From assembly GCA_001247695.2 (NCBI GenBank), contig LGRX02035499.1, positions 62,001 to 126,000 of the forward strand: 64,000 bases of DNA. Direction: 5' to 3'. The translations under genes and the position numbers were made by a program. Under the pieces are notes generated by a model. The model saw only the letters and a program-made list of their open reading frames with translations, was not told the origin of the DNA and did not search any database. Origin of the DNA: Cymbomonas tetramitiformis (taxonomy: Eukaryota > Chlorophyta > Pyramimonadophyceae > Pyramimonadales > Pyramimonadaceae). Positions within the stretch are counted from its first letter, which is position 1, and each line of letters opens with the position of its first letter. Below are positions 1 through 64,000 of the stretch, in pieces.

Positions 1-78
1 TCCTGCCTTTTCCCACGGACATCTCTATGTGGCATTATCTCGAGTGCGCGACCGGCATTCAATTGCCCTTTTCAATAG

Positions 79-351
79 AAACCAAATTCCATCCAACTCC
101 AGCTCACCGTTGCGTATAGCGAACTCCTCAAAGACGACACTAATTTCTCCAGCACCACTTCTGTGCTCCGTTTCGCTGATCTTAGTGCAAATCAAACAAC
201 GCGCAACTATGCGCCGCACCTTCCCGATGAGCCCACCACAGCGGACGACGTCACTTCTTTGTTCCTAAATGCTGCGATGTCAGATTTCACAATATCACAC
301 TTAGAGCAACCCGATGATCTTTTCGCGCATGATGCGCAGACCGACTTGTGA
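79..351 (+). CDS. Possible terminal exon of an unknown gene
   Basis: An open stretch begins right after a good-looking 3' splice site (pyrimidine-rich run, then AATAG, ending at 78) and runs to a TGA at 351. The roughly 90-residue product is acidic and ends EQPDDLFAHDAQTDL. A diverged copy of its last part lies at 785-850 and keeps the LEQPDNLFAHDA reading before a stop, which hints that the end was once coding. No family is recognised. The rest of the gene would lie upstream of the window. It could equally be a chance ORF. Confidence 0.3.
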   Translation, partial: KPNSIQLQLTVAYSELLKDDTNFSSTTSVLRFADLSANQTTRNYAPHLPDEPTTADDVTSLFLNAAMSDFTISHLEQPDDLFAHDAQTDL

Positions 352-980
352 TGTGCATGGATTTGAATAATGTATGCAAGCACTAATGCACATTCAATAA
401 GATGTAATACATTTGATATGTTCTAATGCACCAACAATTCCTCACTCCTTGTGTCAATTGAAAACGATTCATACCATCAAGCAAATCTTCACACATCGTG
501 TTCTCATACAATTGTGCATATGTTAGTGAAATGCGTCATTTAAAAATATATAACATAATCTAACAATTCCTCAGCACTCGCATTATTAACAATTCCTCAG
601 CATTTCATACGAGCCAGCATATCCACACGCTTGATGTTATGCTGTTGATTGACTATTATCTGATATTTACTATCCCAATCTCTTGAATATCCATTGTTTT
701 CGTTTATTCTGAGCATACTTTACACCCCAAAGTTCATGTTATTCAGAAAATACCTAATACCATAGATTGCAAACATATATCATAATCTGATTTCACAGTA
801 TGCCACTTAGAGCAACCCGATAATCTCTTTGCGCACGACGCGTAGGCTGACTTCCAACGTGCATGGACTTGAATAATATATGTGGAAATTAATGCGCATT
901 CTATAACATGTAATATATTTGATACGCGCTACTGGACCAGCGATTCCTCACTTCTTGTATCAGCTAGAATATATCCGATA
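279..980. repeat. Diverged direct duplication, about 190 bp
   Basis: The stretch 279-470 (end of the candidate exon and its AT-rich 3' flank) recurs at about 785-980 with scattered substitutions, sharing 'cacttagagcaacccgat' and then 'tgcatgga.ttgaataat.tatg'. The DNA between is AT-rich with no visible gene. Confidence 0.6.
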
Positions 981-1150
981 TATTATTGTCGGTTGAAAAT
1001 AATTCATACCATCCCGCAAATCCCCGCACTTCTTGTATTCATGTGATCTTGCATACCTTCACGCAATATGTCATTCAATAGTACAAAATATCACCTAACA
1101 ATTCCCCACCACTCGAATTATTAGTAAACTATTTTATACGAGCAAACACA
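360..1150. other. AT-rich non-coding DNA
   Basis: Apart from the diverged duplication, this stretch contains no ORF of note and no RNA gene that I can see. The phrase 'aacaattcctca' recurs several times (for example near 430, 563, 588). Confidence 0.6.
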
Positions 1151-1156
1151 TTTCCG

Positions 1157-2000
1157 CATTTGAAATTCTTATCACATGTTTTTTAGAGTAATATGTCGTT
1201 TGGCTCTGGAAATTCTTATCAAATATATTCGAGAGTCGTATACGGGCATGTTCTGGAAATTCTTATCAAATATATTCCAGAGTCGTATATGGACGGACTT
1301 TAGAAATTCTTATCACATATATTCGAAAGTCATATATGGGCAACCTCTAAAAATTCTTATCGCATATTTTGGACAGTCATATGTTGGCAAGCTTTGGAAA
1401 TTCTAATCACTTATATTCGAGAGTCGTATATGGGCGGACCCTCAAAATTCTTATCACTTATATTCGAGAATCGTATGTGGGCCGGCTTTGGAAATTCTTA
1501 TCACATATATTCGAGAGTCGTGAATGAGTAACTTCTGCAAATTCTTATCACATATATTCGATAGTCGTATATGGGCAAGCTTTGGAAGTTGTTGTCACAT
1601 ATTTTTGAGAGTCAAATGTGGGCAAACTTTGGAAATTCTGATCACATATATTGGAGAGTCGTATACGAGCAAACTTTGGAAATCCTTATCACATATATCC
1701 AAGAGTTGTATATGGGCAAACTTTGGAAATTCTTATCACATATATCCGTGAGTCGTATGTGAACGAGCTCTGAAATTCTTATCACATATTTTGGATCGTC
1801 ATATGTGAGCAAGCTCTGGAAATTCTAATCACGTATATTTGAGAATCGTATATGAACGGACTTTGGAAATGCTTATCACATATGTTCCATCGTCATATGT
1901 GGGCAAGCTCTGCAAAATCTTATCACATATTTTCAAAAGTAATATGTCGCTTGGCTCTAAGAATTCTTATCACATATTTTCGACAGTCCCTTCTTGGGTA
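1157..2000. repeat. 47-bp tandem satellite, about 18 units
   Basis: The unit reads roughly 'gaaattcttatcacatat', then 'attcgagagtcgtatatggg', then 'caaactttg', and repeats about every 47 bp. Copies differ by substitutions (tcgaga/tccaga/tggaga; gtcgta/gtcata). Since 47 is not a multiple of 3, the short ORFs across the array are by-products rather than genes. Confidence 0.9.
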
Positions 2001-2160
2001 TAACTTGAAATATGATATATATTCTAAGTTGAAATATGTTCTACGTTAAGATATAGTATATCATAAGTTGAGATATGAAATATGTTCTAAATCAAGATAT
2101 GTTATATGCACCACAGAAATATGTGTAGAGATTCTAAAGATAAATTTCTTCTCTCACTTT
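2000..2160. repeat. Degenerate AT-rich short repeats
   Basis: Directly after the satellite, phrases such as 'aagttgaaatatg' and 'aagatat.ttatat' recur irregularly. From 2160 to about 2560 no gene or structure is visible. Confidence 0.5.
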
Positions 2161-2565
2161 AGCTATTCCAAGTGGTTATGTGTGCGTGAGGATTTTATGC
2201 AAGATGTTTAGGGCACCACATTCAACATGATCACAATACACTTGCTCACAAAAGCCAATCATGGGGTACGGCGGTCCCCCCAAAGTGACCAGCTCGGACA
2301 CACCCAGCCTTTGTGAGGAGATGTATTCTGATCGTGTTGAATGTAGCAGCGATGCATGCATTGCATACACACAACACAAGATAACAAATGCTCCGATCAA
2401 ACACAAGAATTGAGAACACGACGAGTATCAAATAAAGTATGCACAATCGGAGAAGCAAAATGAGAGCAAAAGAAGCAAAAAGAGAGCAAAAGAAGCAACC
2501 AAAATGTTACAGCAAACACATACCAAAATGTTACAGCACTTGGAACACAAACAACGTTGAATAAT

Positions 2566-2811
2566 TTATTTGTCCGATTGTTCAGCACGCTCTGCGGCCT
2601 TTGCAACCTTCTTGCGTGCACGCCGATTCTTATTCCTATTGGCGGCACGCTTGTTGCTGTTTGGCAACTCGAAGTCGCCATGGAACTTCTTGCAAGCATT
2701 GAGAAATTTGAGCGTCACAAAGTTGCCAACGTAGTACCTATGGCAATCCTCCCAGGGCTCGTCATGAATACTATGATTACACTTGATTAGTGGGGTCCTG
2801 TGATTAATCAA
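2566..2811 (-). CDS. Short basic C-terminal-like ORF
   Basis: This 81-residue ORF has a reasonably complex N-terminal half (HDEPWEDCHRYYVGNF) and a strongly basic tail (NKNRRARKKVAKAAERAEQ) resembling a nuclear localisation or nucleic-acid-binding tail. It lies just downstream, on the same strand, of the BED-finger-like ORF at 2974-3501, so both may be remains of one transposase-type gene. That link is inference. No family is recognised. Confidence 0.25.
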   Translation of the reverse strand: MINHRTPLIKCNHSIHDEPWEDCHRYYVGNFVTLKFLNACKKFHGDFELPNSNKRAANRNKNRRARKKVAKAAERAEQSDK

Positions 2812-2814
2812 GAC

Positions 2815-2925
2815 TTGAATAGTACCCTGCCGTGGCTAGTCAAGACTTGATTAGTACCTTGTCGGGTCTAATCAAGACTTGATTAGTACCCTGTCGGGTA
2901 TAATCAAGACTTGATTAGTTTAATC
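2815..2925. repeat. 32-bp tandem repeat, 3-4 copies
   Basis: The unit 'tcaagacttgattagtaccc' followed by 'tgtcgggtataa' is repeated with small changes. The flanking 'ttaatca' and 'tgattag' parts make each unit partly self-complementary. Confidence 0.8.
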
Positions 2926-2973
2926 ACGATTTTCGGATATTTTCGGTTGTTGGTTCATTTAGTCATTCTTTGC

Positions 2974-3501
2974 TCATCTGAGTGGGGCAAATTTTAGCTC
3001 ATTGTTTGGAGGCATGTGTATAGCATGTGCATAGTGCCTAATGTGCGTGATCAGGTTGCTCGTGCTTACTGACTTCCCAAGCTCGTGAAATAGGTTGCGT
3101 ATCGTGCCGCAGGCGGTGCCATCACTGTTCTTAATCGTGCACACAAACTGAGTCGCAAATTGTCCAGACTTAGGTCCCATCTCAACCAGATCGTCAGAAG
3201 TACCTGAATGATACGTGTACACTTCAGCAAACGGAAATACCAGGTTCGGAAAGTCGGGATGGCGAGGGGGACGTTTCGCATCCTGCGGCGTGAGGGGTAC
3301 CAAAGCGGATTCCGCACGTGGTGCTTGCTCTTCAGTAGAAAGAGGGAATGTGGCATAGAAATACTGTAGAAATGGCAGTGGATATTCAATCCAAAATATT
3401 TCGCCACTAGCATCGCCTCCCTCAAGGCTGCCGGTCCCAGTCGGACCCATGGCAGGCTCGATGTTCATGTTCCAGATCGTGTCGCACAGTCGATCGTCCA
3501 A
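2974..3501 (-). CDS. BED-finger-like protein, possible hAT transposase relic
   Basis: This 175-residue ORF begins at an ATG (MDDRLCDTIW). Its last 50 residues hold a possible zinc finger: C..., then DGTACG, then STSNLITHIRHYAHAIH. The order Cys-Cys-(ST-NL)-H-H is what BED fingers at the N-terminus of hAT transposases show, although the two cysteines are further apart than usual. The first 110 residues are Pro-rich and unrecognised. No catalytic hAT region follows, so it is either an N-terminal relic or a small host protein. The basic ORF at 2566-2811 follows on the same strand. Confidence 0.35.
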   Translation of the reverse strand: MDDRLCDTIWNMNIEPAMGPTGTGSLEGGDASGEIFWIEYPLPFLQYFYATFPLSTEEQAPRAESALVPLTPQDAKRPPRHPDFPNLVFPFAEVYTYHSGTSDDLVEMGPKSGQFATQFVCTIKNSDGTACGTIRNLFHELGKSVSTSNLITHIRHYAHAIHMPPNNELKFAPLR

Positions 3502-3699
3502 TTGAAATGCTACAGTAGATACACTCTGTATAATTATGTGTCATCTGGGCTCGCCACGCCGTGATCGTCCGACGATTCGCTTTTACATTGCATAGCAGAC
3601 GAGAGACGATATGTCAAACCAATAAATGGCATTCGATGTTCGATGTTCGGAATGTGCATGTTCAGCATGAAAATATCTCGAGCGCGCCACGTCGGCAAG

Positions 3700-3874
3700 A
3701 TAAATAATCCCATCGACCGTCAGATGCGCCTAGTGGAGATCTTAATTTGAGATCGACCGGTCCTAGACCTCTGACCTTTATCGTCTTGGCATCAAGTAAA
3801 TTACCTTACTTACTACCTCTGACCTTTATAATCTTGGCACCAAGTAAATTACCTTACTTACTTACATAGTCAAT

Positions 3875-3922
<48 letters not shown>

Positions 3923-5245
3923 AGCTCGAATCCCAACGGGCGACGCAGTCGAATTTTCGATCGCACGATCACCAGACGCCAACGATGACAGTGCCACTGC
4001 AGTCGCGTACATTTATCGCGACGCCACCCACGCGTTATGGCATGGCATGCTGGGAAGCAAAAAGCAAAGCACTGTCGCGCACATGATCCTGCGGTCATAT
4101 GATGTAATGGCGATATCCATGTTAACATCGCATGGTAATTAATTGCGCTGTCCAAAAAGATCGACGCCTAGTGGAGATCGCATATTTGTGATCGACAGCG
4201 CCTAGACCTCTGACCTTTATAATCTTCACCCAAACCAAATTACCTTACTTACCTTACTACCTCTGACCTTTATAATCTTCACCCAAACCAAATTACCTTA
4301 CCTTACCTTACCTTACCTTACCTTAGTCAATCAGCAGCAGCAGCAGCAGCAGCAGCAAAGCTCGAATCCCAACGGGCGATACAGTCGAATGTTTCATCTC
4401 ACGATCGCCAGGCGCTAACGATGACAGTGCCACTGCAGTCGCGTACATTTATCGCGACGCCACCCACGCGTTATGGCATGGCATGCTGGGAAGCAAAAGG
4501 CAAAGCACTGTCGCGCACATGATCCTGCGGTCATATGATGTAATGGCGAAAATGATTTAAACATCGCATGGCCGACGCGATGTTCGGAAATCAGATAGAT
4601 TCGCTTTTACATTGCATAGCAGACGCGAGGATCGAGAAATGTCAAATCATTAATGGAATGGCAGACTCGATGTTCATGTTCGGATCTCTCGAGTGCGCCA
4701 CGTCGGCAAGATAAATAATCCCATCCACCGTCAGATGCGCCTAGTGGAGATCTTAATTTAAGATCGACCGGGCCTAGTACCTTAGTCAATCAGCAGCAGC
4801 AGCAGCAGCAGCAGCAAAGCTCGAATCCCAACGGGCGATACAGTCGAATGTTTCATCTCACGATCGCCAGGCGCTAACGATGACAGTGCCACTGCAGTCG
4901 CGTACATTTATCGCGACGCCACCCACGCGTTATGGCATGGCATGCTGGGAAGCAAAAGGCAAAGCACTGTCGCGCACATGATCCTGCGGTCATAGGATGT
5001 AATGGCGAAAATGATTTAAACATCGCATGGCCGACGCGATGTTCGGAAATCAGATAGATTCGCTTTTACATTGCATAGCAGACGCGAGGATCGAGAAATG
5101 TCAAATCATTAATGGAATGGCAGACTCGATGTTCATGTTCGGATCTCTCGAGTGCGCCACGTCGGCAAGATAAATAATCCCATCCACCGTCAGATGCGCC
5201 TAGTGGAGATCTTAATTTAAGATCGACTGGGCCTAGTACTTAGTT

Positions 5246-5287
<42 letters not shown>

Positions 5288-5578
5288 AGCTCGAATCCCA
5301 ACGGGCGACGCAGTCGAATTTTCGATCTCACGATCGCCAGACGCCAACGATGACAGTGCCACAACAGTCGCGTACATTTATCGCGACGCCACCCACGCGT
5401 TATGGCATGGCATGCTGGGAAGCAAAAAGCAAAGCACTGCCGCGCACATGATCCTACGGTCAGATGATGTAATGGCGATATCCATGTTAACATCGCATGG
5501 TAATTAATCGCGCTGTCCAAAAAGATCGACGCCTAGTGGAGATCGCATATTTGTGATCGACAGCGCCTAGTACTTAAT

Positions 5579-5626
<48 letters not shown>

Positions 5627-5995
5627 AGCTCGAATCCCAACGGGCGACACAGACGAACTTCCGATCTCACGATCGCCAGAAGCTAACGATGACAGTGCCA
5701 CCGCAGTCGCGTACATGTACCACGACGCAACTGCGACGCCATGGCATGCTCGAACGAAAAACGAAAGGCGCTTTCATTGCTGATTGTGTCACACAGGCGA
5801 TCGTCCAATTAAAATGCTACAGTAGATACACTTTGTATAATTGTGTGTTATCTCACGATCGCCAGACGATGGGACGAAACAAGCGAAGCACTGTCGCGCA
5901 CATGATCCTGTGGTCAGATGGCCTAGTGGAGATCTCTTTTTGAGATCGATCCGCCTAGTATATAATAACCACGAAATGTAAGTAAGTAAGTTGGT
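3700..5995. repeat. Tandem ~460-bp repeats carrying (CAG)n tracts
   Basis: CAG runs lie at about 3871, 4331, 4791, 5247 and 5579, giving spacings of 460, 460, 456 and 332 bp. After each run comes 'aaagctcgaatcccaacggg'. Units 2 and 3 are nearly identical. Most units also carry a small hairpin of the form cctagtggagatct...agatcgac..cctag next to the CAG tract. The last unit degenerates into a G-rich stretch near 6027-6057. ORFs here that read as poly-Cys are products of the CAG tract. Confidence 0.9.
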
Positions 5996-6322
5996 TGGTA
6001 AGTCACACGGGACGGATCGACAACCCCCTAGGGGGGGGCGGGCGTGGGGGGGGCGGAGATTTCTATAGGCGGATTACCCTTATTATCACCTTTTTTAAGG
6101 TGTAGCGGTGTGGAGCCGCGCGCGCGGTATGGCATCATGGGCGATGGATTTTTTTGGTATGTTAGACGTCAAAACCGCCCCAATTTGGTCAAACATGCCG
6201 TTTGGGGGTTTGACCGGCTCTAGGGGTCTCCGAGGCATTTTCACTCAAAAAACCAGAGTACCCTTATTATCAAGTGAAAATCCAGTAATAAAAACTCGAT
6301 AAACGGTTGTAACTCTCAAATA

Positions 6323-6817
6323 TTAGCATGGGACTAATTTGACCGATACCCCGACATGGGCACCCCTTGCTTGCCCGCCCATACACGCGGGGCGCGGGCG
6401 GTGCTTTCTGCAGTGCACTTGCCATGGCTTGCCATTTTTCAAGCAAGCCTTCGCAACGGTGCTGAGAGCTTGCGCTTTGCGACCCCTCGATTTCGTGAAC
6501 AACTCTTGCCTTTCCTTCAGCACTTCACACAATTTCTCGCCGAATTCGTCAGGATTCTTCCCCTCACAAGTTTTGTTTTCTGCAATAAGCCAGTCGCGGA
6601 ACTCTAGTTCCTCAGCTCTCGTTAAGAGCCTCTGATCGTCACGGGAAGTTTTCGCATTTTCGAAGCCTAGTTGTTCCAACTTGTTTGTCACCATCCTACA
6701 AATTGTTTGTGGCTTGAGCGAACGAAAATTTGAAACACTAAGAGCTTGAAATCCCTTGCACTCATTATCAATGCAGTAATCTACGGCTTCCCTGTATAGC
6801 TCGTCCTCCCGCCTCAT
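6323..6817 (-). pseudogene. Transposase-like N-terminal HTH fragment
   Basis: From the first ATG (MRREDELYREAVDYC) the ORF gives about 165 residues. The stretch ALSVSNFRSLKPQTI, then LLTRAEELEFRDWLIAEN, resembles the paired helix-turn-helix DNA-binding region of pogo/CENP-B-type transposases, in which LT..EE..L..WL is typical. There is no DDE/DDD catalytic domain, and the C-terminus is a compositionally odd Arg/Gly tail, so the gene looks truncated. It sits between TA-flanked inverted repeats, which supports a transposon origin. The family assignment is inference from motif shape. Confidence 0.45.
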
Positions 6818-7019
6818 GATGGCGGGATAGGGTGAGGCACTTCCGTCGACGTACCTCAAGCAAGGAACGCGTTTCCCGCCTTCGCAGCCAATATCTCCGT
6901 GTATTGCGCCGCAAGAAGATACGCTGGAACATGAAAATGTTTCACAGTCGTTGCACGTGGACGTCAGGGCCAAGGTTTTTCGGATACAGCCTTTCTCAAG
7001 GATTCAAGAGTGACACTGT

Positions 7020-7385
7020 ACCCTTATTATCACGTCAAGATGACGTATACAGGGTGAACTTGCACACTCCAGTTCAAGCGCTGTATTGCGATGCGCACCA
7101 AGCCACGTGGATAAACCATCTTCCATACACCCCAAAAAAGTAACTTTAACTTCTTGTCGAGTTAGATGAAGGTCTGCTATTGGTTTCAGAAGGAGGGGGG
7201 ATTTTTACCGGCTGAGGAGTCCACTATTTTTAGGGTTTTCACACCAGATAAGGCGAATCAGAGCAACGACCGATATATGGGGCGTTTGGGCTTCCAAATT
7301 TACTCAAAATTCAACTTGGGATAACGGGGTTTGGGCTATATATCGCCGCAAGGCATCGCCCACGGATACAGTGATAATAAGGGTA
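7020..7385. mobile_element. MITE with TACCCTTATTATCAC ends
   Basis: This segment of about 366 bp begins with TACCCTTATTATCAC and ends with GTGATAATAAGGGTA. It has no coding capacity. Both ends abut TA. It is probably a non-autonomous copy of the element at 6258-7403, inserted next to or within its right end. Confidence 0.6.
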
Positions 7386-7498
7386 CTCTGATAATAAGGG
7401 TACTCCCGCCTATACTGCGTCTTGGAAGTCGAGGAGACACGACACATATTTGCTTCTACTCACTCGCAACACTTCTCGCATCAAATTGTTTCGCCATC

Positions 7499-8065
7499 AT
7501 GGCGACCGAAAAGGCTTTGGAGAAATCATACAGTGTGACAAAAAACATCGAGTGCATGGCAGCGGCGGCGGAGATAAAGCCTAGCAAGTTTCCGAAAAGG
7601 AAACTTCATACAAGTACCCCAATGTCTACGGCAAAGGCGCGTTCTGAGAAGCACGTGCATTTTATGGCGCCAGAGCAGACGGAGCATGTGCTACGAAGCC
7701 TGGCCTCGGATGTGGCCACGAAAACTGCTATGGGCAAGTTGGCAAGCACATCACAGCAACACGTCAATCGTACGTGCGACTGTGATTTGAGAAAAAGGCT
7801 GATGCTCTTTGGCGTCTATCGTTTTTCTGTCTTCATTTTGATCCTTGATGAGTATGATACAGGCGACCAGGCAAAAGCACGTGTCAAAAGTATGAACGAC
7901 GGCGATGTGAACGGATTCATCAATGCGATGCTATCCCGCGACAGAATGACAATCGAACGTGGTATCAAGAAGCTTGCTGCATGGAAACCTGTCGACGAGC
8001 ATACTGGCGTGACGACAGGAAAATCGTCGTGTCTTCCCGATGATGGCGAAGGCTATCTATCAAGG
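7499..8065 (+). CDS. Candidate exon 1 of an unknown nuclear-type protein
   Basis: From the ATG at 7499 (MATEKALEKSYSV) the frame is open for about 189 residues and ends at CAAG|GTAGGT, a good 5' splice donor, just where the frame would otherwise meet a stop. Features seen are an Ala/Lys-rich N-terminus, a hydrophobic patch (YRFSVFILIL), and a helical stretch (DQAKARVKSMNDGDVNGF). No known domain is recognised. The ORF stays open upstream to about 7331 but there runs through transposon ends, so the internal ATG is preferred. The suggested partner exon is at 10535-10841. Confidence 0.35.
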
Positions 8066-8130
8066 TAGGTTGTTCACCCACCAACTACATGCCATCTAAA
8101 ACGTGTCGGTGGTTGTGCATGCATACCACT

Positions 8131-10498
8131 CTATTATTGCGATTTTGGGGGCTCGGTTATTGATATGCCATCGCATTTGATTTCCCGAATGTCATTTTGT
8201 CGATGTTTCTGTTCCCTTGCTTGTACACTCGTGTATTTGTTTTCAGCCACCGGGGAGCATGCTAGCAGAGGATGCTGACTCCAGAACACCCGGGTCCTAG
8301 TACGCTCACATAGCAGACACATATGTGTACTGCACGCCCACATGGGCGGGCGTGCTTGGCTTTTGTAACACACGCCTGCGGGCCGCATGCCGTTTTATTC
8401 TGATGCGTTATTGATTTCGCAGTGGTTCCGCCCTGCGATGCTGATATCGTTGATATACGTCATGCATCGTGCATCATCACATATTCTGCTTGCGGTACAT
8501 CGCGATGACGTGCCATAATATAGCCACGTGCGATATATACATCACACTGCAGTGGACGATACACACTGATGCGAAGTGGATGTACGATATAGTGCATTTG
8601 ATTTGACCGAATGACGACATCGCCATATAGCACGTTTTATTCCAACAGTTTTGCAGGCCCCGTCGCGCCGGGTTAAGCGCCGCGTGTGTCGCGGTCTGTG
8701 TGATCATGGATGCCTCTGATATACGGTGTCATATCAATACATTTGTATGTGATGTGATGGTGTTTTTGGAGTGGTTTAACACTACCAAATTTATTGCGTC
8801 TTTGACGTGCTGTTGAGACCACGAGACTTTGGTATTCGAATACGGTGATACATTGATGCCCTCATTAATCACGGTTGAGACAGTCGGGCGTATCAGCATC
8901 GTGGGTGTGTGCATGCCACGGCGTTGTCATGCCGTACGTGGTATATTATTGGACAATAGCGGTGTGGAGCGGATTGCGTGGCTGGTCGGTGCACATGTGG
9001 GTACGAGGTTAAGTTTGTCATAATTATGGTTGGATGCATTGAATGCGTTGCTTCGTCGTACGCATGTTTATTGCAATTTTGGGGGCTCGGTTATTAATTT
9101 GCCATCGCATTTGATTTCCCGAATGTCATTTTGTCGATGTTTCTGTACCCTTGCTTGTACACTCGTGTATTTGTTTTCAGCCACCGGGGAGCATGCTAGC
9201 AGAGGATGCTGACTCCAGAACACCCGGGTCCTAGTACGCTCACATAGCAGACACATATGTACTGCACACCCACATGGGCGGGCGTGCTTGGCTTCTGTAA
9301 CACACGCCTGCGGGCCGCATGCCGTTTTATTCTGATGCGTTATTGATTTCGCAGTGGTTCCGCCCTGCGATGCTGATATCGTTGATATACGTCATGCATC
9401 GTGCATTGCATCATCACATATTCTGCTTGCGGTACATCGCGATGACGTGCCATAATATAGCCACGTGCGATATATACATCACACTGCAGTGGACGATACA
9501 CACTGATGCGAAGTGGATGTACGATATAGTGCATTTGATTTCACCGAATGACGACATCGCCATATAGCACGTTTTATTCCAACAGTTTTGCAGGCCCCGT
9601 CGCGCCGGGTTAAGCGCCGCGTGTGTCGCGGTCTGTGTGATCATGGATGCCTTTGATATATGGTGTCATATCAATACATTTGTATGTGATGTGATGGTGT
9701 TTTTGGAGTGGTTTAACACTACCAAATTTATTGCGTCTTTGACGTGCTGTTGAGACCACGAGACTTTGGTATTCGAATACGGTGATACATTGATGCCCTC
9801 ATTAATCACGGTTGAGACAGTCGGGCGTATCAGCATCGTGGGTGTGTGCATGCCACGGCGTTGTCATGCCGTACGTGGTATATTATTGGACAATGGCGGT
9901 GTGGAGCGGATTGCGTGGCTGGTCGTGATGCACGTCGGTGCACATGTGGGTACGAGGTTAAGTTTGTCATAATTATGGTCGGATGCATTGAATGCGTTGC
10001 TTCGTCGTACGCATGTTTATTGCAATTATGGGGGCTCGATTATTAATTTGCCATCGCATTTGATTTCCCGAATGTCATTTTGTCGATGTTTCTGTTCCCT
10101 TGCTTGTACACTCGTGTATTTGTTTTCAGACACCGGGGAGCATGCTAGCAGAGGATGCTGACTCCAGAACACCCGGGTCCTAGTACGCTCACATAGCAGA
10201 CACATATGTACTGCACGCCCACATGGGCGGGCGTGCTTGGCTTCTGTAACACACGCCTGCGGGCCGCATGCCGTTTTATTCTGATGCGTTATTGATTTCG
10301 CAGTGGTTCCGCCCTGCGATGCTGATATTGTTGATATACGTCATGCATCGTGCATCATCACATATTCTGCTTGCGGTACATCGCGATGACGTGCCATAAT
10401 ATAGCCACGTGCGATATATACATCACACTGCAGTGGACGATACACAATGATGCGAAGTGGATGTACGATATAGTGCATTTCATTTGACCGAATGACGA
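8131..10498. repeat. Tandem array of ~940-bp units, 2.5 copies
   Basis: Units start near 8131, 9066 and 10015. The second is about 15 bp longer than the first, because of short insertions such as 'gtgatgcacgtcggtgca'. The third stops after about 480 bp at 'gaccgaatgacgac'. Copies are nearly identical. Each contains a hairpin 'gcacgcccac.tgggcgggcgtgc'. Small ORFs repeat from unit to unit, but none looks coding. The array lies between the two candidate exons. Confidence 0.9.
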
Positions 10499-10534
10499 CG
10501 TTGCGCCGGGATTTTGGAAAAGGTTGTTTATGCC

Positions 10535-10841
10535 CGACAAGAATGCCGAAGGCCCAATGTTCCTCAGCAAGTTGCTTCGCCACATGGCAGATTGTCATTT
10601 GTTATATACGGATGCTACATATCTCGAGTCAAAGATCAGGGACTTGCGAAAAGGCAACAAAGGGCGGGAGCCCGCGGTGAAACAGGTGTATGATATGCTC
10701 CACGACATGGCGAACCGATTCCCAAAGTTCGTCGATGAATCATTGACGGCGCCACCAGAAGGCAGCGCGGCCAATGCAGATAGTGCGGCCGCTTCTGCGA
10801 AGGGCAAGGGCAAATGTACCGGCACTAAACGCAAGCGTTAA
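10535..10841 (+). CDS. Candidate last exon with basic C-terminal tail
   Basis: Right after the truncated third repeat unit, the sequence turns into a coding-like frame. It starts near 10535, downstream of a possible acceptor (ttttggaaaag|gttg), and ends at TAA 10841. The product reads LFMPDKNAEGPMFLSKLLRH, then a helical DATYLESKIRDLRKG, and ends in an Ala/Lys-rich tail, TKRKR, typical of a nuclear localisation signal. A polyadenylation-type AATAAA follows at 10995. No family is recognised. The join to 7499-8065 is inference. Confidence 0.4.
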
Positions 10842-10994
10842 GTGTATATTGCATGGTCTAATTGCGTTTCATGTATGTCACGCAGAACCTGACTTGTCAC
10901 AGTATGCCAGTCCGTGTTCCTGTAGTGTCACCCCTCGCCTAGGTGTCACTTCGCGGACCGACACACTGATTGATTGAGTGTCACGAGCACACTG

Positions 10995-11000
10995 AATAAA
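10995..11000 (+). terminator. Candidate polyadenylation signal AATAAA
   Basis: AATAAA lies 154 bp past the stop codon of the candidate exon and is followed by an A-rich and then T-rich stretch. It is the only such signal near this gene end. Confidence 0.4.
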
Positions 11001-11140
11001 AACACTAAGTATTTTGTATTCAGCATCTTAATCTCGTTCGTTCAGCCGTTCTTGTGCATTCTGTGTTTTTCCGTGCACTTGACAATTGACATGGAACCAA
11101 ATATCTGTATACAAGGGTAAACATAATATGGTGAGAGCTG

Positions 11141-11150
11141 GCTATATAAG
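11141..11150 (+). promoter_or_regulatory. TATA-like box inside a small inverted repeat
   Basis: GCTATATAAG is flanked by GAGAGCTG and CAGCTCTC, so the TATA sequence sits in the loop of an 8-bp stem. No convincing ORF follows on either side. The rest of 11001-11900 shows nothing that I can support. Confidence 0.3.
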
Positions 11151-11924
11151 CTGCAGCTCTCCCTCAAGTGAGTGTCTCATGCTGAGTGTGTCAGCTCACT
11201 AGAAGTCGACAATCTGAGATGACGGGTGACAGATCGTACGGTAGATATCAATACAGTGAACTGATCTAATCTAACAGTAAGAACTGCACGGCTGAATCTC
11301 AGCAGCGTCATCCGAAATCGTAAGCCACGGATCCTCCAGAAGCTTTTGAACGGTTGGCCGAAATGTTTCGTTAGCTTGCAACATCTGGCTAATGAAATGC
11401 TGGCAGCCAGAATCCAGCTGCACGCCAAATCACACCCTTATCATGAACACATCTATTGAGGACTTTGCATGATATTATGAGGAAAACTAACAAACTCATA
11501 TTTGCTTTGGTATTGGAGAGGCTTGATAGGGTAGATTGATCAGATCCAAACATATTCCCGTTCCCCGAGAAAGTGTTATCAGGGATGTGAAGCAGCAAAG
11601 GAGCCATCTGATGCCGCATGAAGCCTACCGTAAGGAAAGGAACAATAGTTGACAACCGCATTAGGCCTCAAAATATACTCACAAAAAGACTATCGCTAAT
11701 CTTGCCTCAAATCCCCACACTAAAACAACGCCATTTTATTTTGGGTTGCTTGGGTTTAACGAGTGGTGCTGATAAGGTCCCCAAACCCCTTTCAAATCTG
11801 CCAATTGGCAAACTGACATCCTCGAAAATAGTTATGACGCATTCCCACCCTGCCTAAGGCTTACACCGCCGTCGAATCAGGCACATGCATATATCCAAAA
11901 ACAAAAAGATGATGCACGCGTACC

Positions 11925-12106
11925 TTCCAAATTTCGTCATCCCTGGCGCCGGCATCACTGTACAGTAGATCTGCACCGGTCTTAGCATCGAACAGCATGA
12001 GAAACAATTCTTGAACGTCATTGAGTTCTTCGATGTCGACGTCGGTTCGTGTTTTTCGTACATAGTCATCAAATGCTTGCTGAGTTTGTCGGCACACATG
12101 CACCAA
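11925..12106 (-). CDS. Candidate internal exon of an unknown gene
   Basis: The reading frame DDYVRKTRTDVDIEELNDVQ, then LFLMLFDAKTGADLLYSDAG, ends at a good donor (TTTGGAAG|GTACGC). Composition is normal for protein, acidic and helical, unlike the shadow ORFs nearby. No acceptor or neighbouring exon could be fixed and no family is recognised. Confidence 0.3.
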
Positions 12107-12237
12107 GAAAGTTAAACAAACGCCAAAATTAGATACTTAGAAATAGATCAAAGGCCCAACAAGGGTACACTAAGTCACTTGGCTGAGCAGATCACGTATA
12201 TCACATACATCCTACATGTCTGACCCGTCAGCGGCTC

Positions 12238-12351
12238 CAACCTGCCGATTTACACCCAACCCGCTAACAGTGACGCGAATGGGTGACTTACATGGTTTCA
12301 CAATGTGCGATTGACTACTCTTAGCGGGTTAAGAGTGAAATCGGCAGGTTG
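12238..12351. repeat. 114-bp foldback element
   Basis: The arms CAACCTGCCGATTT...AACCCGCTAA (12238-12268) and their reverse complement (12321-12351) match at both ends with about six mismatched bases in the middle. The 52-bp loop has no coding capacity. This is a MITE-like or hairpin-forming sequence. Confidence 0.8.
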
Positions 12352-12394
12352 AATCCATTGGCGGGTTAGGCGTGTAACATATTATATATATATA

Positions 12395-12700
12395 TAATCA
12401 ACGTATATATATATGTTACGGTATGAGCGCGCCGCTGGCATATGCCAGCCGATTTTGGTATGAGCGCGCCTGTACCAGAAAACTTGTTGGTATGAGCGCA
12501 CCTGTACCAGAATATTGTTGGTACAGGCGCGCTCATACCAAGGCGCGCTTGTACCGTAACATATATATGTTACGGTATGAGCGCGCCTGTACCAAAAATC
12601 TTGTTGGTATGAGCGTGCCTGTACCAGAATATCTTGGTACAGGCGCGCTCATACCAAGGCGCGCTTGTACCGTAACATATATATATATATATATATGTTG
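12395..12700. repeat. Palindromic array with AT dinucleotide cores
   Basis: GGTATGAGCGCGCCTGTACC occurs repeatedly in both orientations, separated by cores of the form ACATATATATATGTTACG. Each unit of about 110-130 bp can fold back completely. Another palindrome (AAACTCTAATATATATTAGAGTTT) follows at 12782-12805, directly at the right-hand end of PAT-1. Confidence 0.8.
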
Positions 12701-12802
12701 TAGCATGGATGCGAGTTGCCGTTTTTTGGCATCTGACGACACTGGGGCCTCCTCAGCTCCACGGAACGTTCCTGTCCGTAAAAACTCTAATATATATTAG
12801 AG

Positions 12803-12834
12803 TTTCCTCTTTGCTACAACACACAAGATTGCCA
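12803..12834 (-). repeat. PAT-1 B2 repeat
   Basis: The 32-bp 'tttcctctttgctacaacac' plus 'acaagattgcca' equals B1 at 13163-13194. On the minus strand it ends in GGAAA, the 3' end of the element, followed by host 'ctctaatata'. Confidence 0.85.
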
Positions 12835-13000
12835 AAAGGCTACACTGCTATATTCTTTTAATAAAGTTCATGTCCACCAGCTTGCTGGTTGCATGAATCA
12901 CATTTTAGTGAAAGTCCATGGTCTGCACGGCACTATCTGAGTTACCGTACAGACTTACCCAAAAGGGTTTACAGAGTTACTTGGGATGGGAGAGGAGGGA

Positions 13001-13194
13001 ATTAACAAAAGGAACAGAGCTGAGGACCCGACAGTTCGCGTCCATTATATACATTGACACAGTCTCGAAACGTCACTGTCACCCTACTGTGCCAACGTGT
13101 CACTGGTCAGTGATTTTGAATCGACTAAACCACTAAAATTCCACTGCATTCCAATTTACACATTTCCTCTTTGCTACAACACACAAGATTGCCA
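13001..13194 (-). repeat. PAT-1 A2 (13001-13160) and B1 (13163-13194)
   Basis: A2 is a 160-bp direct copy of A1 at 17925-18084. On the minus strand the B1/A2 junction reads GAAATG|TGTAAATTGGA. The same GAAATG joint followed by an AAATTGGA start is found in PAT-2 and PAT-3, so it probably marks the circle junction used by the recombinase. Confidence 0.85.
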
Positions 13195-13225
13195 TGATCA
13201 GAGATGACTTGGTGCACTGCTGCCT

Positions 13226-14618
13226 TCACCCACAATTACCCTGTGGTGCCATCCACCCGAAGAAGTGCTGCATGTACTCGTCGGGGATGGCCGTGGGGTC
13301 GATGTACCGATGCACAACACTGGAGGTCTGAGACCAGCCTCCGAAGAAGCAGACCCTCTCGAGCACCGTGCCCACAGCTCGTGCTCCCGTGGCTGCACCC
13401 TTCCTCGTGCTGTGTGCTGAAAAGTGCCCTCCCTCCGGGGGGAGGCACCCCAATGAATCCAGAGCCAGCTGGATCCACTCGTTTGCTAACGTGGCCCCCT
13501 GAAAGGCTTCCCGTTCTCCCAGCAGCCTCCAGTAGCTGCCGGTTACATTGCTCGTCGGAGTTCTCGAAGACGTGTCACCCTTCCAAGCCAGGTCCCGATG
13601 CACCTGCCAATTTCTAGGACTTCCCTGAGTCCTCTGACCCCCTGCCAGGGGATCTGCAGCCGCCATTTCACCTGGTGATGACGCCTGCCCTTTTTCTTCA
13701 GCAGCACTACCGACAGCACTTCTTCTGTCGAGCTGATGTGCTCCGTCTGCATCGCCACACCCGTGTCCGGTCTCCTGAACGTGACGTTGGCGAATACAGT
13801 GCAGACGTAGGCACGAAGCTGCTGTAGCTCCTCCGTAGTCCTCGGTGTCGATGCTGCTGCCGCCTGCTGCGCCGCCCACACGTGCTGTGCCGGCAAATAC
13901 GTTCTCTCCGTGAGGATGTCACCCGAGACCACCCCCTCGTTCGCCTGCAACATCGCCATGCCCTTCACAGCGCAGGTCACACTCCTTCCCTTCGCCGGTG
14001 CCTCGTAACCGAGGTCCTCGGGGTAGTTGTTGATCGCCGAGAGGTACGGCTGCAGGGATGAAGCCCGGATCCCCTCCGCCTCGAGCAACAAGGCCAGGTA
14101 GAGTAGGACCGTAGGCGTGGTTGCTGGCAGCCACTCCTTCTGCTGCCTCTGGCAGAACAACACGAACTTCTTCACCTTCGGCTCGTAGTCGTCCTTCGTC
14201 GTCTGTTGCAGCGCTGCCTCTTGCATTCGCACCGCCAGCTCACTGTGCTCGGAGATCCCGAGCTCCTTCCTCCAACGCAGACCGAAGGCCTTCTCCAGAA
14301 AGCCCTCCTTCTTGATCTGGTTCTTCTCTGTGCCGACAGGGGGGTCCGATGTCCCCACACCGTCCGTCAACACAATATCCTTCTCACCGAAGATATTTTT
14401 CTCACCGATGGGGTTCTCAACGTTGGCGATGATGCTGAACCGCTCCTCGGTCAGGTCCACCACCTCCTTGTCCCCGTCGTCGTACACGATGTTCGCAAAC
14501 CCGTCGTTGTCGTAGAACTGTACGACACCCGGGTACCAGGCGTCACCCAACCCCCAGTACAGCAGCAGTCTCGTCCCTGCCGGGACCGTCTGCTGCAGCC
14601 CTCCTTCTCCGCAGTTGC
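13226..14618 (-). pseudogene. PAT-1 Tudor-like + tyrosine recombinase, frameshifted
   Basis: This is the recombinase that would integrate the circular DNA form of PAT-1. An N-terminal Tudor-like domain (about 14582-14430) has the core WYPGVVQ...VYDDGDKE. Then come a core-binding region (SLQPYLSAINNYPEDLGY) and the catalytic domain with Arg in FRRPDTG, HSTRKGAA (HxxR), GGWSQTSS and RYIDPTA (nucleophilic Tyr). The frame changes near 13610, between GLREVLE and WQVHRDLAWK, so the catalytic domain is split and the copy is probably dead. The upstream part of this frame stays open across pol to 16803. It follows pol directly in a different frame. Confidence 0.85.
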
Positions 14619-16676
14619 TCACTGCGTGGGGAGGATGCGGAACATGACCGCGTCCCACTTCGACGTCCCGAGCAGCTGAGATCCACCCAGCCTGCTGGGC
14701 ACGAACAGATCCCTCCTGCGAGGCACAATCACCACCTCGTCTGCCAGCTGCTCCAGCTCCCGGAACCACGATTGGCCCGGCCAGTACGGTGCCACCACCG
14801 TGGCTGCAACGTGCTCTTCCTTGATTTTTGGGGCTACCTCGTCGAGGAGGCCCCACGGGGGGTTCACCCAGTTGTTCTCCCCCCTCCAGTCGTACGTCAT
14901 ACTGTCCACCCCTTCGCAGAGGGGATCGTGCCACCCCGCGAAATATCTCGGCAGCTGCGCCGATATTTCGGAAGCAAAGCGGTCCACCGTGTGCGGACCC
15001 CAGCTGTTGTCCGCCCACTCGAACCACTGTCGGTTGAGTCTCCAGTCGTCGATGTCCTCGCACCTGGACAGCCTGTCCGCCCACTCGTTCGCCTCGCTGC
15101 GGATGTACCTCGCCTGCAACTCGATGTCGTGCAAGTCGAGCAGCAGCCACAGCTTGCGCATCCTCCGCATCAGCTCCGGGATTCTTGAAGTAAAGTGCGA
15201 CAGCATGGCCACCACCGCTTGGTTGTCGCAGTAGAGCCTCACCACCTTGCCCTCCAGCTCTCGCATGAAAGCCTGCACCGTCTTGTACACCGCCTCCAAC
15301 TCGAGTTGCGTGATGTGCAAGTGTCGTAGGTCGTCGGGCCAGAACCCCCTTGCCTCCTTGCTGAGGTTCAGAACACCACCCCAAGCACGCAGGGAGCTGT
15401 CCGTGTGGAGTTTTGCCCTCGTCGGACTCCTCCATATTTTTCTCCCGTTCCACCGGCTCATCACCGGCAGTCGGAGCCACCACTCCAGATCGTGTAGGGA
15501 CTGTCGCGTCAACTTTACTTTCGCCCCCCAGCTCCGCTTGGTCGAGAGCACGAAATATAGTTCGCGAAGGTACATCCTCGCAGCCGGTACCGCAAGGAAG
15601 ATTGACTGGCACAGCCCATTGAAGGCTGCCAGCCGTCTCTCCGACAGCCACCGCTTCTCCCGCGTTGCGTCGCAGATGATGCTCCTCGCCTGGGCGTGGA
15701 TCTTGTTGATTCTCGTCTCGGTAACCCAGAACAGCCCCTCCTTCAAGTCCACCTCCATACCGATGTGCTCGATTAGCTGTCCTGGCTCCCACTGACCCTT
15801 CTTCTCGTTCCGAGAGAGTCCTAGCCTGGCTAGTACTCGTCGTACACGCTCTCGCTGCACGAAAGCCTCCTCCTCGGTGGACGTCAGGATCAATAAGTCG
15901 TCCATGTACGGGAGCACTCGTGCCCCTCGTTGCTGTAGGTCTCGATGAACACCTCCAGCGCGTCGTCGCACTTCGTAACGGGGTGCTGCCACCCGTCCGT
16001 TTATGAGCTTCAGAAGCTCCCGTCGATCCTCCGCTGCGCCTGGCGAGCGAAGGGCCTCCACCAACACCTTCATGAACTTGACGAAGATCCTCGGTGCGTC
16101 TGACCACCCGAAAGGTAAGGCTGTGCACTGGAATAGCTCCCCCTGCAGGTCGAACTGCATGCACTTCTGGAAGTCGGGGTCTATTCCCACTGCATGGTAG
16201 CCGTCTTGGAGATCGAAACTGAAGCACCAGTCGCCCGGCTCCACCAGCGGACGAAGCTTCTTGAGCGTCTCCATCTTCACCTTGGACTTGACACAAAAGC
16301 TGTTCATCCACCGGAAGTCCACCACTAGGCGCCACTTGTTCTCGCCCGGCTTCTTCACCAAGAACGCCCGAGATACGTGCTGCCTCTTCGTCGCTCGCCC
16401 CCATGTACCGGTCCCCAGCGCCCTCTCCTTCTCCTTGTCCAGCTAGATCTGCTGCAACGGAGTCGCGTCGAGTAGCGACACACCATGGTCGAACCGTGGG
16501 GGTGGTTGTCGAAGCCACTTCATCTTGGCTCCTCGGGAGATCCACTGCAGGACCTCCGAACTGGCGCCCGCCGCGCGCCATGCCCCTCTTCTGCTCCTCA
16601 CTTCCTACTGGATAGTGAGGTGTTTCTGTCCGACGCCCAGAGGCACAGGCGCCGGACAGAGGTGTGCCACGCACAT
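14619..16676 (-). pseudogene. PAT-1 pol: RT, RNase H, methyltransferase, two stops
   Basis: The start chosen is the ATG 2 nt past the gag stop (MCVAHLCPAP), by analogy with PAT-2 and PAT-3. RT is recognised by KWRLVVDFRWMN, FDLQDGYHAVGID, LPFGWSDAPRIF and YMDDLL. RNase H follows with LHTDSS, ELEAVYK, CDNQAVV and WADRLSR. The C-terminal methyltransferase-like domain has VDRFASE and NWVNPPW (the NPPY/W motif of Dam-type enzymes). Two in-frame TAGs interrupt it: 16605-16607, where PAT-3 has Gln, and 16443-16445, where PAT-2 and PAT-3 have Trp. The first uninterrupted Met is at 16361. Confidence 0.9.
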
Positions 16677-16678
16677 CC

Positions 16679-17605
16679 TTAGGCATCAGCCCCGGCGTTG
16701 CCCGACGGCTTGCCGCGACCTTTACCCTTGCCCTTGCCTCCAGCGGGACTTTGCTCCTTCTTGTCATCGCGCCAGCCGCCCTTGCCACCACGTCCACCTC
16801 CACGCCCTCCCGTCTCCGCCAGCGCCGCGTTCTTCATGTTGGCGTAGAGGGAGGCCTTGTTCTTTCCCCGCTCGAACTCGTCGATGTACTCCTTTAGCAG
16901 GGTGTCGGTCACCAGATCCTCTGTGCCCTGGTAGACGCAGTCCTCGACGAACTTCAACTTTGTGCGGAGGGAGTCGGAGTCAGACTTACCCGCTCCCTCA
17001 CCGTCAATGGCCGCACAAAGCTGCAGCACCGTGAAACGGTTGCAAAGGAGTGAATAAACTCCGTGGATCGAGTTTTCCACACGCTTTAGCCTCTCGACCG
17101 CCTCTTCGGCCGAGTAGTGCGTCTTCGTCAGCCCGTCGACTGTCTCCGTGACGTACGAGAGGTAGTCATGCATATAGGAGAGGGCTGGTGCGAGCACGAC
17201 GTACTCGTACTTCATCGACGACGCAGTCGTCTTGGAGAGCACGTCGTACGTTTTGTCCCCGTACATCGGGCACACCTGGGGCATATCTGTCTCCAGGTTT
17301 TTTGGCTTCGGTGGGAAAGGGTTCCTGGGGTCTTCAGGAACGTAAGGCAAACACTTGCGTCTCGCGATCTCTGCTTCCGCTCCCTTCTTCTTCCCCGCTG
17401 CAGAGCTCCCTGATGAAGAAGAACCTGCTAGCTTGTTGGCTGCCACCTCTGCCGTCAAGGTTGTAATTTGCCCACTCATAGTGGCAATCACCGCAGCCTG
17501 TTGCTGCTGCTGTAGAAGCTGTTGTTGTCGCTGTTGCTGCTGCTGTTGAAGCTGATTCTTCGCGAATTCTTCTTGATGCTGCTGCTGCTGCTTGATGAGC
17601 TCCAT
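16679..17605 (-). CDS. PAT-1 Gag-like protein
   Basis: This is the structural nucleic-acid-binding protein of PAT-1. It shows a Gln-rich N-terminus (MELIKQQQQHQEEFAK), a conserved central block shared with PAT-2, -3 and -4 (LPYVPEDPRNPFPP, YGDKTYDVLSK, SSMKYEYVVLAPALSY, HGVYSLLCNR) and a Gly/Lys/Arg-rich tail. The first ATG in frame is at 17605. A short ORF at 17805-17674 (MVLTRSNEESITRIRRDPW) in another frame looks like the true N-terminus, which suggests a frameshift near 17650. The stop TAA at 16679 lies 2 nt before the pol ATG. Confidence 0.8.
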   Translation of the reverse strand: MELIKQQQQHQEEFAKNQLQQQQQQRQQQLLQQQQQAAVIATMSGQITTLTAEVAANKLAGSSSSGSSAAGKKKGAEAEIARRKCLPYVPEDPRNPFPPKPKNLETDMPQVCPMYGDKTYDVLSKTTASSMKYEYVVLAPALSYMHDYLSYVTETVDGLTKTHYSAEEAVERLKRVENSIHGVYSLLCNRFTVLQLCAAIDGEGAGKSDSDSLRTKLKFVEDCVYQGTEDLVTDTLLKEYIDEFERGKNKASLYANMKNAALAETGGRGGGRGGKGGWRDDKKEQSPAGGKGKGKGRGKPSGNAGADA

Positions 17606-17882
17606 CAGCAATGATGTCTGGTCGACGGGTTGTCTGAAAGCTAGTGTCGGTGTCGGTCGTCTCGGACTCGTGCTCAGCGATCTCCCTCGTCGTACGGGTT
17701 GGGTGGGAGGGGTTCACTCCCTAGGGCCAGAAAGTCGTCCTCGTTGGTCCAGGGGTCCCTCCGGATCCTCGTAATTGATTCCTCATTCGAACGTGTCAAT
17801 ACCATCTTGGTAAGGTGAAGTACTAACTAAAACTGAACTACGTAGAAACGATTCGTGTTAGTCAAAAGCAGTGTGCCACACA

Positions 17883-17906
17883 GAAAATATTCAGTAGAAT
17901 ATTTTC
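17883..17906 (-). ncRNA. PAT-1 5' leader stem-loop
   Basis: GAAAATATTC-TACT-GAATATTTTC forms a perfect 10-bp stem. It is framed by AACTTCACG and CTGTGTGGCACACTGC, a frame that recurs in PAT-2 (40061), PAT-3 (52069) and PAT-4 with a different stem sequence. A second hairpin (CTTTTGC/GCAAAAG) spans the end of A1 just upstream. Confidence 0.6.
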
Positions 17907-17924
17907 GTGAAGTTGCTTTTGCGA

Positions 17925-18084
17925 ATTAGCAAAAGGAACAGAGCTGAGGACCCGACAGTTCGTGTCCATTATATAGATTGACAAGGTCTCGAAGCGTCAC
18001 TGTCACCCTACTGTGCCAACGTGTCACTGGTCAGTGATTTTGAATCGACTAAACCACTAAAATTCCACTGCATTCCAATTTACA
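17925..18084 (-). repeat. PAT-1 A1 repeat (5' end)
   Basis: This 160-bp direct copy of A2 starts TGTAAATTGGAATGC on the minus strand. The flanking base triplet is ATG, as for PAT-2 and PAT-3. A TATATAA-type sequence lies within it on the minus strand near 17970, a possible promoter. Confidence 0.85.
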
Positions 18085-18182
18085 CATTTCAACGCTCGCG
18101 ATCTTTTTGACATCGAAAAATGGCATGGCGTCTTGGAATGACATTAGCCTGGCATCGGGCATCGGCATCGGCATTGCCATCG

Positions 18183-18210
18183 TGACACAGTACAGTACAG
18201 TACTGTGTCA
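18183..18210. repeat. 11-bp-stem palindrome
   Basis: TGACACAGTAC-AGTACA-GTACTGTGTCA folds into a perfect 11-bp stem. It lies in the short host stretch (18085-18237) between PAT-1 and the Penelope-like element, which holds nothing else visible. Confidence 0.8.
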
Positions 18211-18237
18211 TTGTACGTAGTTCCTATTGTATTGCGT

Positions 18238-18576
18238 GCTATGTTTAAGTTATGATATGTTAAGTCTCAGTTTGTACAAGAGAACCACAAGTTAAAACTG
18301 TATGCTATATAAACATAAGATTTAATTGTTTTGGCATAGCTCAGACTAGTTTCGTTCCCTGCCTGGAACTCGTCAGTGAGAAAGAAAGAATCACTGTGTG
18401 GGCCCGGTTACCACATATAGTCCTACTAATTAAATCAGATCAAGTCAAAGATACTCAACGGCTCGGAATCTAAACTCATAGTGACAGAGGTAAATAACTG
18501 TGACAATAAGAAATCACAATTAACATCAGGAATATACTGCCACTCAAAAGAAATCGCAATAACCATCAGAAATATA
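18238..18576 (-). repeat. Downstream pLTR of the Penelope-like element
   Basis: It is nearly identical to 24084-24423 (for example ACCACAAG against ACCATAAG). On the minus strand it lies after the RT gene. The adjoining 18577-18640 contains a partial extra copy of a 38-bp repeat ('ccgccactcataagaaag'). Confidence 0.85.
18340..18380 (-). ncRNA. Minimal type I hammerhead ribozyme (downstream copy)
   Basis: The minus strand reads, in order: CTCA (stem I), CTGACGA (core), GTTCC-AGGCAG-GGAAC (stem II hairpin), GAAA (core), CTAGTC (two-base-pair stem III, cleavage after the final C), TGAG (stem I partner of CTCA). Every invariant position of the hammerhead core is present. The very short stem III, ACTAGT, is self-complementary, as expected of minimal hammerheads that act as dimers. 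Confidence 0.85.
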
Positions 18577-18642
18577 CCGCCACTCATAAGAAAGATAACA
18601 AAGCCCCAAATAAAGAAGCATACAAAAACCGTCCAGTAATAA

Positions 18643-21600
18643 TCACAACGTCGGAGACTTCATCTTCAGCATCAAGCATTTAAGCCTGCCCCAATAATCC
18701 AGGGGAAACTTTGCCGCCATAGCTGACAAACCCCGGCTCAACCATCCATCGGGATAATCCTGCCGCTTTAATTCACGCCAAAGCTGCAAAAGAGCCACGG
18801 ACATTCTGTCCTCATCAGTGTGCGCCAACATCCGAGAAAGTACTGAAACCAAAGTGCTAGCTTTCCTACTTTCCGGGCAAGCTGAGCCCCAGTGAACAAA
18901 AGGAAAGGCACGACGCTCATCACAAAGCTGAAGACTACCACGTTTCTCATTCTGCATCATCTGTCGGAGACATATATGTCCATCCTGCACAAGAACTTCC
19001 ATACCACAATATTCCAGAGCGTTAGGTAAGTCAGGATCAGAACCCGCCACCTCAGTTTGCAAGACTCGCATCCCAGGAGGATAACAGTTGTCACGATAGC
19101 GGCGTAAAATCCGTCTAATTCTCCGCCACTCTCGATCAGTACCCGTCCACGTGCAAACCATCGCCAAACCGTCATCAGCCTGTCTCACTGCTGACAAATA
19201 CCGGCGATCCGCACGAACACTCTGTGTAAATTCCCGTTCACCGTAAGCACACACACAAAGTGCTTGGCCCGGACTGTCACAACCGCCCATTCCAACGCCT
19301 CGTGTCTGACGAACCAACTGTCCAGCAATCCCGACATAATTGTTAGTTAAAGAAAGTAAAAGTGCACGAATAAGTTTACGCTTCGTGAAACGTACAGCAG
19401 TCTTCAAAGGAATCCCACGCACATACCACTGCACTCCGCGGCTGCCACGCACATTAACCAGAACGGAATTCTTCCCAGACTTAGCGCACGCAGCTTCCAC
19501 AATAGAAATAACAGCACGTTCACAACCACGGTGTTCTAGAGTAGAAAATTGATCCTTCACGTCAAAGCCAAACAGATAAATACCGCGAGCTCCTTGGGCT
19601 TTCTCATTAAAACGTTTCACAGCCTGCATCAAACGGTGAGTGCCTCCCAACGTCAACGAGCCCCCCGCTTGCTCCACCATAAACTCAATCGCTCGTCCTG
19701 ACAAATTCTGCAACGGCGCGATCGGTCCACCACTGTTAGGCTGCACTGGGCGATACTTCTTAATTTCTACACATTTGTCCTTCAGCAGTGCATAAGTAGC
19801 ACCAAAAGTACCCGTGCGACGAAACTTACAAACATTACCCAGCATAAATCTGTTAAAGTCGGTCAACATCCCCGCGACAACCTCGGCCTCAGTCCGTCCA
19901 GCAGGCTCGAATAACGCAGTGCTAGTCTCGCGTTCGTGAACCAAAATGTCATAATACCGCCTCTGGCATACCAACGCACCCACGCCCGCGTTCCTGTCCA
20001 GATACACACGCGCTGTCCCAGCACACAGCCGTTCCAGTACCCGACAATACTCGTTAGCACTGACCGCCTCGCTGTTGTCACCCGCATCAACAGCTTCATC
20101 TCGCAGAGAGAAATCTGCCATCCACTGCTGTAATCTCAGATTCTGTTGCCACTTGAGGGTGGCCTCGCTCTTCAGAGAGTGCTCAAGATCCAGTAATTTT
20201 CTGGGCACAGGTCCCACCTCCCAGTCTGCATCCGCAAGCACAATTAGTTCAGGGCACAGAGGTACGTGCCAAGACTCTTCATACCGTGGCTCCATGCTCA
20301 TCCTCCCTGCGAAGTGCTTTCTCAGAACTGCCAGGTGCGCAACGGTGATCGGGTACTTCCTCGCAGCTTTAGTGTTCTGGACAATCAGGACGTCCACATT
20401 AAAACGTGCACCCGTCGACTTGTCCACGTAGCCCAGAGCTGCCTGCGGTGCCACGAATTTAAACTTGTGCTTCGCCAGCTGCATCAGGCGGTATACACCA
20501 GTTTCTTCAGTCCAGTCTTTCCAAGACGGAGCGATAATCACTGTCCTCGACGTAGTCTTCGCCGTACGTGCCGATCTCACTGCATGTTGCACTGTTTGCC
20601 AGATACGCTCCACCGTGTATATGGGGTTGGCCAGACTGCAGAAATGCCAGAGAAAGGAGTACGCATCGACTCCAGCTCCGAACATCTCGTCCTCCTTGTA
20701 GGGGGTGAAGAAGAACGTGGCATCCAAGTTGAAGTCGAAAGGCGACCCGAAGCATTCCACCAGAAGGTGTAGTACTCGCCGGAGAACGTTTTGATCCTGG
20801 TAGTCTGTGATCCAGTAGTCCCTCGTAACGCGCTGGTTCCAGAATAACATACGTTTCGCGACATAGCGAAGCAACTCCAGAAAGTCGACGTGCACGCCCA
20901 GCCCCTTCCATACTGCCAGTCGACGTAAAAGAACTTCAAACCTTTCGTACAAGGTCCTCTGAACCATGCTCCCCTCGCTGTTCCTCAACTCCACCCAGCG
21001 CAGCAGCTTCCCACCAACTCGTTGTACTGCGTGTGACAGTGTCACCTGCTCCTCACCCTCGTCTGGTACCAGTGTCACAGGTAACATACGAAGAAGAGCC
21101 TGGTCACCCACAGTCTTCGCGACCCCAGAAAACTGTACGGCGAACTCCGTACAGGCCCTCTCCATGTCCTTCACGAAGTTCACCTTCACCACTGGCGTGT
21201 CCTTCAAGTTTCTGTTCAGGATAGCCAGAGGTCCAGTATGTAGGTCCGTCGTCCTCACACACACGTGTCCGTCAACACGAGGTAGTTCGTTGGAAGCCAA
21301 GTGACACAAACACGGTGGAGGGTCTTTTAGTAAGGTCCGTTCACGAAAATTGCAAAATAAATCCCGCAGTTTCATTGAACTCGTCAGCACTGGCATCGTA
21401 CGTTTCCTCACAAAGACCCTCGCCCGTCTCGGGATCCCCAAGTCGGCCACCAGTCGGTCCACCACCTTCCGCACCTGCAGCTTTCCCCACTTGTCAGATG
21501 GGGGCAGCTTTAGCGGGTAAACACCCTTCATCACAAACCCATACACCACCTTCGCTGCCAAACTAATATGTCCGCGTAGTTTCGCCCGCTTCTCCCACGG

Positions 21601-22275
21601 GACCTCAGCCCTCACGACCTCAAATAATCGCACCAGTTGCGCCAGTGTGCAGTTGTATAAGTACCTCCGTGTCTCAGGGTGTCTGAGTAAGTGCGTCACC
21701 GTTTTCCTCGCCCATCTGTCGTGCACCTGAGTCACTCCTTTTTCAAAGCATAATCTCACCGCACGCCTCCTCACCAGCTGCACACATTCCGCCAGCGTCT
21801 GTATGCATCTCGCCCTCTTCCCCTTGACCACCATCGTGGTCTCCACCTCATTGTGCCCGAACATAAGTGTTACCATTTTCCAAGACGTCGAGTCACCGAC
21901 CCCAGGCATAATAGTTACATCATTGTCCAACACGTCACCAGCAGCCGCCTTCTCCAGCCAGACCCGCATGTCTGAACCGCAGTAATCAGCTGACGTCACC
22001 TGCGAGAAGGTAGACATCCCCGCAGTCGTCCCACGGCCCAGCTCCTTAGCTCGCTCGTAGAGCCTCCGAGGTTTTCTCCCGAAACCCCTGGCACAATTAC
22101 GTCTCCGCTTCGCTTCGGTGGTCCCCCTCGGCTTCACGCCCCTCGTGTTCAGAGTATGCTCCCAGTGCTGGGTACACCTGATCAGCCGCTTCTCCCCCGC
22201 ATCACAGTCACTCCTCCCATGAAAAAGCCCAGTGGGACAAATACATAGTTCCACGTACCATAGCTGCGCAGCCAT
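18643..22275 (-). CDS. Penelope-like RT with the end of a GIY-YIG domain
   Basis: This 1210-residue ORF would copy the element RNA at a nick. Residues 1-60 complete the nuclease begun in the upstream ORF (GEKRLI with the catalytic Glu; LNTRG with the conserved Asn). The RT lies at about 860-1110: YRPVQPNSGGPIAPL, FGFDVKDQFSTL (first catalytic Asp), TRGVGMGGCDSPGQA and RQADDGLAM (catalytic Asp pair, with Gln-Ala in place of the usual Tyr-x). About 800 residues between the nuclease and RT are unassigned. A genuine protein probably starts in the upstream ORF and shifts -1 near 22222-22232. The C-terminus matches no thumb domain that I can name. Confidence 0.75.
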   Translation of the reverse strand: MAAQLWYVELCICPTGLFHGRSDCDAGEKRLIRCTQHWEHTLNTRGVKPRGTTEAKRRRNCARGFGRKPRRLYERAKELGRGTTAGMSTFSQVTSADYCGSDMRVWLEKAAAGDVLDNDVTIMPGVGDSTSWKMVTLMFGHNEVETTMVVKGKRARCIQTLAECVQLVRRRAVRLCFEKGVTQVHDRWARKTVTHLLRHPETRRYLYNCTLAQLVRLFEVVRAEVPWEKRAKLRGHISLAAKVVYGFVMKGVYPLKLPPSDKWGKLQVRKVVDRLVADLGIPRRARVFVRKRTMPVLTSSMKLRDLFCNFRERTLLKDPPPCLCHLASNELPRVDGHVCVRTTDLHTGPLAILNRNLKDTPVVKVNFVKDMERACTEFAVQFSGVAKTVGDQALLRMLPVTLVPDEGEEQVTLSHAVQRVGGKLLRWVELRNSEGSMVQRTLYERFEVLLRRLAVWKGLGVHVDFLELLRYVAKRMLFWNQRVTRDYWITDYQDQNVLRRVLHLLVECFGSPFDFNLDATFFFTPYKEDEMFGAGVDAYSFLWHFCSLANPIYTVERIWQTVQHAVRSARTAKTTSRTVIIAPSWKDWTEETGVYRLMQLAKHKFKFVAPQAALGYVDKSTGARFNVDVLIVQNTKAARKYPITVAHLAVLRKHFAGRMSMEPRYEESWHVPLCPELIVLADADWEVGPVPRKLLDLEHSLKSEATLKWQQNLRLQQWMADFSLRDEAVDAGDNSEAVSANEYCRVLERLCAGTARVYLDRNAGVGALVCQRRYYDILVHERETSTALFEPAGRTEAEVVAGMLTDFNRFMLGNVCKFRRTGTFGATYALLKDKCVEIKKYRPVQPNSGGPIAPLQNLSGRAIEFMVEQAGGSLTLGGTHRLMQAVKRFNEKAQGARGIYLFGFDVKDQFSTLEHRGCERAVISIVEAACAKSGKNSVLVNVRGSRGVQWYVRGIPLKTAVRFTKRKLIRALLLSLTNNYVGIAGQLVRQTRGVGMGGCDSPGQALCVCAYGEREFTQSVRADRRYLSAVRQADDGLAMVCTWTGTDREWRRIRRILRRYRDNCYPPGMRVLQTEVAGSDPDLPNALEYCGMEVLVQDGHICLRQMMQNEKRGSLQLCDERRAFPFVHWGSACPESRKASTLVSVLSRMLAHTDEDRMSVALLQLWRELKRQDYPDGWLSRGLSAMAAKFPLDYWGRLKCLMLKMKSPTL

Positions 22276-22643
22276 GAATAAAGCTTCTTAGCACCCCATA
22301 GCTTCGGGTCCCGTGCGACCCGCATGTGCTGTTTTACCCTGGTGTAAATACCACTCCAGGCTTTCCCCACATATGATAGGCTCGTCCAGGGTGAAACCAA
22401 CGTGTACACCGCATAGGTGTCCTCCCCGACATACCATCGCGCCAGCTCCTCCGCCGTCAGTGACTGCCAGTATGGCAGGAACTTTCGCACCCACCACCTC
22501 GGTCTCAGCATCGACAGTTTCATAAAAACTAGTCCAGCAAACCTCCATACCATCATAAACTCCGCCTCGAGTTCGTCGGCCTCCTTGTCCTCATTCCAGA
22601 AGAGCTCCTCAAGCGCTGCGCGTAACGTCGACTGCAGCATCAT
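22182..22643 (-). CDS. GIY-YIG endonuclease N-terminal part
   Basis: This nuclease domain would cut target DNA for the Penelope-like RT. It shows YAVYTLV (the GIY motif position, near 22400-22420), SYVGKAW (the YIG motif), RVKQH (conserved Arg/His) and YSWLRSYGTWNYVFVPLG. The frame ends at 22182 before the catalytic Glu, which is encoded in the overlapping frame of the RT ORF, so the domain is split by a -1 shift. The overlap of 94 bp contains CTTTTTC (minus strand, 22222-22228). Upstream the frame continues open through a single UGA (22680-22682) into ORF1. Confidence 0.7.
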   Translation of the reverse strand: MMLQSTLRAALEELFWNEDKEADELEAEFMMVWRFAGLVFMKLSMLRPRWWVRKFLPYWQSLTAEELARWYVGEDTYAVYTLVSPWTSLSYVGKAWSGIYTRVKQHMRVARDPKLWGAKKLYSWLRSYGTWNYVFVPLGFFMGGVTVMRGRSG

Positions 22644-22679
22644 AAGGCGGCCCGCGCTCTCCTGGCGTTTCCCGAACTG

Positions 22680-23636
22680 TCAGAAGTCCAGGAGGTTGAT
22701 CGCCCCCTTATTGTTCAGCTTCACCGCGTGCTTCACAATCTGAGGTCGAGTCATTCCCCCGTTCTGCTTGGTTTTGTCCCACCCGTCCGGCAATTTTCCC
22801 ACTGCCCGTAATATGTCAATCAGTCTCTTAGTCCCCGCTGCGGCCTTGAACTTCTCTGCCACGTCCTTGTCGTCTAGGGCTGCCATATTCCCGAAGTCCC
22901 CGTCATCCGAAGAAGAACTGCTCGAAGAGCTGGACGACGACGAAGAAGAACTGGAGGTAACCGGTCGCGCCCTCTTTTTCTTCTTGCTTTTGCTGGACGA
23001 TTCCTTACTTGGTCCGGCAGTTTTAGCAGCGGGCGGCGGTGGCGGCGGGGGTGTTGTCAGGAGCACCTGGTTCGCTTGCATCGCCATCTCCAGTTGCTTT
23101 TTAATGGAACGCATCTCCGCTTTCCCGTCCTTACGTTTAGCACGTTGTCGGCGTTTGCGCCTGCCTGAGCTGCCGGAGTCGCTGGAGTCAGTGGAGGTGT
23201 CATCACTGGAATCCGAAGACGAGGTGAGTTGTTTTTTCGACTTCTTCTTTTTCGCCTTTGCTGAGCCGGACTTCTTCTTTTTCTTTTTGTCCTTCTCCGA
23301 TTTTCTACCCTTCGAGGCCTCGATAATTTCTTTGTCCTTCTGCCTGAGGGTCTTTTCATTCTCTAGCCTCATCTCCGCACTGACTTTCGCTAGGTTAGCC
23401 GTGGTAAGTTGGTCCTGCAGCTCGGCGAATCGGCCTGGTTGACGGGGTCCATTAGTCCAGTTCTGGGCGTAGCCGGGATTGTAGCCAGGGTTGTAAGCCT
23501 GTTGTTGATAGGCTTGCTGGTGAGGGGGTGGTGGTGGATTGGGGGGAGGTGGCGGCTGGCCCGCTGGGGCGTTCGGGTGGTACTGCTGCATCGACTGCGG
23601 TGAAAATTGTCCGACGGCGTGAGGTGGAAGTGACAT
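22680..23636 (-). CDS. Penelope-like element ORF1, Pro/Lys/Ser-rich
   Basis: This 318-residue protein starts at ATG 23636 (MSLPPHAVGQFSPQ). In order it has: a Pro/Gln/Tyr-rich segment (1-70), a coiled-coil-like helix (FAELQDQLTTANLAKVSAEM), a long Lys-rich block, Ser-rich acidic tracts (poly-Ser about 250-270) and a compact C-terminus (FKAAAGTKRLIDILRAVG... ITNLL-type ending NNKGAINLLDF). It is probably an RNA-binding or nuclear protein. ORF1 is uncommon among Penelope-like elements. It ends in a UGA that is in frame with the GIY-YIG ORF, with no other stop between, so readthrough could fuse them. Confidence 0.65.
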   Translation of the reverse strand: MSLPPHAVGQFSPQSMQQYHPNAPAGQPPPPPNPPPPPHQQAYQQQAYNPGYNPGYAQNWTNGPRQPGRFAELQDQLTTANLAKVSAEMRLENEKTLRQKDKEIIEASKGRKSEKDKKKKKKSGSAKAKKKKSKKQLTSSSDSSDDTSTDSSDSGSSGRRKRRQRAKRKDGKAEMRSIKKQLEMAMQANQVLLTTPPPPPPPAAKTAGPSKESSSKSKKKKRARPVTSSSSSSSSSSSSSSSSDDGDFGNMAALDDKDVAEKFKAAAGTKRLIDILRAVGKLPDGWDKTKQNGGMTRPQIVKHAVKLNNKGAINLLDF

Positions 23637-24083
23637 ATGTCACGTTAGTTCTGCCGGTGTTCCCACACCACAATCGGGACTCAGTCCAGTAGATAAATAA
23701 TAGACGAGGCTAATCGCTCGGCAGAATTAGTAGGACAAGTTCAAAAGATTAACTTGTCCCATAGCATCGCTAAAATATTTCTTCCGGTATGAGTTCACGA
23801 TCGTGTGTCCACACCCAGCATTGGTTGCCCAGCAGTACGTGCAGTCGCAGCCGAAAGGTTTGAAGCTTCGCAATCAATCGCGTGCTGATAGAGTGTAGTA
23901 GAGCACAATAAAGTCCAGGCAGTAATTGATTGTCCCCTGCCCACGATTTAAGTGAGAGCCCCGAATTCCGGGGATTACACAATAGGTTGAACTGGTACCT
24001 CTGGTGAGAGCCCCAACTTCTTCGATACACCGTCCAGCGTCGACCACCTCGAAATAGTGGCGCGAAAGTAACGGGCAAACAAA
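23637..24083 (-). other. 5' leader of the Penelope-like element
   Basis: This is the stretch between the upstream pLTR and ORF1. No ORF is credible. It contains a repeated 'gtgagagcccc.a.ttc' phrase (23953, 24004) but no structure that I can name. Confidence 0.5.
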
Positions 24084-24423
24084 TGCTATGTTTAAGTTAT
24101 GATATGTTAAGTCTCAGTTTGTACAAGAGAACCATAAGTTAAAACTGTATGCTATATAAACATAAGATTTAATTGTTTTGGCATAGCTCAGACTAGTTTC
24201 GTTCCCTGCCTGGAACTCGTCAGTGAGAAAGAAAGAATCACTGTGTGGGCCCGGTTACCACATATAGTCCTACTAATTAAATCAGATCAAGTCAAAGATA
24301 CTCAACGGCTCGGAATCTAAACTCATAGTGACAGAGGTAAATAACTGTGACAATAAGAAATCACAATTAACATCAGGAATATACTGCCACTCAAAAGAAA
24401 TCGCAATAACCATCAGAAATATA
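24084..24423 (-). repeat. Upstream pLTR of the Penelope-like element
   Basis: This is the direct repeat of 18238-18576. On the minus strand it precedes ORF1 and would supply the promoter and the 5' hammerhead. Beyond 24423 the sequence becomes unrelated host DNA ('ggtgtattgttaaatcccg'). Confidence 0.85.
24187..24227 (-). ncRNA. Minimal type I hammerhead ribozyme (upstream copy)
   Basis: It is identical in every core and stem position to the copy at 18340-18380: CTGACGA, GTTCC/GGAAC, GAAA, CTAGTC and CTCA/TGAG. Cleavage by it would set the 5' end of the element transcript. Confidence 0.85.
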
Positions 24424-24693
24424 GGTGTATTGTTAAATCCCGCGAATTGAAATAGGCAGATGGCACCACGTCAATTTTTATTCCAAGGATTATGACGAAG
24501 GCAAACGGTCTCTCTCACACCAGGCTGAGTACAGTACAGTAGAGCATTTTAAAAGCCAAAACGTAAACGAAAAGTCGGAAAGGTATTTTGCAGTCTCTGA
24601 AGGCGAACGTTCGTCAGCACGTATGATGCATGAATGTATACGGTAGTGTGTTTCCACACTTTTCAAAATTTTGAATTTGCACTAACGGCCTGT

Positions 24694-24870
24694 ATGTCTG
24701 AGGAATTCTACAACCAGTGGGAAGATCTTATTTCGAACTTTATTCCAAACAAATACGTGTCTGCATCTAACCCGGACTTGCCCACACTGTGTGCTTCCGT
24801 GTTCCTTATCGAAGCCCATCGTTGGGAATCAAAGCTTAAGAGTGTACAACTTCGATGTTCTAAACTTCAG
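24694..24870 (+). CDS. Candidate first exon in host DNA
   Basis: An ATG-initiated frame, MSEEFYNQWEDLISNFIPNK, then SASNPDLPTLCASVFL, stays open and reaches a donor-like CAG|GTCCGA at 24870. Composition is protein-like, but no partner exon or family was found. The remainder of 24424-25619 shows only a weak internal repeat (gctgcggcactgcgggctgccgcgcacg near 25263 and a similar run near 25450). Confidence 0.25.
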
Positions 24871-25624
24871 GTCCGACTCTGCCCCAATATTCCTTTAATC
24901 TCATCGAAAACCCACCACCAAGTGATTGGACGTTCATATTCTTGCGCGTGTTGATATATGTCGTGTGCCTTGAGCTCGACTTCGTCCGTGATTCAATCCC
25001 CCTACTTGTGTCCCTATTTTCTTTCTGAATGACGCATCGAACTTTGTTCGGGAAGCTTGACGTTCGCTGCAGGTTGCAAGGAATTGAAAACGGATCCCTA
25101 CACGTCCGGTTTGCTTACTTCGTGCACTGCTGTACGTTTTGGTTTTGGTTGGTTGCTAGTTTGGTTTCTGCCGCAAACTTCGAGATTTTATGCTTCGTAA
25201 AATCAGTAATATGCACTGACTCGTCGCGCTTGGCACGGTATGCTCTGCAGACAGTCATATTCGCTGCGGCACTGCGGGCTGCCGCGCACGCCTTAGCAAG
25301 GATGGCCCACTTTGCTGACTTTACTTTATTGCTTGTTAATTATTGCATCGAACCGCAACCGTTCCGCTAATTTTCGACAGTTTGTGACTTAAAAGGACGT
25401 TAGCCACTCATAACTCGCGGCTGGCACCGTGTGCTATTCAGGATAGGCATCTTGGCTGCTGCATGGCGGCTTGCGGCGCACGGCTCAACCTGTTTCCTGA
25501 TTTTGTGCATATTTGGGTGTATTGTGTGGTTCGCTTCGACGCCGCAATCAGCGACGACGCCACCATCAGCGTCGACACTACAATCGCGTTATCCATGCGA
25601 GCCGACGAAGTATCAAGCTCTCAG

Positions 25625-25989
25625 TGTGCCAGGGGGCATAACGCTGTTGAAATTCAGAAAGTTGGTATGACAGTATGACAATATGACAGTGTGACTGTAT
25701 GACTGTATGACTGTACTGGAATAAGATCGATGTCGAATAATGACGAATCAGTGAGACAGAAATTGAGAACGAGGCTATGACGGTCACGGGATGACGGTGT
25801 GTAGGAATTCCGTGACAGGCATTGATAAGGACGTTCGGAAATGGTTTCGGCCTTCTTGAAAACAAACTTGCAATGCAACAAACCTAGCTAGTAACTCTCA
25901 TAGACTCAATATAGTATATAGTAAATAGAAATAAATCGTTCCGTCACGACAATCCGATAGTCCGATATAGATAAGTGCCACCGGGCACA
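25625..25989 (+). repeat. 5' LTR of the gypsy element
   Basis: It begins TGTGCC and ends GGCACA (TG...CA with extended terminal inversion). It contains a run of octamers, TATGACAG and then TATGACTG, near 25664-25713. Downstream, TGGTATCTCAGAACG at 25992 is a possible tRNA primer-binding site resembling initiator-Met types, but not a clean match. Confidence 0.9.
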
Positions 25990-26793
25990 TTTGGTATCTC
26001 AGAACGTGAGTCGTTCTTTTCAGCTACGGCTCTACAGACCTGTGGGAAATACTGGACGAATACTGGACGATACTGGACGAGCTTTTTTGCTTTCGAGGCG
26101 CAATTTTCAGTTGTTTTGCTCATATTTTTGTGGCTTTCTAACTTTGTTGCAGCTTCAAACGGTTCAAAAAAGCGAATTATCCGTTTCCTTAAGTATGGGA
26201 CCAGTCTCCAGGCCAAAGTTGTGAACATTCAGTTTCCGATGTAAAAATTTTCGGCTTCAGAAGACTTCCGACAACTTATATTTAGTATCCTCCATACTTT
26301 AGAACAGTTTCTGGACAGTCGGAAACAACTTTGAGTTTCAGATGTAAAAGTGGCAGACCGAAAAAGCTCATATTTTCGCTCTCACAGTGTTAAGGGCCTA
26401 CTCCCGTGACCCCCTCCGTTGAAAAACGTGTCGCGGAGCCCTGCAAATGTTTTTGAAAAGTAGTTCCAAAACGACTGTTTTTCGAAAAATTCACTTTTTC
26501 CACTGTTCGGCCAAAGCTGGTTTCAAGATCTTCCAGAGCAGCCCCTCCAGGACGTCCTCAGACTACAGATATGGCAGTGCCCCCGGACAAGTATCGCAAG
26601 GTATGGTGGAAACAAGGCTTTGGTGCGTGGTTATTCCAAGAACCAACTCCCTTCCACGAACCCGGTATTCCCTTCGGCGGCCTTCCTCCTTCACCTCCCA
26701 CTTCTGACGACGAGGAAGAAGAGGCCCAGCAATAGACACTAGATACCCCACCCCCTAGCAGCACTTCCATACCCACTTCTAGCCACCACTACC
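25990..26793 (+). other. Gypsy 5' leader
   Basis: This untranslated stretch between the 5' LTR and gag has no credible ORF. A 'tactggacga' phrase is repeated three times at 26050-26083. A canonical Kozak-like ACCATGG closes it. Confidence 0.6.
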
Positions 26794-29700
26794 ATGGACC
26801 CCCACCACCATTCTCAGTCCCCTCCATATGTTGTATATACCTCCACGCCACCACCGCTTACCCCTCAGAGTACCCCTGCGCAACACCGCTATGACCCCCG
26901 GGCCCCCTATAGTCAGCCTCAGTTGCTGTACCCGCCCTACTCTGTCGCGCCCCCACACTCCCACGCCTATCACCAGGGCGCACAGTTCGGCTGGTCGCAC
27001 CCCATATTTAATGGGAACTCCTGGGAGGCACCAGCTCGAGCCCCGCACTACCCTCAGCTCACTCCCACATATCACTCAGTACCGCCTCCGCACCCCGCGC
27101 CACCTCCTACAGCGCCGGTCCCAGGGGCGTACCACCAGCCCGTGGCCCAGCTTCCTTCGCCGGGTCAGCAGCCTATATTTCAGGGGGCGCAGACTGACGC
27201 GTGGTATGAGCCCAGTGTGGAGGAGCATGCGCAGAGATTGGAAGGAATTTGGAGGGAGACGGCGAGGGAGCGGGCGCCACCAGCGTCGTCTCAGCCTACC
27301 GCGGACCGAACTGGTCTGACCGCGGAGGACCACCGGACCCAGCAGAGCCCAGTGCCGGCGGGCATTCTGGAGGCTATAGTGGACGGCCCCGTCACCTACA
27401 GCAGCGCAGAGACTGCAGCGGGACCAGCGTCGATTCCATCTCCGCCACCTCCAGTGTCAGGCGACCCTTCGCTCAGTGCGCGCCTTCCGCCCGACCCAGC
27501 TCCTCACAACATCCGTGTGCGCCACTCATACACGGGGATTATGGACCCGGACACCAGCAGCAGACCTCAGAGTATGCAGAACAGACAGCGGGCACGTCAG
27601 TCCTCAGGCCCGGGCACACTATTGAGACACCTTCCTTCACGGTCGGATTCACCCCTTGTTCACAGCACCAGCGGGAGTGATTCTGACCGAGGCTCCCCTC
27701 GTTCGCGCCGCCGCAAAACGCGGACAAGGGCAGTCAGAAGGAATGGATCCAGGAGTAACAGCGAAGGTCGGCGCAGTGACCCAGAGTCAGGTCTCAGTCT
27801 GGCGGCGCTGCGCCGCAGCATCATGGAGGAGGTCCGTCGGGAGATTCAGGCAGAAATGCGGGGCCAGTTGGACCTCAGGAATTCAGTGGAGAGGAGTTCA
27901 GGACCATCCGGCGACACACCTGGGGACCGCCCCACTGCACCCAACACTACGACCAGGGGCGTGACCTGGCGGCTTGACACGGCGGGCGCCGGCCACACTG
28001 AAGCCACACACAGGCCAGATCAGCGCCAGTTGGCTCTCCGCAGGCGTTCCTCCCTTGACACCACAGTGATGAGGAACAACAACAGTCCAGTTGGGTCAGA
28101 TTGTACGCCCAGCGAGGATTCCAGAGATCACGATCACCCTCCCCACCAGAGACCTGGCCCAGACTACGACGGCGACACCTGCGAGATCCGAGCCCTAGTG
28201 ATGACAATCGACGGCGGATCGCTGTGGATACCCTGCCCCAACAGCCCCCACGGTCTCACCATCTCTACTCTTCCCAGTGGGGTCCGACCCAGGTCTCCTC
28301 CCAGCGTCTCAGACGTCGGTCACTTTCACCGCTTGATGCGGCAGATCGGCATCCCGCTGCCCAATAATGGCTGGGGAGGCAGGCACGGGTTCCTGACCGG
28401 GCCGGCTCTCCTGGCCAACACTATACATGAGACATGGGCCATAGTCGTAGATCGATCAGCGGCAGACTTGTCCATGGCTGAATCTCGACCCACGGGTGCA
28501 CTACCCCTCCATCGCTGGGAGTATATTCCTCCCAATGCTCCTGAATCTGCGATGCTGGGCTTTGACTCAGACGCTCTGGTCGCCTGGTCTGAAGCCAGTT
28601 CCTCTGAATGGTACCGGGAACTCAGACGACTGTCGGGCCATGTACCGAGGCTAATCGACCCCCCGATTCCAGCCCCGCCACTGCCTCCGCCGCTCTCAGC
28701 CCGGCCAGCCTTTCCTCGCTCTCCGCCGCTGTCCAGTGCAGCCGAGCCTTTCGAGCCAGGTCGGCCCTATTCAGCTGGGACCCGGGGACATCCGTCACGT
28801 CCCACTCCGTCATCCTCCCCACCTGTGACTCCCAGCGGACCGTCCTCTCGACCACCCGTGCTGCCGCCAGGCATGCTGCCAGTGAAGGCCGAAGCGCTCA
28901 CCAGAGCTTCGGCTCAGGAGATCAGGGAGGAACACAAGACCAAAGAGATGGTAATGAAGTGCGTGAAGGCCACGCCCAAGTTCCCTGCGAAGACGGCCTC
29001 GGGTTCGGCACCCAGTGACGACGAGATCCTGTTACAGTTGGAGCAGTTTGCTAGGGCCACGAAGAAGCTGTTCGACGAAACCATCGTGCGCGAGGCCTTG
29101 ATCACCCCCAGCTGCACCCCGGCCTTGTCCGACTACCTAGCGAGCGTGCCCAGCCTACTCTGGGACCTGAAGGAGAACGTGCTGGGCGACAAGCAGAAGA
29201 GGCACCTTGAGCGGGCCGCAGGCGGCACTGGGTACCAAGGGGGCTGGCAGACCCGCTATAACGACCTTGACACCTTCTTCTGCGATCTGGCCCTCTGCTC
29301 CCTGAAACAGCATTACCTAGAACGCGTTTTCGACGAGACCAAGGCCATGCGTCAGCGAGACAAGGAGAGCGCCTCTGACTTCTTCGCCCGTTTGGACGCT
29401 CGACGCGATGCTGTCAACTTTCTGGCAAGGAAGGTGGCGCAGTGTGTCCACATGTCCGACCAGAACATGCTCACCACGTTCCGAGCTGGCCTGAGGTACG
29501 CAGGCAAGGTCATGCGCCGACTGCACCAAGAACGCCTGGACATCTCCAAGCCCGAGGAGTGGGAGCAGCGTGCTAAGGAGCAGAACTTCCCGGGGACGCA
29601 CGTGGCTTTATTGAAGTTGCGGGAGATCGCTGACAATGTGGAGACTGACATGGAGTCCAAGGCAGCGGACAAGCTGGCCGCCGAACGAGCGTCTAGGTCA

Positions 29701-30183
29701 GCGCCGTTCTCCCCCTCGAGCCCTTCCAACCGGCCTTCCTTCTTCCGTAACCGGACTCGGGCCCCCCTGGCCGTAATGGAAGGCCCGTCGGCGGCAACCG
29801 CGGCAGTTGCAACTTCACCAGCCCCCACACCCACCTCCTCTGCTGCCACTTCGGGGGTACGAAGGTGTTTCGCATGCGGTTCACCGGACCACATCGTCCG
29901 CAACTGCCCTGACGAGGCAAAGCTGCAGGCGTGGAAGGCCAATGCCCCCCCTCGTCTCGCCAAACAGCCGCAACATGTAGCTGCAGTGGTTTGGTCGTCA
30001 GAACAGGCTCAGTCCGAAGATCTCTCGTCTGTCCCAGAGATTTTTGTGGAGGAGGTGTGCGCACTGATGGAATGTGAGGAGGTAGAGCCTTTCGCTACTC
30101 TGTGTCAGATGTGTGACATTGAGGTAGACTTGGGAGAGGAGCCCGCTCCAGACCCTGCCCCGCAGCCGGGCGAGCAGAAATGA
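26794..30183 (+). CDS. gag: Gypsy Gag, long, with zinc knuckle
   Basis: This 1129-residue capsid/nucleocapsid protein is about two to three times the usual Ty3 Gag length. Residues 1-270 are Pro/Tyr/His-rich and low complexity. An Arg/Ser-rich stretch leads to a helix (IMEEVRREIQAEMRG). The retrotransposon Gag helical domain lies at about 830-960 (FFCDLALCSLKQHYLERVF, DFFARLDARRDAVNFLA). One CCHC knuckle, CFACGSPDHIVRNC, lies near 1025-1038. The stop UGA (30181-30183) is followed by CUAG, a known leaky context, and the pol frame continues without another stop. Confidence 0.9.
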   Translation: MDPHHHSQSPPYVVYTSTPPPLTPQSTPAQHRYDPRAPYSQPQLLYPPYSVAPPHSHAYHQGAQFGWSHPIFNGNSWEAPARAPHYPQLTPTYHSVPPPHPAPPPTAPVPGAYHQPVAQLPSPGQQPIFQGAQTDAWYEPSVEEHAQRLEGIWRETARERAPPASSQPTADRTGLTAEDHRTQQSPVPAGILEAIVDGPVTYSSAETAAGPASIPSPPPPVSGDPSLSARLPPDPAPHNIRVRHSYTGIMDPDTSSRPQSMQNRQRARQSSGPGTLLRHLPSRSDSPLVHSTSGSDSDRGSPRSRRRKTRTRAVRRNGSRSNSEGRRSDPESGLSLAALRRSIMEEVRREIQAEMRGQLDLRNSVERSSGPSGDTPGDRPTAPNTTTRGVTWRLDTAGAGHTEATHRPDQRQLALRRRSSLDTTVMRNNNSPVGSDCTPSEDSRDHDHPPHQRPGPDYDGDTCEIRALVMTIDGGSLWIPCPNSPHGLTISTLPSGVRPRSPPSVSDVGHFHRLMRQIGIPLPNNGWGGRHGFLTGPALLANTIHETWAIVVDRSAADLSMAESRPTGALPLHRWEYIPPNAPESAMLGFDSDALVAWSEASSSEWYRELRRLSGHVPRLIDPPIPAPPLPPPLSARPAFPRSPPLSSAAEPFEPGRPYSAGTRGHPSRPTPSSSPPVTPSGPSSRPPVLPPGMLPVKAEALTRASAQEIREEHKTKEMVMKCVKATPKFPAKTASGSAPSDDEILLQLEQFARATKKLFDETIVREALITPSCTPALSDYLASVPSLLWDLKENVLGDKQKRHLERAAGGTGYQGGWQTRYNDLDTFFCDLALCSLKQHYLERVFDETKAMRQRDKESASDFFARLDARRDAVNFLARKVAQCVHMSDQNMLTTFRAGLRYAGKVMRRLHQERLDISKPEEWEQRAKEQNFPGTHVALLKLREIADNVETDMESKAADKLAAERASRSAPFSPSSPSNRPSFFRNRTRAPLAVMEGPSAATAAVATSPAPTPTSSAATSGVRRCFACGSPDHIVRNCPDEAKLQAWKANAPPRLAKQPQHVAAVVWSSEQAQSEDLSSVPEIFVEEVCALMECEEVEPFATLCQMCDIEVDLGEEPAPDPAPQPGEQK

Positions 30184-33100
30184 CTAGCCTCGGCGTCCCT
30201 GCCGTCGACCCTGCCCACAGAGGAAGTGCGGTCCCCGCTGGAAACCCTGCCCGAGGAGGAAGTGTGGTTTCCCAAGACGGCCAAGACCCTGCTCGTTGGA
30301 GAAGTGAGGTCACATTCAGGGGTTCAGTCACAGTCAGATGTACAACCCCGGGCACTCTCTCAGACCCTGCTCATGCGAGAAGTGAGGTCAAGAATGGATG
30401 CCCTGCCTGGTCAGCAGGTGGAACGGTTTACACCTAGTACCCTATCAGACCGAGAGGTAGAACAATTAGGTTCCCTCCTAGCGACCCTGCCAGAGATGGA
30501 AGTGAGGTCGCCCCGTGCACAGTTCACGGAGACCCTGCCCCTCGGGGAAGTGAGGTCAGCTTTAGGGGCTGTCGTTGAGGTGGACACGCCGCCCCCAGTC
30601 GCAGAGGGCCACCCCTACAGAGCTAAAAAGCTCGGGTGTCCGTGGGGTAACCTACCCCTGCCCCGGCATTTGGCGTTTCGAGGAAGGAAACCCGCCAGCC
30701 ACGCCCACTCTAGATCAGCGGGTGGTAACCTCGTCAGTCACCCTCTTGCAGGCAGCGGGGAAGAGGATGGCGTTCCTATGACGAGAGTGAGAATTCTGGG
30801 TCGTCGGGCTAGGCGTCCCATGAATGGGAGCGATCCCACCGGCCCCGACGCTGAGGTGCGCAGCCCGGACAGTTCGATCGGACCGGCCGGCAGCCCCCGC
30901 CGCCAGCAACGTCGTTCTCCAGTCGCGAGGCAGCAGGAGTACAGAGATGGCCTGGCGGACCGCGGGGGTCGGATCCAGGCGTGGCGTTGGAGGCGTACGA
31001 AGGGTATGCTGCCCTTAGAGGAGGCAATGAGGCGTGTCCGACGAGCTCTGCGAGAGTCTCCTCAGGCGGCTAGGGAACTGGTGGATCAGATGTCTGCACG
31101 CGCCAGGAATTTTGCCCACGCTAGAGGACGCCGCGTTCATGCAAGAGCGGCTACCTTGCGGACACTCATGCAGCAGCAGCGAGCGGCTACGGACATAGAT
31201 CAGGGCTTGTACCGGGCGGCCGGGCAACATCATCATACGCCTCTTGGCTCAGTGCCCTCAGAAAGTGTCGGGGCTGATCCGGATCTCTGTTCAGCGTGGT
31301 CTGAAATGTCGCCAGCGGAGCAGCGGGAGGCAGTGCGGACATCTCAGCCAGATTCTCGCCCGGGTACCAGGCCCTGGGAACAGTTAGGACTGGCAAGGCT
31401 TCAGGCACGGCGTCATGGTATGCGATTGCAGTCGGGGTCCCAAGGACAGATCGCCACTATGGAGACCGACGCAGGCACCGTTCTGGGTTCCGGAGGGGAT
31501 GTCCCAGGGATTCCTGATGCGTGGTGTAGTTTATATAGGGTGCACCAGTACCGTCAGCAGGCGGCCCCGGTTGAGACTACGGACGTTCGCGATCAGCTTC
31601 TCGGCTCTGCCCCTGTTGGCTCTCCATCCTCGTCGGTCGCCGGTTCCCGCGCTGCGGCAGAGCCAAGCTTCGGCTCGTCGGGATCCTCCTCCTTATGTTT
31701 TACCCAACAAATGGGGGGGGGGAGAGCCATTTCTTCTGGTTTTTCTGGATCCGACGTCTCCGCGCACCGCCTCCAGCCCGGCCTTGCAGACTCCACAGAC
31801 AGCTCCGACAAGGAGACGCATCTCCTACAGGACGCCCGATACGCAACGCTTCGTCAACATCATCCTGACGCGTTCCCGCACGGAACCCTTCCTCCCGGCT
31901 CTCCAGGAACGGCCCCGACCTGTCTCTCGTGGGAAGAGACCGAGTTCGTTAAGAACATTGCAGCCACTCGCGCTGAGGTGTGGCAGGCAAGGTCAGGGTC
32001 GAAATTAGGTGGTCCCCTCTCGGCTGACACTACCAGTCACGTCAGTGCGATGCCCGACCCCACGGCCGACACCACCAGTCATGTCAGTGCGACGCCCGAC
32101 CCCACAGCTGACTCCGTCTGCCACGTCAGTGCGACACCTGATACCACTCCATCCTCATCCCACGTCAGCGCTACCCCCGATGATGCCAGATCCTCGGCGC
32201 TGTCTGCCATCGCGTCAGGAGAACTTGGCAGTCACCCACTCACTGCCGACGAGAAGATGCTGCACTGCGAGCGCATTAGGATGGATGGTGGCGTACAGTG
32301 GGGAAAACCGGAACATGGCACCTTAGCGGCGGCCCGTGATGAAGAAGGCCCGCTGCTGCTGGTCTTTCACGCTCACCTCAAGGGGCATCAAGTGAAGGTG
32401 TTGGTCGATTCTGGCGCGTCCGATAACTTCGTCTCGGAGAAGTGCGCTCAGCGATGCGGGTTAACACTGAGGTCGGGCGCAGAGATGCGGGTTACGCTGG
32501 CGGACGGGTCAGACAAGACTACTGGCAGCACGGCTTATGCCAAATTCACCGCAGACGGGGCATCTGGCAGCTACACCGAAAATGCGTTGGCCTTACGGGT
32601 ACTGCCACTTGGTATCCAGGTGGATGTTGTTCTGGGGGGTAGATGGCTACGCAGCTTGTCGCCCGTCACATTGGACTATGAGGGCAATGGGTCAATCTCC
32701 TTTAACAAGCGATCCCGCGGTGGGAAGACTGGAGAGAGGATCACCATCAGCGGCTGTTGCCCTGGAACCTCTCATGGGACAAAGCAGTCGAAGAAGGGGG
32801 CTTGTGCGGGATTGATTGACGAGGTGTTCCTCACGGCGGCGCAGCTTAAAAAACACCTGGTCTACGCGGAAACGCGGAAGTTAAAGGGCAACGACGACCC
32901 CAACCTCCAACCTGCTTGGATTATGATGGCCAGGAGAGACCCTGACAGCGAGGAGTCAGCCTTCGCGGCAGTAGCAACGGACCCACCCAAACATGATCCC
33001 TCTCAGCCACCTCCGGACAACCAGGACGCAGACGCCAGCCAAGAGTGGATCCTTAAGTTTCAGGGGTTCCTGGGTGAGAAATTTCAGGCGGAGGTGCGCG

Positions 33101-36100
33101 ACGCCTTGCCTAACCTGGAGTATCTGCGACATGACGCTCAGGACGAGGCCTATGTCCAACTGGACGCCGAGTTGAGCAAGAAAGGCCCCCCTAGTCAGCG
33201 TGCCTACAAGAAGTCAGCCGAAGAACTGCGTCAGCTGCGAGATCGCATAGAAACCCTGTTGGCTAAGGGCTATATTAGACCCTCGGCCAGTCCATACACT
33301 GCACCCTGCCTCATGGTCCCAAAGCCTGGTAACCCCAAGGAACTCCGACTTGTCATCGACTACCGCATGTTGAACAAGCAGACCGTCAAGGACAAGTATC
33401 CCCTGCCTGACATTCAGGTGATGTTCGATGAGATGCACGGAGCTAAATTCTTCTCCTCCTTCGACGCAGTGGACGGATTTTGGCAGGTGCCGATGGCTCC
33501 AGGGGACGTGGAGAAGACAGCTTTCACCACACAGATGGGATCCTATGAGTGGTTGGTCATGCCGCAGGGGTTACAGAACTCGCCCTCACAGTACCAGCGA
33601 CGCATGCAGCGAGCACTGGGACATCTCCCATTTGTACGGATATTCATCGATGACGTGGTGGTTTTCAGTAACACCATAGAGGAGCATTATCGCCATGTTG
33701 AGCAGCTGCTCCTCACTTGTCGCGAGAAGGGCGTCTTCTTGAAGCGCTCTAAGGTACAGTTGCTGAACAAGTCTCTCCGCTTCCTTGGTCACACTATCTC
33801 AGCAGATGGGTGTAGGCCTCAGCACGATAAGGTAGCTGCAGTTCGCGACTGGCCAGACTTAGAGACTGTGACTCATGTCCGTCAGTTTCTGGGGCTGGCG
33901 GGATACTATCGCCGCTTCATACACTGTTTCTCAGAAATCGCCCAACCCTTGACACGCCTCACGAAGTCGGATGTCGCCTGGGAATGGGGTCCCCTGCAGC
34001 AATGGGCCTTTGCGGAGTTGAAGTCCGCCCTGATCTCTGCTCCAGTCTTAGCACTCCCTAATATCAAAGGAGCTGCAGATGGGACAGCCCCCTTCGTAGT
34101 GCAGACAGACGCCAGTGGCATTGCGTTAGGGGGGGTACTCATGCAAGATAACGGTGATGGCCTACGAGTTATCGCCTATGAGAGCAGACAGTTCAGCGCA
34201 GCAGAGCAGAACTACCACACCGGCGAGCGGGAGCTATGCGCTTTGCACCATTGCTCTACAGTCACCTGGCGACACTATCTTATTTTCACCAACTTTCGTC
34301 TGCAAGGTGACCACCGTCCGTTAGAATGGCTTATGGAGCCCGGCAGGGAGCTGAGCAGAAGGCAGGCCAGATGGTATATGGATCTGGTCGAAGTGGGAGT
34401 CCCGCGCATGGAGTACATCAAAGGAGCCCTGTTAATGGTACTAGACGCGCTGTCTAGGCGTCCAGACTACAAGGACTTGGATGCGAGACAGGGCTTAAGG
34501 GAAGCCGGTGTGTTAGACCCTGCGTCCGATCTCCCCGCGAGCCCTCTATCCTCCATTGATGCCGAGGAAAATCTGCGCTCCACTTTTCCATCATCCACAC
34601 CTCCGCAGGTTCAGGAACTGAGTGCGTGGCTAGTTGCGACAGACACACTTCGGGTCGCAGAGGATGCCATGGATGATGCGGGGGATTTGGCGTACAGCTT
34701 CGCCTCCAGACTCCCCACACCGGATCCGTCCACAGTATCCAGCTGGACCCAGAGTCAATCTCCGAAAGCTTCGAGTACTCCTCAGCCACAAACCAGTTCC
34801 CCACCTGATCCTGAGCCTCTTGAATCGTCTCCAGTGGCAAGTCGGACTCGGGGCCGAACCAGCAAGACCATTGAAGCCCCTTCAGCAGAGACTGACACTC
34901 CTCCCACTAGCGACGCAAGACCACCGCCTGTTACTGTATCTCCTCCAGCACGTTCTAAGCGACCATCAGCTTTCACGCCGACGGACCGTCAGGATTGGAG
35001 GGTGCGTACATCTGCCTTTGAGAAATATCAGGACCAGTTCGGGAAATTCGATATGGACGCCTGTTGTGATCTAGCTGGACGCAACCGCCAAGTGGACCGG
35101 TATTGGCACGATTGCCTCGCGGAGCAATGGAGAGGTTTACATGTCTGGTGCAACCCCCCCTACTCCAGTAGCCACCTGACCATAGAGGCAGTTCTCAGAA
35201 AGTATATCGAGGAATGGTGTGCAGACCCAGACCATACCTCGGCAGTCTTCATGTTGCCGGATTTGCAGTCCCGCCTACCAGCATGGCGTAAACTGTTTCG
35301 CATGGCGGGCATGCGTATTGTGGAAGTCATCCCTACACACGACAGTCAGGGCGAGGCGGTTCAGCTTTTCGAGAGCCCGGACGGGAAGTTGTTCGATCTT
35401 CCTTGGCCGGTGCTGGTGGTTTACGCCCCTCCTTCCCGGTCACAGCCTGCTCGTGTCAGACATCCTCGTACGCCACCACCAGTCCTTCGTTCAGGCAGCG
35501 CAGCCAAACTTCGAGATGCCGGCCCAGTACAGTCGGACGAGAAGTTCCTGAAGGCACTTCGTGTAGAGTATGACCGACCCGGGCCACTACAAAATCTGCG
35601 AAAACGTATTGCAGACTCACCGCACCAGTGCACGCGAGACTTCAGACTGGTTGGCGGGGTGTTATGGCGGGTGGCGGCGGGTAGATATCAGCTGGTGCTG
35701 GGGGAGGATTCCCCACTTCGGGAGGTAGTGTTCTGGCACGCTCACGATTCTCAGGCTGCTGGACATGCCGGTAGAGACAAAACCCTTGAGAGAGTTCTGC
35801 GGCGGTTCTGGTGGAAAGGGGCGACGGAAGATGTCGGTGCATGGGTGTCATCGTGCCCGACGTGTCAGTCAGTGCGTCCTCGTTCCTCGTACCCTGATGG
35901 CATGTTGAACCCGCACGCTATCCCGGCTAGGCTTTGGCAGGATGTATCGGTCGACTTCGTCACCGGCCTCCCCCTTACGGACAGGGGCAATGATGCTTTT
36001 GTCGCCTTCACTTGTAAACTGTCCAAAATGGTGCATGTAGTACCAATGAACTTTGGTGATAGTTCTGCATTGGTGGTTGCCCGGATCTACTTCGATTCAG

Positions 36101-37395
36101 TTTGGCGGCTGCATGGCGCCCCCATGAAGATCATATCTGACAGGGATCCGCGGTTCAACGACGCATTCTGGCAGGAGCTGATGAGGTTGATGGGTGTCAA
36201 GGTGGCTCGTACCACCCCATATAACCCTCGATCGGATGGGCAGGCGGAGCACACTAACCGAGTTGTTGAGGACATGCTGCGGTCATTTGTAGATGCTAAC
36301 GTGACCGACTGGGACCTGTTTGCGACGAATGTGGAATTTGCCATCAACGATTCGCGGAGTGAGACTACTGGCTACACACCGTTCGAGCTGTGTTGTGGAA
36401 TGTCTCCCCTGTCGCAGTTGGACTTGTTTCTCGAGGCGGCCAAGTTCGATGGTGGGCGACGACAAGGGGGGGTGGGGACAGCACATGAGTTTGCTTCGAA
36501 ATTTTCGTCGCAGCTGCGGGACGCGAGACATCGAATGGAGCTGGCTCAACAGCGACAGCGGGAGCAGTTCGACCGTCGACATGCACTACGAGAGTACGCA
36601 GTTGGGGATCTAGTCTGGATTGAGGCCAAACACCTAACTGAGAAGGTAATGGACCGTTCCATCTGCAGGAAATTGACCAAGCGTTGGCATGGTCCCGTAC
36701 CAGTGGTAGAGCGTTTCTTCAGCGACACGCAGACTGAATTGCCAGAAGCGGATAGAGGTGCTCCTGTTGCCTACCGATTGCGACTTCCCCCTCACTGGCG
36801 TATACATGATGTGTTTGCCCAACACCGTTTAAAACCATATGTGAGTGGTCAGGGTGAGTTCGCTGCTCGTGACCAACCTGCAATACCGGAGGCAGTGCTG
36901 GTTGATGGTCAGCGTGAGGCTCATGTAGACCGCATACTAGCCAGGCGAGTGCGAGTAGTGCGGGGTAAGGAAATTGAGGAATGGAAAGTCAGGTGGACAG
37001 GATATTCCAAAGCACACGATCAGTGGAGAACACGGGATAAGCTGGAACACGGGGGACCCTTGCAGCAACTACGGGAGTTTGAATCTGCCAGAGTTAGCAT
37101 GGAGGCGCAGGTCAGAGAGGAGGCGGCTAGGAGGCGTGAACAGCGGCAGCGTCGAGGCAGCAGTTCAGGGACTACTTTCGCGCATCTGATCGCAGATCCC
37201 TGCGAGGAGCTGTATCTCTTGGAGCATCTTGAGACTGAACCCCACCTGCCTTGGGAGCAACGTGAGATTTTGGAGGATGGGACCTTGGCGCACATCACCG
37301 AGCTGCGTGCCTCGGATTTAGTACAGAGTACCACCCCCTGCATCCTGGTGTTATTCAGTGGTACTGGTTCGGTGGAGCGGGAATTTCTGGGCTGA
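30184..37395 (+). CDS. pol: Gypsy Pol: PR-RT-RH-Dam-like MTase-IN-chromodomain
   Basis: This ORF of about 2400 codons is in the same frame as gag. The first ~700 residues are repeats (TLP..EVRS; SHVSATPDPTAD at 32027-32185). Then come the protease (VDSGASDNFV, 32404), RT (LRLVIDYRMLNKQ; FIDDVVVF, 33643) and RNase H (VQTDASGIALGGVL, 34100). A Dam/phage-type N6-adenine methyltransferase (34970-35450) has FDMDACCDLAG and VWCNPPYSS. The integrase has an HHCC finger, VDFVTGLP, and SDRDPRFN to GQAE spaced exactly D-35-E. A chromodomain is recognised by WKVRWTGYSKAHDQW (about 36980). The C-terminus begins a C5-methyltransferase (LVLFSGTGSVE) just before UGA 37393. Confidence 0.95.
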   Translation, partial: LASASLPSTLPTEEVRSPLETLPEEEVWFPKTAKTLLVGEVRSHSGVQSQSDVQPRALSQTLLMREVRSRMDALPGQQVERFTPSTLSDREVEQLGSLLATLPEMEVRSPRAQFTETLPLGEVRSALGAVVEVDTPPPVAEGHPYRAKKLGCPWGNLPLPRHLAFRGRKPASHAHSRSAGGNLVSHPLAGSGEEDGVPMTRVRILGRRARRPMNGSDPTGPDAEVRSPDSSIGPAGSPRRQQRRSPVARQQEYRDGLADRGGRIQAWRWRRTKGMLPLEEAMRRVRRALRESPQAARELVDQMSARARNFAHARGRRVHARAATLRTLMQQQRAATDIDQGLYRAAGQHHHTPLGSVPSESVGADPDLCSAWSEMSPAEQREAVRTSQPDSRPGTRPWEQLGLARLQARRHGMRLQSGSQGQIATMETDAGTVLGSGGDVPGIPDAWCSLYRVHQYRQQAAPVETTDVRDQLLGSAPVGSPSSSVAGSRAAAEPSFGSSGSSSLCFTQQMGGGRAISSGFSGSDVSAHRLQPGLADSTDSSDKETHLLQDARYATLRQHHPDAFPHGTLPPGSPGTAPTCLSWEETEFVKNIAATRAEVWQARSGSKLGGPLSADTTSHVSAMPDPTADTTSHVSATPDPTADSVCHVSATPDTTPSSSHVSATPDDARSSALSAIASGELGSHPLTADEKMLHCERIRMDGGVQWGKPEHGTLAAARDEEGPLLLVFHAHLKGHQVKVLVDSGASDNFVSEKCAQRCGLTLRSGAEMRVTLADGSDKTTGSTAYAKFTADGASGSYTENALALRVLPLGIQVDVVLGGRWLRSLSPVTLDYEGNGSISFNKRSRGGKTGERITISGCCPGTSHGTKQSKKGACAGLIDEVFLTAAQLKKHLVYAETRKLKGNDDPNLQPAWIMMARRDPDSEESAFAAVATDPPKHDPSQPPPDNQDADASQEWILKFQGFLGEKFQAEVRDALPNLEYLRHDAQDEAYVQLDAELSKKGPPSQRAYKKSAEELRQLRDRIETLLAKGYIRPSASPYTAPCLMVPKPGNPKELRLVIDYRMLNKQTVKDKYPLPDIQVMFDEMHGAKFFSSFDAVDGFWQVPMAPGDVEKTAFTTQMGSYEWLVMPQGLQNSPSQYQRRMQRALGHLPFVRIFIDDVVVFSNTIEEHYRHVEQLLLTCREKGVFLKRSKVQLLNKSLRFLGHTISADGCRPQHDKVAAVRDWPDLETVTHVRQFLGLAGYYRRFIHCFSEIAQPLTRLTKSDVAWEWGPLQQWAFAELKSALISAPVLALPNIKGAADGTAPFVVQTDASGIALGGVLMQDNGDGLRVIAYESRQFSAAEQNYHTGERELCALHHCSTVTWRHYLIFTNFRLQGDHRPLEWLMEPGRELSRRQARWYMDLVEVGVPRMEYIKGALLMVLDALSRRPDYKDLDARQGLREAGVLDPASDLPASPLSSIDAEENLRSTFPSSTPPQVQELSAWLVATDTLRVAEDAMDDAGDLAYSFASRLPTPDPSTVSSWTQSQSPKASSTPQPQTSSPPDPEPLESSPVASRTRGRTSKTIEAPSAETDTPPTSDARPPPVTVSPPARSKRPSAFTPTDRQDWRVRTSAFEKYQDQFGKFDMDACCDLAGRNRQVDRYWHDCLAEQWRGLHVWCNPPYSSSHLTIEAVLRKYIEEWCADPDHTSAVFMLPDLQSRLPAWRKLFRMAGMRIVEVIPTHDSQGEAVQLFESPDGKLFDLPWPVLVVYAPPSRSQPARVRHPRTPPPVLRSGSAAKLRDAGPVQSDEKFLKALRVEYDRPGPLQNLRKRIADSPHQCTRDFRLVGGVLWRVAAGRYQLVLGEDSPLREVVFWHAHDSQAAGHAGRDKTLERVLRRFWWKGATEDVGAWVSSCPTCQSVRPRSSYPDGMLNPHAIPARLWQDVSVDFVTGLPLTDRGNDAFVAFTCKLSKMVHVVPMNFGDSSALVVARIYFDSVWRLHGAPMKIISDRDPRFNDAFWQELMRLMGVKVARTTPYNPRSDGQAEHTNRVVEDMLRSFVDANVTDWDLFATNVEFAINDSRSETTGYTPFELCCGMSPLSQLDLFLEAAKFDGGRRQGGVGTAHEFASKFSSQLRDARHRMELAQQRQREQFDRRHALREYAVGDLVWIEAKHLTEKVMDRSICRKLTKRWHGPVPVVERFFSDTQTELPEADRGAPVAYRLRLPPHWRIHDVFAQHRLKPYVSGQGEFAARDQPAIPEAVLVDGQREAHVDRILARRVRVVRGKEIEEWKVRWTGYSKAHDQWRTRDKLEHGGPLQQLREFESARVSMEAQVREEAARRREQRQRRGSSSGTTFAHLIADPCEELYLLEHLETEPHLPWEQREILEDGTLAHITELRASDLVQSTTPCILVLFSGTGSVEREFLG

Positions 37396-37998
37396 TTTCC
37401 TTCCGCGACGGTGGTGACCTTGGACTCAGCGGCAGAATGGCAGCCGACGCATGTGTCAGACATCAGACAGTGGGATTATCGGCAGTATTCCCCGGGGTAC
37501 TTTGACGTAGTGTGGGCCAGCCCACCTTGCACGCAGTACAGCCAGGCCCGCACGACTGGTGGACCCCCTGATTTAGCTACTGCTGACGCTTGTGTCCAAC
37601 GAACCCTTCAGATCATTGAGTACCTGAAGCCTCAATATTGGTTCCTGGAGAACCCACGTGGTCGCTATCCCAATGCTCTCCGCTTGCGCCCATTCATGAA
37701 TGCTTTGCCCCCTCCTAAAGTGTGCACTTACTGCATGTATGGTGAACGTTACATGAAACCCACTTGCATCTGGTCTAATTCTGTGACCCCCACACCTTTG
37801 TTGCGATGCACAGTAGAGACGCCTTGTGCTTGCAGATGGGCGACGGGGGCGCATGCAGAGACGGCCAACTCAACTCGGACCACATCCGTCACAAACTGGA
37901 GCTGGAGTGTCCAAGAAGGTGTACCCTATACCCGCACTACTTCTGCGGCAGCTCTTTCAACACCTGAAGTTCAAGGACAGGCAGCAACTGAAGACTGA
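37396..37998 (+). pseudogene. Gypsy C5-cytosine methyltransferase, in frame after UGA
   Basis: This continues the pol frame after the UGA at 37393-37395. Motif I (LFSGTGSVE) lies before the stop. After it come VVTLDSAA (motif II region), FDVVWASPPCTQYS (motif IV with the Pro-Cys catalytic pair), YWFLENPRGR (motif VI) and YCMYGERYMKPTCIWSN, a block typical of this family in algal and protist genomes. The UGA may replace CGA (Arg). A second frame change is likely near the end, because VYPIPALLLRQLF, the expected C-terminal reading, is in another frame at 37919. The fold would methylate cytosine in DNA; whether the enzyme is active is doubtful as read. Confidence 0.75.
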
Positions 37999-38094
37999 AG
38001 AGTGAAGACCCCGGTGAGCGGTTCCCTTGGGTTAGCGTCCTTGAGGCGGGACCTCGGGTTCCCTCCCACAACCGTCATGTTCATGGCGATGGGA

Positions 38095-38220
38095 ACCAGC
38101 AAACCCAAGGACTGGCGGGGACCAGAGTACCCAAGGACTGGCGGGAACCAGAGAACCCAAGGACTGGCGGGCACGGAGAACCCAAAGACCGTACGGGATC
38201 CAGCGAACCCAAGGACTGGT
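38095..38220 (+). repeat. Gypsy 3' UTR minisatellite
   Basis: 'aacccaaggactggcggg' plus 'gaccagag' variants repeat about every 29 bp, four to five times. The rest of 37999-38322 has no gene. Confidence 0.75.
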
Positions 38221-38322
38221 GTAGTAGTTTTAGGATATGCATACGTGACGGGAGCATCGAGGCATCTGACATATTCATCAATGATTTCGTACCTCAAGGG
38301 AGTGTTTCAGGAGAAGTCCACT

Positions 38323-38339
38323 CCTAAGGGGGGGAGAGT
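38323..38339 (+). promoter_or_regulatory. Gypsy polypurine tract
   Basis: The purine run AAGGGGGGGAGAG lies directly before the 3' LTR start TGTGCC and would prime plus-strand DNA synthesis. Confidence 0.8.
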
Positions 38340-38712
38340 TGTGCCAGGGGGCATAACGCTGTTGAAATTCAGAAAGTTGGTATGACAGTATGACAGTATG
38401 ACAGTATGACAGTGTGACTGTATGACTGTATGACTGTACTGGAATAAGATCGATGTCGAATAATGACGAATCAGTGAGACAGAAATTGAGAACGAGGCTA
38501 TGACGGTCACGGGATGACGGTGTGTAGGAATTCCGTGACAGGCATTGATAAGGACGTTCGGAAATGGTTTCGGCCTTCTTGAAAACAAACTTGCAATGCA
38601 ACAAACCTAGCTAGTAACTCTCATAGACTCAATATAGTATATAGTAAATAGAAATAAATCGTTCCGTCACGACAATCCGATAGTCCGATATAGATAAGTG
38701 CCACCGGGCACA
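38340..38712 (+). repeat. 3' LTR of the gypsy element
   Basis: It is the same as the 5' LTR except for one extra 8-bp TATGACAG unit (373 against 365 bp) and one visible substitution. It is followed by CTCAG, the target duplication. Confidence 0.9.
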
Positions 38713-38956
38713 CTCAGACCGCAGAATGTAAATCTTTGGATCACGAAGTCTGGAGGCTTATAAACCTTCCAGCAGCCGGTACCCAGTCCAACCGTGGTCG
38801 TTTCTGATGGTTGAACCGATGTTGCAGGTATTGCAAGATCGGGGCAGACCGCTTTATCATACCAGGAGCACAAGGTATGCACACTTCCAGCATCTTTCAC
38901 ACTGTCGTCTAGCTAGCTTTTTCTATCACTATCAAAATACAATAATTGTCAGTGTC

Positions 38957-39590
38957 ATGGCGGTGGGTGGGCCGAGCTGAGCAAGACTCGGGGCAGGTGG
39001 TTGTGTCATGGCGCGGGGTGGGCTTATTTGTGCAGGAGCCATTGCTGGGTCACGGTGGTATGTCCGAACTGGAGCTGACCGTGTGATGGCTCGGGGTGGG
39101 TCGTGAGCTATTCAGGAACTGGGGCTGCCGGTGTGTAGGAGCCGGGGCTGACTTACGTTGTGATGGCTCGGGTTGGGCCGAGTTGTAGAGGAGCCATCGA
39201 TGGCTGATGGACGGTGTGCAGGAGTCGGGCCTGAATGACGCTGCGATGGCGCGGGAAGGGCTGAGCTGTGCAGCGAGGATCCAGGGCTGATGGACGGTGT
39301 GCAGGAGCTTCGGTTGACTGACGGTGTGATGGCGAGGTATGGGCTGAGCTGTGCAGGAGCTAGGGCTGGCGGACGGTGTGCAGGAGCCAGGGCTGACTGA
39401 CGGTGGGATGGGCGGAGGGCTGAGCTGTGCAAGAGCCAGGGCGGCTGTGCAGGATTCGGGCTGACTGACGGCGTGATGGTACGGGATGGGCTGAGCTATG
39501 CAGGAGCCAGGGCTGGCGGACGTTGTGCAAGATCCGGGGCTGACTGACAGCGTGATGGCGCAGGATGGGCTAAGCGGCTAAGTGCAGCGG
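38957..39590. repeat. GC-rich minisatellite
   Basis: Irregular units of about 70-80 bp contain 'gggctgagctgtgcaggagc', 'ctgactgacggtgtgatggc' and 'ggacggtgtgcaggagc'. The 107-residue ORF read across it on the minus strand is Ser/Pro/His low complexity and is not a gene. The flanking 38718-38956 and 39591-39825 show no feature. Confidence 0.75.
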
Positions 39591-39875
39591 ACAGAATTAG
39601 GAAGTATGACGCGATTCTGATCTTTCTATGCAACGACAGAAGATTTTTTACTGAAGGCCCCGCTCGGGCAATTTAGATCTGACGGATTACACACCATTGG
39701 GCAGATCTCAGAGGCAGCAGTGAATAGCACGGGCCTCACTGTGACAGTTTTATAAATACAGAATTCTGAATGGTGACTAGAGTTTAGGACATTCTCAAAG
39801 CTCGGTTAAGAACCTAGAATTGTACCCGTGAACATTGTTTGGGAACTTTCACCCTGATTTTACATTCTGGTTATG

Positions 39876-40052
39876 GTTAAATTGGAGCCTGCGAAAATCT
39901 AGTGGTTTCTGCCACGTGTGAATCTCACTGTAGTTCCCTAGAACGAGCTCGACAGTCGTCACACAACGGTTCGAGGCTCGTGTCCAGGAAATCCGAAACT
40001 GACTAAGTCTCGAAAACCGACCATCGGTTCAGCTCTGTTCCTTTTGCCTTCC
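39876..40052 (+). repeat. PAT-2 A1 repeat
   Basis: It starts GTTAAATTGGAGCC after an ATG and ends TTTTGCCTTCC. Its last bases pair with the sequence just beyond it (GTTCCTTTT...AAAAGGAAC, 9-bp stem). Confidence 0.85.
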
Positions 40053-40068
40053 GGAAAAGGAACTTCAC

Positions 40069-40092
40069 GAAAATATTTTACTAAGTATTTTC
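40069..40092 (+). ncRNA. PAT-2 5' leader stem-loop
   Basis: GAAAATA...TATTTTC forms the counterpart of the PAT-1 leader hairpin, framed by AACTTCACG and CTGTGCGGCACACTGC. Confidence 0.55.
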
Positions 40093-40176
40093 TGTGCGGC
40101 ACACTGCAAATTTAAACACACTTTCACTCTACTCAGGGTAAAGATTAACTAGTAATCCTCACCGAATCAACCAGAT

Positions 40177-41133
40177 ATGGCTGAAGACGGCGACGCGGGC
40201 AAGGCAGGCAAGTCAGGGGAGGGTCCCACACCCGTCCCAATGTCTACTGTGCCCGAACTCATGACCGAACAAGTCGAGAAGAAGTTACTCGACCAGAAAT
40301 TCGAGAATCAACAGCTGCAGCACGCGGCTGTGATGCAACAGCACGCCCTTTCAATCGCGTTGCTCACGGAGCAAGTGAAAGGCCTGAGGGAGAGCGCGAG
40401 CTCTTCCAAAGGCGAGGCTGCGACCACGAAGACGACGGGCGACGCGGAGCTTGAGGCCAAGAAGCAGCTCCCCTACGTCCCCTACGCCCCTGTCAACCCG
40501 TTCCCCTTGCGTCCTTCGACGCTGGAGGACTTGATGCCCAAGGTCTACGACCTCTACGGCGACAAGACTCACGCACTCCTGTGCAAGAAGTCGAACTCGT
40601 CAATGAGGTACGAGCAAGCGACCCTGGGACCTGCCCTCGCCTACTTCCACGACGCGGTCGTGTACGAGGAGGAGACCATGGACTGGATGCAGGGGGCGCC
40701 TCGGGCGCCAATGTCTGTCAGCGAGTGCGACGAGCTCTGGGATCGGATGGTGAGGTCGCATAACACCAAGAAAGGTGTGTATGCGATCCTCTGTAACCGG
40801 TACACGATGCTGACGCTGAGGGCCTCGCTCGACGCGGAGGGCGGAGGCACTGACGCTGTGAGGGCAAAGCTGGCCTTCATGGAGGAGAAGGTGAACGCCG
40901 GAACCGAGGGCGTTGTTGGCGACTCAGTGATGAAGAAGTGGCTTGAGGAATTCGACTCCTCCAAATCGCGCTCATTGATGACGGCGACAGCGAAGCAGGC
41001 GGCGCTGGCGGCCAAGGCGACCCTGGGTGGGCGCAGCGACTCCCGTATCGGCCAAGGACGAGGGGGACGAGCGCCATCGACGCCCAGTACAGCGACGGGT
41101 AAGGGTGCCAAGGGCTCCCAACCCGCCAAGTAG
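40177..41133 (+). CDS. PAT-2 Gag-like protein
   Basis: This 318-residue Gag begins at ATG 40177 (MAEDGDAGKAGKSGEG). A predicted coiled helix (about 25-75) is followed by the conserved PAT Gag block: LPYVPYAPVNPFPLRP, YDLYGDKTHALLCKKSNSSM, LGPALAYFHDA, KGVYAILCNRYTML and the C-terminal RAKLAFMEEKV. A basic Gly/Ser/Lys tail replaces a zinc knuckle. It ends at TAG 41131; the pol ATG starts one base later (41135), an arrangement that suits reinitiation. Confidence 0.85.
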   Translation: MAEDGDAGKAGKSGEGPTPVPMSTVPELMTEQVEKKLLDQKFENQQLQHAAVMQQHALSIALLTEQVKGLRESASSSKGEAATTKTTGDAELEAKKQLPYVPYAPVNPFPLRPSTLEDLMPKVYDLYGDKTHALLCKKSNSSMRYEQATLGPALAYFHDAVVYEEETMDWMQGAPRAPMSVSECDELWDRMVRSHNTKKGVYAILCNRYTMLTLRASLDAEGGGTDAVRAKLAFMEEKVNAGTEGVVGDSVMKKWLEEFDSSKSRSLMTATAKQAALAAKATLGGRSDSRIGQGRGGRAPSTPSTATGKGAKGSQPAK

Positions 41134-41134
41134 A

Positions 41135-42066
41135 ATGTGCCTATCGGCACCAGACCTGACCCCTGTTGCTCCGGGGGTTCAGGTCAAGAGGCGTACCCTC
41201 CAGGAGGAGGTACGCTCTCGGCGGGGAGCATGGCGCGCAGGTGGCGCGAGCAGCGAAGTGCTGCACTGGATCGCTCGTGGAGCGAAGATGCGGTGGGTGA
41301 AAGGCCCACCACCCAAGTTCGACCACGGTACGTCGTTAAAGGACTTGACGGTGGCGCAGCAGCAATGGTTGTCCATCGAGAAGGAGCGAGCGCTGCTGTC
41401 GGGCGCTTGGGTGAGAGCACATCACCGAAGCCACGTATCCCGCGTCTTCTTGGTGAAGAAGCCTGGCGAGAACAAGTGGCGGCTCGTGATGGATCTGAGG
41501 TGGCTAAACTTCTTTTGCGTGAGGTCGCACTGCAAGATGGAGACTCTGAAGAAGCTGCGGAAGCTGGCGAGCGAGGGCGACTGGTGCTTCACCTTCGATC
41601 TCAAGGACGGCTACCACGCAGTGGGGATCGACCCGGAGTTCCAGAAGTTCATGCAGTTCGACATCCAAGGGGAGTTGTTCCAGTGCGGAGCACTCCCCTT
41701 CGGGTGGTCGGATGCACCGAGGGTCTTCGTCAAGTTCATGAAGACGCTCGTGGAGTTGCTCCGGTCTCCTCAGGCGGGAGAAGATCGGCGAGAGATCAAG
41801 AAGATGCTCGGGGGAAAAGCTGTTCAGCGACGATGGGCTGTGAGGAGGCGCGAAGGTGGACTTTACCGAGGAGCGGACCAGGCTGGGGCGAGGGTACTGC
41901 CGTACATGGACGACTTCATGGTGATTACGAAGACGAGAGACGAGGCCTACTTTCAGCGAGATCGCGTTACTCGTCTTCTTTCTCGACTCGGGCTGAGTCG
42001 AAACGAGAAGAAGGGAGTTTGGGAGCCGACGCAAGTGGCCGTGCACCTGGGGCTGGAGGTGGACTG
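41135..42066 (+). pseudogene. PAT-2 reverse transcriptase, 3' truncated by deletion
   Basis: From ATG 41135 (MCLSAPDLTPVAPG) it gives RRGAWRAGGASSEV, KWRLVMDLRWLNFF, FDLKDGYHAVGID, LPFGWSDAPRVF and the catalytic YMDDFMV. The frame is good until HLGLEVD, where a deletion joins directly to HDIELQARYIRS, which in PAT-3 lies about 207 codons later. The join also shifts frame, so residues read on from here to 42469 are not real coding sequence. Confidence 0.85.
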
Positions 42067-42579
42067 CACGACATCGAGTTGCAAGCCCGGTACATCCGCA
42101 GCGAGGCGAACGAGTGGGCAGACCGTCTTTCCAGGGACAAGGACTTGGACGACTGGAGGATCAACCGCAAGTGGTTCGACTACGCCGAGACGGCTTGGGG
42201 CAAGCACACGGTGGACCGCTTCGCTTCGGAGTTATCTCGGCAAGTCGCGAGGTACTACAGCGGGTGGCACGATCCGGAGTGCGAGGGCGTGGATTCGCTG
42301 GCTTACGACTGGCGGGGAGAGACCAACTGGGTCAACCCGCCGTGGCGGCTACTGGACGAGGTGGCCCACAAGGTGCGGGAAGAAGGAGCAGCAGCAACGG
42401 TGGTGGCGCCCTACTGGCCAGGGCAGGCATGGTTCCGAGAGCTGGAGGCGCTGTCAGCCGAGGTGGTGATCATGCCCCGACAGCGAGATCTGTTCACTCC
42501 GAGCAGGCTGGGAGGGTCCGTGCTGCTCGGAGCCTCCGACTGGGACGCAGTCATGTTTCATATCCCCAGCTCCCACTGA
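42067..42579 (+). pseudogene. PAT-2 pol C-terminus: RNase H end and methyltransferase
   Basis: This continues pol in a shifted frame: HDIELQARYIRSEANEWADR (end of RNase H), then the Dam-like domain with VDRFASELSRQVARYYSGW, YDWRGETNWVNPPWRLLDE and VVAPYWPGQAWFREL. NPPW is the expected catalytic motif. The stop is TGA at 42579, directly before the recombinase frame. Confidence 0.85.
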
Positions 42580-43922
42580 GCTGCCACTTACGTGGGAAGG
42601 GAAATGAAACGGTGGTGGAGAACCTCGACGATCATGAAGAGGTGAGAACCGGCTGCAAAATAGAAATATTTTGGCCGGATGATCAGCTTTGGTACCCTGG
42701 GACGGTGGGGGTGACAGGAGCTGACGGTAAGAGAAAAATCGAGTACGACGACGGGGACATCGATTTCCTTGAGCTGAGCAAGGAGAAGTATCGGCTGCCG
42801 ACAGCCGAAGCTCCGACGTTGGAGCCAACGTGGAGAACGGCAATGTTAGCTCACTGGTCAGCCAAGTTGGGAGACAGAGCCCTGGCGGACGAGGCAGCGG
42901 AGATGCAGGCGGCGGCGCTGCGGCCTTCGACGGCAGGGAATTACGAAGGCCACTGGAAGACCTTCGTGGACTTCTGTGTGGAAGAAGGATTGCCCTGGTT
43001 GCCGGCAACTGAGGGCACCGTACTGAAGTACATCGCCTTCCAGAAGCGGCGAGGAACGGTGAGAGGATCTTCTCTGCAGCCGTACCTCTCAGCAATCAAC
43101 AATTTTCACGAAGACTTAGGGCACGACGGACCGGCTAAAGGGCGTGCTGTCACGAGGGCCGTGAGAGGCATGACGGCGATGCAGACGGAGGCAGAGGAGG
43201 AGCAAGGTTGCTCGGCAACGGAGAGGACGTGGCTGCCGGCTGCGGCAGTACGTCGGGTGCACCAGGCAGCAGATGAGATCGTGGTGGACAGTCGTGAGAG
43301 CCTGGAGCTCTTGCGATCCTGTGTGTACGTGGTGGTGGCCTTCGTGACCTTCGGCAGACCTCAGACAGGTACGGCAATGCTGAGGGAGAGTCTACTGCGG
43401 GACGGCAGTGGGCTCTCGGTGGTGCTGCAGAAGGAAAAAGGGAGGAACCACACGAGAACAAAACGGAGGCTCCACATCCCGGTGGACGGGGTGAAGGGCC
43501 TCCGTGAACTGCTCGAGCTGTGGGAAACGGCTCGAGATGATGCATGGCTGAACGATGCACCGACAAGGACATCGGGGACAGCAGGCACGGCCAGCTACTG
43601 GAGGCTGCCGTGGGAATCTGGCAAGCACATCAAGGCCTCGGAGGCCAACGTGTGGATCGGAGAGGCTTTACAACACGTGGGCTGTGTGCCTCCAGAAGGA
43701 GGGCACTACTCAGCCCACAGCACTCGGAAAGGTGCAGCAACGTGTGCACGTGCAGTGGGGGTGACGATGGAAAAGGTGTGCTACTTCGGGGGGTGGAGCC
43801 AGCTGTCATCAGCAGTGCTGGCTTACATCGACCCCACTGCAGTGGCGGACAATGACATGACCTACTACTTCGGGTGGTTAGCACCGGGATGGAAAAGTGC
43901 TCTGCAAGATTCAGTAGAGTGA
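42580..43922 (+). CDS. PAT-2 Tudor-like + tyrosine recombinase
   Basis: This is the integration enzyme of PAT-2. After a short linker, a Tudor-like domain spans 42649-42795 (IEIFWPDDQLWYPGTVG; IEYDDGDIDFLEL). The core-binding part has SSLQPYLSAINNFHEDLGH. Catalytic residues seen are Arg in FVTFGRPQTG, a Lys/Arg-rich beta hairpin, HSTRKGAAT (HxxR), GGWSQLSS and AYIDPTA (Tyr nucleophile). No ATG follows the pol stop in this frame, so translation probably depends on a frameshift, a near-cognate start or the long overlapping frame upstream. The frame is intact to TGA 43922. Confidence 0.88.
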
Positions 43923-43940
43923 CGACAATCTCGGGGAAAT

Positions 43941-44148
43941 GGCAATTAGAATCCGTGTGCAAAAAGAAATGGTTAAATTGGAGCCTGCGAAAATCTAGTG
44001 GTTTCTGCCACGTGTGAATCTCACTGTAGTTCCCTAGAACGAGCCCGACAGTCGTCACACGACGGTTCGAGGCTCGTGTCCAGGAAATCCGAAACTGACT
44101 AAGTCTCGAAAACCGACCATCGGTTCAGCTCTGTTCCTTTTGCCTTCC
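43941..44148 (+). repeat. PAT-2 B1 (43941-43969) and A2 (43972-44148)
   Basis: B1 is 29 bp (GGCAATTAGAATCC...AAAGAAA), joined through ATG to A2, the 177-bp copy of A1. The joint AGAAATG|GTTAAATTGGA parallels PAT-1 and PAT-3. Confidence 0.88.
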
Positions 44149-44309
44149 CAACCCACCCAACCCAGGAATCTCTGTTCCTTTTGAATGGACTGAAACATAT
44201 CCATCAATAATAGACATTTCCTAACTTTCGTAAGTCTGGCTGGGAGCTCAGACAGCCCTGGTCAGACAAATGCTATTCTTTGTAATGGATGGCAGGCAGT
44301 GTGCCTTTT

Positions 44310-44338
44310 GGCAAGTAGAATCCGTGTGCAAAAAGAAA
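44310..44338 (+). repeat. PAT-2 B2 repeat (3' end)
   Basis: This 29-bp copy of B1 has one or two changes and ends AAAAAGAAA. The next base starts the element X sequence CCTAATATTTG. The A2-B2 spacer is 44149-44309. Confidence 0.88.
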
Positions 44339-44474
44339 CCTAATATTTGTTTATAAGACAAAATTAGTTTGAGTCTGAATTATTTCTCAGAATTCTTACA
44401 CAATGTCTGGACCTTCGAGGGCTTTCTTTCTTAATTGGTACATTCTAATTGTTTTCGCGTAGAAATTTAGTTAG

Positions 44475-44684
44475 ATGCCACCGATTTGGGAGGTTCAGTT
44501 GAAACTCGGGAAGCGCAACAAGTACACGGGCAAGTTTGAGAAGGAGGTTTCGACGCAGACGGAGATTTCTTGCCCGCCCGTACGAGTTACTGTTACGCCA
44601 ATTTTTGTTCAGTGCGCTTGCAAGGAGAACTGTCATTTTTGGTTGCCTCGTTTTCCGGTGGACTTCACGGTCCCCAAGCACTGA
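44475..44684 (+). CDS. Small ORF upstream of element Y gag
   Basis: This 69-residue ORF from an ATG (MPPIWEVQLKLGKRNKYTG) has a Cys-containing C-terminus (FVQCACKENCHFWLPRF). No family is recognised. It could be a short first ORF of element Y or part of its leader. Confidence 0.3.
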   Translation: MPPIWEVQLKLGKRNKYTGKFEKEVSTQTEISCPPVRVTVTPIFVQCACKENCHFWLPRFPVDFTVPKH

Positions 44685-44799
44685 GCGCGTACGGTTCAGT
44701 TGGTGAGATCGGCGGTGACAGTTGGGATATTTTTGCCGTGGCTCTTGGGATCTGCGTTGCCAGTTGATTGCTTCAGTTAATTCTCTTTTCGGGCAAAAT

Positions 44800-47022
44800 A
44801 TGGCATCTTCGGCGGGCAGTTTGGCAGTTTGGACGGAGCCGAGAATGAAGGTGCAGCTGCAGAAGCTGCTAAAATTGTCAGAGCTTACGGCTCGCACGCG
44901 GGTGGCGACCTGGCAGAAGCAGCGTGATCAGATCATGGCGTGGGTAGCTGAGCATGTTTCGGAATTGAGGGAGGTTCCCACGGAAGTGGAGGATCTTACA
45001 GAGGGGCTGATCGAGGCGGAACTCTTTACCGTAGATGTCGCGGGTACGTTGATGCCCGGTCCATGGACTGTCAGTGCTGGAACGTGGGCGGTCAGAAAAG
45101 GGATTGAGGCCGAGCGATTCGGCGCTGTTTCGGAATGGGCGCGTTCGATCTTGGCACTGCGAGTGCCGGTGCCCACAACGGCAGCCCCTGGTGCGATTGC
45201 GGGAGGTGCTGGAGGCAGCGGTAGTGCGGTACAGTCGGGCGTTCTCACTACTCCTGCTGCGACTGCTGGAGGCTCGGGAGCTGGTGCTCCTGCTGGGGGG
45301 GGGCCTGGTGGCGGCGTCCCTGCGGGGGCGGCCGGGGTCCAAGAGGCCTTGGGTGCCGGGACTATCGCTTCTGCGATAGCGGCCCCAGGGGTGGGCGCGG
45401 CGACGCTCACCACATCGCTCACGGCTACGACAGTGGGCACAGGCGCGACCATGGGGTCGGCTGCTGGGGGGGGTTCCGGTGGCAGCGTCCCTGCGGGGGC
45501 GGCCGGAGCCCATGGGGCCTTGGGTGTCGGGACTGTCGCTCCTGCGGCAGCGGCCCCAGGCGCGGGGACACATGTGGTGGACCCGCAGTCGATAGCGGCG
45601 GCTATCGCGGCGGCAGTGGGTGCGAAGCTGGACGCTTTGGGAGATCGTTTGGCTACGCTGGAGGCACAGCGGTCAGTGACGGGAGGTGCACCTACGGTGC
45701 TGAGCGGGTCGGAGCCGGTGGAGGCAAGGGAGCTACGATGCGCGATCCGAGATTCGTTGGCCACTTTGGAGGACAGGGACATGCCTCCTTGTGTGCAGGC
45801 GTGCACTGACCTGGTACATGAGGCGGCGAAGCTTCGCCCACAGCTCACGGCACTCAGGGGCGTGCACCCGTTCAGCAAGACCCCCATGCGCACGTTGGAG
45901 GCTCACGCGTTTGAGCCGCTCGCTTTCATTCTGCCGGAGCTGCAGGCGGAGGAGTGCGAGCTGGACGAGCTGCCGCCAGGGGCCGAGGCGACGTTGGAGC
46001 ACTGGAGGGCTTTCGTTCACCTCTTGCAGGCTCGGGTGGGGGAATTCCAGCGATTCGTGAAGTCCCAGGTGCCCACCTTTCCGATATCAGACGTCATGGT
46101 GGCGTCTTTCTTTCGGAAGCGCAAGAGGGTGACGTTCGAGGGCGATGAGGAGGAGGCTCGGGCTGCGGGTGGAGGCCATGGAGCTCTTCCTCCTTTGGAT
46201 GCTGCCCGCCGCGACCGTCTGGCGACCCTGGGCGCGGGGTTCCGGACGGTCAATGAGGAGCAGCTGGCGCGGGCGTTGCGTGGAGAGCTGGCTCCGGAGG
46301 ACGTCGTTCGACCTCCAGGTGCGGCCCCCCCACTCACTGCAGTTCCGAGTAGGGGCCCCCTGGCAGGGATTGATCTGGTGGTATCGCCAGTTCAGCGCCT
46401 TCTGCAGGAGGATGAGGGGCGGCTTAAGCTGAAGGACGGGGAGCTTACCATGGTCCCCAAGAAGAAGAAGTGCAAGAACTTCGCCGAATGGGAGCGGGGC
46501 TTCTTGCGCATTCTGTGCGAGGCGCCGGCGGAGGCTAGGGACGATCTCATGGACTTCGTCGAGTGGGCGAGAACGATTGCGGCGGAGTTCTCGTTCTACC
46601 ATTTCAGCGAGTTCTACGAGCATCTGGTTCGGCAGGTGCAGCGGTCGGCGACGGGCATCTCGCTGGATGGCTACGATCGACTTTGGCGGGTGTACAAGCA
46701 GATGGCGATGGCGGAGAAGGTGGTGAAGGAGATTGCCAAGAAGCCTTACTCATGGAAGCGTGATTGGGGATTCGAGCAGCCGAAGCAGACTGCCCCGGGG
46801 GATGCTGGTGGGGGCAGGGGCAAAGGCAAGGGCGCTGGCGGTCGTGGTGGCCGCGGGGGCCGCGGTGGCGGCCGTGGGGGCCGTGGAGGCATTTCGGATG
46901 CGTGCTACGGGCACAACGAGGGCAACTACAAGCATCAGCCTAACTGCCATTTCAGGCACGTGTGCAGTGCGTGTGGTGCGGAGGGGCATGTGAGGGGCGA
47001 CGCCTCGTGCCCAGGCCCGTGA
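44800..47022 (+). CDS. Element Y Gag-like protein
   Basis: The start ATG 44800 (MASSAGSLAVWTEPRMK) is preferred over 44722 because coding-like composition begins there. In order it has: a helical N-terminus, an Ala/Gly/Pro low-complexity region (about 130-270), helical blocks (AWVAEHVSEL; FYEHLVRQVQRSATG), an RGG-rich tract (about 690-715) and a Cys/His end (CHFRHVCSACGAEGHVRG) resembling a zinc knuckle with a longer last spacing. The stop UGA (47020-47022) is in frame with pol and no other stop follows until the RT frameshift. Confidence 0.75.
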   Translation: MASSAGSLAVWTEPRMKVQLQKLLKLSELTARTRVATWQKQRDQIMAWVAEHVSELREVPTEVEDLTEGLIEAELFTVDVAGTLMPGPWTVSAGTWAVRKGIEAERFGAVSEWARSILALRVPVPTTAAPGAIAGGAGGSGSAVQSGVLTTPAATAGGSGAGAPAGGGPGGGVPAGAAGVQEALGAGTIASAIAAPGVGAATLTTSLTATTVGTGATMGSAAGGGSGGSVPAGAAGAHGALGVGTVAPAAAAPGAGTHVVDPQSIAAAIAAAVGAKLDALGDRLATLEAQRSVTGGAPTVLSGSEPVEARELRCAIRDSLATLEDRDMPPCVQACTDLVHEAAKLRPQLTALRGVHPFSKTPMRTLEAHAFEPLAFILPELQAEECELDELPPGAEATLEHWRAFVHLLQARVGEFQRFVKSQVPTFPISDVMVASFFRKRKRVTFEGDEEEARAAGGGHGALPPLDAARRDRLATLGAGFRTVNEEQLARALRGELAPEDVVRPPGAAPPLTAVPSRGPLAGIDLVVSPVQRLLQEDEGRLKLKDGELTMVPKKKKCKNFAEWERGFLRILCEAPAEARDDLMDFVEWARTIAAEFSFYHFSEFYEHLVRQVQRSATGISLDGYDRLWRVYKQMAMAEKVVKEIAKKPYSWKRDWGFEQPKQTAPGDAGGGRGKGKGAGGRGGRGGRGGGRGGRGGISDACYGHNEGNYKHQPNCHFRHVCSACGAEGHVRGDASCPGP

Positions 47023-47835
47023 GGCGAAGGGCTGATCCCGGCGGTAGCTGTGCCGCTGGGGGAGCCTAGGAGCAGCAGTGAGGCCCCGGCGGGGGCAGCG
47101 GGGGTTCCGGTGGCGGCGCCGGGCCCCATGGTGGAGGCAGATGCGGAGCTGGAGTTTGGGCAGCCGATAGCCGTGGAGGATATCGGTGCCGTTGATGCAC
47201 ATGAGGGATGTGGGCCTCCGGATGTGGAGGATGGCGGTGGTGTGCCGCTAGTGTCGCCGGGCGGGGCGGACACTTCAGGCAGATGGTGGGCGGACCTGAG
47301 AGAGGACGAGTTCATCCCGGTTTGGGACGTGCTTGGGGGCCCTCGTAGGCACACTCGGGTGCCCATGGCATGGGAGATGGAGCGCTTGGCGCCGTTGCCG
47401 GTCACGCAGCTGCGCCCGGAGACCTGGGCGTCGCCTTCAGAGCCATGGCGGACGCGTTGCTCGGCGAGATGGCCACAGCTGCGGGCGGATATTTTGCTCA
47501 GGGCGACGATCGAGACCATGGAGGCATGCGGCACGAGCGAGGGCGAACGGAGGTGCTACGAGGAGGAGTGCGTGCGGGTTGGGTGCGCCATTCCCACTCT
47601 CACTAGCCATGCTCACTTGGTGGCGGCCGCATTTCAGGGATGGCACGACGTGGACTTCCTCGTCAGGTGTGCGGCGTGCGGGGCGGGATGGCCATCCGAG
47701 GTGATCGACCTCGACGAGCCGTACCGGGTCCCCAACTACGTGGGCCCGGAGCACATGGACGTGATGCGGGAGGAGATCAGACGTGAGAGCGGGGACGGGC
47801 ACATCTTCCTGACCGGGTGGCGGGGGTGCCCTTGG
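47023..47835 (+). pseudogene. Element Y pol N-terminus, ends in a frameshift
   Basis: It is in the same frame as gag after UGA. The first ~90 residues are Pro/Gly/Glu-rich. The rest is well-formed (WSDVL-type WDVLGGPRRHTRVPMAWEM; ATIETMEACGTSEGERRC; LVRCAACGAGWPSEV). It ends in DVMREEIRRESGDGH, the usual lead-in to a DIRS RT. The RT continues in another frame after a G-run (GGCGGGGGTGCC, about 47820-47830), which points to a one-base indel. Confidence 0.65.
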
Positions 47836-47836
47836 C

Positions 47837-48517
47837 ATGGTGGAGAAGGTGCGCAAAGGCAAGGTCAAGTACCGGCCGGTGAGCGATTATTCCCGGCGGG
47901 CTGACGTGGGGGTGAACGCGAGGATTGAGCTGGAGCGTGACGAGTTCACCACCGTCAAGGAGGCCTACGGCATGATGCGGCCTGGCTACTGGATGGTGAA
48001 GGTGGACTTGGAGTCGGCCTACAGGAGCTTGGGGATCTCCAACCAGTTCTGGCCGCACCAGTGCTTCCAGTTCGACGGGGTCAGATGGATGGACGCACGG
48101 GCCCCGTTCGGGAACCGGGCACTCCCGGGCATCTTCATGCGGTGGACGAGAGCGATCGTGGCTTGGATGCGGGCTCGGGGGATCCCGACGGTCGGGTACC
48201 TCGACGACTTCTTTTGCGTTCTGGAGACGAAGGAGCAGGCTGAGGAGGCGATGATGCTGCTGGTCGAGTTCGTGACTTTCCTGGGCTTCAAGGTGAACAG
48301 TGCGAAGTGTGAGGGTCCCGCGCAGGTTCTGGAGTTCCTTGGTGTGCTCCTGGACACGTCGGGGGAGGTGTGCACCGCCTCCATCGACGAGGAGAGGATT
48401 GCAATGGTGGTGCAGAAGGCGGGGGACCTGCGGGCGCAGGCGGCGCGAGGGATGGTGGCCAGGCGGCGGCTGGAGTCCCTCCTGGGGTTGCTTGCTTTCT
48501 GCAGCCACGTGGTGTGA
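47837..48517 (+). pseudogene. Element Y reverse transcriptase, ends at in-frame TGA
   Basis: DIRS-type RT: VKYRPVSDYSRRADVGVN, MVKVDLESAYRSLGI, ARAPFGNRALPGIFMRW and the catalytic YLDDFFCVL. The domain runs on to LLGLLAFCSHVV and meets TGA (48515-48517), after which the same frame continues (GLSLYTRRGFSFL) into RNase H. The site is where DIRS RTs usually have Arg, so CGA to TGA is likely. Confidence 0.85.
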
Positions 48518-49621
48518 GGCCTCTCCCTCTACACGAGGAGGGGCTTCAGCTTCCTGACGGCCACGACGGGCAGGAGGATGGTGCGGCTGCCACGTCCAGT
48601 GCTGGACGACTTGTCTGTGCTGGAGCAGGTGGTGCGGCGGTACAATGGCAGGAAGGTGCAGCTGGAGCGGCGCTTGGTGGACCAGCGCCATTTCGCCACG
48701 GACGCCTCGGGCACATTGGGATTCGGCGGAGTCTGGGAGCATCTCTTCTTCATGCTCAGCTGGGATGACTTGGCACGGTTGCCCCAGCGCCCATGGTTCC
48801 CGAGGAGGAGTGACTGCCGCAGCAGCTGGAGCATTAACTACATGGAGCTCTTCGCCGTTTGGTGGGCGATAATGCTGTGGGGGCACAGGATGAGCGGGAC
48901 CACGGTGGTGGTGAGGATCGACAACCAGTCCGCCATGTACCAGGTGGGGAGCTGGTGGGGGCCGGTGGCCTACTTGCCTCTGCTGAGGCAAATCTTCTTC
49001 GTGTGCGCGCAGCACGATATCCGCCTTCAGCCCGTGTACATCAACACCAAGGACAACCTCCTCGCGGACTTGTTGTCCAGGCTGGACATGCCGAGGTTCC
49101 TGGCAGAACACAAGGCTTTCTTGCGGGCGGATATCTGGCGCCAGGACCGGGACGACTGGATGGTGTGCCCGGTGCGGTGGGCGGCGCTGGATCAGGAGTT
49201 CGGGCCCTTCACGGTGGACTCGTGTGTGGCGGTGTCGAGGGCTAACGCCTACTGTTACCACAACTGGAGTGCGGTGGAGGATGCTCGGGTGCAGAAGTTC
49301 GACGGCCACAACGCTTGGGGAAACCTTCCTTTCAGCATCATGTTCGCCATCCTCAAGAACTTCCTGAAGTGCAAGCGGCGGCAGCAGTGGGGCACGTCGG
49401 CGTGCTTTCTGGTGCCCGTGTGGGACGGGGATGCCGGCTGGGAGCTCGTGAAGAGCCTTCCCCAGGTGTTCAGAGTGGTGCGGGAGTGGGGGAAGGGCAC
49501 TCACTTGTTCACGGCCCCAGACCTTCGTGGTCATGGCAGGACTGCTTGGGGGCCCACCAGGTGGCCAGTAGTGGTGGTGAGGGTGGGGCCGGAGCCCGTG
49601 GCCCTCCCTGACTGGGCTTGA
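48518..49621 (+). CDS. Element Y RNase H and methyltransferase-like domain
   Basis: This continues the RT frame. RNase H: HFATDASGTLGFGG, NYMELFAVWWAI, VRIDNQSAMYQVG and LLADLLSRLDM. Then comes the DIRS methyltransferase-like domain: FGPFTVDSCVAVSRANAYC, followed by AWGNLPFSI, where the catalytic NPPY/W has become NLPF, and ACFLVPVWDGDAGWELV. Loss of the Pro pair suggests this copy no longer methylates DNA. The stop is TGA 49619-49621; the recombinase follows in another frame. Confidence 0.85.
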   Translation, partial: GLSLYTRRGFSFLTATTGRRMVRLPRPVLDDLSVLEQVVRRYNGRKVQLERRLVDQRHFATDASGTLGFGGVWEHLFFMLSWDDLARLPQRPWFPRRSDCRSSWSINYMELFAVWWAIMLWGHRMSGTTVVVRIDNQSAMYQVGSWWGPVAYLPLLRQIFFVCAQHDIRLQPVYINTKDNLLADLLSRLDMPRFLAEHKAFLRADIWRQDRDDWMVCPVRWAALDQEFGPFTVDSCVAVSRANAYCYHNWSAVEDARVQKFDGHNAWGNLPFSIMFAILKNFLKCKRRQQWGTSACFLVPVWDGDAGWELVKSLPQVFRVVREWGKGTHLFTAPDLRGHGRTAWGPTRWPVVVVRVGPEPVALPDWA

Positions 49622-50654
49622 GGGTTGGGCAGAGGAGCTGGTGCAGGAGCTGCAGAGAAAGGCGGAGCGCTACCGGGCGGAGGCCCTGGCACCGGAGACG
49701 AGGAGGTGCTACGGCACGGGGGTGCGGGCCTTCGTCACATTCTGCATCACCTTCGCATGCTTGGGGTGTCTGGAGCCCCTGCTGCCGGCAACGGACGTGA
49801 CGTTGTGCATGTTCATCACCTACTGCAGCTGGTTCGTTCAGCCCGGCACCATCAAGAACTACCTGGCAGGTGTGCGGCAGCTGCACCTACAGCGGGGGCA
49901 CGAGTGGGTGCCGGTGGCGGCCAGGCATGCGGTGGCAGCCACCCTACAGGGGGTGAAGAGGTGCTGGGGGAGGCCCCCTGAGCCGGTCATGCCCCTCACG
50001 TTGGCGGACCTGGCCAAGATGGCGGTGCTCATTTCATCGCACGACCTCGGACAGGAGGCTCTGTGGGCAGCCATTCTCGTTGGTTTCTTCGGTTTGTTCC
50101 GCAAGGACAACCTGACCACGGGAAAGGCAGGTGCCCGGAACACCAGGGGGGCCCTGGTGAGAGATGATGTTTTGTTCCACGAGGATGGCTCAGTGGTGTG
50201 GATCAGGGTGCGGCACTCGAAGACGATCCAGTGTGGCGAGCGGCACCATTGGGTGCCCCTGCGGGCGGTGCCGGGGTCCCTGCTGTGCCCGGTGCGGGCA
50301 CTCATGCGCCTCATGGAGCGCACGGCGTGGCGGCCGGGGGACTCGGCTCTCTTCGTCATGGAGAAGGTGACGGGCCGGCGGGCAACGGTGGTGCCCATGA
50401 CACACGATGCTCTGGTGGCAGGCATTAAGTCCCTGGCGGAGAGGGTGGGGCTGGACCCGTCCAGCTACGCGGGGCACTCGTTGCGGCGGGGCGGAGCCAC
50501 TGCGGCAATGCGCCTGGACGTGGCCTCCATCTACATCAAGATGCAGGGCGATTGGAAGAGCGACTGCTTCGAGCGTTACTGCGAGCTCGACACCGAGCAG
50601 AAGCTCATTCTTCCCGGGGCCATGGCAGAGGCCGCAGCTGCTGCGGACAGGTGA
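49622..50654 (+). CDS. Element Y tyrosine recombinase
   Basis: The frame is open from before 49621. Reading WAEELVQELQRKAERYRAEA gives a core-binding helix; LAPETRRCYGTGVRAF follows. Catalytic residues are Arg in FFGLFRKDNL, Lys in VRHSKTIQ, HSLRRGGAT (HxxR), GDWKSD and ERYCELD (Tyr nucleophile). No Tudor-like domain precedes it, unlike the PAT recombinases. No ATG is near the start, so expression by frameshift from pol is likely. The frame is intact to TGA 50654. Confidence 0.88.
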
Positions 50655-50764
50655 CTCACTCGTGCTTTTGGCCCTCCCATGCCCCCGTTGGGTGAGTGTG
50701 TCCAGGGCTCAGAGAGTGCCCAGGACTCTGTCAGGTGAGCCCCTGCTAGGTGCAGGATTGGGTG

Positions 50765-51170
50765 GAGGCTGCTGCTGAAGAAGCTGCCGAGTTCCAGCGA
50801 GGAAGCTGCTTTCCGGCTGCCGTGAAGCCAGCGAGGCTCAGCCAGAGAGGCTTAGGCACGGAAGTAGCAGGGTAGCTTCAAAGCAGTAGCCTGCTCCCTG
50901 ACAGACTGAGAGACACTCATTCAGCCAAAGGCTCGGGAATAAATGGGGCAGACAGAGAAGACTCGCCAGAGAGGCTAGAGCATTGGGAGAGACTCGCCAG
51001 AGAGGCTAGAGCACCGGAGAGCAAGCTAGCCAGAGAGGCCTTAGCTGGGAGAAGAGAGAAGTAAGACTTGCTGAGTAAATATAATTTAATCAGACTGGCA
51101 AGCATTCATTCCTGCTCGTTCTTGCAGTGTGTTGTGTGTGCACCCTGCTTGCATTTCGATTCGAGAATAA
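50765..51170 (+). repeat. Element Y direct repeat, first copy
   Basis: It runs from GAGGCTGCTGCTGAAG to CGATTCGAGAATAA. It matches 51473-51847, with an extra internal ~33-bp duplication of 'gagactcgccagagaggcta'. By analogy with DIRS elements it would be B1. Confidence 0.85.
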
Positions 51171-51472
51171 TTCACAATTATCGCTCGCGATAATTTCGGT
51201 TATTCCGAATCAGAAATCGAGCAGAGGCGACTTTTGTCGCTCAGGGTTTGCCCCCGATCGAGATACGACACAGCTCGTGTGGCGTCCCGATCGGGAGTGT
51301 CACGGGGTGGCGCGAGGCCACAGTTGGTTGACAACGGCAGACGTTGTCGGAGAGTCAGTTTCCACACTTCCGAACCCCGAAAGCCTTGCTTTCTGCTCGA
51401 AGTCTGTAAAACCCTCCCTGCCTACCCCGGCTGACTCTGTTGGTTCTTTGTTTTGGGGGAAGGGTCAGGTGA
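51171..51472 (+). repeat. Element Y spacer between the direct repeats (A2-like)
   Basis: This 302-bp stretch begins TTCACAATTATCGCTCGCGA, with an internal GCGATAATTTCGGTTATTCC. In PAT-type elements this position holds A2. No matching A1 was found near 44419. Confidence 0.5.
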
Positions 51473-51847
51473 GAGGCTGCTGCTGAAGAAGCTGCCGAGT
51501 TCCAGCGAGGAAGCTGCTTTCCGGCTGCCGTGAAGCCAGCGAGGCTCAGCCAGAGAGGCTTAGGCACGGAAGTAGCAGGGTAGCTTCAAAGCAGTAGTCT
51601 GCTCCCTGACAGACTGAGAGACACTCATTCAGCCAAAGGCTCGGGAGTAAATGGGACAGACAGAGAAGACTCGCCAGAGAGGCTAGAGCACCGGAGAGCA
51701 AGCTAGCCTGTAAGGCCTTAGCTGGGAGAAGAGAGAAGTAAGACTTGCTGAGTAAATATAATTTAATCAGACTGGCAAGCATTCATTCCTGCTCGTTCTT
51801 GCAGTGTGTTGTGTGTGCACCCTGCTTGCATTTCGATTCGAGAATAA
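51473..51847 (+). repeat. Element Y direct repeat, second copy
   Basis: This copy of 50765-51170 also ends CGATTCGAGAATAA. It abuts element X copy 2 at 51848. Confidence 0.85.
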
Positions 51848-51897
51848 CCGTGAACATTGTTTGGGAACTTTCACCCTGATTTTACATTCTGATTATG

Positions 51898-52058
51898 TTC
51901 AAATTGGAGTGCAACAGAATTTTTGTGGTTTCAGACTTTCAGAATCCGTGACTCCTGCTGCAGTAGAGCCGAATGACACATGTAGCTCCGTGACACAAAC
52001 AGGATGTACAAGTAGCCACGAAGCGACACGCCTGTTCAGCTCTGTTCCTTTTGCTCTT
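51898..52058 (+). repeat. PAT-3 A1 repeat
   Basis: TTCAAATTGGAGTGC...TTTTGCTCTT, preceded by ATG at 51895-51897. By eye it is the same as A2 and as the PAT-4 A1. Confidence 0.88.
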
Positions 52059-52077
52059 GCAAACAGGAACTTCACGG

Positions 52078-52090
52078 GTACCTACGGTAC
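52078..52090 (+). ncRNA. PAT-3 5' leader stem-loop
   Basis: GTACC-TAC-GGTAC sits in the same AACTTCACG...CTGTGAGGCACACTGC frame as the PAT-1 and PAT-2 hairpins but with an unrelated stem sequence. The same hairpin lies in PAT-4 at 61600-61612. Confidence 0.55.
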
Positions 52091-52318
52091 TCTGTGAGGC
52101 ACACTGCAAATCCGATTTTGTAATTTTCTTCACCTGTTTCACCGGTAAAACAGTAGAGTAGGTAGTGACTAGACCACTTGGTTGTACGACGGCGATCGAA
52201 CGACGACAGGAGATCTGACAGAGAAGTCGCGGGGACGGCGTTACGACTTCAAACGACGGCTTCACAGCGGCTACGACAGTACGATTGACTTCACTGTTAC
52301 TCCTCTGAGGGAGAGAGA

Positions 52319-53323
52319 ATGGCTGGTTCTTCGAAGGGCAAGTCTACAGAGGATTTCCCTCCCCTCCCGGGGAAGCCAGACATCGGGCAGGCTTCCCCTT
52401 CCCCGGCAGCACCGTCCACTCAGGACGTGCTGTTACAACAAATTCTGACAATGCAAAAGCAGCAAGGTGAGCTGCTTGAGATGCAGAGGCAGCAGGCAGA
52501 GGATCATCGACTGCTGCGTGCTGAGCTTCAACGTCAAGCACAAATCAACGTTGAGCTGGAGGCGAAGGTGGCAGCGAAGCCTGGGACTTCTGACCCGGAA
52601 TCCGCAGCCAAGTCCGCCGAGCAACTTCTGGAGAGAAGGAAGAAGCTGGACTACGTGCCAGCAGCCTCCGTCAACCCGTTCCCACCGCGGCCGGCGACAC
52701 TGACAACGAGGATGCCGCAGTTGTACGACCTGCACGGCAGCAAGACGTACGACGCGCTCTCCAAGAAGTCCAACTCTTCGATGAAGTACGAGTGCATGGT
52801 TCTGGCTCCAGCGCTGTCTTACTTGCACGACGTGGTGAACGCGTGCAACCAGACGTTGGACGTGAACGAAGACTGCGGATTGACGCTGAGAGACTGGCAG
52901 AAACACTGCCACGAGGTTACCAACTCGGTCCACGGCGTGTACGCGTTGCTTTGCAACCGTTGGACGATGCTGGAACTGCGCGGGCAGCTGGAGCAGGAGC
53001 CTGGTTCTTCGCAGCGTGGAGGATCAGACGCTCTACGCGCAAAGCTGCAGTTCGTGGAGGACAGGGTGTACCAGGCAGCAGACGGCGTGGTGGCGGACGA
53101 GGTGTTGCAGCAATGGCTGAACGACTTCGACAAGAACCGCGGTAGGGCGATGCTGAACCTTACGTCGAAGAACGCAGCGAGCGCGGAAACACGGGTTGTA
53201 AAAGATCCACGGGACCGCGACCGCTGGAAGGAGCGTAAGAACAAGGAGAAGGACGGTACGAAGCAGCCTACCGACAAAGGCGGCGGCAAGGGCCGGGGCG
53301 GAAAGCCCGCGGCCGATGCGTGA
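52319..53323 (+). CDS. PAT-3 Gag-like protein
   Basis: 334 residues from ATG 52319 (MAGSSKGKSTEDFPPLPG). A Gln-rich coiled helix (about 35-90: LLQQILTMQKQQGELLEMQR) precedes the PAT Gag block LDYVPAASVNPFPPRP, YDLHGSKTYDALSKKSNSSM, VLAPALSYLHDV, HGVYALLCNRWTML and RAKLQFVEDRVYQ. The tail is Lys/Gly-rich and ends GGKPAADA. There is no zinc knuckle. The stop UGA overlaps the pol ATG as TGATG (53321-53325), suggesting termination-reinitiation. Confidence 0.88.
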   Translation: MAGSSKGKSTEDFPPLPGKPDIGQASPSPAAPSTQDVLLQQILTMQKQQGELLEMQRQQAEDHRLLRAELQRQAQINVELEAKVAAKPGTSDPESAAKSAEQLLERRKKLDYVPAASVNPFPPRPATLTTRMPQLYDLHGSKTYDALSKKSNSSMKYECMVLAPALSYLHDVVNACNQTLDVNEDCGLTLRDWQKHCHEVTNSVHGVYALLCNRWTMLELRGQLEQEPGSSQRGGSDALRAKLQFVEDRVYQAADGVVADEVLQQWLNDFDKNRGRAMLNLTSKNAASAETRVVKDPRDRDRWKERKNKEKDGTKQPTDKGGGKGRGGKPAADA

Positions 53324-55386
53324 TGTGCGTGCCGCCACCCCGTCCAGCGCAACAGCCCTCTCCGGGAGCTGGACGGGGGAAACTCACCGTGCAACAGCAG
53401 GTGAGACAGCGGAGGGGAGCATGGCGCGCGGCGGGCGCCAGTTCCGAGGTGATGCAATGGATTACTCACGGGGTGAAGTTGAGGTGGAAGCGCAAGCCTC
53501 CGCCTCCGTTCGACCACGGGGTGTCACTGAGGGATGCTACGCGGCAGCAGCAGGTGTGGCTGGACGCGGAGAAGGAGAGGCTGCTGGAGAAAGGTGCCTG
53601 GACGAGAGCGACGAGAAGATCTCACGTTTCTCGCGCTTTTCTAGTGCCAAAACCGGGTACGAACAAGTGGAGACTGGTGGTGGACTTCCGATGGCTGAAC
53701 CAGTGGTATGTAAAAAATCGTGTGAAGATGGAGATGCTGAAGAAACTAAGGAGACTGGCGAAACCGGGCGACTGGTGCTTCAGCTTCGACCTCCAGGACG
53801 GTTTTCACGCGCTGGGAATCCACCCGGACTTCCAGAAGTTCATGCAGTTCGACCTGCAAGGGGACCTGCTTCAATGTTCAGCGATGCCGTTCGGATGGAG
53901 CGACGCTCCGAGAGTTTTCTGCAAGTTCGTACGCGTGATGGTGGAGGCTTTGCGTTCTCCACAGGCAGCGGAGGATCGCAGAGAAATCAAGAGACTGCGG
54001 GACGGTTCCGCAGTACGACAGCGATGGTCAGTCCGTCGCAGGACCGGTGGTGCTGGCGGGGACGCGAACCGTCACAGCGGAATGCGAGTACTACCGTACA
54101 TGGACGATTTTCTGGTGCTGGTCGACTCTCAGCGAGATGGCTTTCTGCGTCGAGAAAAAGTTCAACTGGTGCTTCATCGACTTGGCCTACGGCGGAACGA
54201 GAAGAAGGGCCACTGGGAGCCTACGCAGGTGGTGGAGCACCTCGGGCTGGAGGTGGACCTGAAGCTGGGACAATTCCGTGTGACAGAACGACGGGTGCAC
54301 AAAATCCACACCAAGGCGAAGGAGATCCTGTGCGACGCAGCGAGAAATCGGAGGTGGATTCCTGCCAGGAGACTGGCGTCCTTCACGGGACTCTGCCAAT
54401 CCGTGTACTTGGCAGTACCAGCGGCGCGGCTCTACCTACGGGAGCTCTGCTTCGTGCTGGCGGAGAAACGCAGCTGGGGAGCGAAGGTAAAAATCTCGCG
54501 TTCAGCTCGGGGGGACTTAGAATGGTGGTCCAGGCTGCCTGTGATGAGCAGGTGGAACGGGCGCAAGATCTGGAGATCCCCGACGAGAGCGAAGGTGCAC
54601 ACGGACTCTTCGATGACGGCGTGGGGAGGAGTGCTGAACCTGAAGTTCCCCGCGCGAGGTTTCTGGCCAGACGAGATGCGCTGCTGGCACATTACACACC
54701 TGGAGCTGGAGGCCGTGTACAAGACCGTACAGGCGTTCCTGCAGGAGCTGGAGGGCAAGGTCGTACGGCTCTACTGCGACAACCAGGCGGTGGTGGCGAT
54801 GCTGTCACACTTCACCTCCAGGAACCCGGACCTGATGAGGAGAATGAGGAGACTCTGGCTGCTACTGGATCTGCACGACATCGAGTTGCAGGCTCGGTAC
54901 ATCCGCAGCGAGGCCAACGTGTGGGCCGACAACCTTTCGCGTTGCGAGGATTTAGACGACTGGCGGCTGAATCGGGACTGGTTCGTGTGGGCCAACAAGC
55001 AGTGGGGGCCCTACACAGTCGACCGGTTCGCTTCCGAGATCTCCGCGCAGCTTCCTCGGTACTACGCTGCGTGGAAAGACCCGAAGTGCGAAGGTGTGGA
55101 CTCTCTGAAGTACGACTGGCGGGGGGAGAACAATTGGGTGAACCCCCCGTGGGCGCTGCTGGACGAGGTGGCGCACAAGCTGCGGGAGGAGGGGGCCGCT
55201 GCTACGGTGGGGGCTCCGTACTGGCCGGGACAGTCCTGGTTCAGAGAGCTGGAAGCCCTGGCCACCGAGGTGGTGATCATGCCACGGCGCAGGGACCTGT
55301 TCACTCCGAGCAGGCTGGGAGGGTCCGAGCTGCTCGGGCCCTCGAAATGGGACGCTGTGATGTTCTTCATCGAGGCGCGCCCGTGA
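53323..55386 (+). CDS. PAT-3 pol: RT, RNase H, methyltransferase
   Basis: 687 codons from ATG 53323. RT at about 100-330: RAFLVPKPGTNKWRLVVDFR, FDLQDGFHALGIHPD, MPFGWSDAPRVF and the catalytic YMDDFLV. RNase H at about 420-550: VHTDSSMTAWGGVL, HLELEAVYKTVQAF, YCDNQAVVAML and WADNLSR. The Dam-like domain at about 560-685: YTVDRFASEISAQLPRYYA, YDWRGENNWVNPPWALLDE and GAPYWPGQSWFREL; NPPW is intact. The recombinase follows in the -1 frame, which is itself open across the whole of this gene. Confidence 0.93.
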   Translation: MCVPPPRPAQQPSPGAGRGKLTVQQQVRQRRGAWRAAGASSEVMQWITHGVKLRWKRKPPPPFDHGVSLRDATRQQQVWLDAEKERLLEKGAWTRATRRSHVSRAFLVPKPGTNKWRLVVDFRWLNQWYVKNRVKMEMLKKLRRLAKPGDWCFSFDLQDGFHALGIHPDFQKFMQFDLQGDLLQCSAMPFGWSDAPRVFCKFVRVMVEALRSPQAAEDRREIKRLRDGSAVRQRWSVRRRTGGAGGDANRHSGMRVLPYMDDFLVLVDSQRDGFLRREKVQLVLHRLGLRRNEKKGHWEPTQVVEHLGLEVDLKLGQFRVTERRVHKIHTKAKEILCDAARNRRWIPARRLASFTGLCQSVYLAVPAARLYLRELCFVLAEKRSWGAKVKISRSARGDLEWWSRLPVMSRWNGRKIWRSPTRAKVHTDSSMTAWGGVLNLKFPARGFWPDEMRCWHITHLELEAVYKTVQAFLQELEGKVVRLYCDNQAVVAMLSHFTSRNPDLMRRMRRLWLLLDLHDIELQARYIRSEANVWADNLSRCEDLDDWRLNRDWFVWANKQWGPYTVDRFASEISAQLPRYYAAWKDPKCEGVDSLKYDWRGENNWVNPPWALLDEVAHKLREEGAAATVGAPYWPGQSWFRELEALATEVVIMPRRRDLFTPSRLGGSELLGPSKWDAVMFFIEARP

Positions 55387-56732
55387 GTTACTACGCTGCT
55401 GAAGTACGAAGAAGCTCTGCTACAAGTACGACAGCAAGCAAGGTGACCGTGGGTACGAGAATCGAGGTGTTCTGGAAGGACGATGACTGCTTCTACCCGG
55501 GTGTGGTGAAGGAGTTCAACGAGGACGGGAAGGCGCACGTGCTGTACGACGACGGCGACGAGGAGACGCTAGACTTGTCCAAAGAGAACTTCAAAATCAT
55601 CAACAGCACGGACGAGACAACAGACGCGGACGGCGAGAACACCGAGCGGAGCAGCGGAGGCAACTACGAAGAGTACAAGCGCGGTGGTGCTGTACAAAAT
55701 TTCCTCACGCACTCACTTTGTGAGCGGTGGAGGGGTGAGTTGGGACCTTCCCGGCTCACCGAACTGGCGGTGTCGATGCAGCAAAAGGCACTGCTGGACA
55801 CGACGAAGGACAACTACGGACCGAAGGCACGGCGATTCATTTTATTTTGTGAGCTGCACCAACGGCCGTGGCTGCCAGCGTCGGAGGCGACTGTGTTGCT
55901 GTACATCGCCTCTCTGTTGGAGGACGGGAACATCCAGTCGGCATCATTGCAGCCGTACCTGTCCGCCATCAACAACTACCACGAGGACCTTGGTCATCCT
56001 GGACCAGCGAAGGGGCGCTCTGTGACCCGAGCTGTGAAGGGGATGGCGACCATCCAGGCGGAGCTGGCCGTGCAGGAAGAGAACATCGAGACCCAGCGGA
56101 CGTGGCTGCCAGCAGCACACGTACGACGGGTGCACGAAGCAGCGCTGAAGTTAAATCCGAGATCGCCTGAGGAGCTGCAGCTACTGCGAGCCTTTACCTA
56201 CGTGGTTGTGGCCTTCGTGACCTTCGGCAGACCGGACACGGGGACCTCGTTGTCACGGCAGCACGTTCATTGTGGCGACGATGAGTTCTCAGTGGTGCTA
56301 CTGAAGGAGAAGGGACGGCGACACCATCGAGTGAAGCGACGCCTTACGATCCCCTGGAAGGGGGTGGCTCTGTTGAAGGAGCTGATCGAGCACTGGGAGT
56401 TCTACCGTGACACAGCTTGGAGCATTTCTGCGAAGACTCAACCTGACGGCTACTGGCTGCTACCCGAGGACCCGAAGAACTTCAAGGCTTCCGTGGCAAA
56501 TGACTGGATTGGTCTAGCTCTCAGCGAGCTGGACTGCAGACCTCCTGAAGGAGGTCACTTTTCTGCACACAGCACCCGGAAGGGTGCCACGACGTGTGCT
56601 CGAGCTGTGGGTGTTACAATGGAGAAAGTGTGCTTCCTGGGAGGCTGGTCACAGTTCTCTTCGGCAGTGCAACACTACATCGACCCGACAGCTCTGAGGG
56701 ACACAGACATGGACTACTACTTCGCTTGGTAA
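55387..56732 (+). CDS. PAT-3 Tudor-like + tyrosine recombinase
   Basis: The frame is open from 53316, but protein-like sequence starts after the pol stop. The Tudor-like domain (55450-55602) reads RIEVFWKDDDCFYPGVV, then HVLYDDGDEETLDLSKENF, the aromatic-rich pattern of plant Tudor/PWWP-type chromatin readers such as the N-terminus of plant MSH6. The recombinase: SASLQPYLSAINNYHEDLGH (core binding), Arg in FVTFGRPDTG, HSTRKGATT (HxxR), LGGWSQFSS and HYIDPTA (Tyr nucleophile). It ends at TAA 56732. There is no ATG near the Tudor domain, so a frameshift or internal initiation must be used. Confidence 0.9.
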
Positions 56733-56796
56733 CATGGTCACAGTGACAGAGATCAGATTTCTTGTGTGTGCCTCACAGTTTCATCTTTGGTTTCAT

Positions 56797-56988
56797 GGCA
56801 AATGAGGATTCGAGCAAAAGAGAAATGTTCAAATTGGAGTGCAACAGAATTTTTGTGGTTTCAGACTTTCAGAATCCGTGACTCCTGCTGCAGTAGAGCC
56901 GAATGACACATGTAGCTCCGTGACACAAACAGGATGTACAAGTAGCCACGAAGCGACACGCCTGTTCAGCTCTGTTCCTTTTGCTCTT
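56797..56988 (+). repeat. PAT-3 B1 (56797-56825) and A2 (56828-56988)
   Basis: The 29-bp B1 (GGCAAATGAGGATTCGAGC...AGAGAAA) is joined through ATG to A2, identical to A1 by eye. Confidence 0.9.
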
Positions 56989-57152
56989 CCCACCGCTCCC
57001 GACCCAGAGGACTCTTTCCTTTTGGTGACGTGCACAGACAGTCTGGACATCTCATCAAAAACATGAATTTAGAAAGCATGTAAAAAGCACAAAATGCATT
57101 TTAAACACTTTACAAAATCATTTTAATGAAATGTATTGCAGTGCCTGCCTTT

Positions 57153-57181
57153 GGCAAATGAGGATTCGAGCAAAAGAGAAA
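57153..57181 (+). repeat. PAT-3 B2 repeat (3' end)
   Basis: This exact 29-bp copy of B1 is followed at once by element X sequence CCTAATATTTG, the same base at which PAT-2 ends. The A2-B2 spacer is 56989-57152. Confidence 0.9.
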
Positions 57182-57245
57182 CCTAATATTTGTTTATAAG
57201 ACAAAATTAGTTTGAGTCTGAATTATTTCTCAGAATTCTTACACA

Positions 57246-59807
57246 ATGTCTGGACCTTCGAAGCTGCCCATCTACGACGCGCACGGCGTATACAGTCCTG
57301 GCCTTGCGTTGCAGCTCGTTTCAGGGATTGAACTGACGGCGCCCGCTCCGGACGCCTTTTTGGAGCACCTTCTCGCTTTCATTACTGAGTTTCCGGAAAC
57401 TCTCCAGCAAGAAATTGAATTTGAGCCTCTGTCAGCTTCCACTCGCAACCACATCATCCAGGTGTTTCGCGGGTTCCAGGAGCCCCAGAGCGCGGAATAC
57501 CTTCTTAAAAAAGCTCCGATCTTGGGTGAATTATTTTTGGAGACTCTCACATATTATTTGGGGCCGAGTTATTCATCACTTCGCGGCTCAGGTTGTATGG
57601 GTACTCGCGACAACGCTCACTGTGGTTGCGAGACCTGTGTGCCTACTTATGTCAAAAAGCCAACGTCATTTACTTATGGCACCTGCGGTCTCCTCTCATG
57701 CGCTCAGAACCGCTTTGTTTATCAACTTCGAGAGAATAACCTCAAGCGCGTTCGTCGCAATTTTTGCGCATTCAGCCAGCACCTCCCTTATTGCTTGCCT
57801 GTGGAGTGCGACGCAGAAGCTTACGGATTCGAACGCTGCCGGCTGTGCGCTACCACCTTTCATCGTAGCTGTGCTCTCACCTTGTTCCTGGAGGGCGATT
57901 ACGCTTTCAAGTTGGACCCCAGTGCGCAGCTCATCTGTTCCAACCGTTTGTTGGTGTTACCCCAGACCGTTATCTTGTTTTCTACTGTGGCCTCAGCCCT
58001 CGCAAATAACGGAACTTTGCTCAAGTATCTCGTCGTCATTCCTACGCACACTACAGCGTCAGCGGACATCCAGTATCGCGCCCTTCAGGACGCTAGCTCA
58101 GAGTTTGATGGGCTCATTTTCGCTTGGGTGGGCGACGCTCTGATGGACACGGAGGATTCTGGTTTGTCTGGGACGCCGGCAGCACAACGTGACCCTTCGC
58201 GCGCTGCTATTTTGGCACTGAGGAAAGATCTGGTCACGACGGCCACTCGTAAGCGCGCTGCCAGGACGCCCAGTATGCGTTCCCATGCATCAGAGTCTGT
58301 GGACACGCCTGAGGATTCCATCCCAGAAGGCAACTATGGCCTGAGCCCAGTGCACATGGACGCCAACCTACGGGTAGGCGTGGACGCCCCAGCTCAGCCC
58401 GCAGCGTCACGTGCTTCGCTGACTGCGGCAGCCACCGCTGCTGACGCGAGCTTGGCTTCGCTTATCCATCATCCTCTTGCGAACTTGCACGTGGAGCCCC
58501 ATCCTGTGACGCAAGCTTCTGTTCCCGCCGTCCAGACTTACGTCCCACCCCATCTTCGCACCTCGACGGAGCCGTCGGCCCTTCCCACCCGCACCAGTGT
58601 TGCCCCTATCGTGCCCACGCAACCCGTCAACCCTCATCCTGTTACCGCCCTTTTGCATGCGGCCGGCCAGCTACGTGCAGCTCCGTTATCGGCTGCGGCA
58701 GGCGACCTTCTGGGCAGCTACATGGCCGAGGAGACACGTCGTTTGGAGCAGCAACGTCAAGCCGCAGCAGGTATCACGTTCGACCTGCTGCTCACTGCTG
58801 TGGCCCCCAAGGACGATGTCGAGGGCTTGGTCACGGGTGCGATCGACGGTTTGTCCGTGACGGACCTGGACTCCCCGTCCGCCATGAGACGTGAGATGCG
58901 GGAGAATTACTCCGGCAACGGTACCATCAAGGTGGATAAGTTGATTATGCGTCGTCTCATGCAGGTCGACACTCTTGGTGACTCCGCGGAGCTGCAGCAC
59001 ACGCCGCTGCGGGTCACCCAGGAGTCTCTTACCATGAGCGGCAATAAGCTACAAGTCCGGGACCGCCTTCAGTTCCCTAGGCCGGACCGTTTCTTGACCT
59101 ATTGTCGTAAGCGTATGTCGGAGTGGAGCACCATCCAGCGTTCTGGACTGGGTGTATTCGCCCCGGCTCACCAGCCCCATGTGTTTCATCACCGCACTGC
59201 ACTCTTGGTGCAAGCCCGCTATGGGTTTATGATCGAGCTCGTGGAGCACGCTGGCTTGGAGTGGCCGTGGTGTACGTGGGAAAGCCTCTACGTGTGCATC
59301 ACGACCCACTACGTCAGTATGTGGGAGCTCCAGCCCTTTTCAGGGGCTGTCAGGCTGGACCGTGATTTGTTGCGGTTCCAGTACGAGGAGCACTATGGAG
59401 ACGTGCGGGAGGTTTTCCGTCAGTACGTGTTAGACACCATCTCCCCCACTAAGGTGTTGGAGGTGCTCGACCGTGTTGGCATCCGCTCTCTGGGACCCCA
59501 AGCCCGTGTGCCACCTTCTCTCTCTCTTCCGGTGCCACAGCCGGAGACTACTACCGTTCCCACCCCGCCTGCTCCACCTCCGCAGAGCGCCTGTGCATCG
59601 ACTCCGTCTGGGACTCCTCGTTGCCCCTTGTGTTTGGGCCCACACCAGTACCGGGTGGACCACTACGACCATCCCGACGGAGCTCCTATTACACAGACGT
59701 GCAACAAGGAGAAGGTCGTCGACGGCTTGAAGAAGCGTTGCATCCTGAAGCATGCTTTCTCTGGTCCTCTTCGCACTCCTTGTAGCCACACCGAGCCGGT
59801 GGCTTGA
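57246..59807 (+). CDS. Element X Gag-like protein with Cys-rich regions
   Basis: 853 residues from ATG 57246 (MSGPSKLPIYDAHGVYS). A Cys/His-rich zone at about 115-215 (GCMGTRDNAHCGCETC; LPYCLPVECDAEAYGFERCR; LCATTFHRSC) resembles clustered zinc-binding sites. The middle is Ala/Pro/Thr low complexity. A helical region at about 480-760 (MRREMRENYSGNGTIKVDKL) is followed by a second Cys/His cluster (PRCPLCLGPHQYRVDHYDH). It is probably the structural, nucleic-acid-binding protein of element X. Its UGA stop (59805-59807) is in frame with pol and no other stop intervenes. Confidence 0.65.
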   Translation: MSGPSKLPIYDAHGVYSPGLALQLVSGIELTAPAPDAFLEHLLAFITEFPETLQQEIEFEPLSASTRNHIIQVFRGFQEPQSAEYLLKKAPILGELFLETLTYYLGPSYSSLRGSGCMGTRDNAHCGCETCVPTYVKKPTSFTYGTCGLLSCAQNRFVYQLRENNLKRVRRNFCAFSQHLPYCLPVECDAEAYGFERCRLCATTFHRSCALTLFLEGDYAFKLDPSAQLICSNRLLVLPQTVILFSTVASALANNGTLLKYLVVIPTHTTASADIQYRALQDASSEFDGLIFAWVGDALMDTEDSGLSGTPAAQRDPSRAAILALRKDLVTTATRKRAARTPSMRSHASESVDTPEDSIPEGNYGLSPVHMDANLRVGVDAPAQPAASRASLTAAATAADASLASLIHHPLANLHVEPHPVTQASVPAVQTYVPPHLRTSTEPSALPTRTSVAPIVPTQPVNPHPVTALLHAAGQLRAAPLSAAAGDLLGSYMAEETRRLEQQRQAAAGITFDLLLTAVAPKDDVEGLVTGAIDGLSVTDLDSPSAMRREMRENYSGNGTIKVDKLIMRRLMQVDTLGDSAELQHTPLRVTQESLTMSGNKLQVRDRLQFPRPDRFLTYCRKRMSEWSTIQRSGLGVFAPAHQPHVFHHRTALLVQARYGFMIELVEHAGLEWPWCTWESLYVCITTHYVSMWELQPFSGAVRLDRDLLRFQYEEHYGDVREVFRQYVLDTISPTKVLEVLDRVGIRSLGPQARVPPSLSLPVPQPETTTVPTPPAPPPQSACASTPSGTPRCPLCLGPHQYRVDHYDHPDGAPITQTCNKEKVVDGLKKRCILKHAFSGPLRTPCSHTEPVA

Positions 59808-61419
59808 AGTGTCGGCAGACAGCCCTCAGGTGATTTGACTTGCACAGTGACGTCTACATGTTCTGTTGTTGGTCATCGTTCACAAGACCCGGCTGAAACC
59901 GGGGCCTTGAGACCAACCTCTGTTCACGTACCTCATTCTCACGGTGGGACTGGATCTGATTTGGCGGTCCCACTCTTTGACATCACTCACTTATCACCTC
60001 GATTTCGACTTCACACCAACCCGTATTCTGTTCTATACCTGGACGACTCTGTGGACTCGAAAGACCCCACGGTGTTGGACAGTTCTGTTACGTGTTCCGG
60101 GCCGTTGGCTCGAGCCCCAGGTCTGGGGGGACTGACCACACGGCCCGTCGTGAAGCCGTCGTTGGCATCGAGTTCACTCTCTTGTGATCCTCCTGTCGAG
60201 CCACTTCGGACGAACCGGCCTGCTCTCGAGCTTGTGCTCCGTGAGCTTTACTATTGGTACCCGGATGGGTGTCCTGTTCCCTCGTCTTCTTCTACCTTGG
60301 ATCCTTTCACTGACAGTGCCCAGCACTTCAAGGACTCCTTGACGAGGTATGGCCATCTTCTGTATGGTGACCAGCCTCTTACTCCTGCACTCTGCCATCT
60401 TCGATCTCGACTTCACTGGAGCCGTCTCCGTGTACACGGTCGTCGTACTCTCTTCCCAGTGGTGTACAACTCTGATGGCTACCACCGTATGTTGGTCCTC
60501 AAGGTTCCTCCTCGGAAGTTCTCGAGTCCGTCTTCCCGGTGGGCACATGCCAACTGTCAGATGACCTTCCACGACACCGCCGAGGGCCTGTATGGCCCGG
60601 GAGTACGTTACCGTGAGCCGTTGTACGAGCACTTCTTGGACTCTGAGTCGGAGCTCCAAGAGTCTTGCCGTCATGGTCACCGTATGAACTTCGTGTCCAA
60701 GCCCCACCAGTTCAAGCGGGACAACCACCCTAGTTGCTACGAGCATGTGGACCGTTCTCAGGCGGACTTGGAGCGGAGTGCCTTCGCGGGTGTGCTCGAG
60801 GGGCCTCTCCACTACGAGCCTTGGGCTGTCACCCAGATCGGTTCTATCTACTTGCCTGAGAAGGACAAGTTCAGGAACGTCTGGAATGGCCGGTCCTCAG
60901 GGGTGAACCGAGCTATGGCACCTGCCACTGCCCGGTACGACTGCTTAGAGGACGTGTTGTCCTTACAGAGACCGTCGTGCTTAATGAGCGGTTGGGACCT
61001 GAAGGACGCCTTTTGGAACAACCCACATTGGCAGCCCCATTGTGACTACATGGGTGTTGAGTTCCCTGTCACCAAGGAGTTCTATCGGGCCCGGTACGAT
61101 ATGTTCGGGTTTGCAGATGCCCCTCAGCATCAGGCCGATATGGCCCAGGTGTTGAAGAGGTACCTGAACACGACTGTGCACTCCGATGGCAGGTCCCAGT
61201 GTACGGGCATCTTTGTCGACGATGGGCACACAGTTCACGACTCGGGCTTGGGGTTGGCTGAGGCCACCATCCGTACGGAGGCCGAGCTGCAGTCCCTCGA
61301 GGACGTTGGAGTTAGGGTGTCCACACATAAGACCCACTACCCTTCCCTGGTCAAGGACTACATTGGCCGGGAGATACACTCCGTTCCTCAGCATGTTACT
61401 GCTTCGGTGGCTCGTATTG
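59808..61419 (+). pseudogene. Element X reverse transcriptase, interrupted by PAT-4
   Basis: In the gag frame after UGA. The N-terminal ~230 residues are unassigned. RT signs: IYLPEKDKFRNVWNGRSSGV, SGWDLKDAFWNNPHWQPHCD (first catalytic Asp), RYDMFGFADAPQHQADMAQV and GIFVDDGHTVHDS (catalytic Asp pair). These motifs are those of DIRS/Ngaro-type RTs, with wide divergence. The gene is cut at 61419 by the A1 repeat of PAT-4; the ORF continues by chance into PAT-4 to 61619. RNase H and recombinase would lie beyond PAT-4. Confidence 0.7.
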
Positions 61420-61580
61420 TTCAAATTGGAGTGCAACAGAATTTTTGTGGTTTCAGACTTTCAGAATCCGTGACTCCTGCTGCAGTAGAGCCGAATGACA
61501 CATGTAGCTCCGTGACACAAACAGGATGTACAAGTAGCCACGAAGCGACACGCCTGTTCAGCTCTGTTCCTTTTGCTCTT
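61420..61580 (+). repeat. PAT-4 A1 repeat
   Basis: 161 bp, matching both A repeats of PAT-3. The leader 61581-61839 carries the GTACC/GGTAC hairpin (61600-61612). Confidence 0.88.
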
Positions 61581-61839
61581 GCAAACAGGAACTTCACGGG
61601 TACCTACGGTACTCTGTGAGGCACACTGCAAATCCGATTTTGTAATTTTCTTCACCTGTTTCACCGGTAAAACAGTAGAGTAGGTAGTGACTAGACCACT
61701 TGGTTGTACGACGCGATCGAACGACGACAGGAGATCTGACAGTGAAGTCGCGGGGACGGCGTTACGACTTCAAACGACGGCTTCACAGCGACTACGACAG
61801 TACGATTGACTTCACTGTTACTCCTCTGAGGGAGAGAGA

Positions 61840-62844
61840 ATGGCTGGTTCTTCGAAGAGCAAGTCTGCAGAGGATTTCCCTCCCCTCCCGGCGAAGCCAG
61901 ACATCGGGCAGGCTTCCCCTTCCCCGGCAGCACCGTCCACTCAGGACGTGCTGTTACAACAAATTCTGACAATGCAAAAGCAGCAGGGGGAGCTGCTTGA
62001 GATGCAGAGGCAGCAGGCAGAGGATCATCGACTGCTGCGTGCTGAGCTTCAACGTCAAGCACAGATCAACGTTGAGCTGGAGGCGAAGGTGGCAGCGAAG
62101 CCTGGGACTTCTGACCCGGAATCCGCAGCCAAGTCCGCCGAGCAACTTCTGGAGAGAAGGAAGAAGCTGGACTACGTGCCAGCAGCCTCCGTCAACCCGT
62201 TCCCACCGAGGCCGGCGACACTGACAACGAGGATGCCGCAGTTGTACGACCTGCACGGCAGCAAGACGTACGACGCGCTCTCCAAGAAGTCCAACTCTTC
62301 GATGAAGTACGAGTGCATGGTTCTGGCTCCAGCGCTGTCTTACTTGCACGACGTGGTGAACGCGTGCAACCAGGCGTTGGACGAGAACGAAGACTGCGGA
62401 TTGACGCTGAGAGACTGGCAAAAACACTGCCACGAAGTTACCAACTCGGTCCACGGCATTTATGCGTTGCTTTGCAACCGCTGGACGATGCTGGAACTGC
62501 GCGGGCAGCTGGAGCAGGAGCCTGGTTCTTCGCAGCGTGGAGGATCAGACGCTCTACGCGCAAAGCTGCAGTTCGTGGAGGACAGGGTGTACCAGGCAGC
62601 AGACGGCGTGGTGGCGGACGAGGTGTTGCAGCAATGGCTGAACGACTTCGACAAGAACCGCGGCAGGGCGATGCTGAACATCACGTCGAAGAACGCAGCG
62701 AGCGCGGAAACGCGGGTTGTAAAAGATCCACGGGACCGCGACCGCTGGAAGGAGCGTAAGAACAAAGAGAAGGACGGTACGAAGCAGCCTACCGACAAAG
62801 GCGGCGGCAAAGGCCGGGGCGGAAAGCCCGCGGCCGATGCGTGA
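61840..62844 (+). CDS. PAT-4 Gag-like protein
   Basis: 334 residues, differing from the PAT-3 Gag at only a few positions (for example SKSKSAED for SKGKSTED near the start, NQALDENED for NQTLDVNED). All conserved PAT Gag blocks are present. The stop UGA again overlaps the pol ATG as TGATG. The small differences are mostly conservative, which suggests both copies were functional recently. Confidence 0.88.
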   Translation: MAGSSKSKSAEDFPPLPAKPDIGQASPSPAAPSTQDVLLQQILTMQKQQGELLEMQRQQAEDHRLLRAELQRQAQINVELEAKVAAKPGTSDPESAAKSAEQLLERRKKLDYVPAASVNPFPPRPATLTTRMPQLYDLHGSKTYDALSKKSNSSMKYECMVLAPALSYLHDVVNACNQALDENEDCGLTLRDWQKHCHEVTNSVHGIYALLCNRWTMLELRGQLEQEPGSSQRGGSDALRAKLQFVEDRVYQAADGVVADEVLQQWLNDFDKNRGRAMLNITSKNAASAETRVVKDPRDRDRWKERKNKEKDGTKQPTDKGGGKGRGGKPAADA

Positions 62845-64000
62845 TGTGCGTGCCGCCACCCCGTCCAGCGCAACAGCCCTCTCCGGGAGCTGGACGGGGG
62901 AAACTCACCGTGCAACAGCAGGTGAGACAGCGGAGGGGAGCATGGCGCGCGGCGGGCGCCAGTTCCGAGGTGATGCAATGGATTACTCACGGGGTGAAGT
63001 TGAGGTGGAAGCGCAAGCCTCCGCCTCCGTTCGACCACGGGGTGTCACTGAGGGATGCTACGCGGCAGCAGCAGGTGTGGCTGGACGCGGAGAAGGAGAG
63101 GCTGCTGGAGAAAGGTGCCTGGACGAGAGCGACGAGAAGATCTCACGTTTCTCGCGCTTTTCTAGTGCCAAAACCGGGTACGAACAAGTGGAGACTGGTG
63201 GTGGACTTCCGATGGCTGAACCAGTGGTATGTAAAAAATCGTGTGAAGATGGAGATGCTGAAGAAACTAAGGAGACTGGCGAAACCGGGCGACTGGTGCT
63301 TCAGCTTCGACCTCCAGGACGGTTTTCACGCGCTGGGAATCCACCCGGACTTCCAGAAGTTCATGCAGTTCGACCTGCAAGGGGACCTGCTTCAATGTTC
63401 AGCGATGCCGTTCGGATGGAGCGACGCTCCGAGAGTTTTCTGCAAGTTCGTACGCGTGATGGTGGAGGCTTTGCGTTCTCCACAGGCAGCGGAGGATCGC
63501 AGAGAAATCAAGAGACTGCGGGACGGTTCCGCAGTACGACAGCGATGGTCAGTCCGTCGCAGGACCGGTGGTGCTGGCGGGGACGCGAACCGTCACAGCG
63601 GAATGCGAGTACTACCGTACATGGACGATTTTCTGGTGCTGGTCGACTCTCAGCGAGATGGCTTTCTGCGTCGAGAAAAAGTTCAACTGGTGCTTCATCG
63701 ACTTGGCCTACGGCGGAACGAGAAGAAGGGCCACTGGGAGCCTACGCAGGTGGTGGAGCACCTCGGGCTGGAGGTGGACCTGAAGCTGGGACAATTCCGT
63801 GTGACAGAACGACGGGTGCACAAAATCCACACCAAGGCGAAGGAGATCCTGTGCGACGCAGCGAGAAATCGGAGGTGGATTCCTGCCAGGAGACTGGCGT
63901 CCTTCACGGGACTCTGCCAATCCGTGTACTTGGCAGTACCAGCGGCGCGGCTCTACCTACGGGAGCTCTACTTCGTGCTGGCGGAGAAACGCAGCTGGGG
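62844..64000 (+). CDS. PAT-4 pol, RT part, truncated by window end
   Basis: It begins at ATG 62844 and encodes the RT with KWRLVVDFRWLNQW, FDLQDGFHALGIHPD and YMDDFLV, then enters the RT-RNase H connection (RLYLRELYFVLAEKRSWG) as the window ends. It differs from PAT-3 by very few residues, such as LYFVL for LCFVL. Confidence 0.9.
   Translation, partial: MCVPPPRPAQQPSPGAGRGKLTVQQQVRQRRGAWRAAGASSEVMQWITHGVKLRWKRKPPPPFDHGVSLRDATRQQQVWLDAEKERLLEKGAWTRATRRSHVSRAFLVPKPGTNKWRLVVDFRWLNQWYVKNRVKMEMLKKLRRLAKPGDWCFSFDLQDGFHALGIHPDFQKFMQFDLQGDLLQCSAMPFGWSDAPRVFCKFVRVMVEALRSPQAAEDRREIKRLRDGSAVRQRWSVRRRTGGAGGDANRHSGMRVLPYMDDFLVLVDSQRDGFLRREKVQLVLHRLGLRRNEKKGHWEPTQVVEHLGLEVDLKLGQFRVTERRVHKIHTKAKEILCDAARNRRWIPARRLASFTGLCQSVYLAVPAARLYLRELYFVLAEKRSW

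Follow-up and report, generated by a model that had tools for sequence, protein, structure and literature searches.

A Gypsy element of Cymbomonas tetramitiformis with Dam-type and C5-type methyltransferase domains in one polyprotein

Why do retrotransposons carry DNA methyltransferases? A locus of Cymbomonas tetramitiformis bears on this question, as a first-pass annotation had placed a Dam-type adenine methyltransferase and a C5-type cytosine methyltransferase there in a single Gypsy element. Each kind of enzyme has been met in retroelements before: the accessible text of two papers describes a Dnmt3-related C5 methyltransferase in a Gypsy element of Klebsormidium (PMC5890265) and a Dam domain in DIRS elements (PMC3783388). 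A search of the open-licence PMC literature (subscription papers lay outside its scope) found no report of both enzymes in one retroelement, and the available part of the account of C. tetramitiformis repeats by Burns et al. 2015 (PMC5741210) describes no such element and names no adenine methyltransferase. As far as these searches show, four things appear to be new within the open-licence literature: the joint presence of the two enzymes in a single Gypsy polyprotein, a C5 domain of phage-like type, the variants with a PHD finger, and the indications that Dam and C5 are both under selection. We analysed a 64-kb window of contig LGRX02035499.1, the whole stretch of DNA to which the positions below refer; all features lie on the + strand.

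A complete LTR element encloses both domains

A complete LTR retroelement occupies positions 25625-38712 of the window and encloses both methyltransferase domains. Its 5′ LTR (25625-25989, 365 bp, TGTG...CACA) and 3′ LTR (38340-38712, 373 bp), delimited by self-BLAST and alignment, differ by zero substitutions, the 3′ copy having eight additional bases in a short tandem repeat (resolved by the aligner into a 7-base and a 1-base gap). The pair is flanked by a target-site duplication, CTCAG (25620-25624 and 38713-38717), and a polypurine tract read from the sequence, AAGGGGGGGAGAG (38326-38338), lies upstream of the 3′ LTR. From the substitution-free LTRs, the duplication and the tract it follows that this copy inserted recently. 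One Gypsy element between matched LTRs does carry both a Dam-type and a C5-type domain, as had been proposed; it extends well beyond the 34970-37998 marked in the annotation.

A gag-like frame, open from stop to stop (26743-30183), contains a CCHC zinc knuckle recognized by eye and without a Pfam match (CFACGSPDHIVRNC, 29866-29907), and closes with a TGA, beyond which pol continues in the same frame for 2,403 codons (30184-37395), open until a TGA at 37393-37395. The order of domains in Pol is aspartic protease (32374-32640; PF13650, 7.9e-10), reverse transcriptase (33316-33798; PF00078, 3e-31), RNase H (34084-34389; PF17917, 1.6e-27), Dam-type adenine-N6 methyltransferase (34972-35532), integrase zinc-binding domain H2C2 (35710-35883; PF17921, 4.8e-19), integrase core or rve (35947-36228; PF00665, 4.6e-5, under the curated cut-off), a partial integrase SH3-like domain (36760-36843; PF24626, 2.6e-8), chromodomain (36922-37080; PF00385, 6.3e-6, with 26.5 bits barely above the cut-off of 25.1) and finally C5 methyltransferase. 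The profile check put forward for the Dam-type domain gave a match to PF05869 with E 9.2e-10 and 38.9 bits (cut-off 28.1).

The TG..CA ends of the LTRs, the short target-site duplication and the order protease, reverse transcriptase, RNase H, integrase are those of Ty3/Gypsy elements, and a chromodomain behind the integrase, its profile score just over the cut-off, is a chromovirus-like trait. DIRS retrotransposons likewise have a PF05869 Dam domain after RNase H, but according to the accessible part of their description (PMC3783388; cited in PMC5890265) they possess a tyrosine recombinase and neither an aspartic protease nor a DDE integrase. The window element, with its protease, its DDE-type integrase (H2C2 and rve matches), its ordinary LTRs and its target duplication, is not a DIRS element.

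The C5 domain is broken in the window copy

The C5 domain of this copy is disrupted twice. Its first piece (37336-37392) holds the SAM motif LFSGTGSVE, with which the full C5 domain of relatives also starts, and is cut off by the in-frame TGA at 37393-37395. A middle piece (37396-37825) contains ASPPC at 37516 and ENPRG at 37648 and matches PF00145 over 37438-37659 (E 4.9e-6, 26.6 bits against a cut-off of 22), so that the profile check for the C5 domain was also positive in the window copy. The Dam, chromodomain and C5 matches are all better than expected by chance. Near 37826, a boundary set by eye, the frame changes: the C-terminal piece (37826-38002) is read in another frame, while frame 1 continues out of register to 37998. 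Every motif quoted in the first-pass annotation is present and in one frame (DMDACC at 35050, NPPY at 35152, LFSGTGSVE before 37393, ASPPC and ENPRG). Its statement that the frame runs on from the chromodomain into the C5 domain is right for the motifs but not for an open frame, given the TGA and the displaced C-terminal part. The window copy cannot therefore encode a complete C5 domain without a change of frame.

The damage is young, for the sequence past the TGA continues to match PF00145 and has a dN/dS of 0.04-0.05 against four other genomic loci (L038, L040, L041 and L042). Recoding of the TGA was considered and set aside: no Rfam match of such a kind was found within 25500-38900, where the sole match at E <= 1 is weak and far under its gathering score, and the frame shift would follow downstream in any case. 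Decay of this copy is therefore the simpler reading.

Copies in the host genome and related proteins

Searching the 851.7-Mb Cymbomonas assembly with the Dam domain gave 8,198 candidates, a figure that is not a count of copies; 150 were scored, the window's own included, all with E <= 6e-89. From the matches ranked 2 to 49 we retrieved 40 loci, skipping eight near contig ends. Identity to the window's Dam is 85-88% in eight of them and about 70% in the other 32, which fall in one subfamily, so that the loci are not independent. NPPY is kept in all 40. Copies lacking one or both domains had been named as evidence against the annotation, and the loci did not refute it; a C5 domain lies downstream of Dam in 30 of the 40 loci, in one piece in 24, of which 20 are stop-free. 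Copies with an intact second enzyme do exist: in 15 loci a single frame stays open from Dam right through C5. Six of the ten loci without C5 end before the chromodomain, two (L062 and L066) pass the chromodomain yet have no C5, in one (L050) an insertion interrupts the element and the examined stretch stops where C5 would begin, and one (L074) was examined on the wrong side.

These copies bear on the possibility that the locus is an artefact, whether through fortuitous similarity, chimeric assembly of the contig or a methyltransferase gene that merely neighbours a Gypsy element. The modest Pfam score of the C5 domain and its broken frame in the window copy are what might be expected of such an artefact. 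Both domains, however, lie inside an LTR pair with a target duplication, share one open frame in the 15 loci and occur in proteins from other sources. Position within the LTR pair and recurrence in other copies exclude a chance match or a neighbouring gene, and we regard the artefact as a whole as next to inconceivable.

The related proteins number 47: 41 came from a search with the Dam region and 20 from a search with the C5 region of one relative (P0020), six of these being new. As each search selected for a single domain, the set is biased in its domain proportions; with our own profiles at E <= 1e-5, 45 have Dam, 37 have C5, 35 have both, ten have Dam only and two C5 only. At least three of the Dam-only proteins (P0001, P0019 and P0033) stop before the position of C5, and P0046 is no polyprotein, judging from its listed domains. 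The nearest named proteins to the Dam region are CYMTET entries of C. tetramitiformis. Pfam finds both domains together in P0020 (2,492 aa; PF00145, 24.5 bits); P0010 scores 18.6 bits with PF00145, under the cut-off of 22, P0024 has no PF00145 match at E <= 0.01, yet our own profile recovers every motif in both. The PPC and ENP motif pair of C5 is kept in all 29 domains that cover both.

Pairwise distances in Dam rise with those in C5 and in the intervening segment (r 0.80-0.92), with none of 2,000 permutations as high. This comparison used 20 elements in which both domains are full; P0016, a near-copy of P0014, was dropped by hand, and the pair P0018/P0020, identical in C5, was retained. The correlated distances show that Dam and C5 have for the most part moved as a pair. 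The pairing is not obligatory, to judge from the available sequences of P0041, with Dam ahead of the protease and no C5, and P0045, with C5 but no Dam. In two metagenome relatives, P0039 and P0044, a PHD finger follows Dam and precedes the integrase. On these sequences the element family looks like a modular system gaining and losing parts.

Relatives of the Dam-type domain

The Dam domain of the window matches PHROG profiles (3.9e-12; best phage family phrog_111), and tblastn found relatives in 12 phage records. Within the window itself, profile comparison of the Gypsy Dam with four DIRS-like domains gave a probability of 99.2 and an E-value of 5.7e-20; in one of these four aligned copies GNLP replaces NPP.

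Among the related proteins, the catalytic motif, as NPPY or NPPF, is kept in 39 of the 43 Dam domains that cover it, and residues D29, C31, G36 and N38 are invariant in an alignment of 14 rows. The four that have lost the motif (P0024, P0023, P0026 and P0027) are metagenome relatives, and this loss implies that Dam catalysis can be dispensable or that the domain may have another role. A mainly structural Dam-type domain, binding nucleic acid or SAM and leaving catalysis to C5, would fit these four and the DIRS-like copy with GNLP. Retention of the motif in the other 39, the invariant residues and low dN/dS between subfamilies speak against such a domain, and we hold it to be improbable.

The substrate is a separate matter. 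A structural model of the domain matches Rossmann-type methyltransferases, with CAPAM/PCIF1 as the best structural match; the predicted fold is close, at only 12-14% identity. CAPAM is an mRNA-cap enzyme, and a fold closest to that of an RNA-cap adenosine methyltransferase makes RNA a live alternative substrate. The Dam-type domain would then methylate RNA of the element, either its capped transcript or the genome packed into the particle, for instance in the service of translation, packaging or RNA evasion, and only C5 would act on DNA. The sequence evidence points elsewhere, the domain matching PF05869 and phage DNA methyltransferases, while a sequence search of the PDB down to matches of E 10 brought up no PCIF1 chain, and a common fold does not determine substrate; an RNA substrate thus seems unlikely to us. 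Those PDB matches contained no credible solved sequence relative of the domain, and the window Gypsy pol gave no match to PF12237 up to E 0.1.

Relatives of the C5 domain

The C5 domain is of a short type, 210-230 aa, and matches the phage family phrog_757 over nearly its full length (2.9e-17 for the domain of P0020); tblastn found relatives in 16 phage records. By sequence, then, it is phage-like. The phage Dam (phrog_111) and phage C5 (phrog_757) proteins are by contrast encoded by stand-alone genes, and are about 25-38% identical to the element's domains where matched.

Predicted fold and sequence rank the known enzymes differently. The modelled C5 domain of P0020 matches DNMT3B, M.HaeIII and DNMT1, each with probability 1.00 and DNMT3B ranked first; its sequence profile mostly matches DNMT2 and DNMT1, with no DNMT3 chain among the 32 matches listed. 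In a tree of 85 of 140 full-length rows, without Dnmt3 rows and with every second short stand-alone row used (35 of 70, including P0144), C5 groups with the short stand-alone proteins. Cymbomonas sequences and close metagenome relatives form a clade of 28 rows (SH-aLRT 95, no bootstrap). Five further relatives (P0038, P0039, P0043, P0044 and P0045) fall outside it in unsupported positions, compatible with single or multiple capture of C5.

A bacterial donor of C5 was also considered, and set aside on the best of three GTDB loci. This locus, L077 in a 'Verrucomicrobiaceae' MAG, is by eye a fragment of a retroelement of the same kind, with a Dam tail, integrase, chromo-like region and C5, and probably represents a mis-binned contig.

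Among the nearest published parallels is KnitGypsy-Dnmt3 of Klebsormidium nitens (de Mendoza et al. 2018, PMC5890265), which resembles the window element in being an LTR element of Gypsy type whose Pol includes a C5 methyltransferase; in the accessible text it is without introns and under purifying selection (Ka/Ks < 0.2). That enzyme is Dnmt3-related and the same text mentions no Dam domain, whereas the C5 of the Cymbomonas element is of the short phage-like type. SymbioDIRS-Dnmt3 and SymbioLINE-Dnmt are also retroelement-borne C5 enzymes, but have DIRS or LINE backbones, and no adenine methyltransferase is reported alongside them in the portion of that paper available (PMC5890265).

Selection on both domains

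Nei-Gojobori dN/dS values, calculated with our own script and bearing no confidence limits, were obtained for the window copy and nine of the 15 open-frame loci. Between the window copy and the same four loci as above (L038, L040, L041 and L042), dN/dS is 0.03-0.06 for Dam at dS 1.5-2.6, which is near saturation, 0.04-0.05 for C5 at dS 1.03-1.17, and 0.02-0.04 for the integrase-chromodomain segment in the three of four pairs with computable dS. Comparisons with the 70% subfamily are saturated. Between L038/L040 and L041/L042, Dam gives 0.09-0.14 (dS 0.19-0.24) and C5 0.04-0.05 (dS 0.78-0.84). Between subfamilies dN/dS is low for both domains. Very close pairs, which rest on few changes, give higher or mixed values (L041-L042, Dam 0.46 and C5 0.18; L038-L040, C5 0.49; pairs within a young subfamily of L046, L049, L054, L068 and L075, Dam 0.10-0.95 and C5 0-0.10). 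Recombination between families is suggested by dS itself, which can vary several-fold across the domains of one pair, as in L038-L041 (0.22 for Dam, 0.89 for the integrase segment and 0.82 for C5).

Decay was compared by context among young copies, in 15 non-overlapping pairs drawn from 407 after exclusion of pairs >99.9% identical. The C/T difference rate is 0.0163 at CG, 0.0184 at CHG and 0.0123 at CHH sites, with no CpG-specific excess: the CG and CHG rates exceed that of CHH by little, and CG is not exceptional. These pairs bear no decay footprint of heavy CpG methylation. Any marking of the element may be short-lived, undergo repair, fall on other sites or not take place at all.

This result weighs on the annotation's idea that the chromodomain serves as reader while the enzymes, acting on chromosomal copies or at the site of insertion, determine how far the element is silenced. 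The place of C5 directly behind the chromodomain is in keeping with that idea, and so is the PHD finger of P0039 and P0044. The absent CpG footprint counts against it, as does the usual link of Gypsy integrase chromodomains, which reportedly lies with the choice of integration site; we find it rather improbable.

A possible role around reverse transcription and integration

The reading towards which we lean, tentatively and as something just short of an even chance, is that the Dam and C5 domains, borne by the lineage in its Pol, act on cDNA of the element itself at about the time of its synthesis and integration. A Ty3/Gypsy-type chromodomain lineage, with Cymbomonas and metagenome hosts, has incorporated into its Pol two methyltransferases whose kinds are familiar chiefly from phages, the Dam-type domain between RNase H and integrase and the short C5 domain past the chromodomain. 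Lying in Pol beside the integrase, both should share a particle with the cDNA, whether after processing or as fusions, and would enter the virus-like particle, or the pre-integration complex, along with the integrase. Methylation of the cDNA at that stage would be the simplest act for which selection within the element could retain them. Phages carry methyltransferases against restriction; methylated cDNA of the element might be hidden from host nucleases or from the sensing of foreign DNA, and the new copy would be delivered already marked. The element may, in short, mark its own DNA, or RNA, on moving.

A more ambitious form of this reading is possible, though we would not count on it: a self-modification kit, in which two base methyltransferases flank the integrase and are joined by chromatin readers (the chromodomain and, in some relatives, a PHD finger), the cDNA is doubly marked with 6mA and 5mC, and each insertion acquires an epigenetic identity of its own. 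The enzymes might, on the other hand, protect the host or the element from DNA viruses or from rival mobile elements, an anti-viral role having been proposed for methylase-bearing retrotransposons in the accessible part of one report (PMC6338049). Selection at the level of the element, with dN/dS like that of the integrase, is explicable without defence, which we judge very unlikely.

If the enzymes do mark the element that carries them, eukaryotic 6mA and 5mC could be traceable to enzymes of mobile elements and not of the host. One host genome offers natural controls, in the form of loci with both domains open, loci with C5 broken and loci that end with the chromodomain and have no C5; the metagenome lineages in which the Dam motif is lost supply further ones.

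Organization of the gag–pol region

In the main Gypsy-type element (25625-38712, forward strand), gag and pol lie in the same frame and are divided by a single TGA (30181-30183). Between gag and the protease, some 700 codons are open (30184-32370) without a Pfam match. This frame may encode a real protein of unknown function, because a stretch like DVPGIPDAWCSLYRVHQY from this region was found by eye to recur in P0010, a related protein with Dam and C5 methyltransferase domains, and, more loosely, in a second such protein, P0020.

Possible recombination between element families, and relatives in other records

When same-genome loci carrying Dam and C5 in one open frame were compared (L038, L040, L041 and L042), dS differed several-fold from domain to domain within the same copy pair, which suggests that families of elements have recombined with one another.

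Outside this genome, inspection by eye places part of a retroelement of this type on a contig of a GTDB 'Verrucomicrobiaceae' MAG (L077:27-2768); the contig is probably eukaryotic DNA mis-binned into a bacterial genome record. A C5-domain relative of 243 aa (P0144) comes from the EukProt record labelled Tetstr1, which we read as Tetraselmis.

Other elements in the window

A second LTR-bounded element occupies 18237-24423 on the reverse strand, with LTRs of 340 bp that are 99.7% identical. Its ORF 18643-22287 shows RT-like motifs by eye, no RT match in Pfam and a PF12237 (PCIF1_WW) match below the cut-off (1.2e-6); the element may be a further retroelement that carries a domain for adenine methylation of the methyltransferase type.

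Several further elements (13226-17713, 40156-43922, 44719-50654, 52289-56732 and 61810-64000) were assigned as DIRS-like by layout, namely long overlapping frames with RT, RNase H and Dam. Pfam matches to Dam in these elements, at 48518-49618 (2.2e-5) and 53239-55383 (3.7e-5), fell below the cut-off. A scan of a single downstream frame (49581-50651) gave no Pfam hit, whether to a tyrosine recombinase or to any other family. Positions 51896-54479 and 61418-64000 are 99.0% identical to each other.
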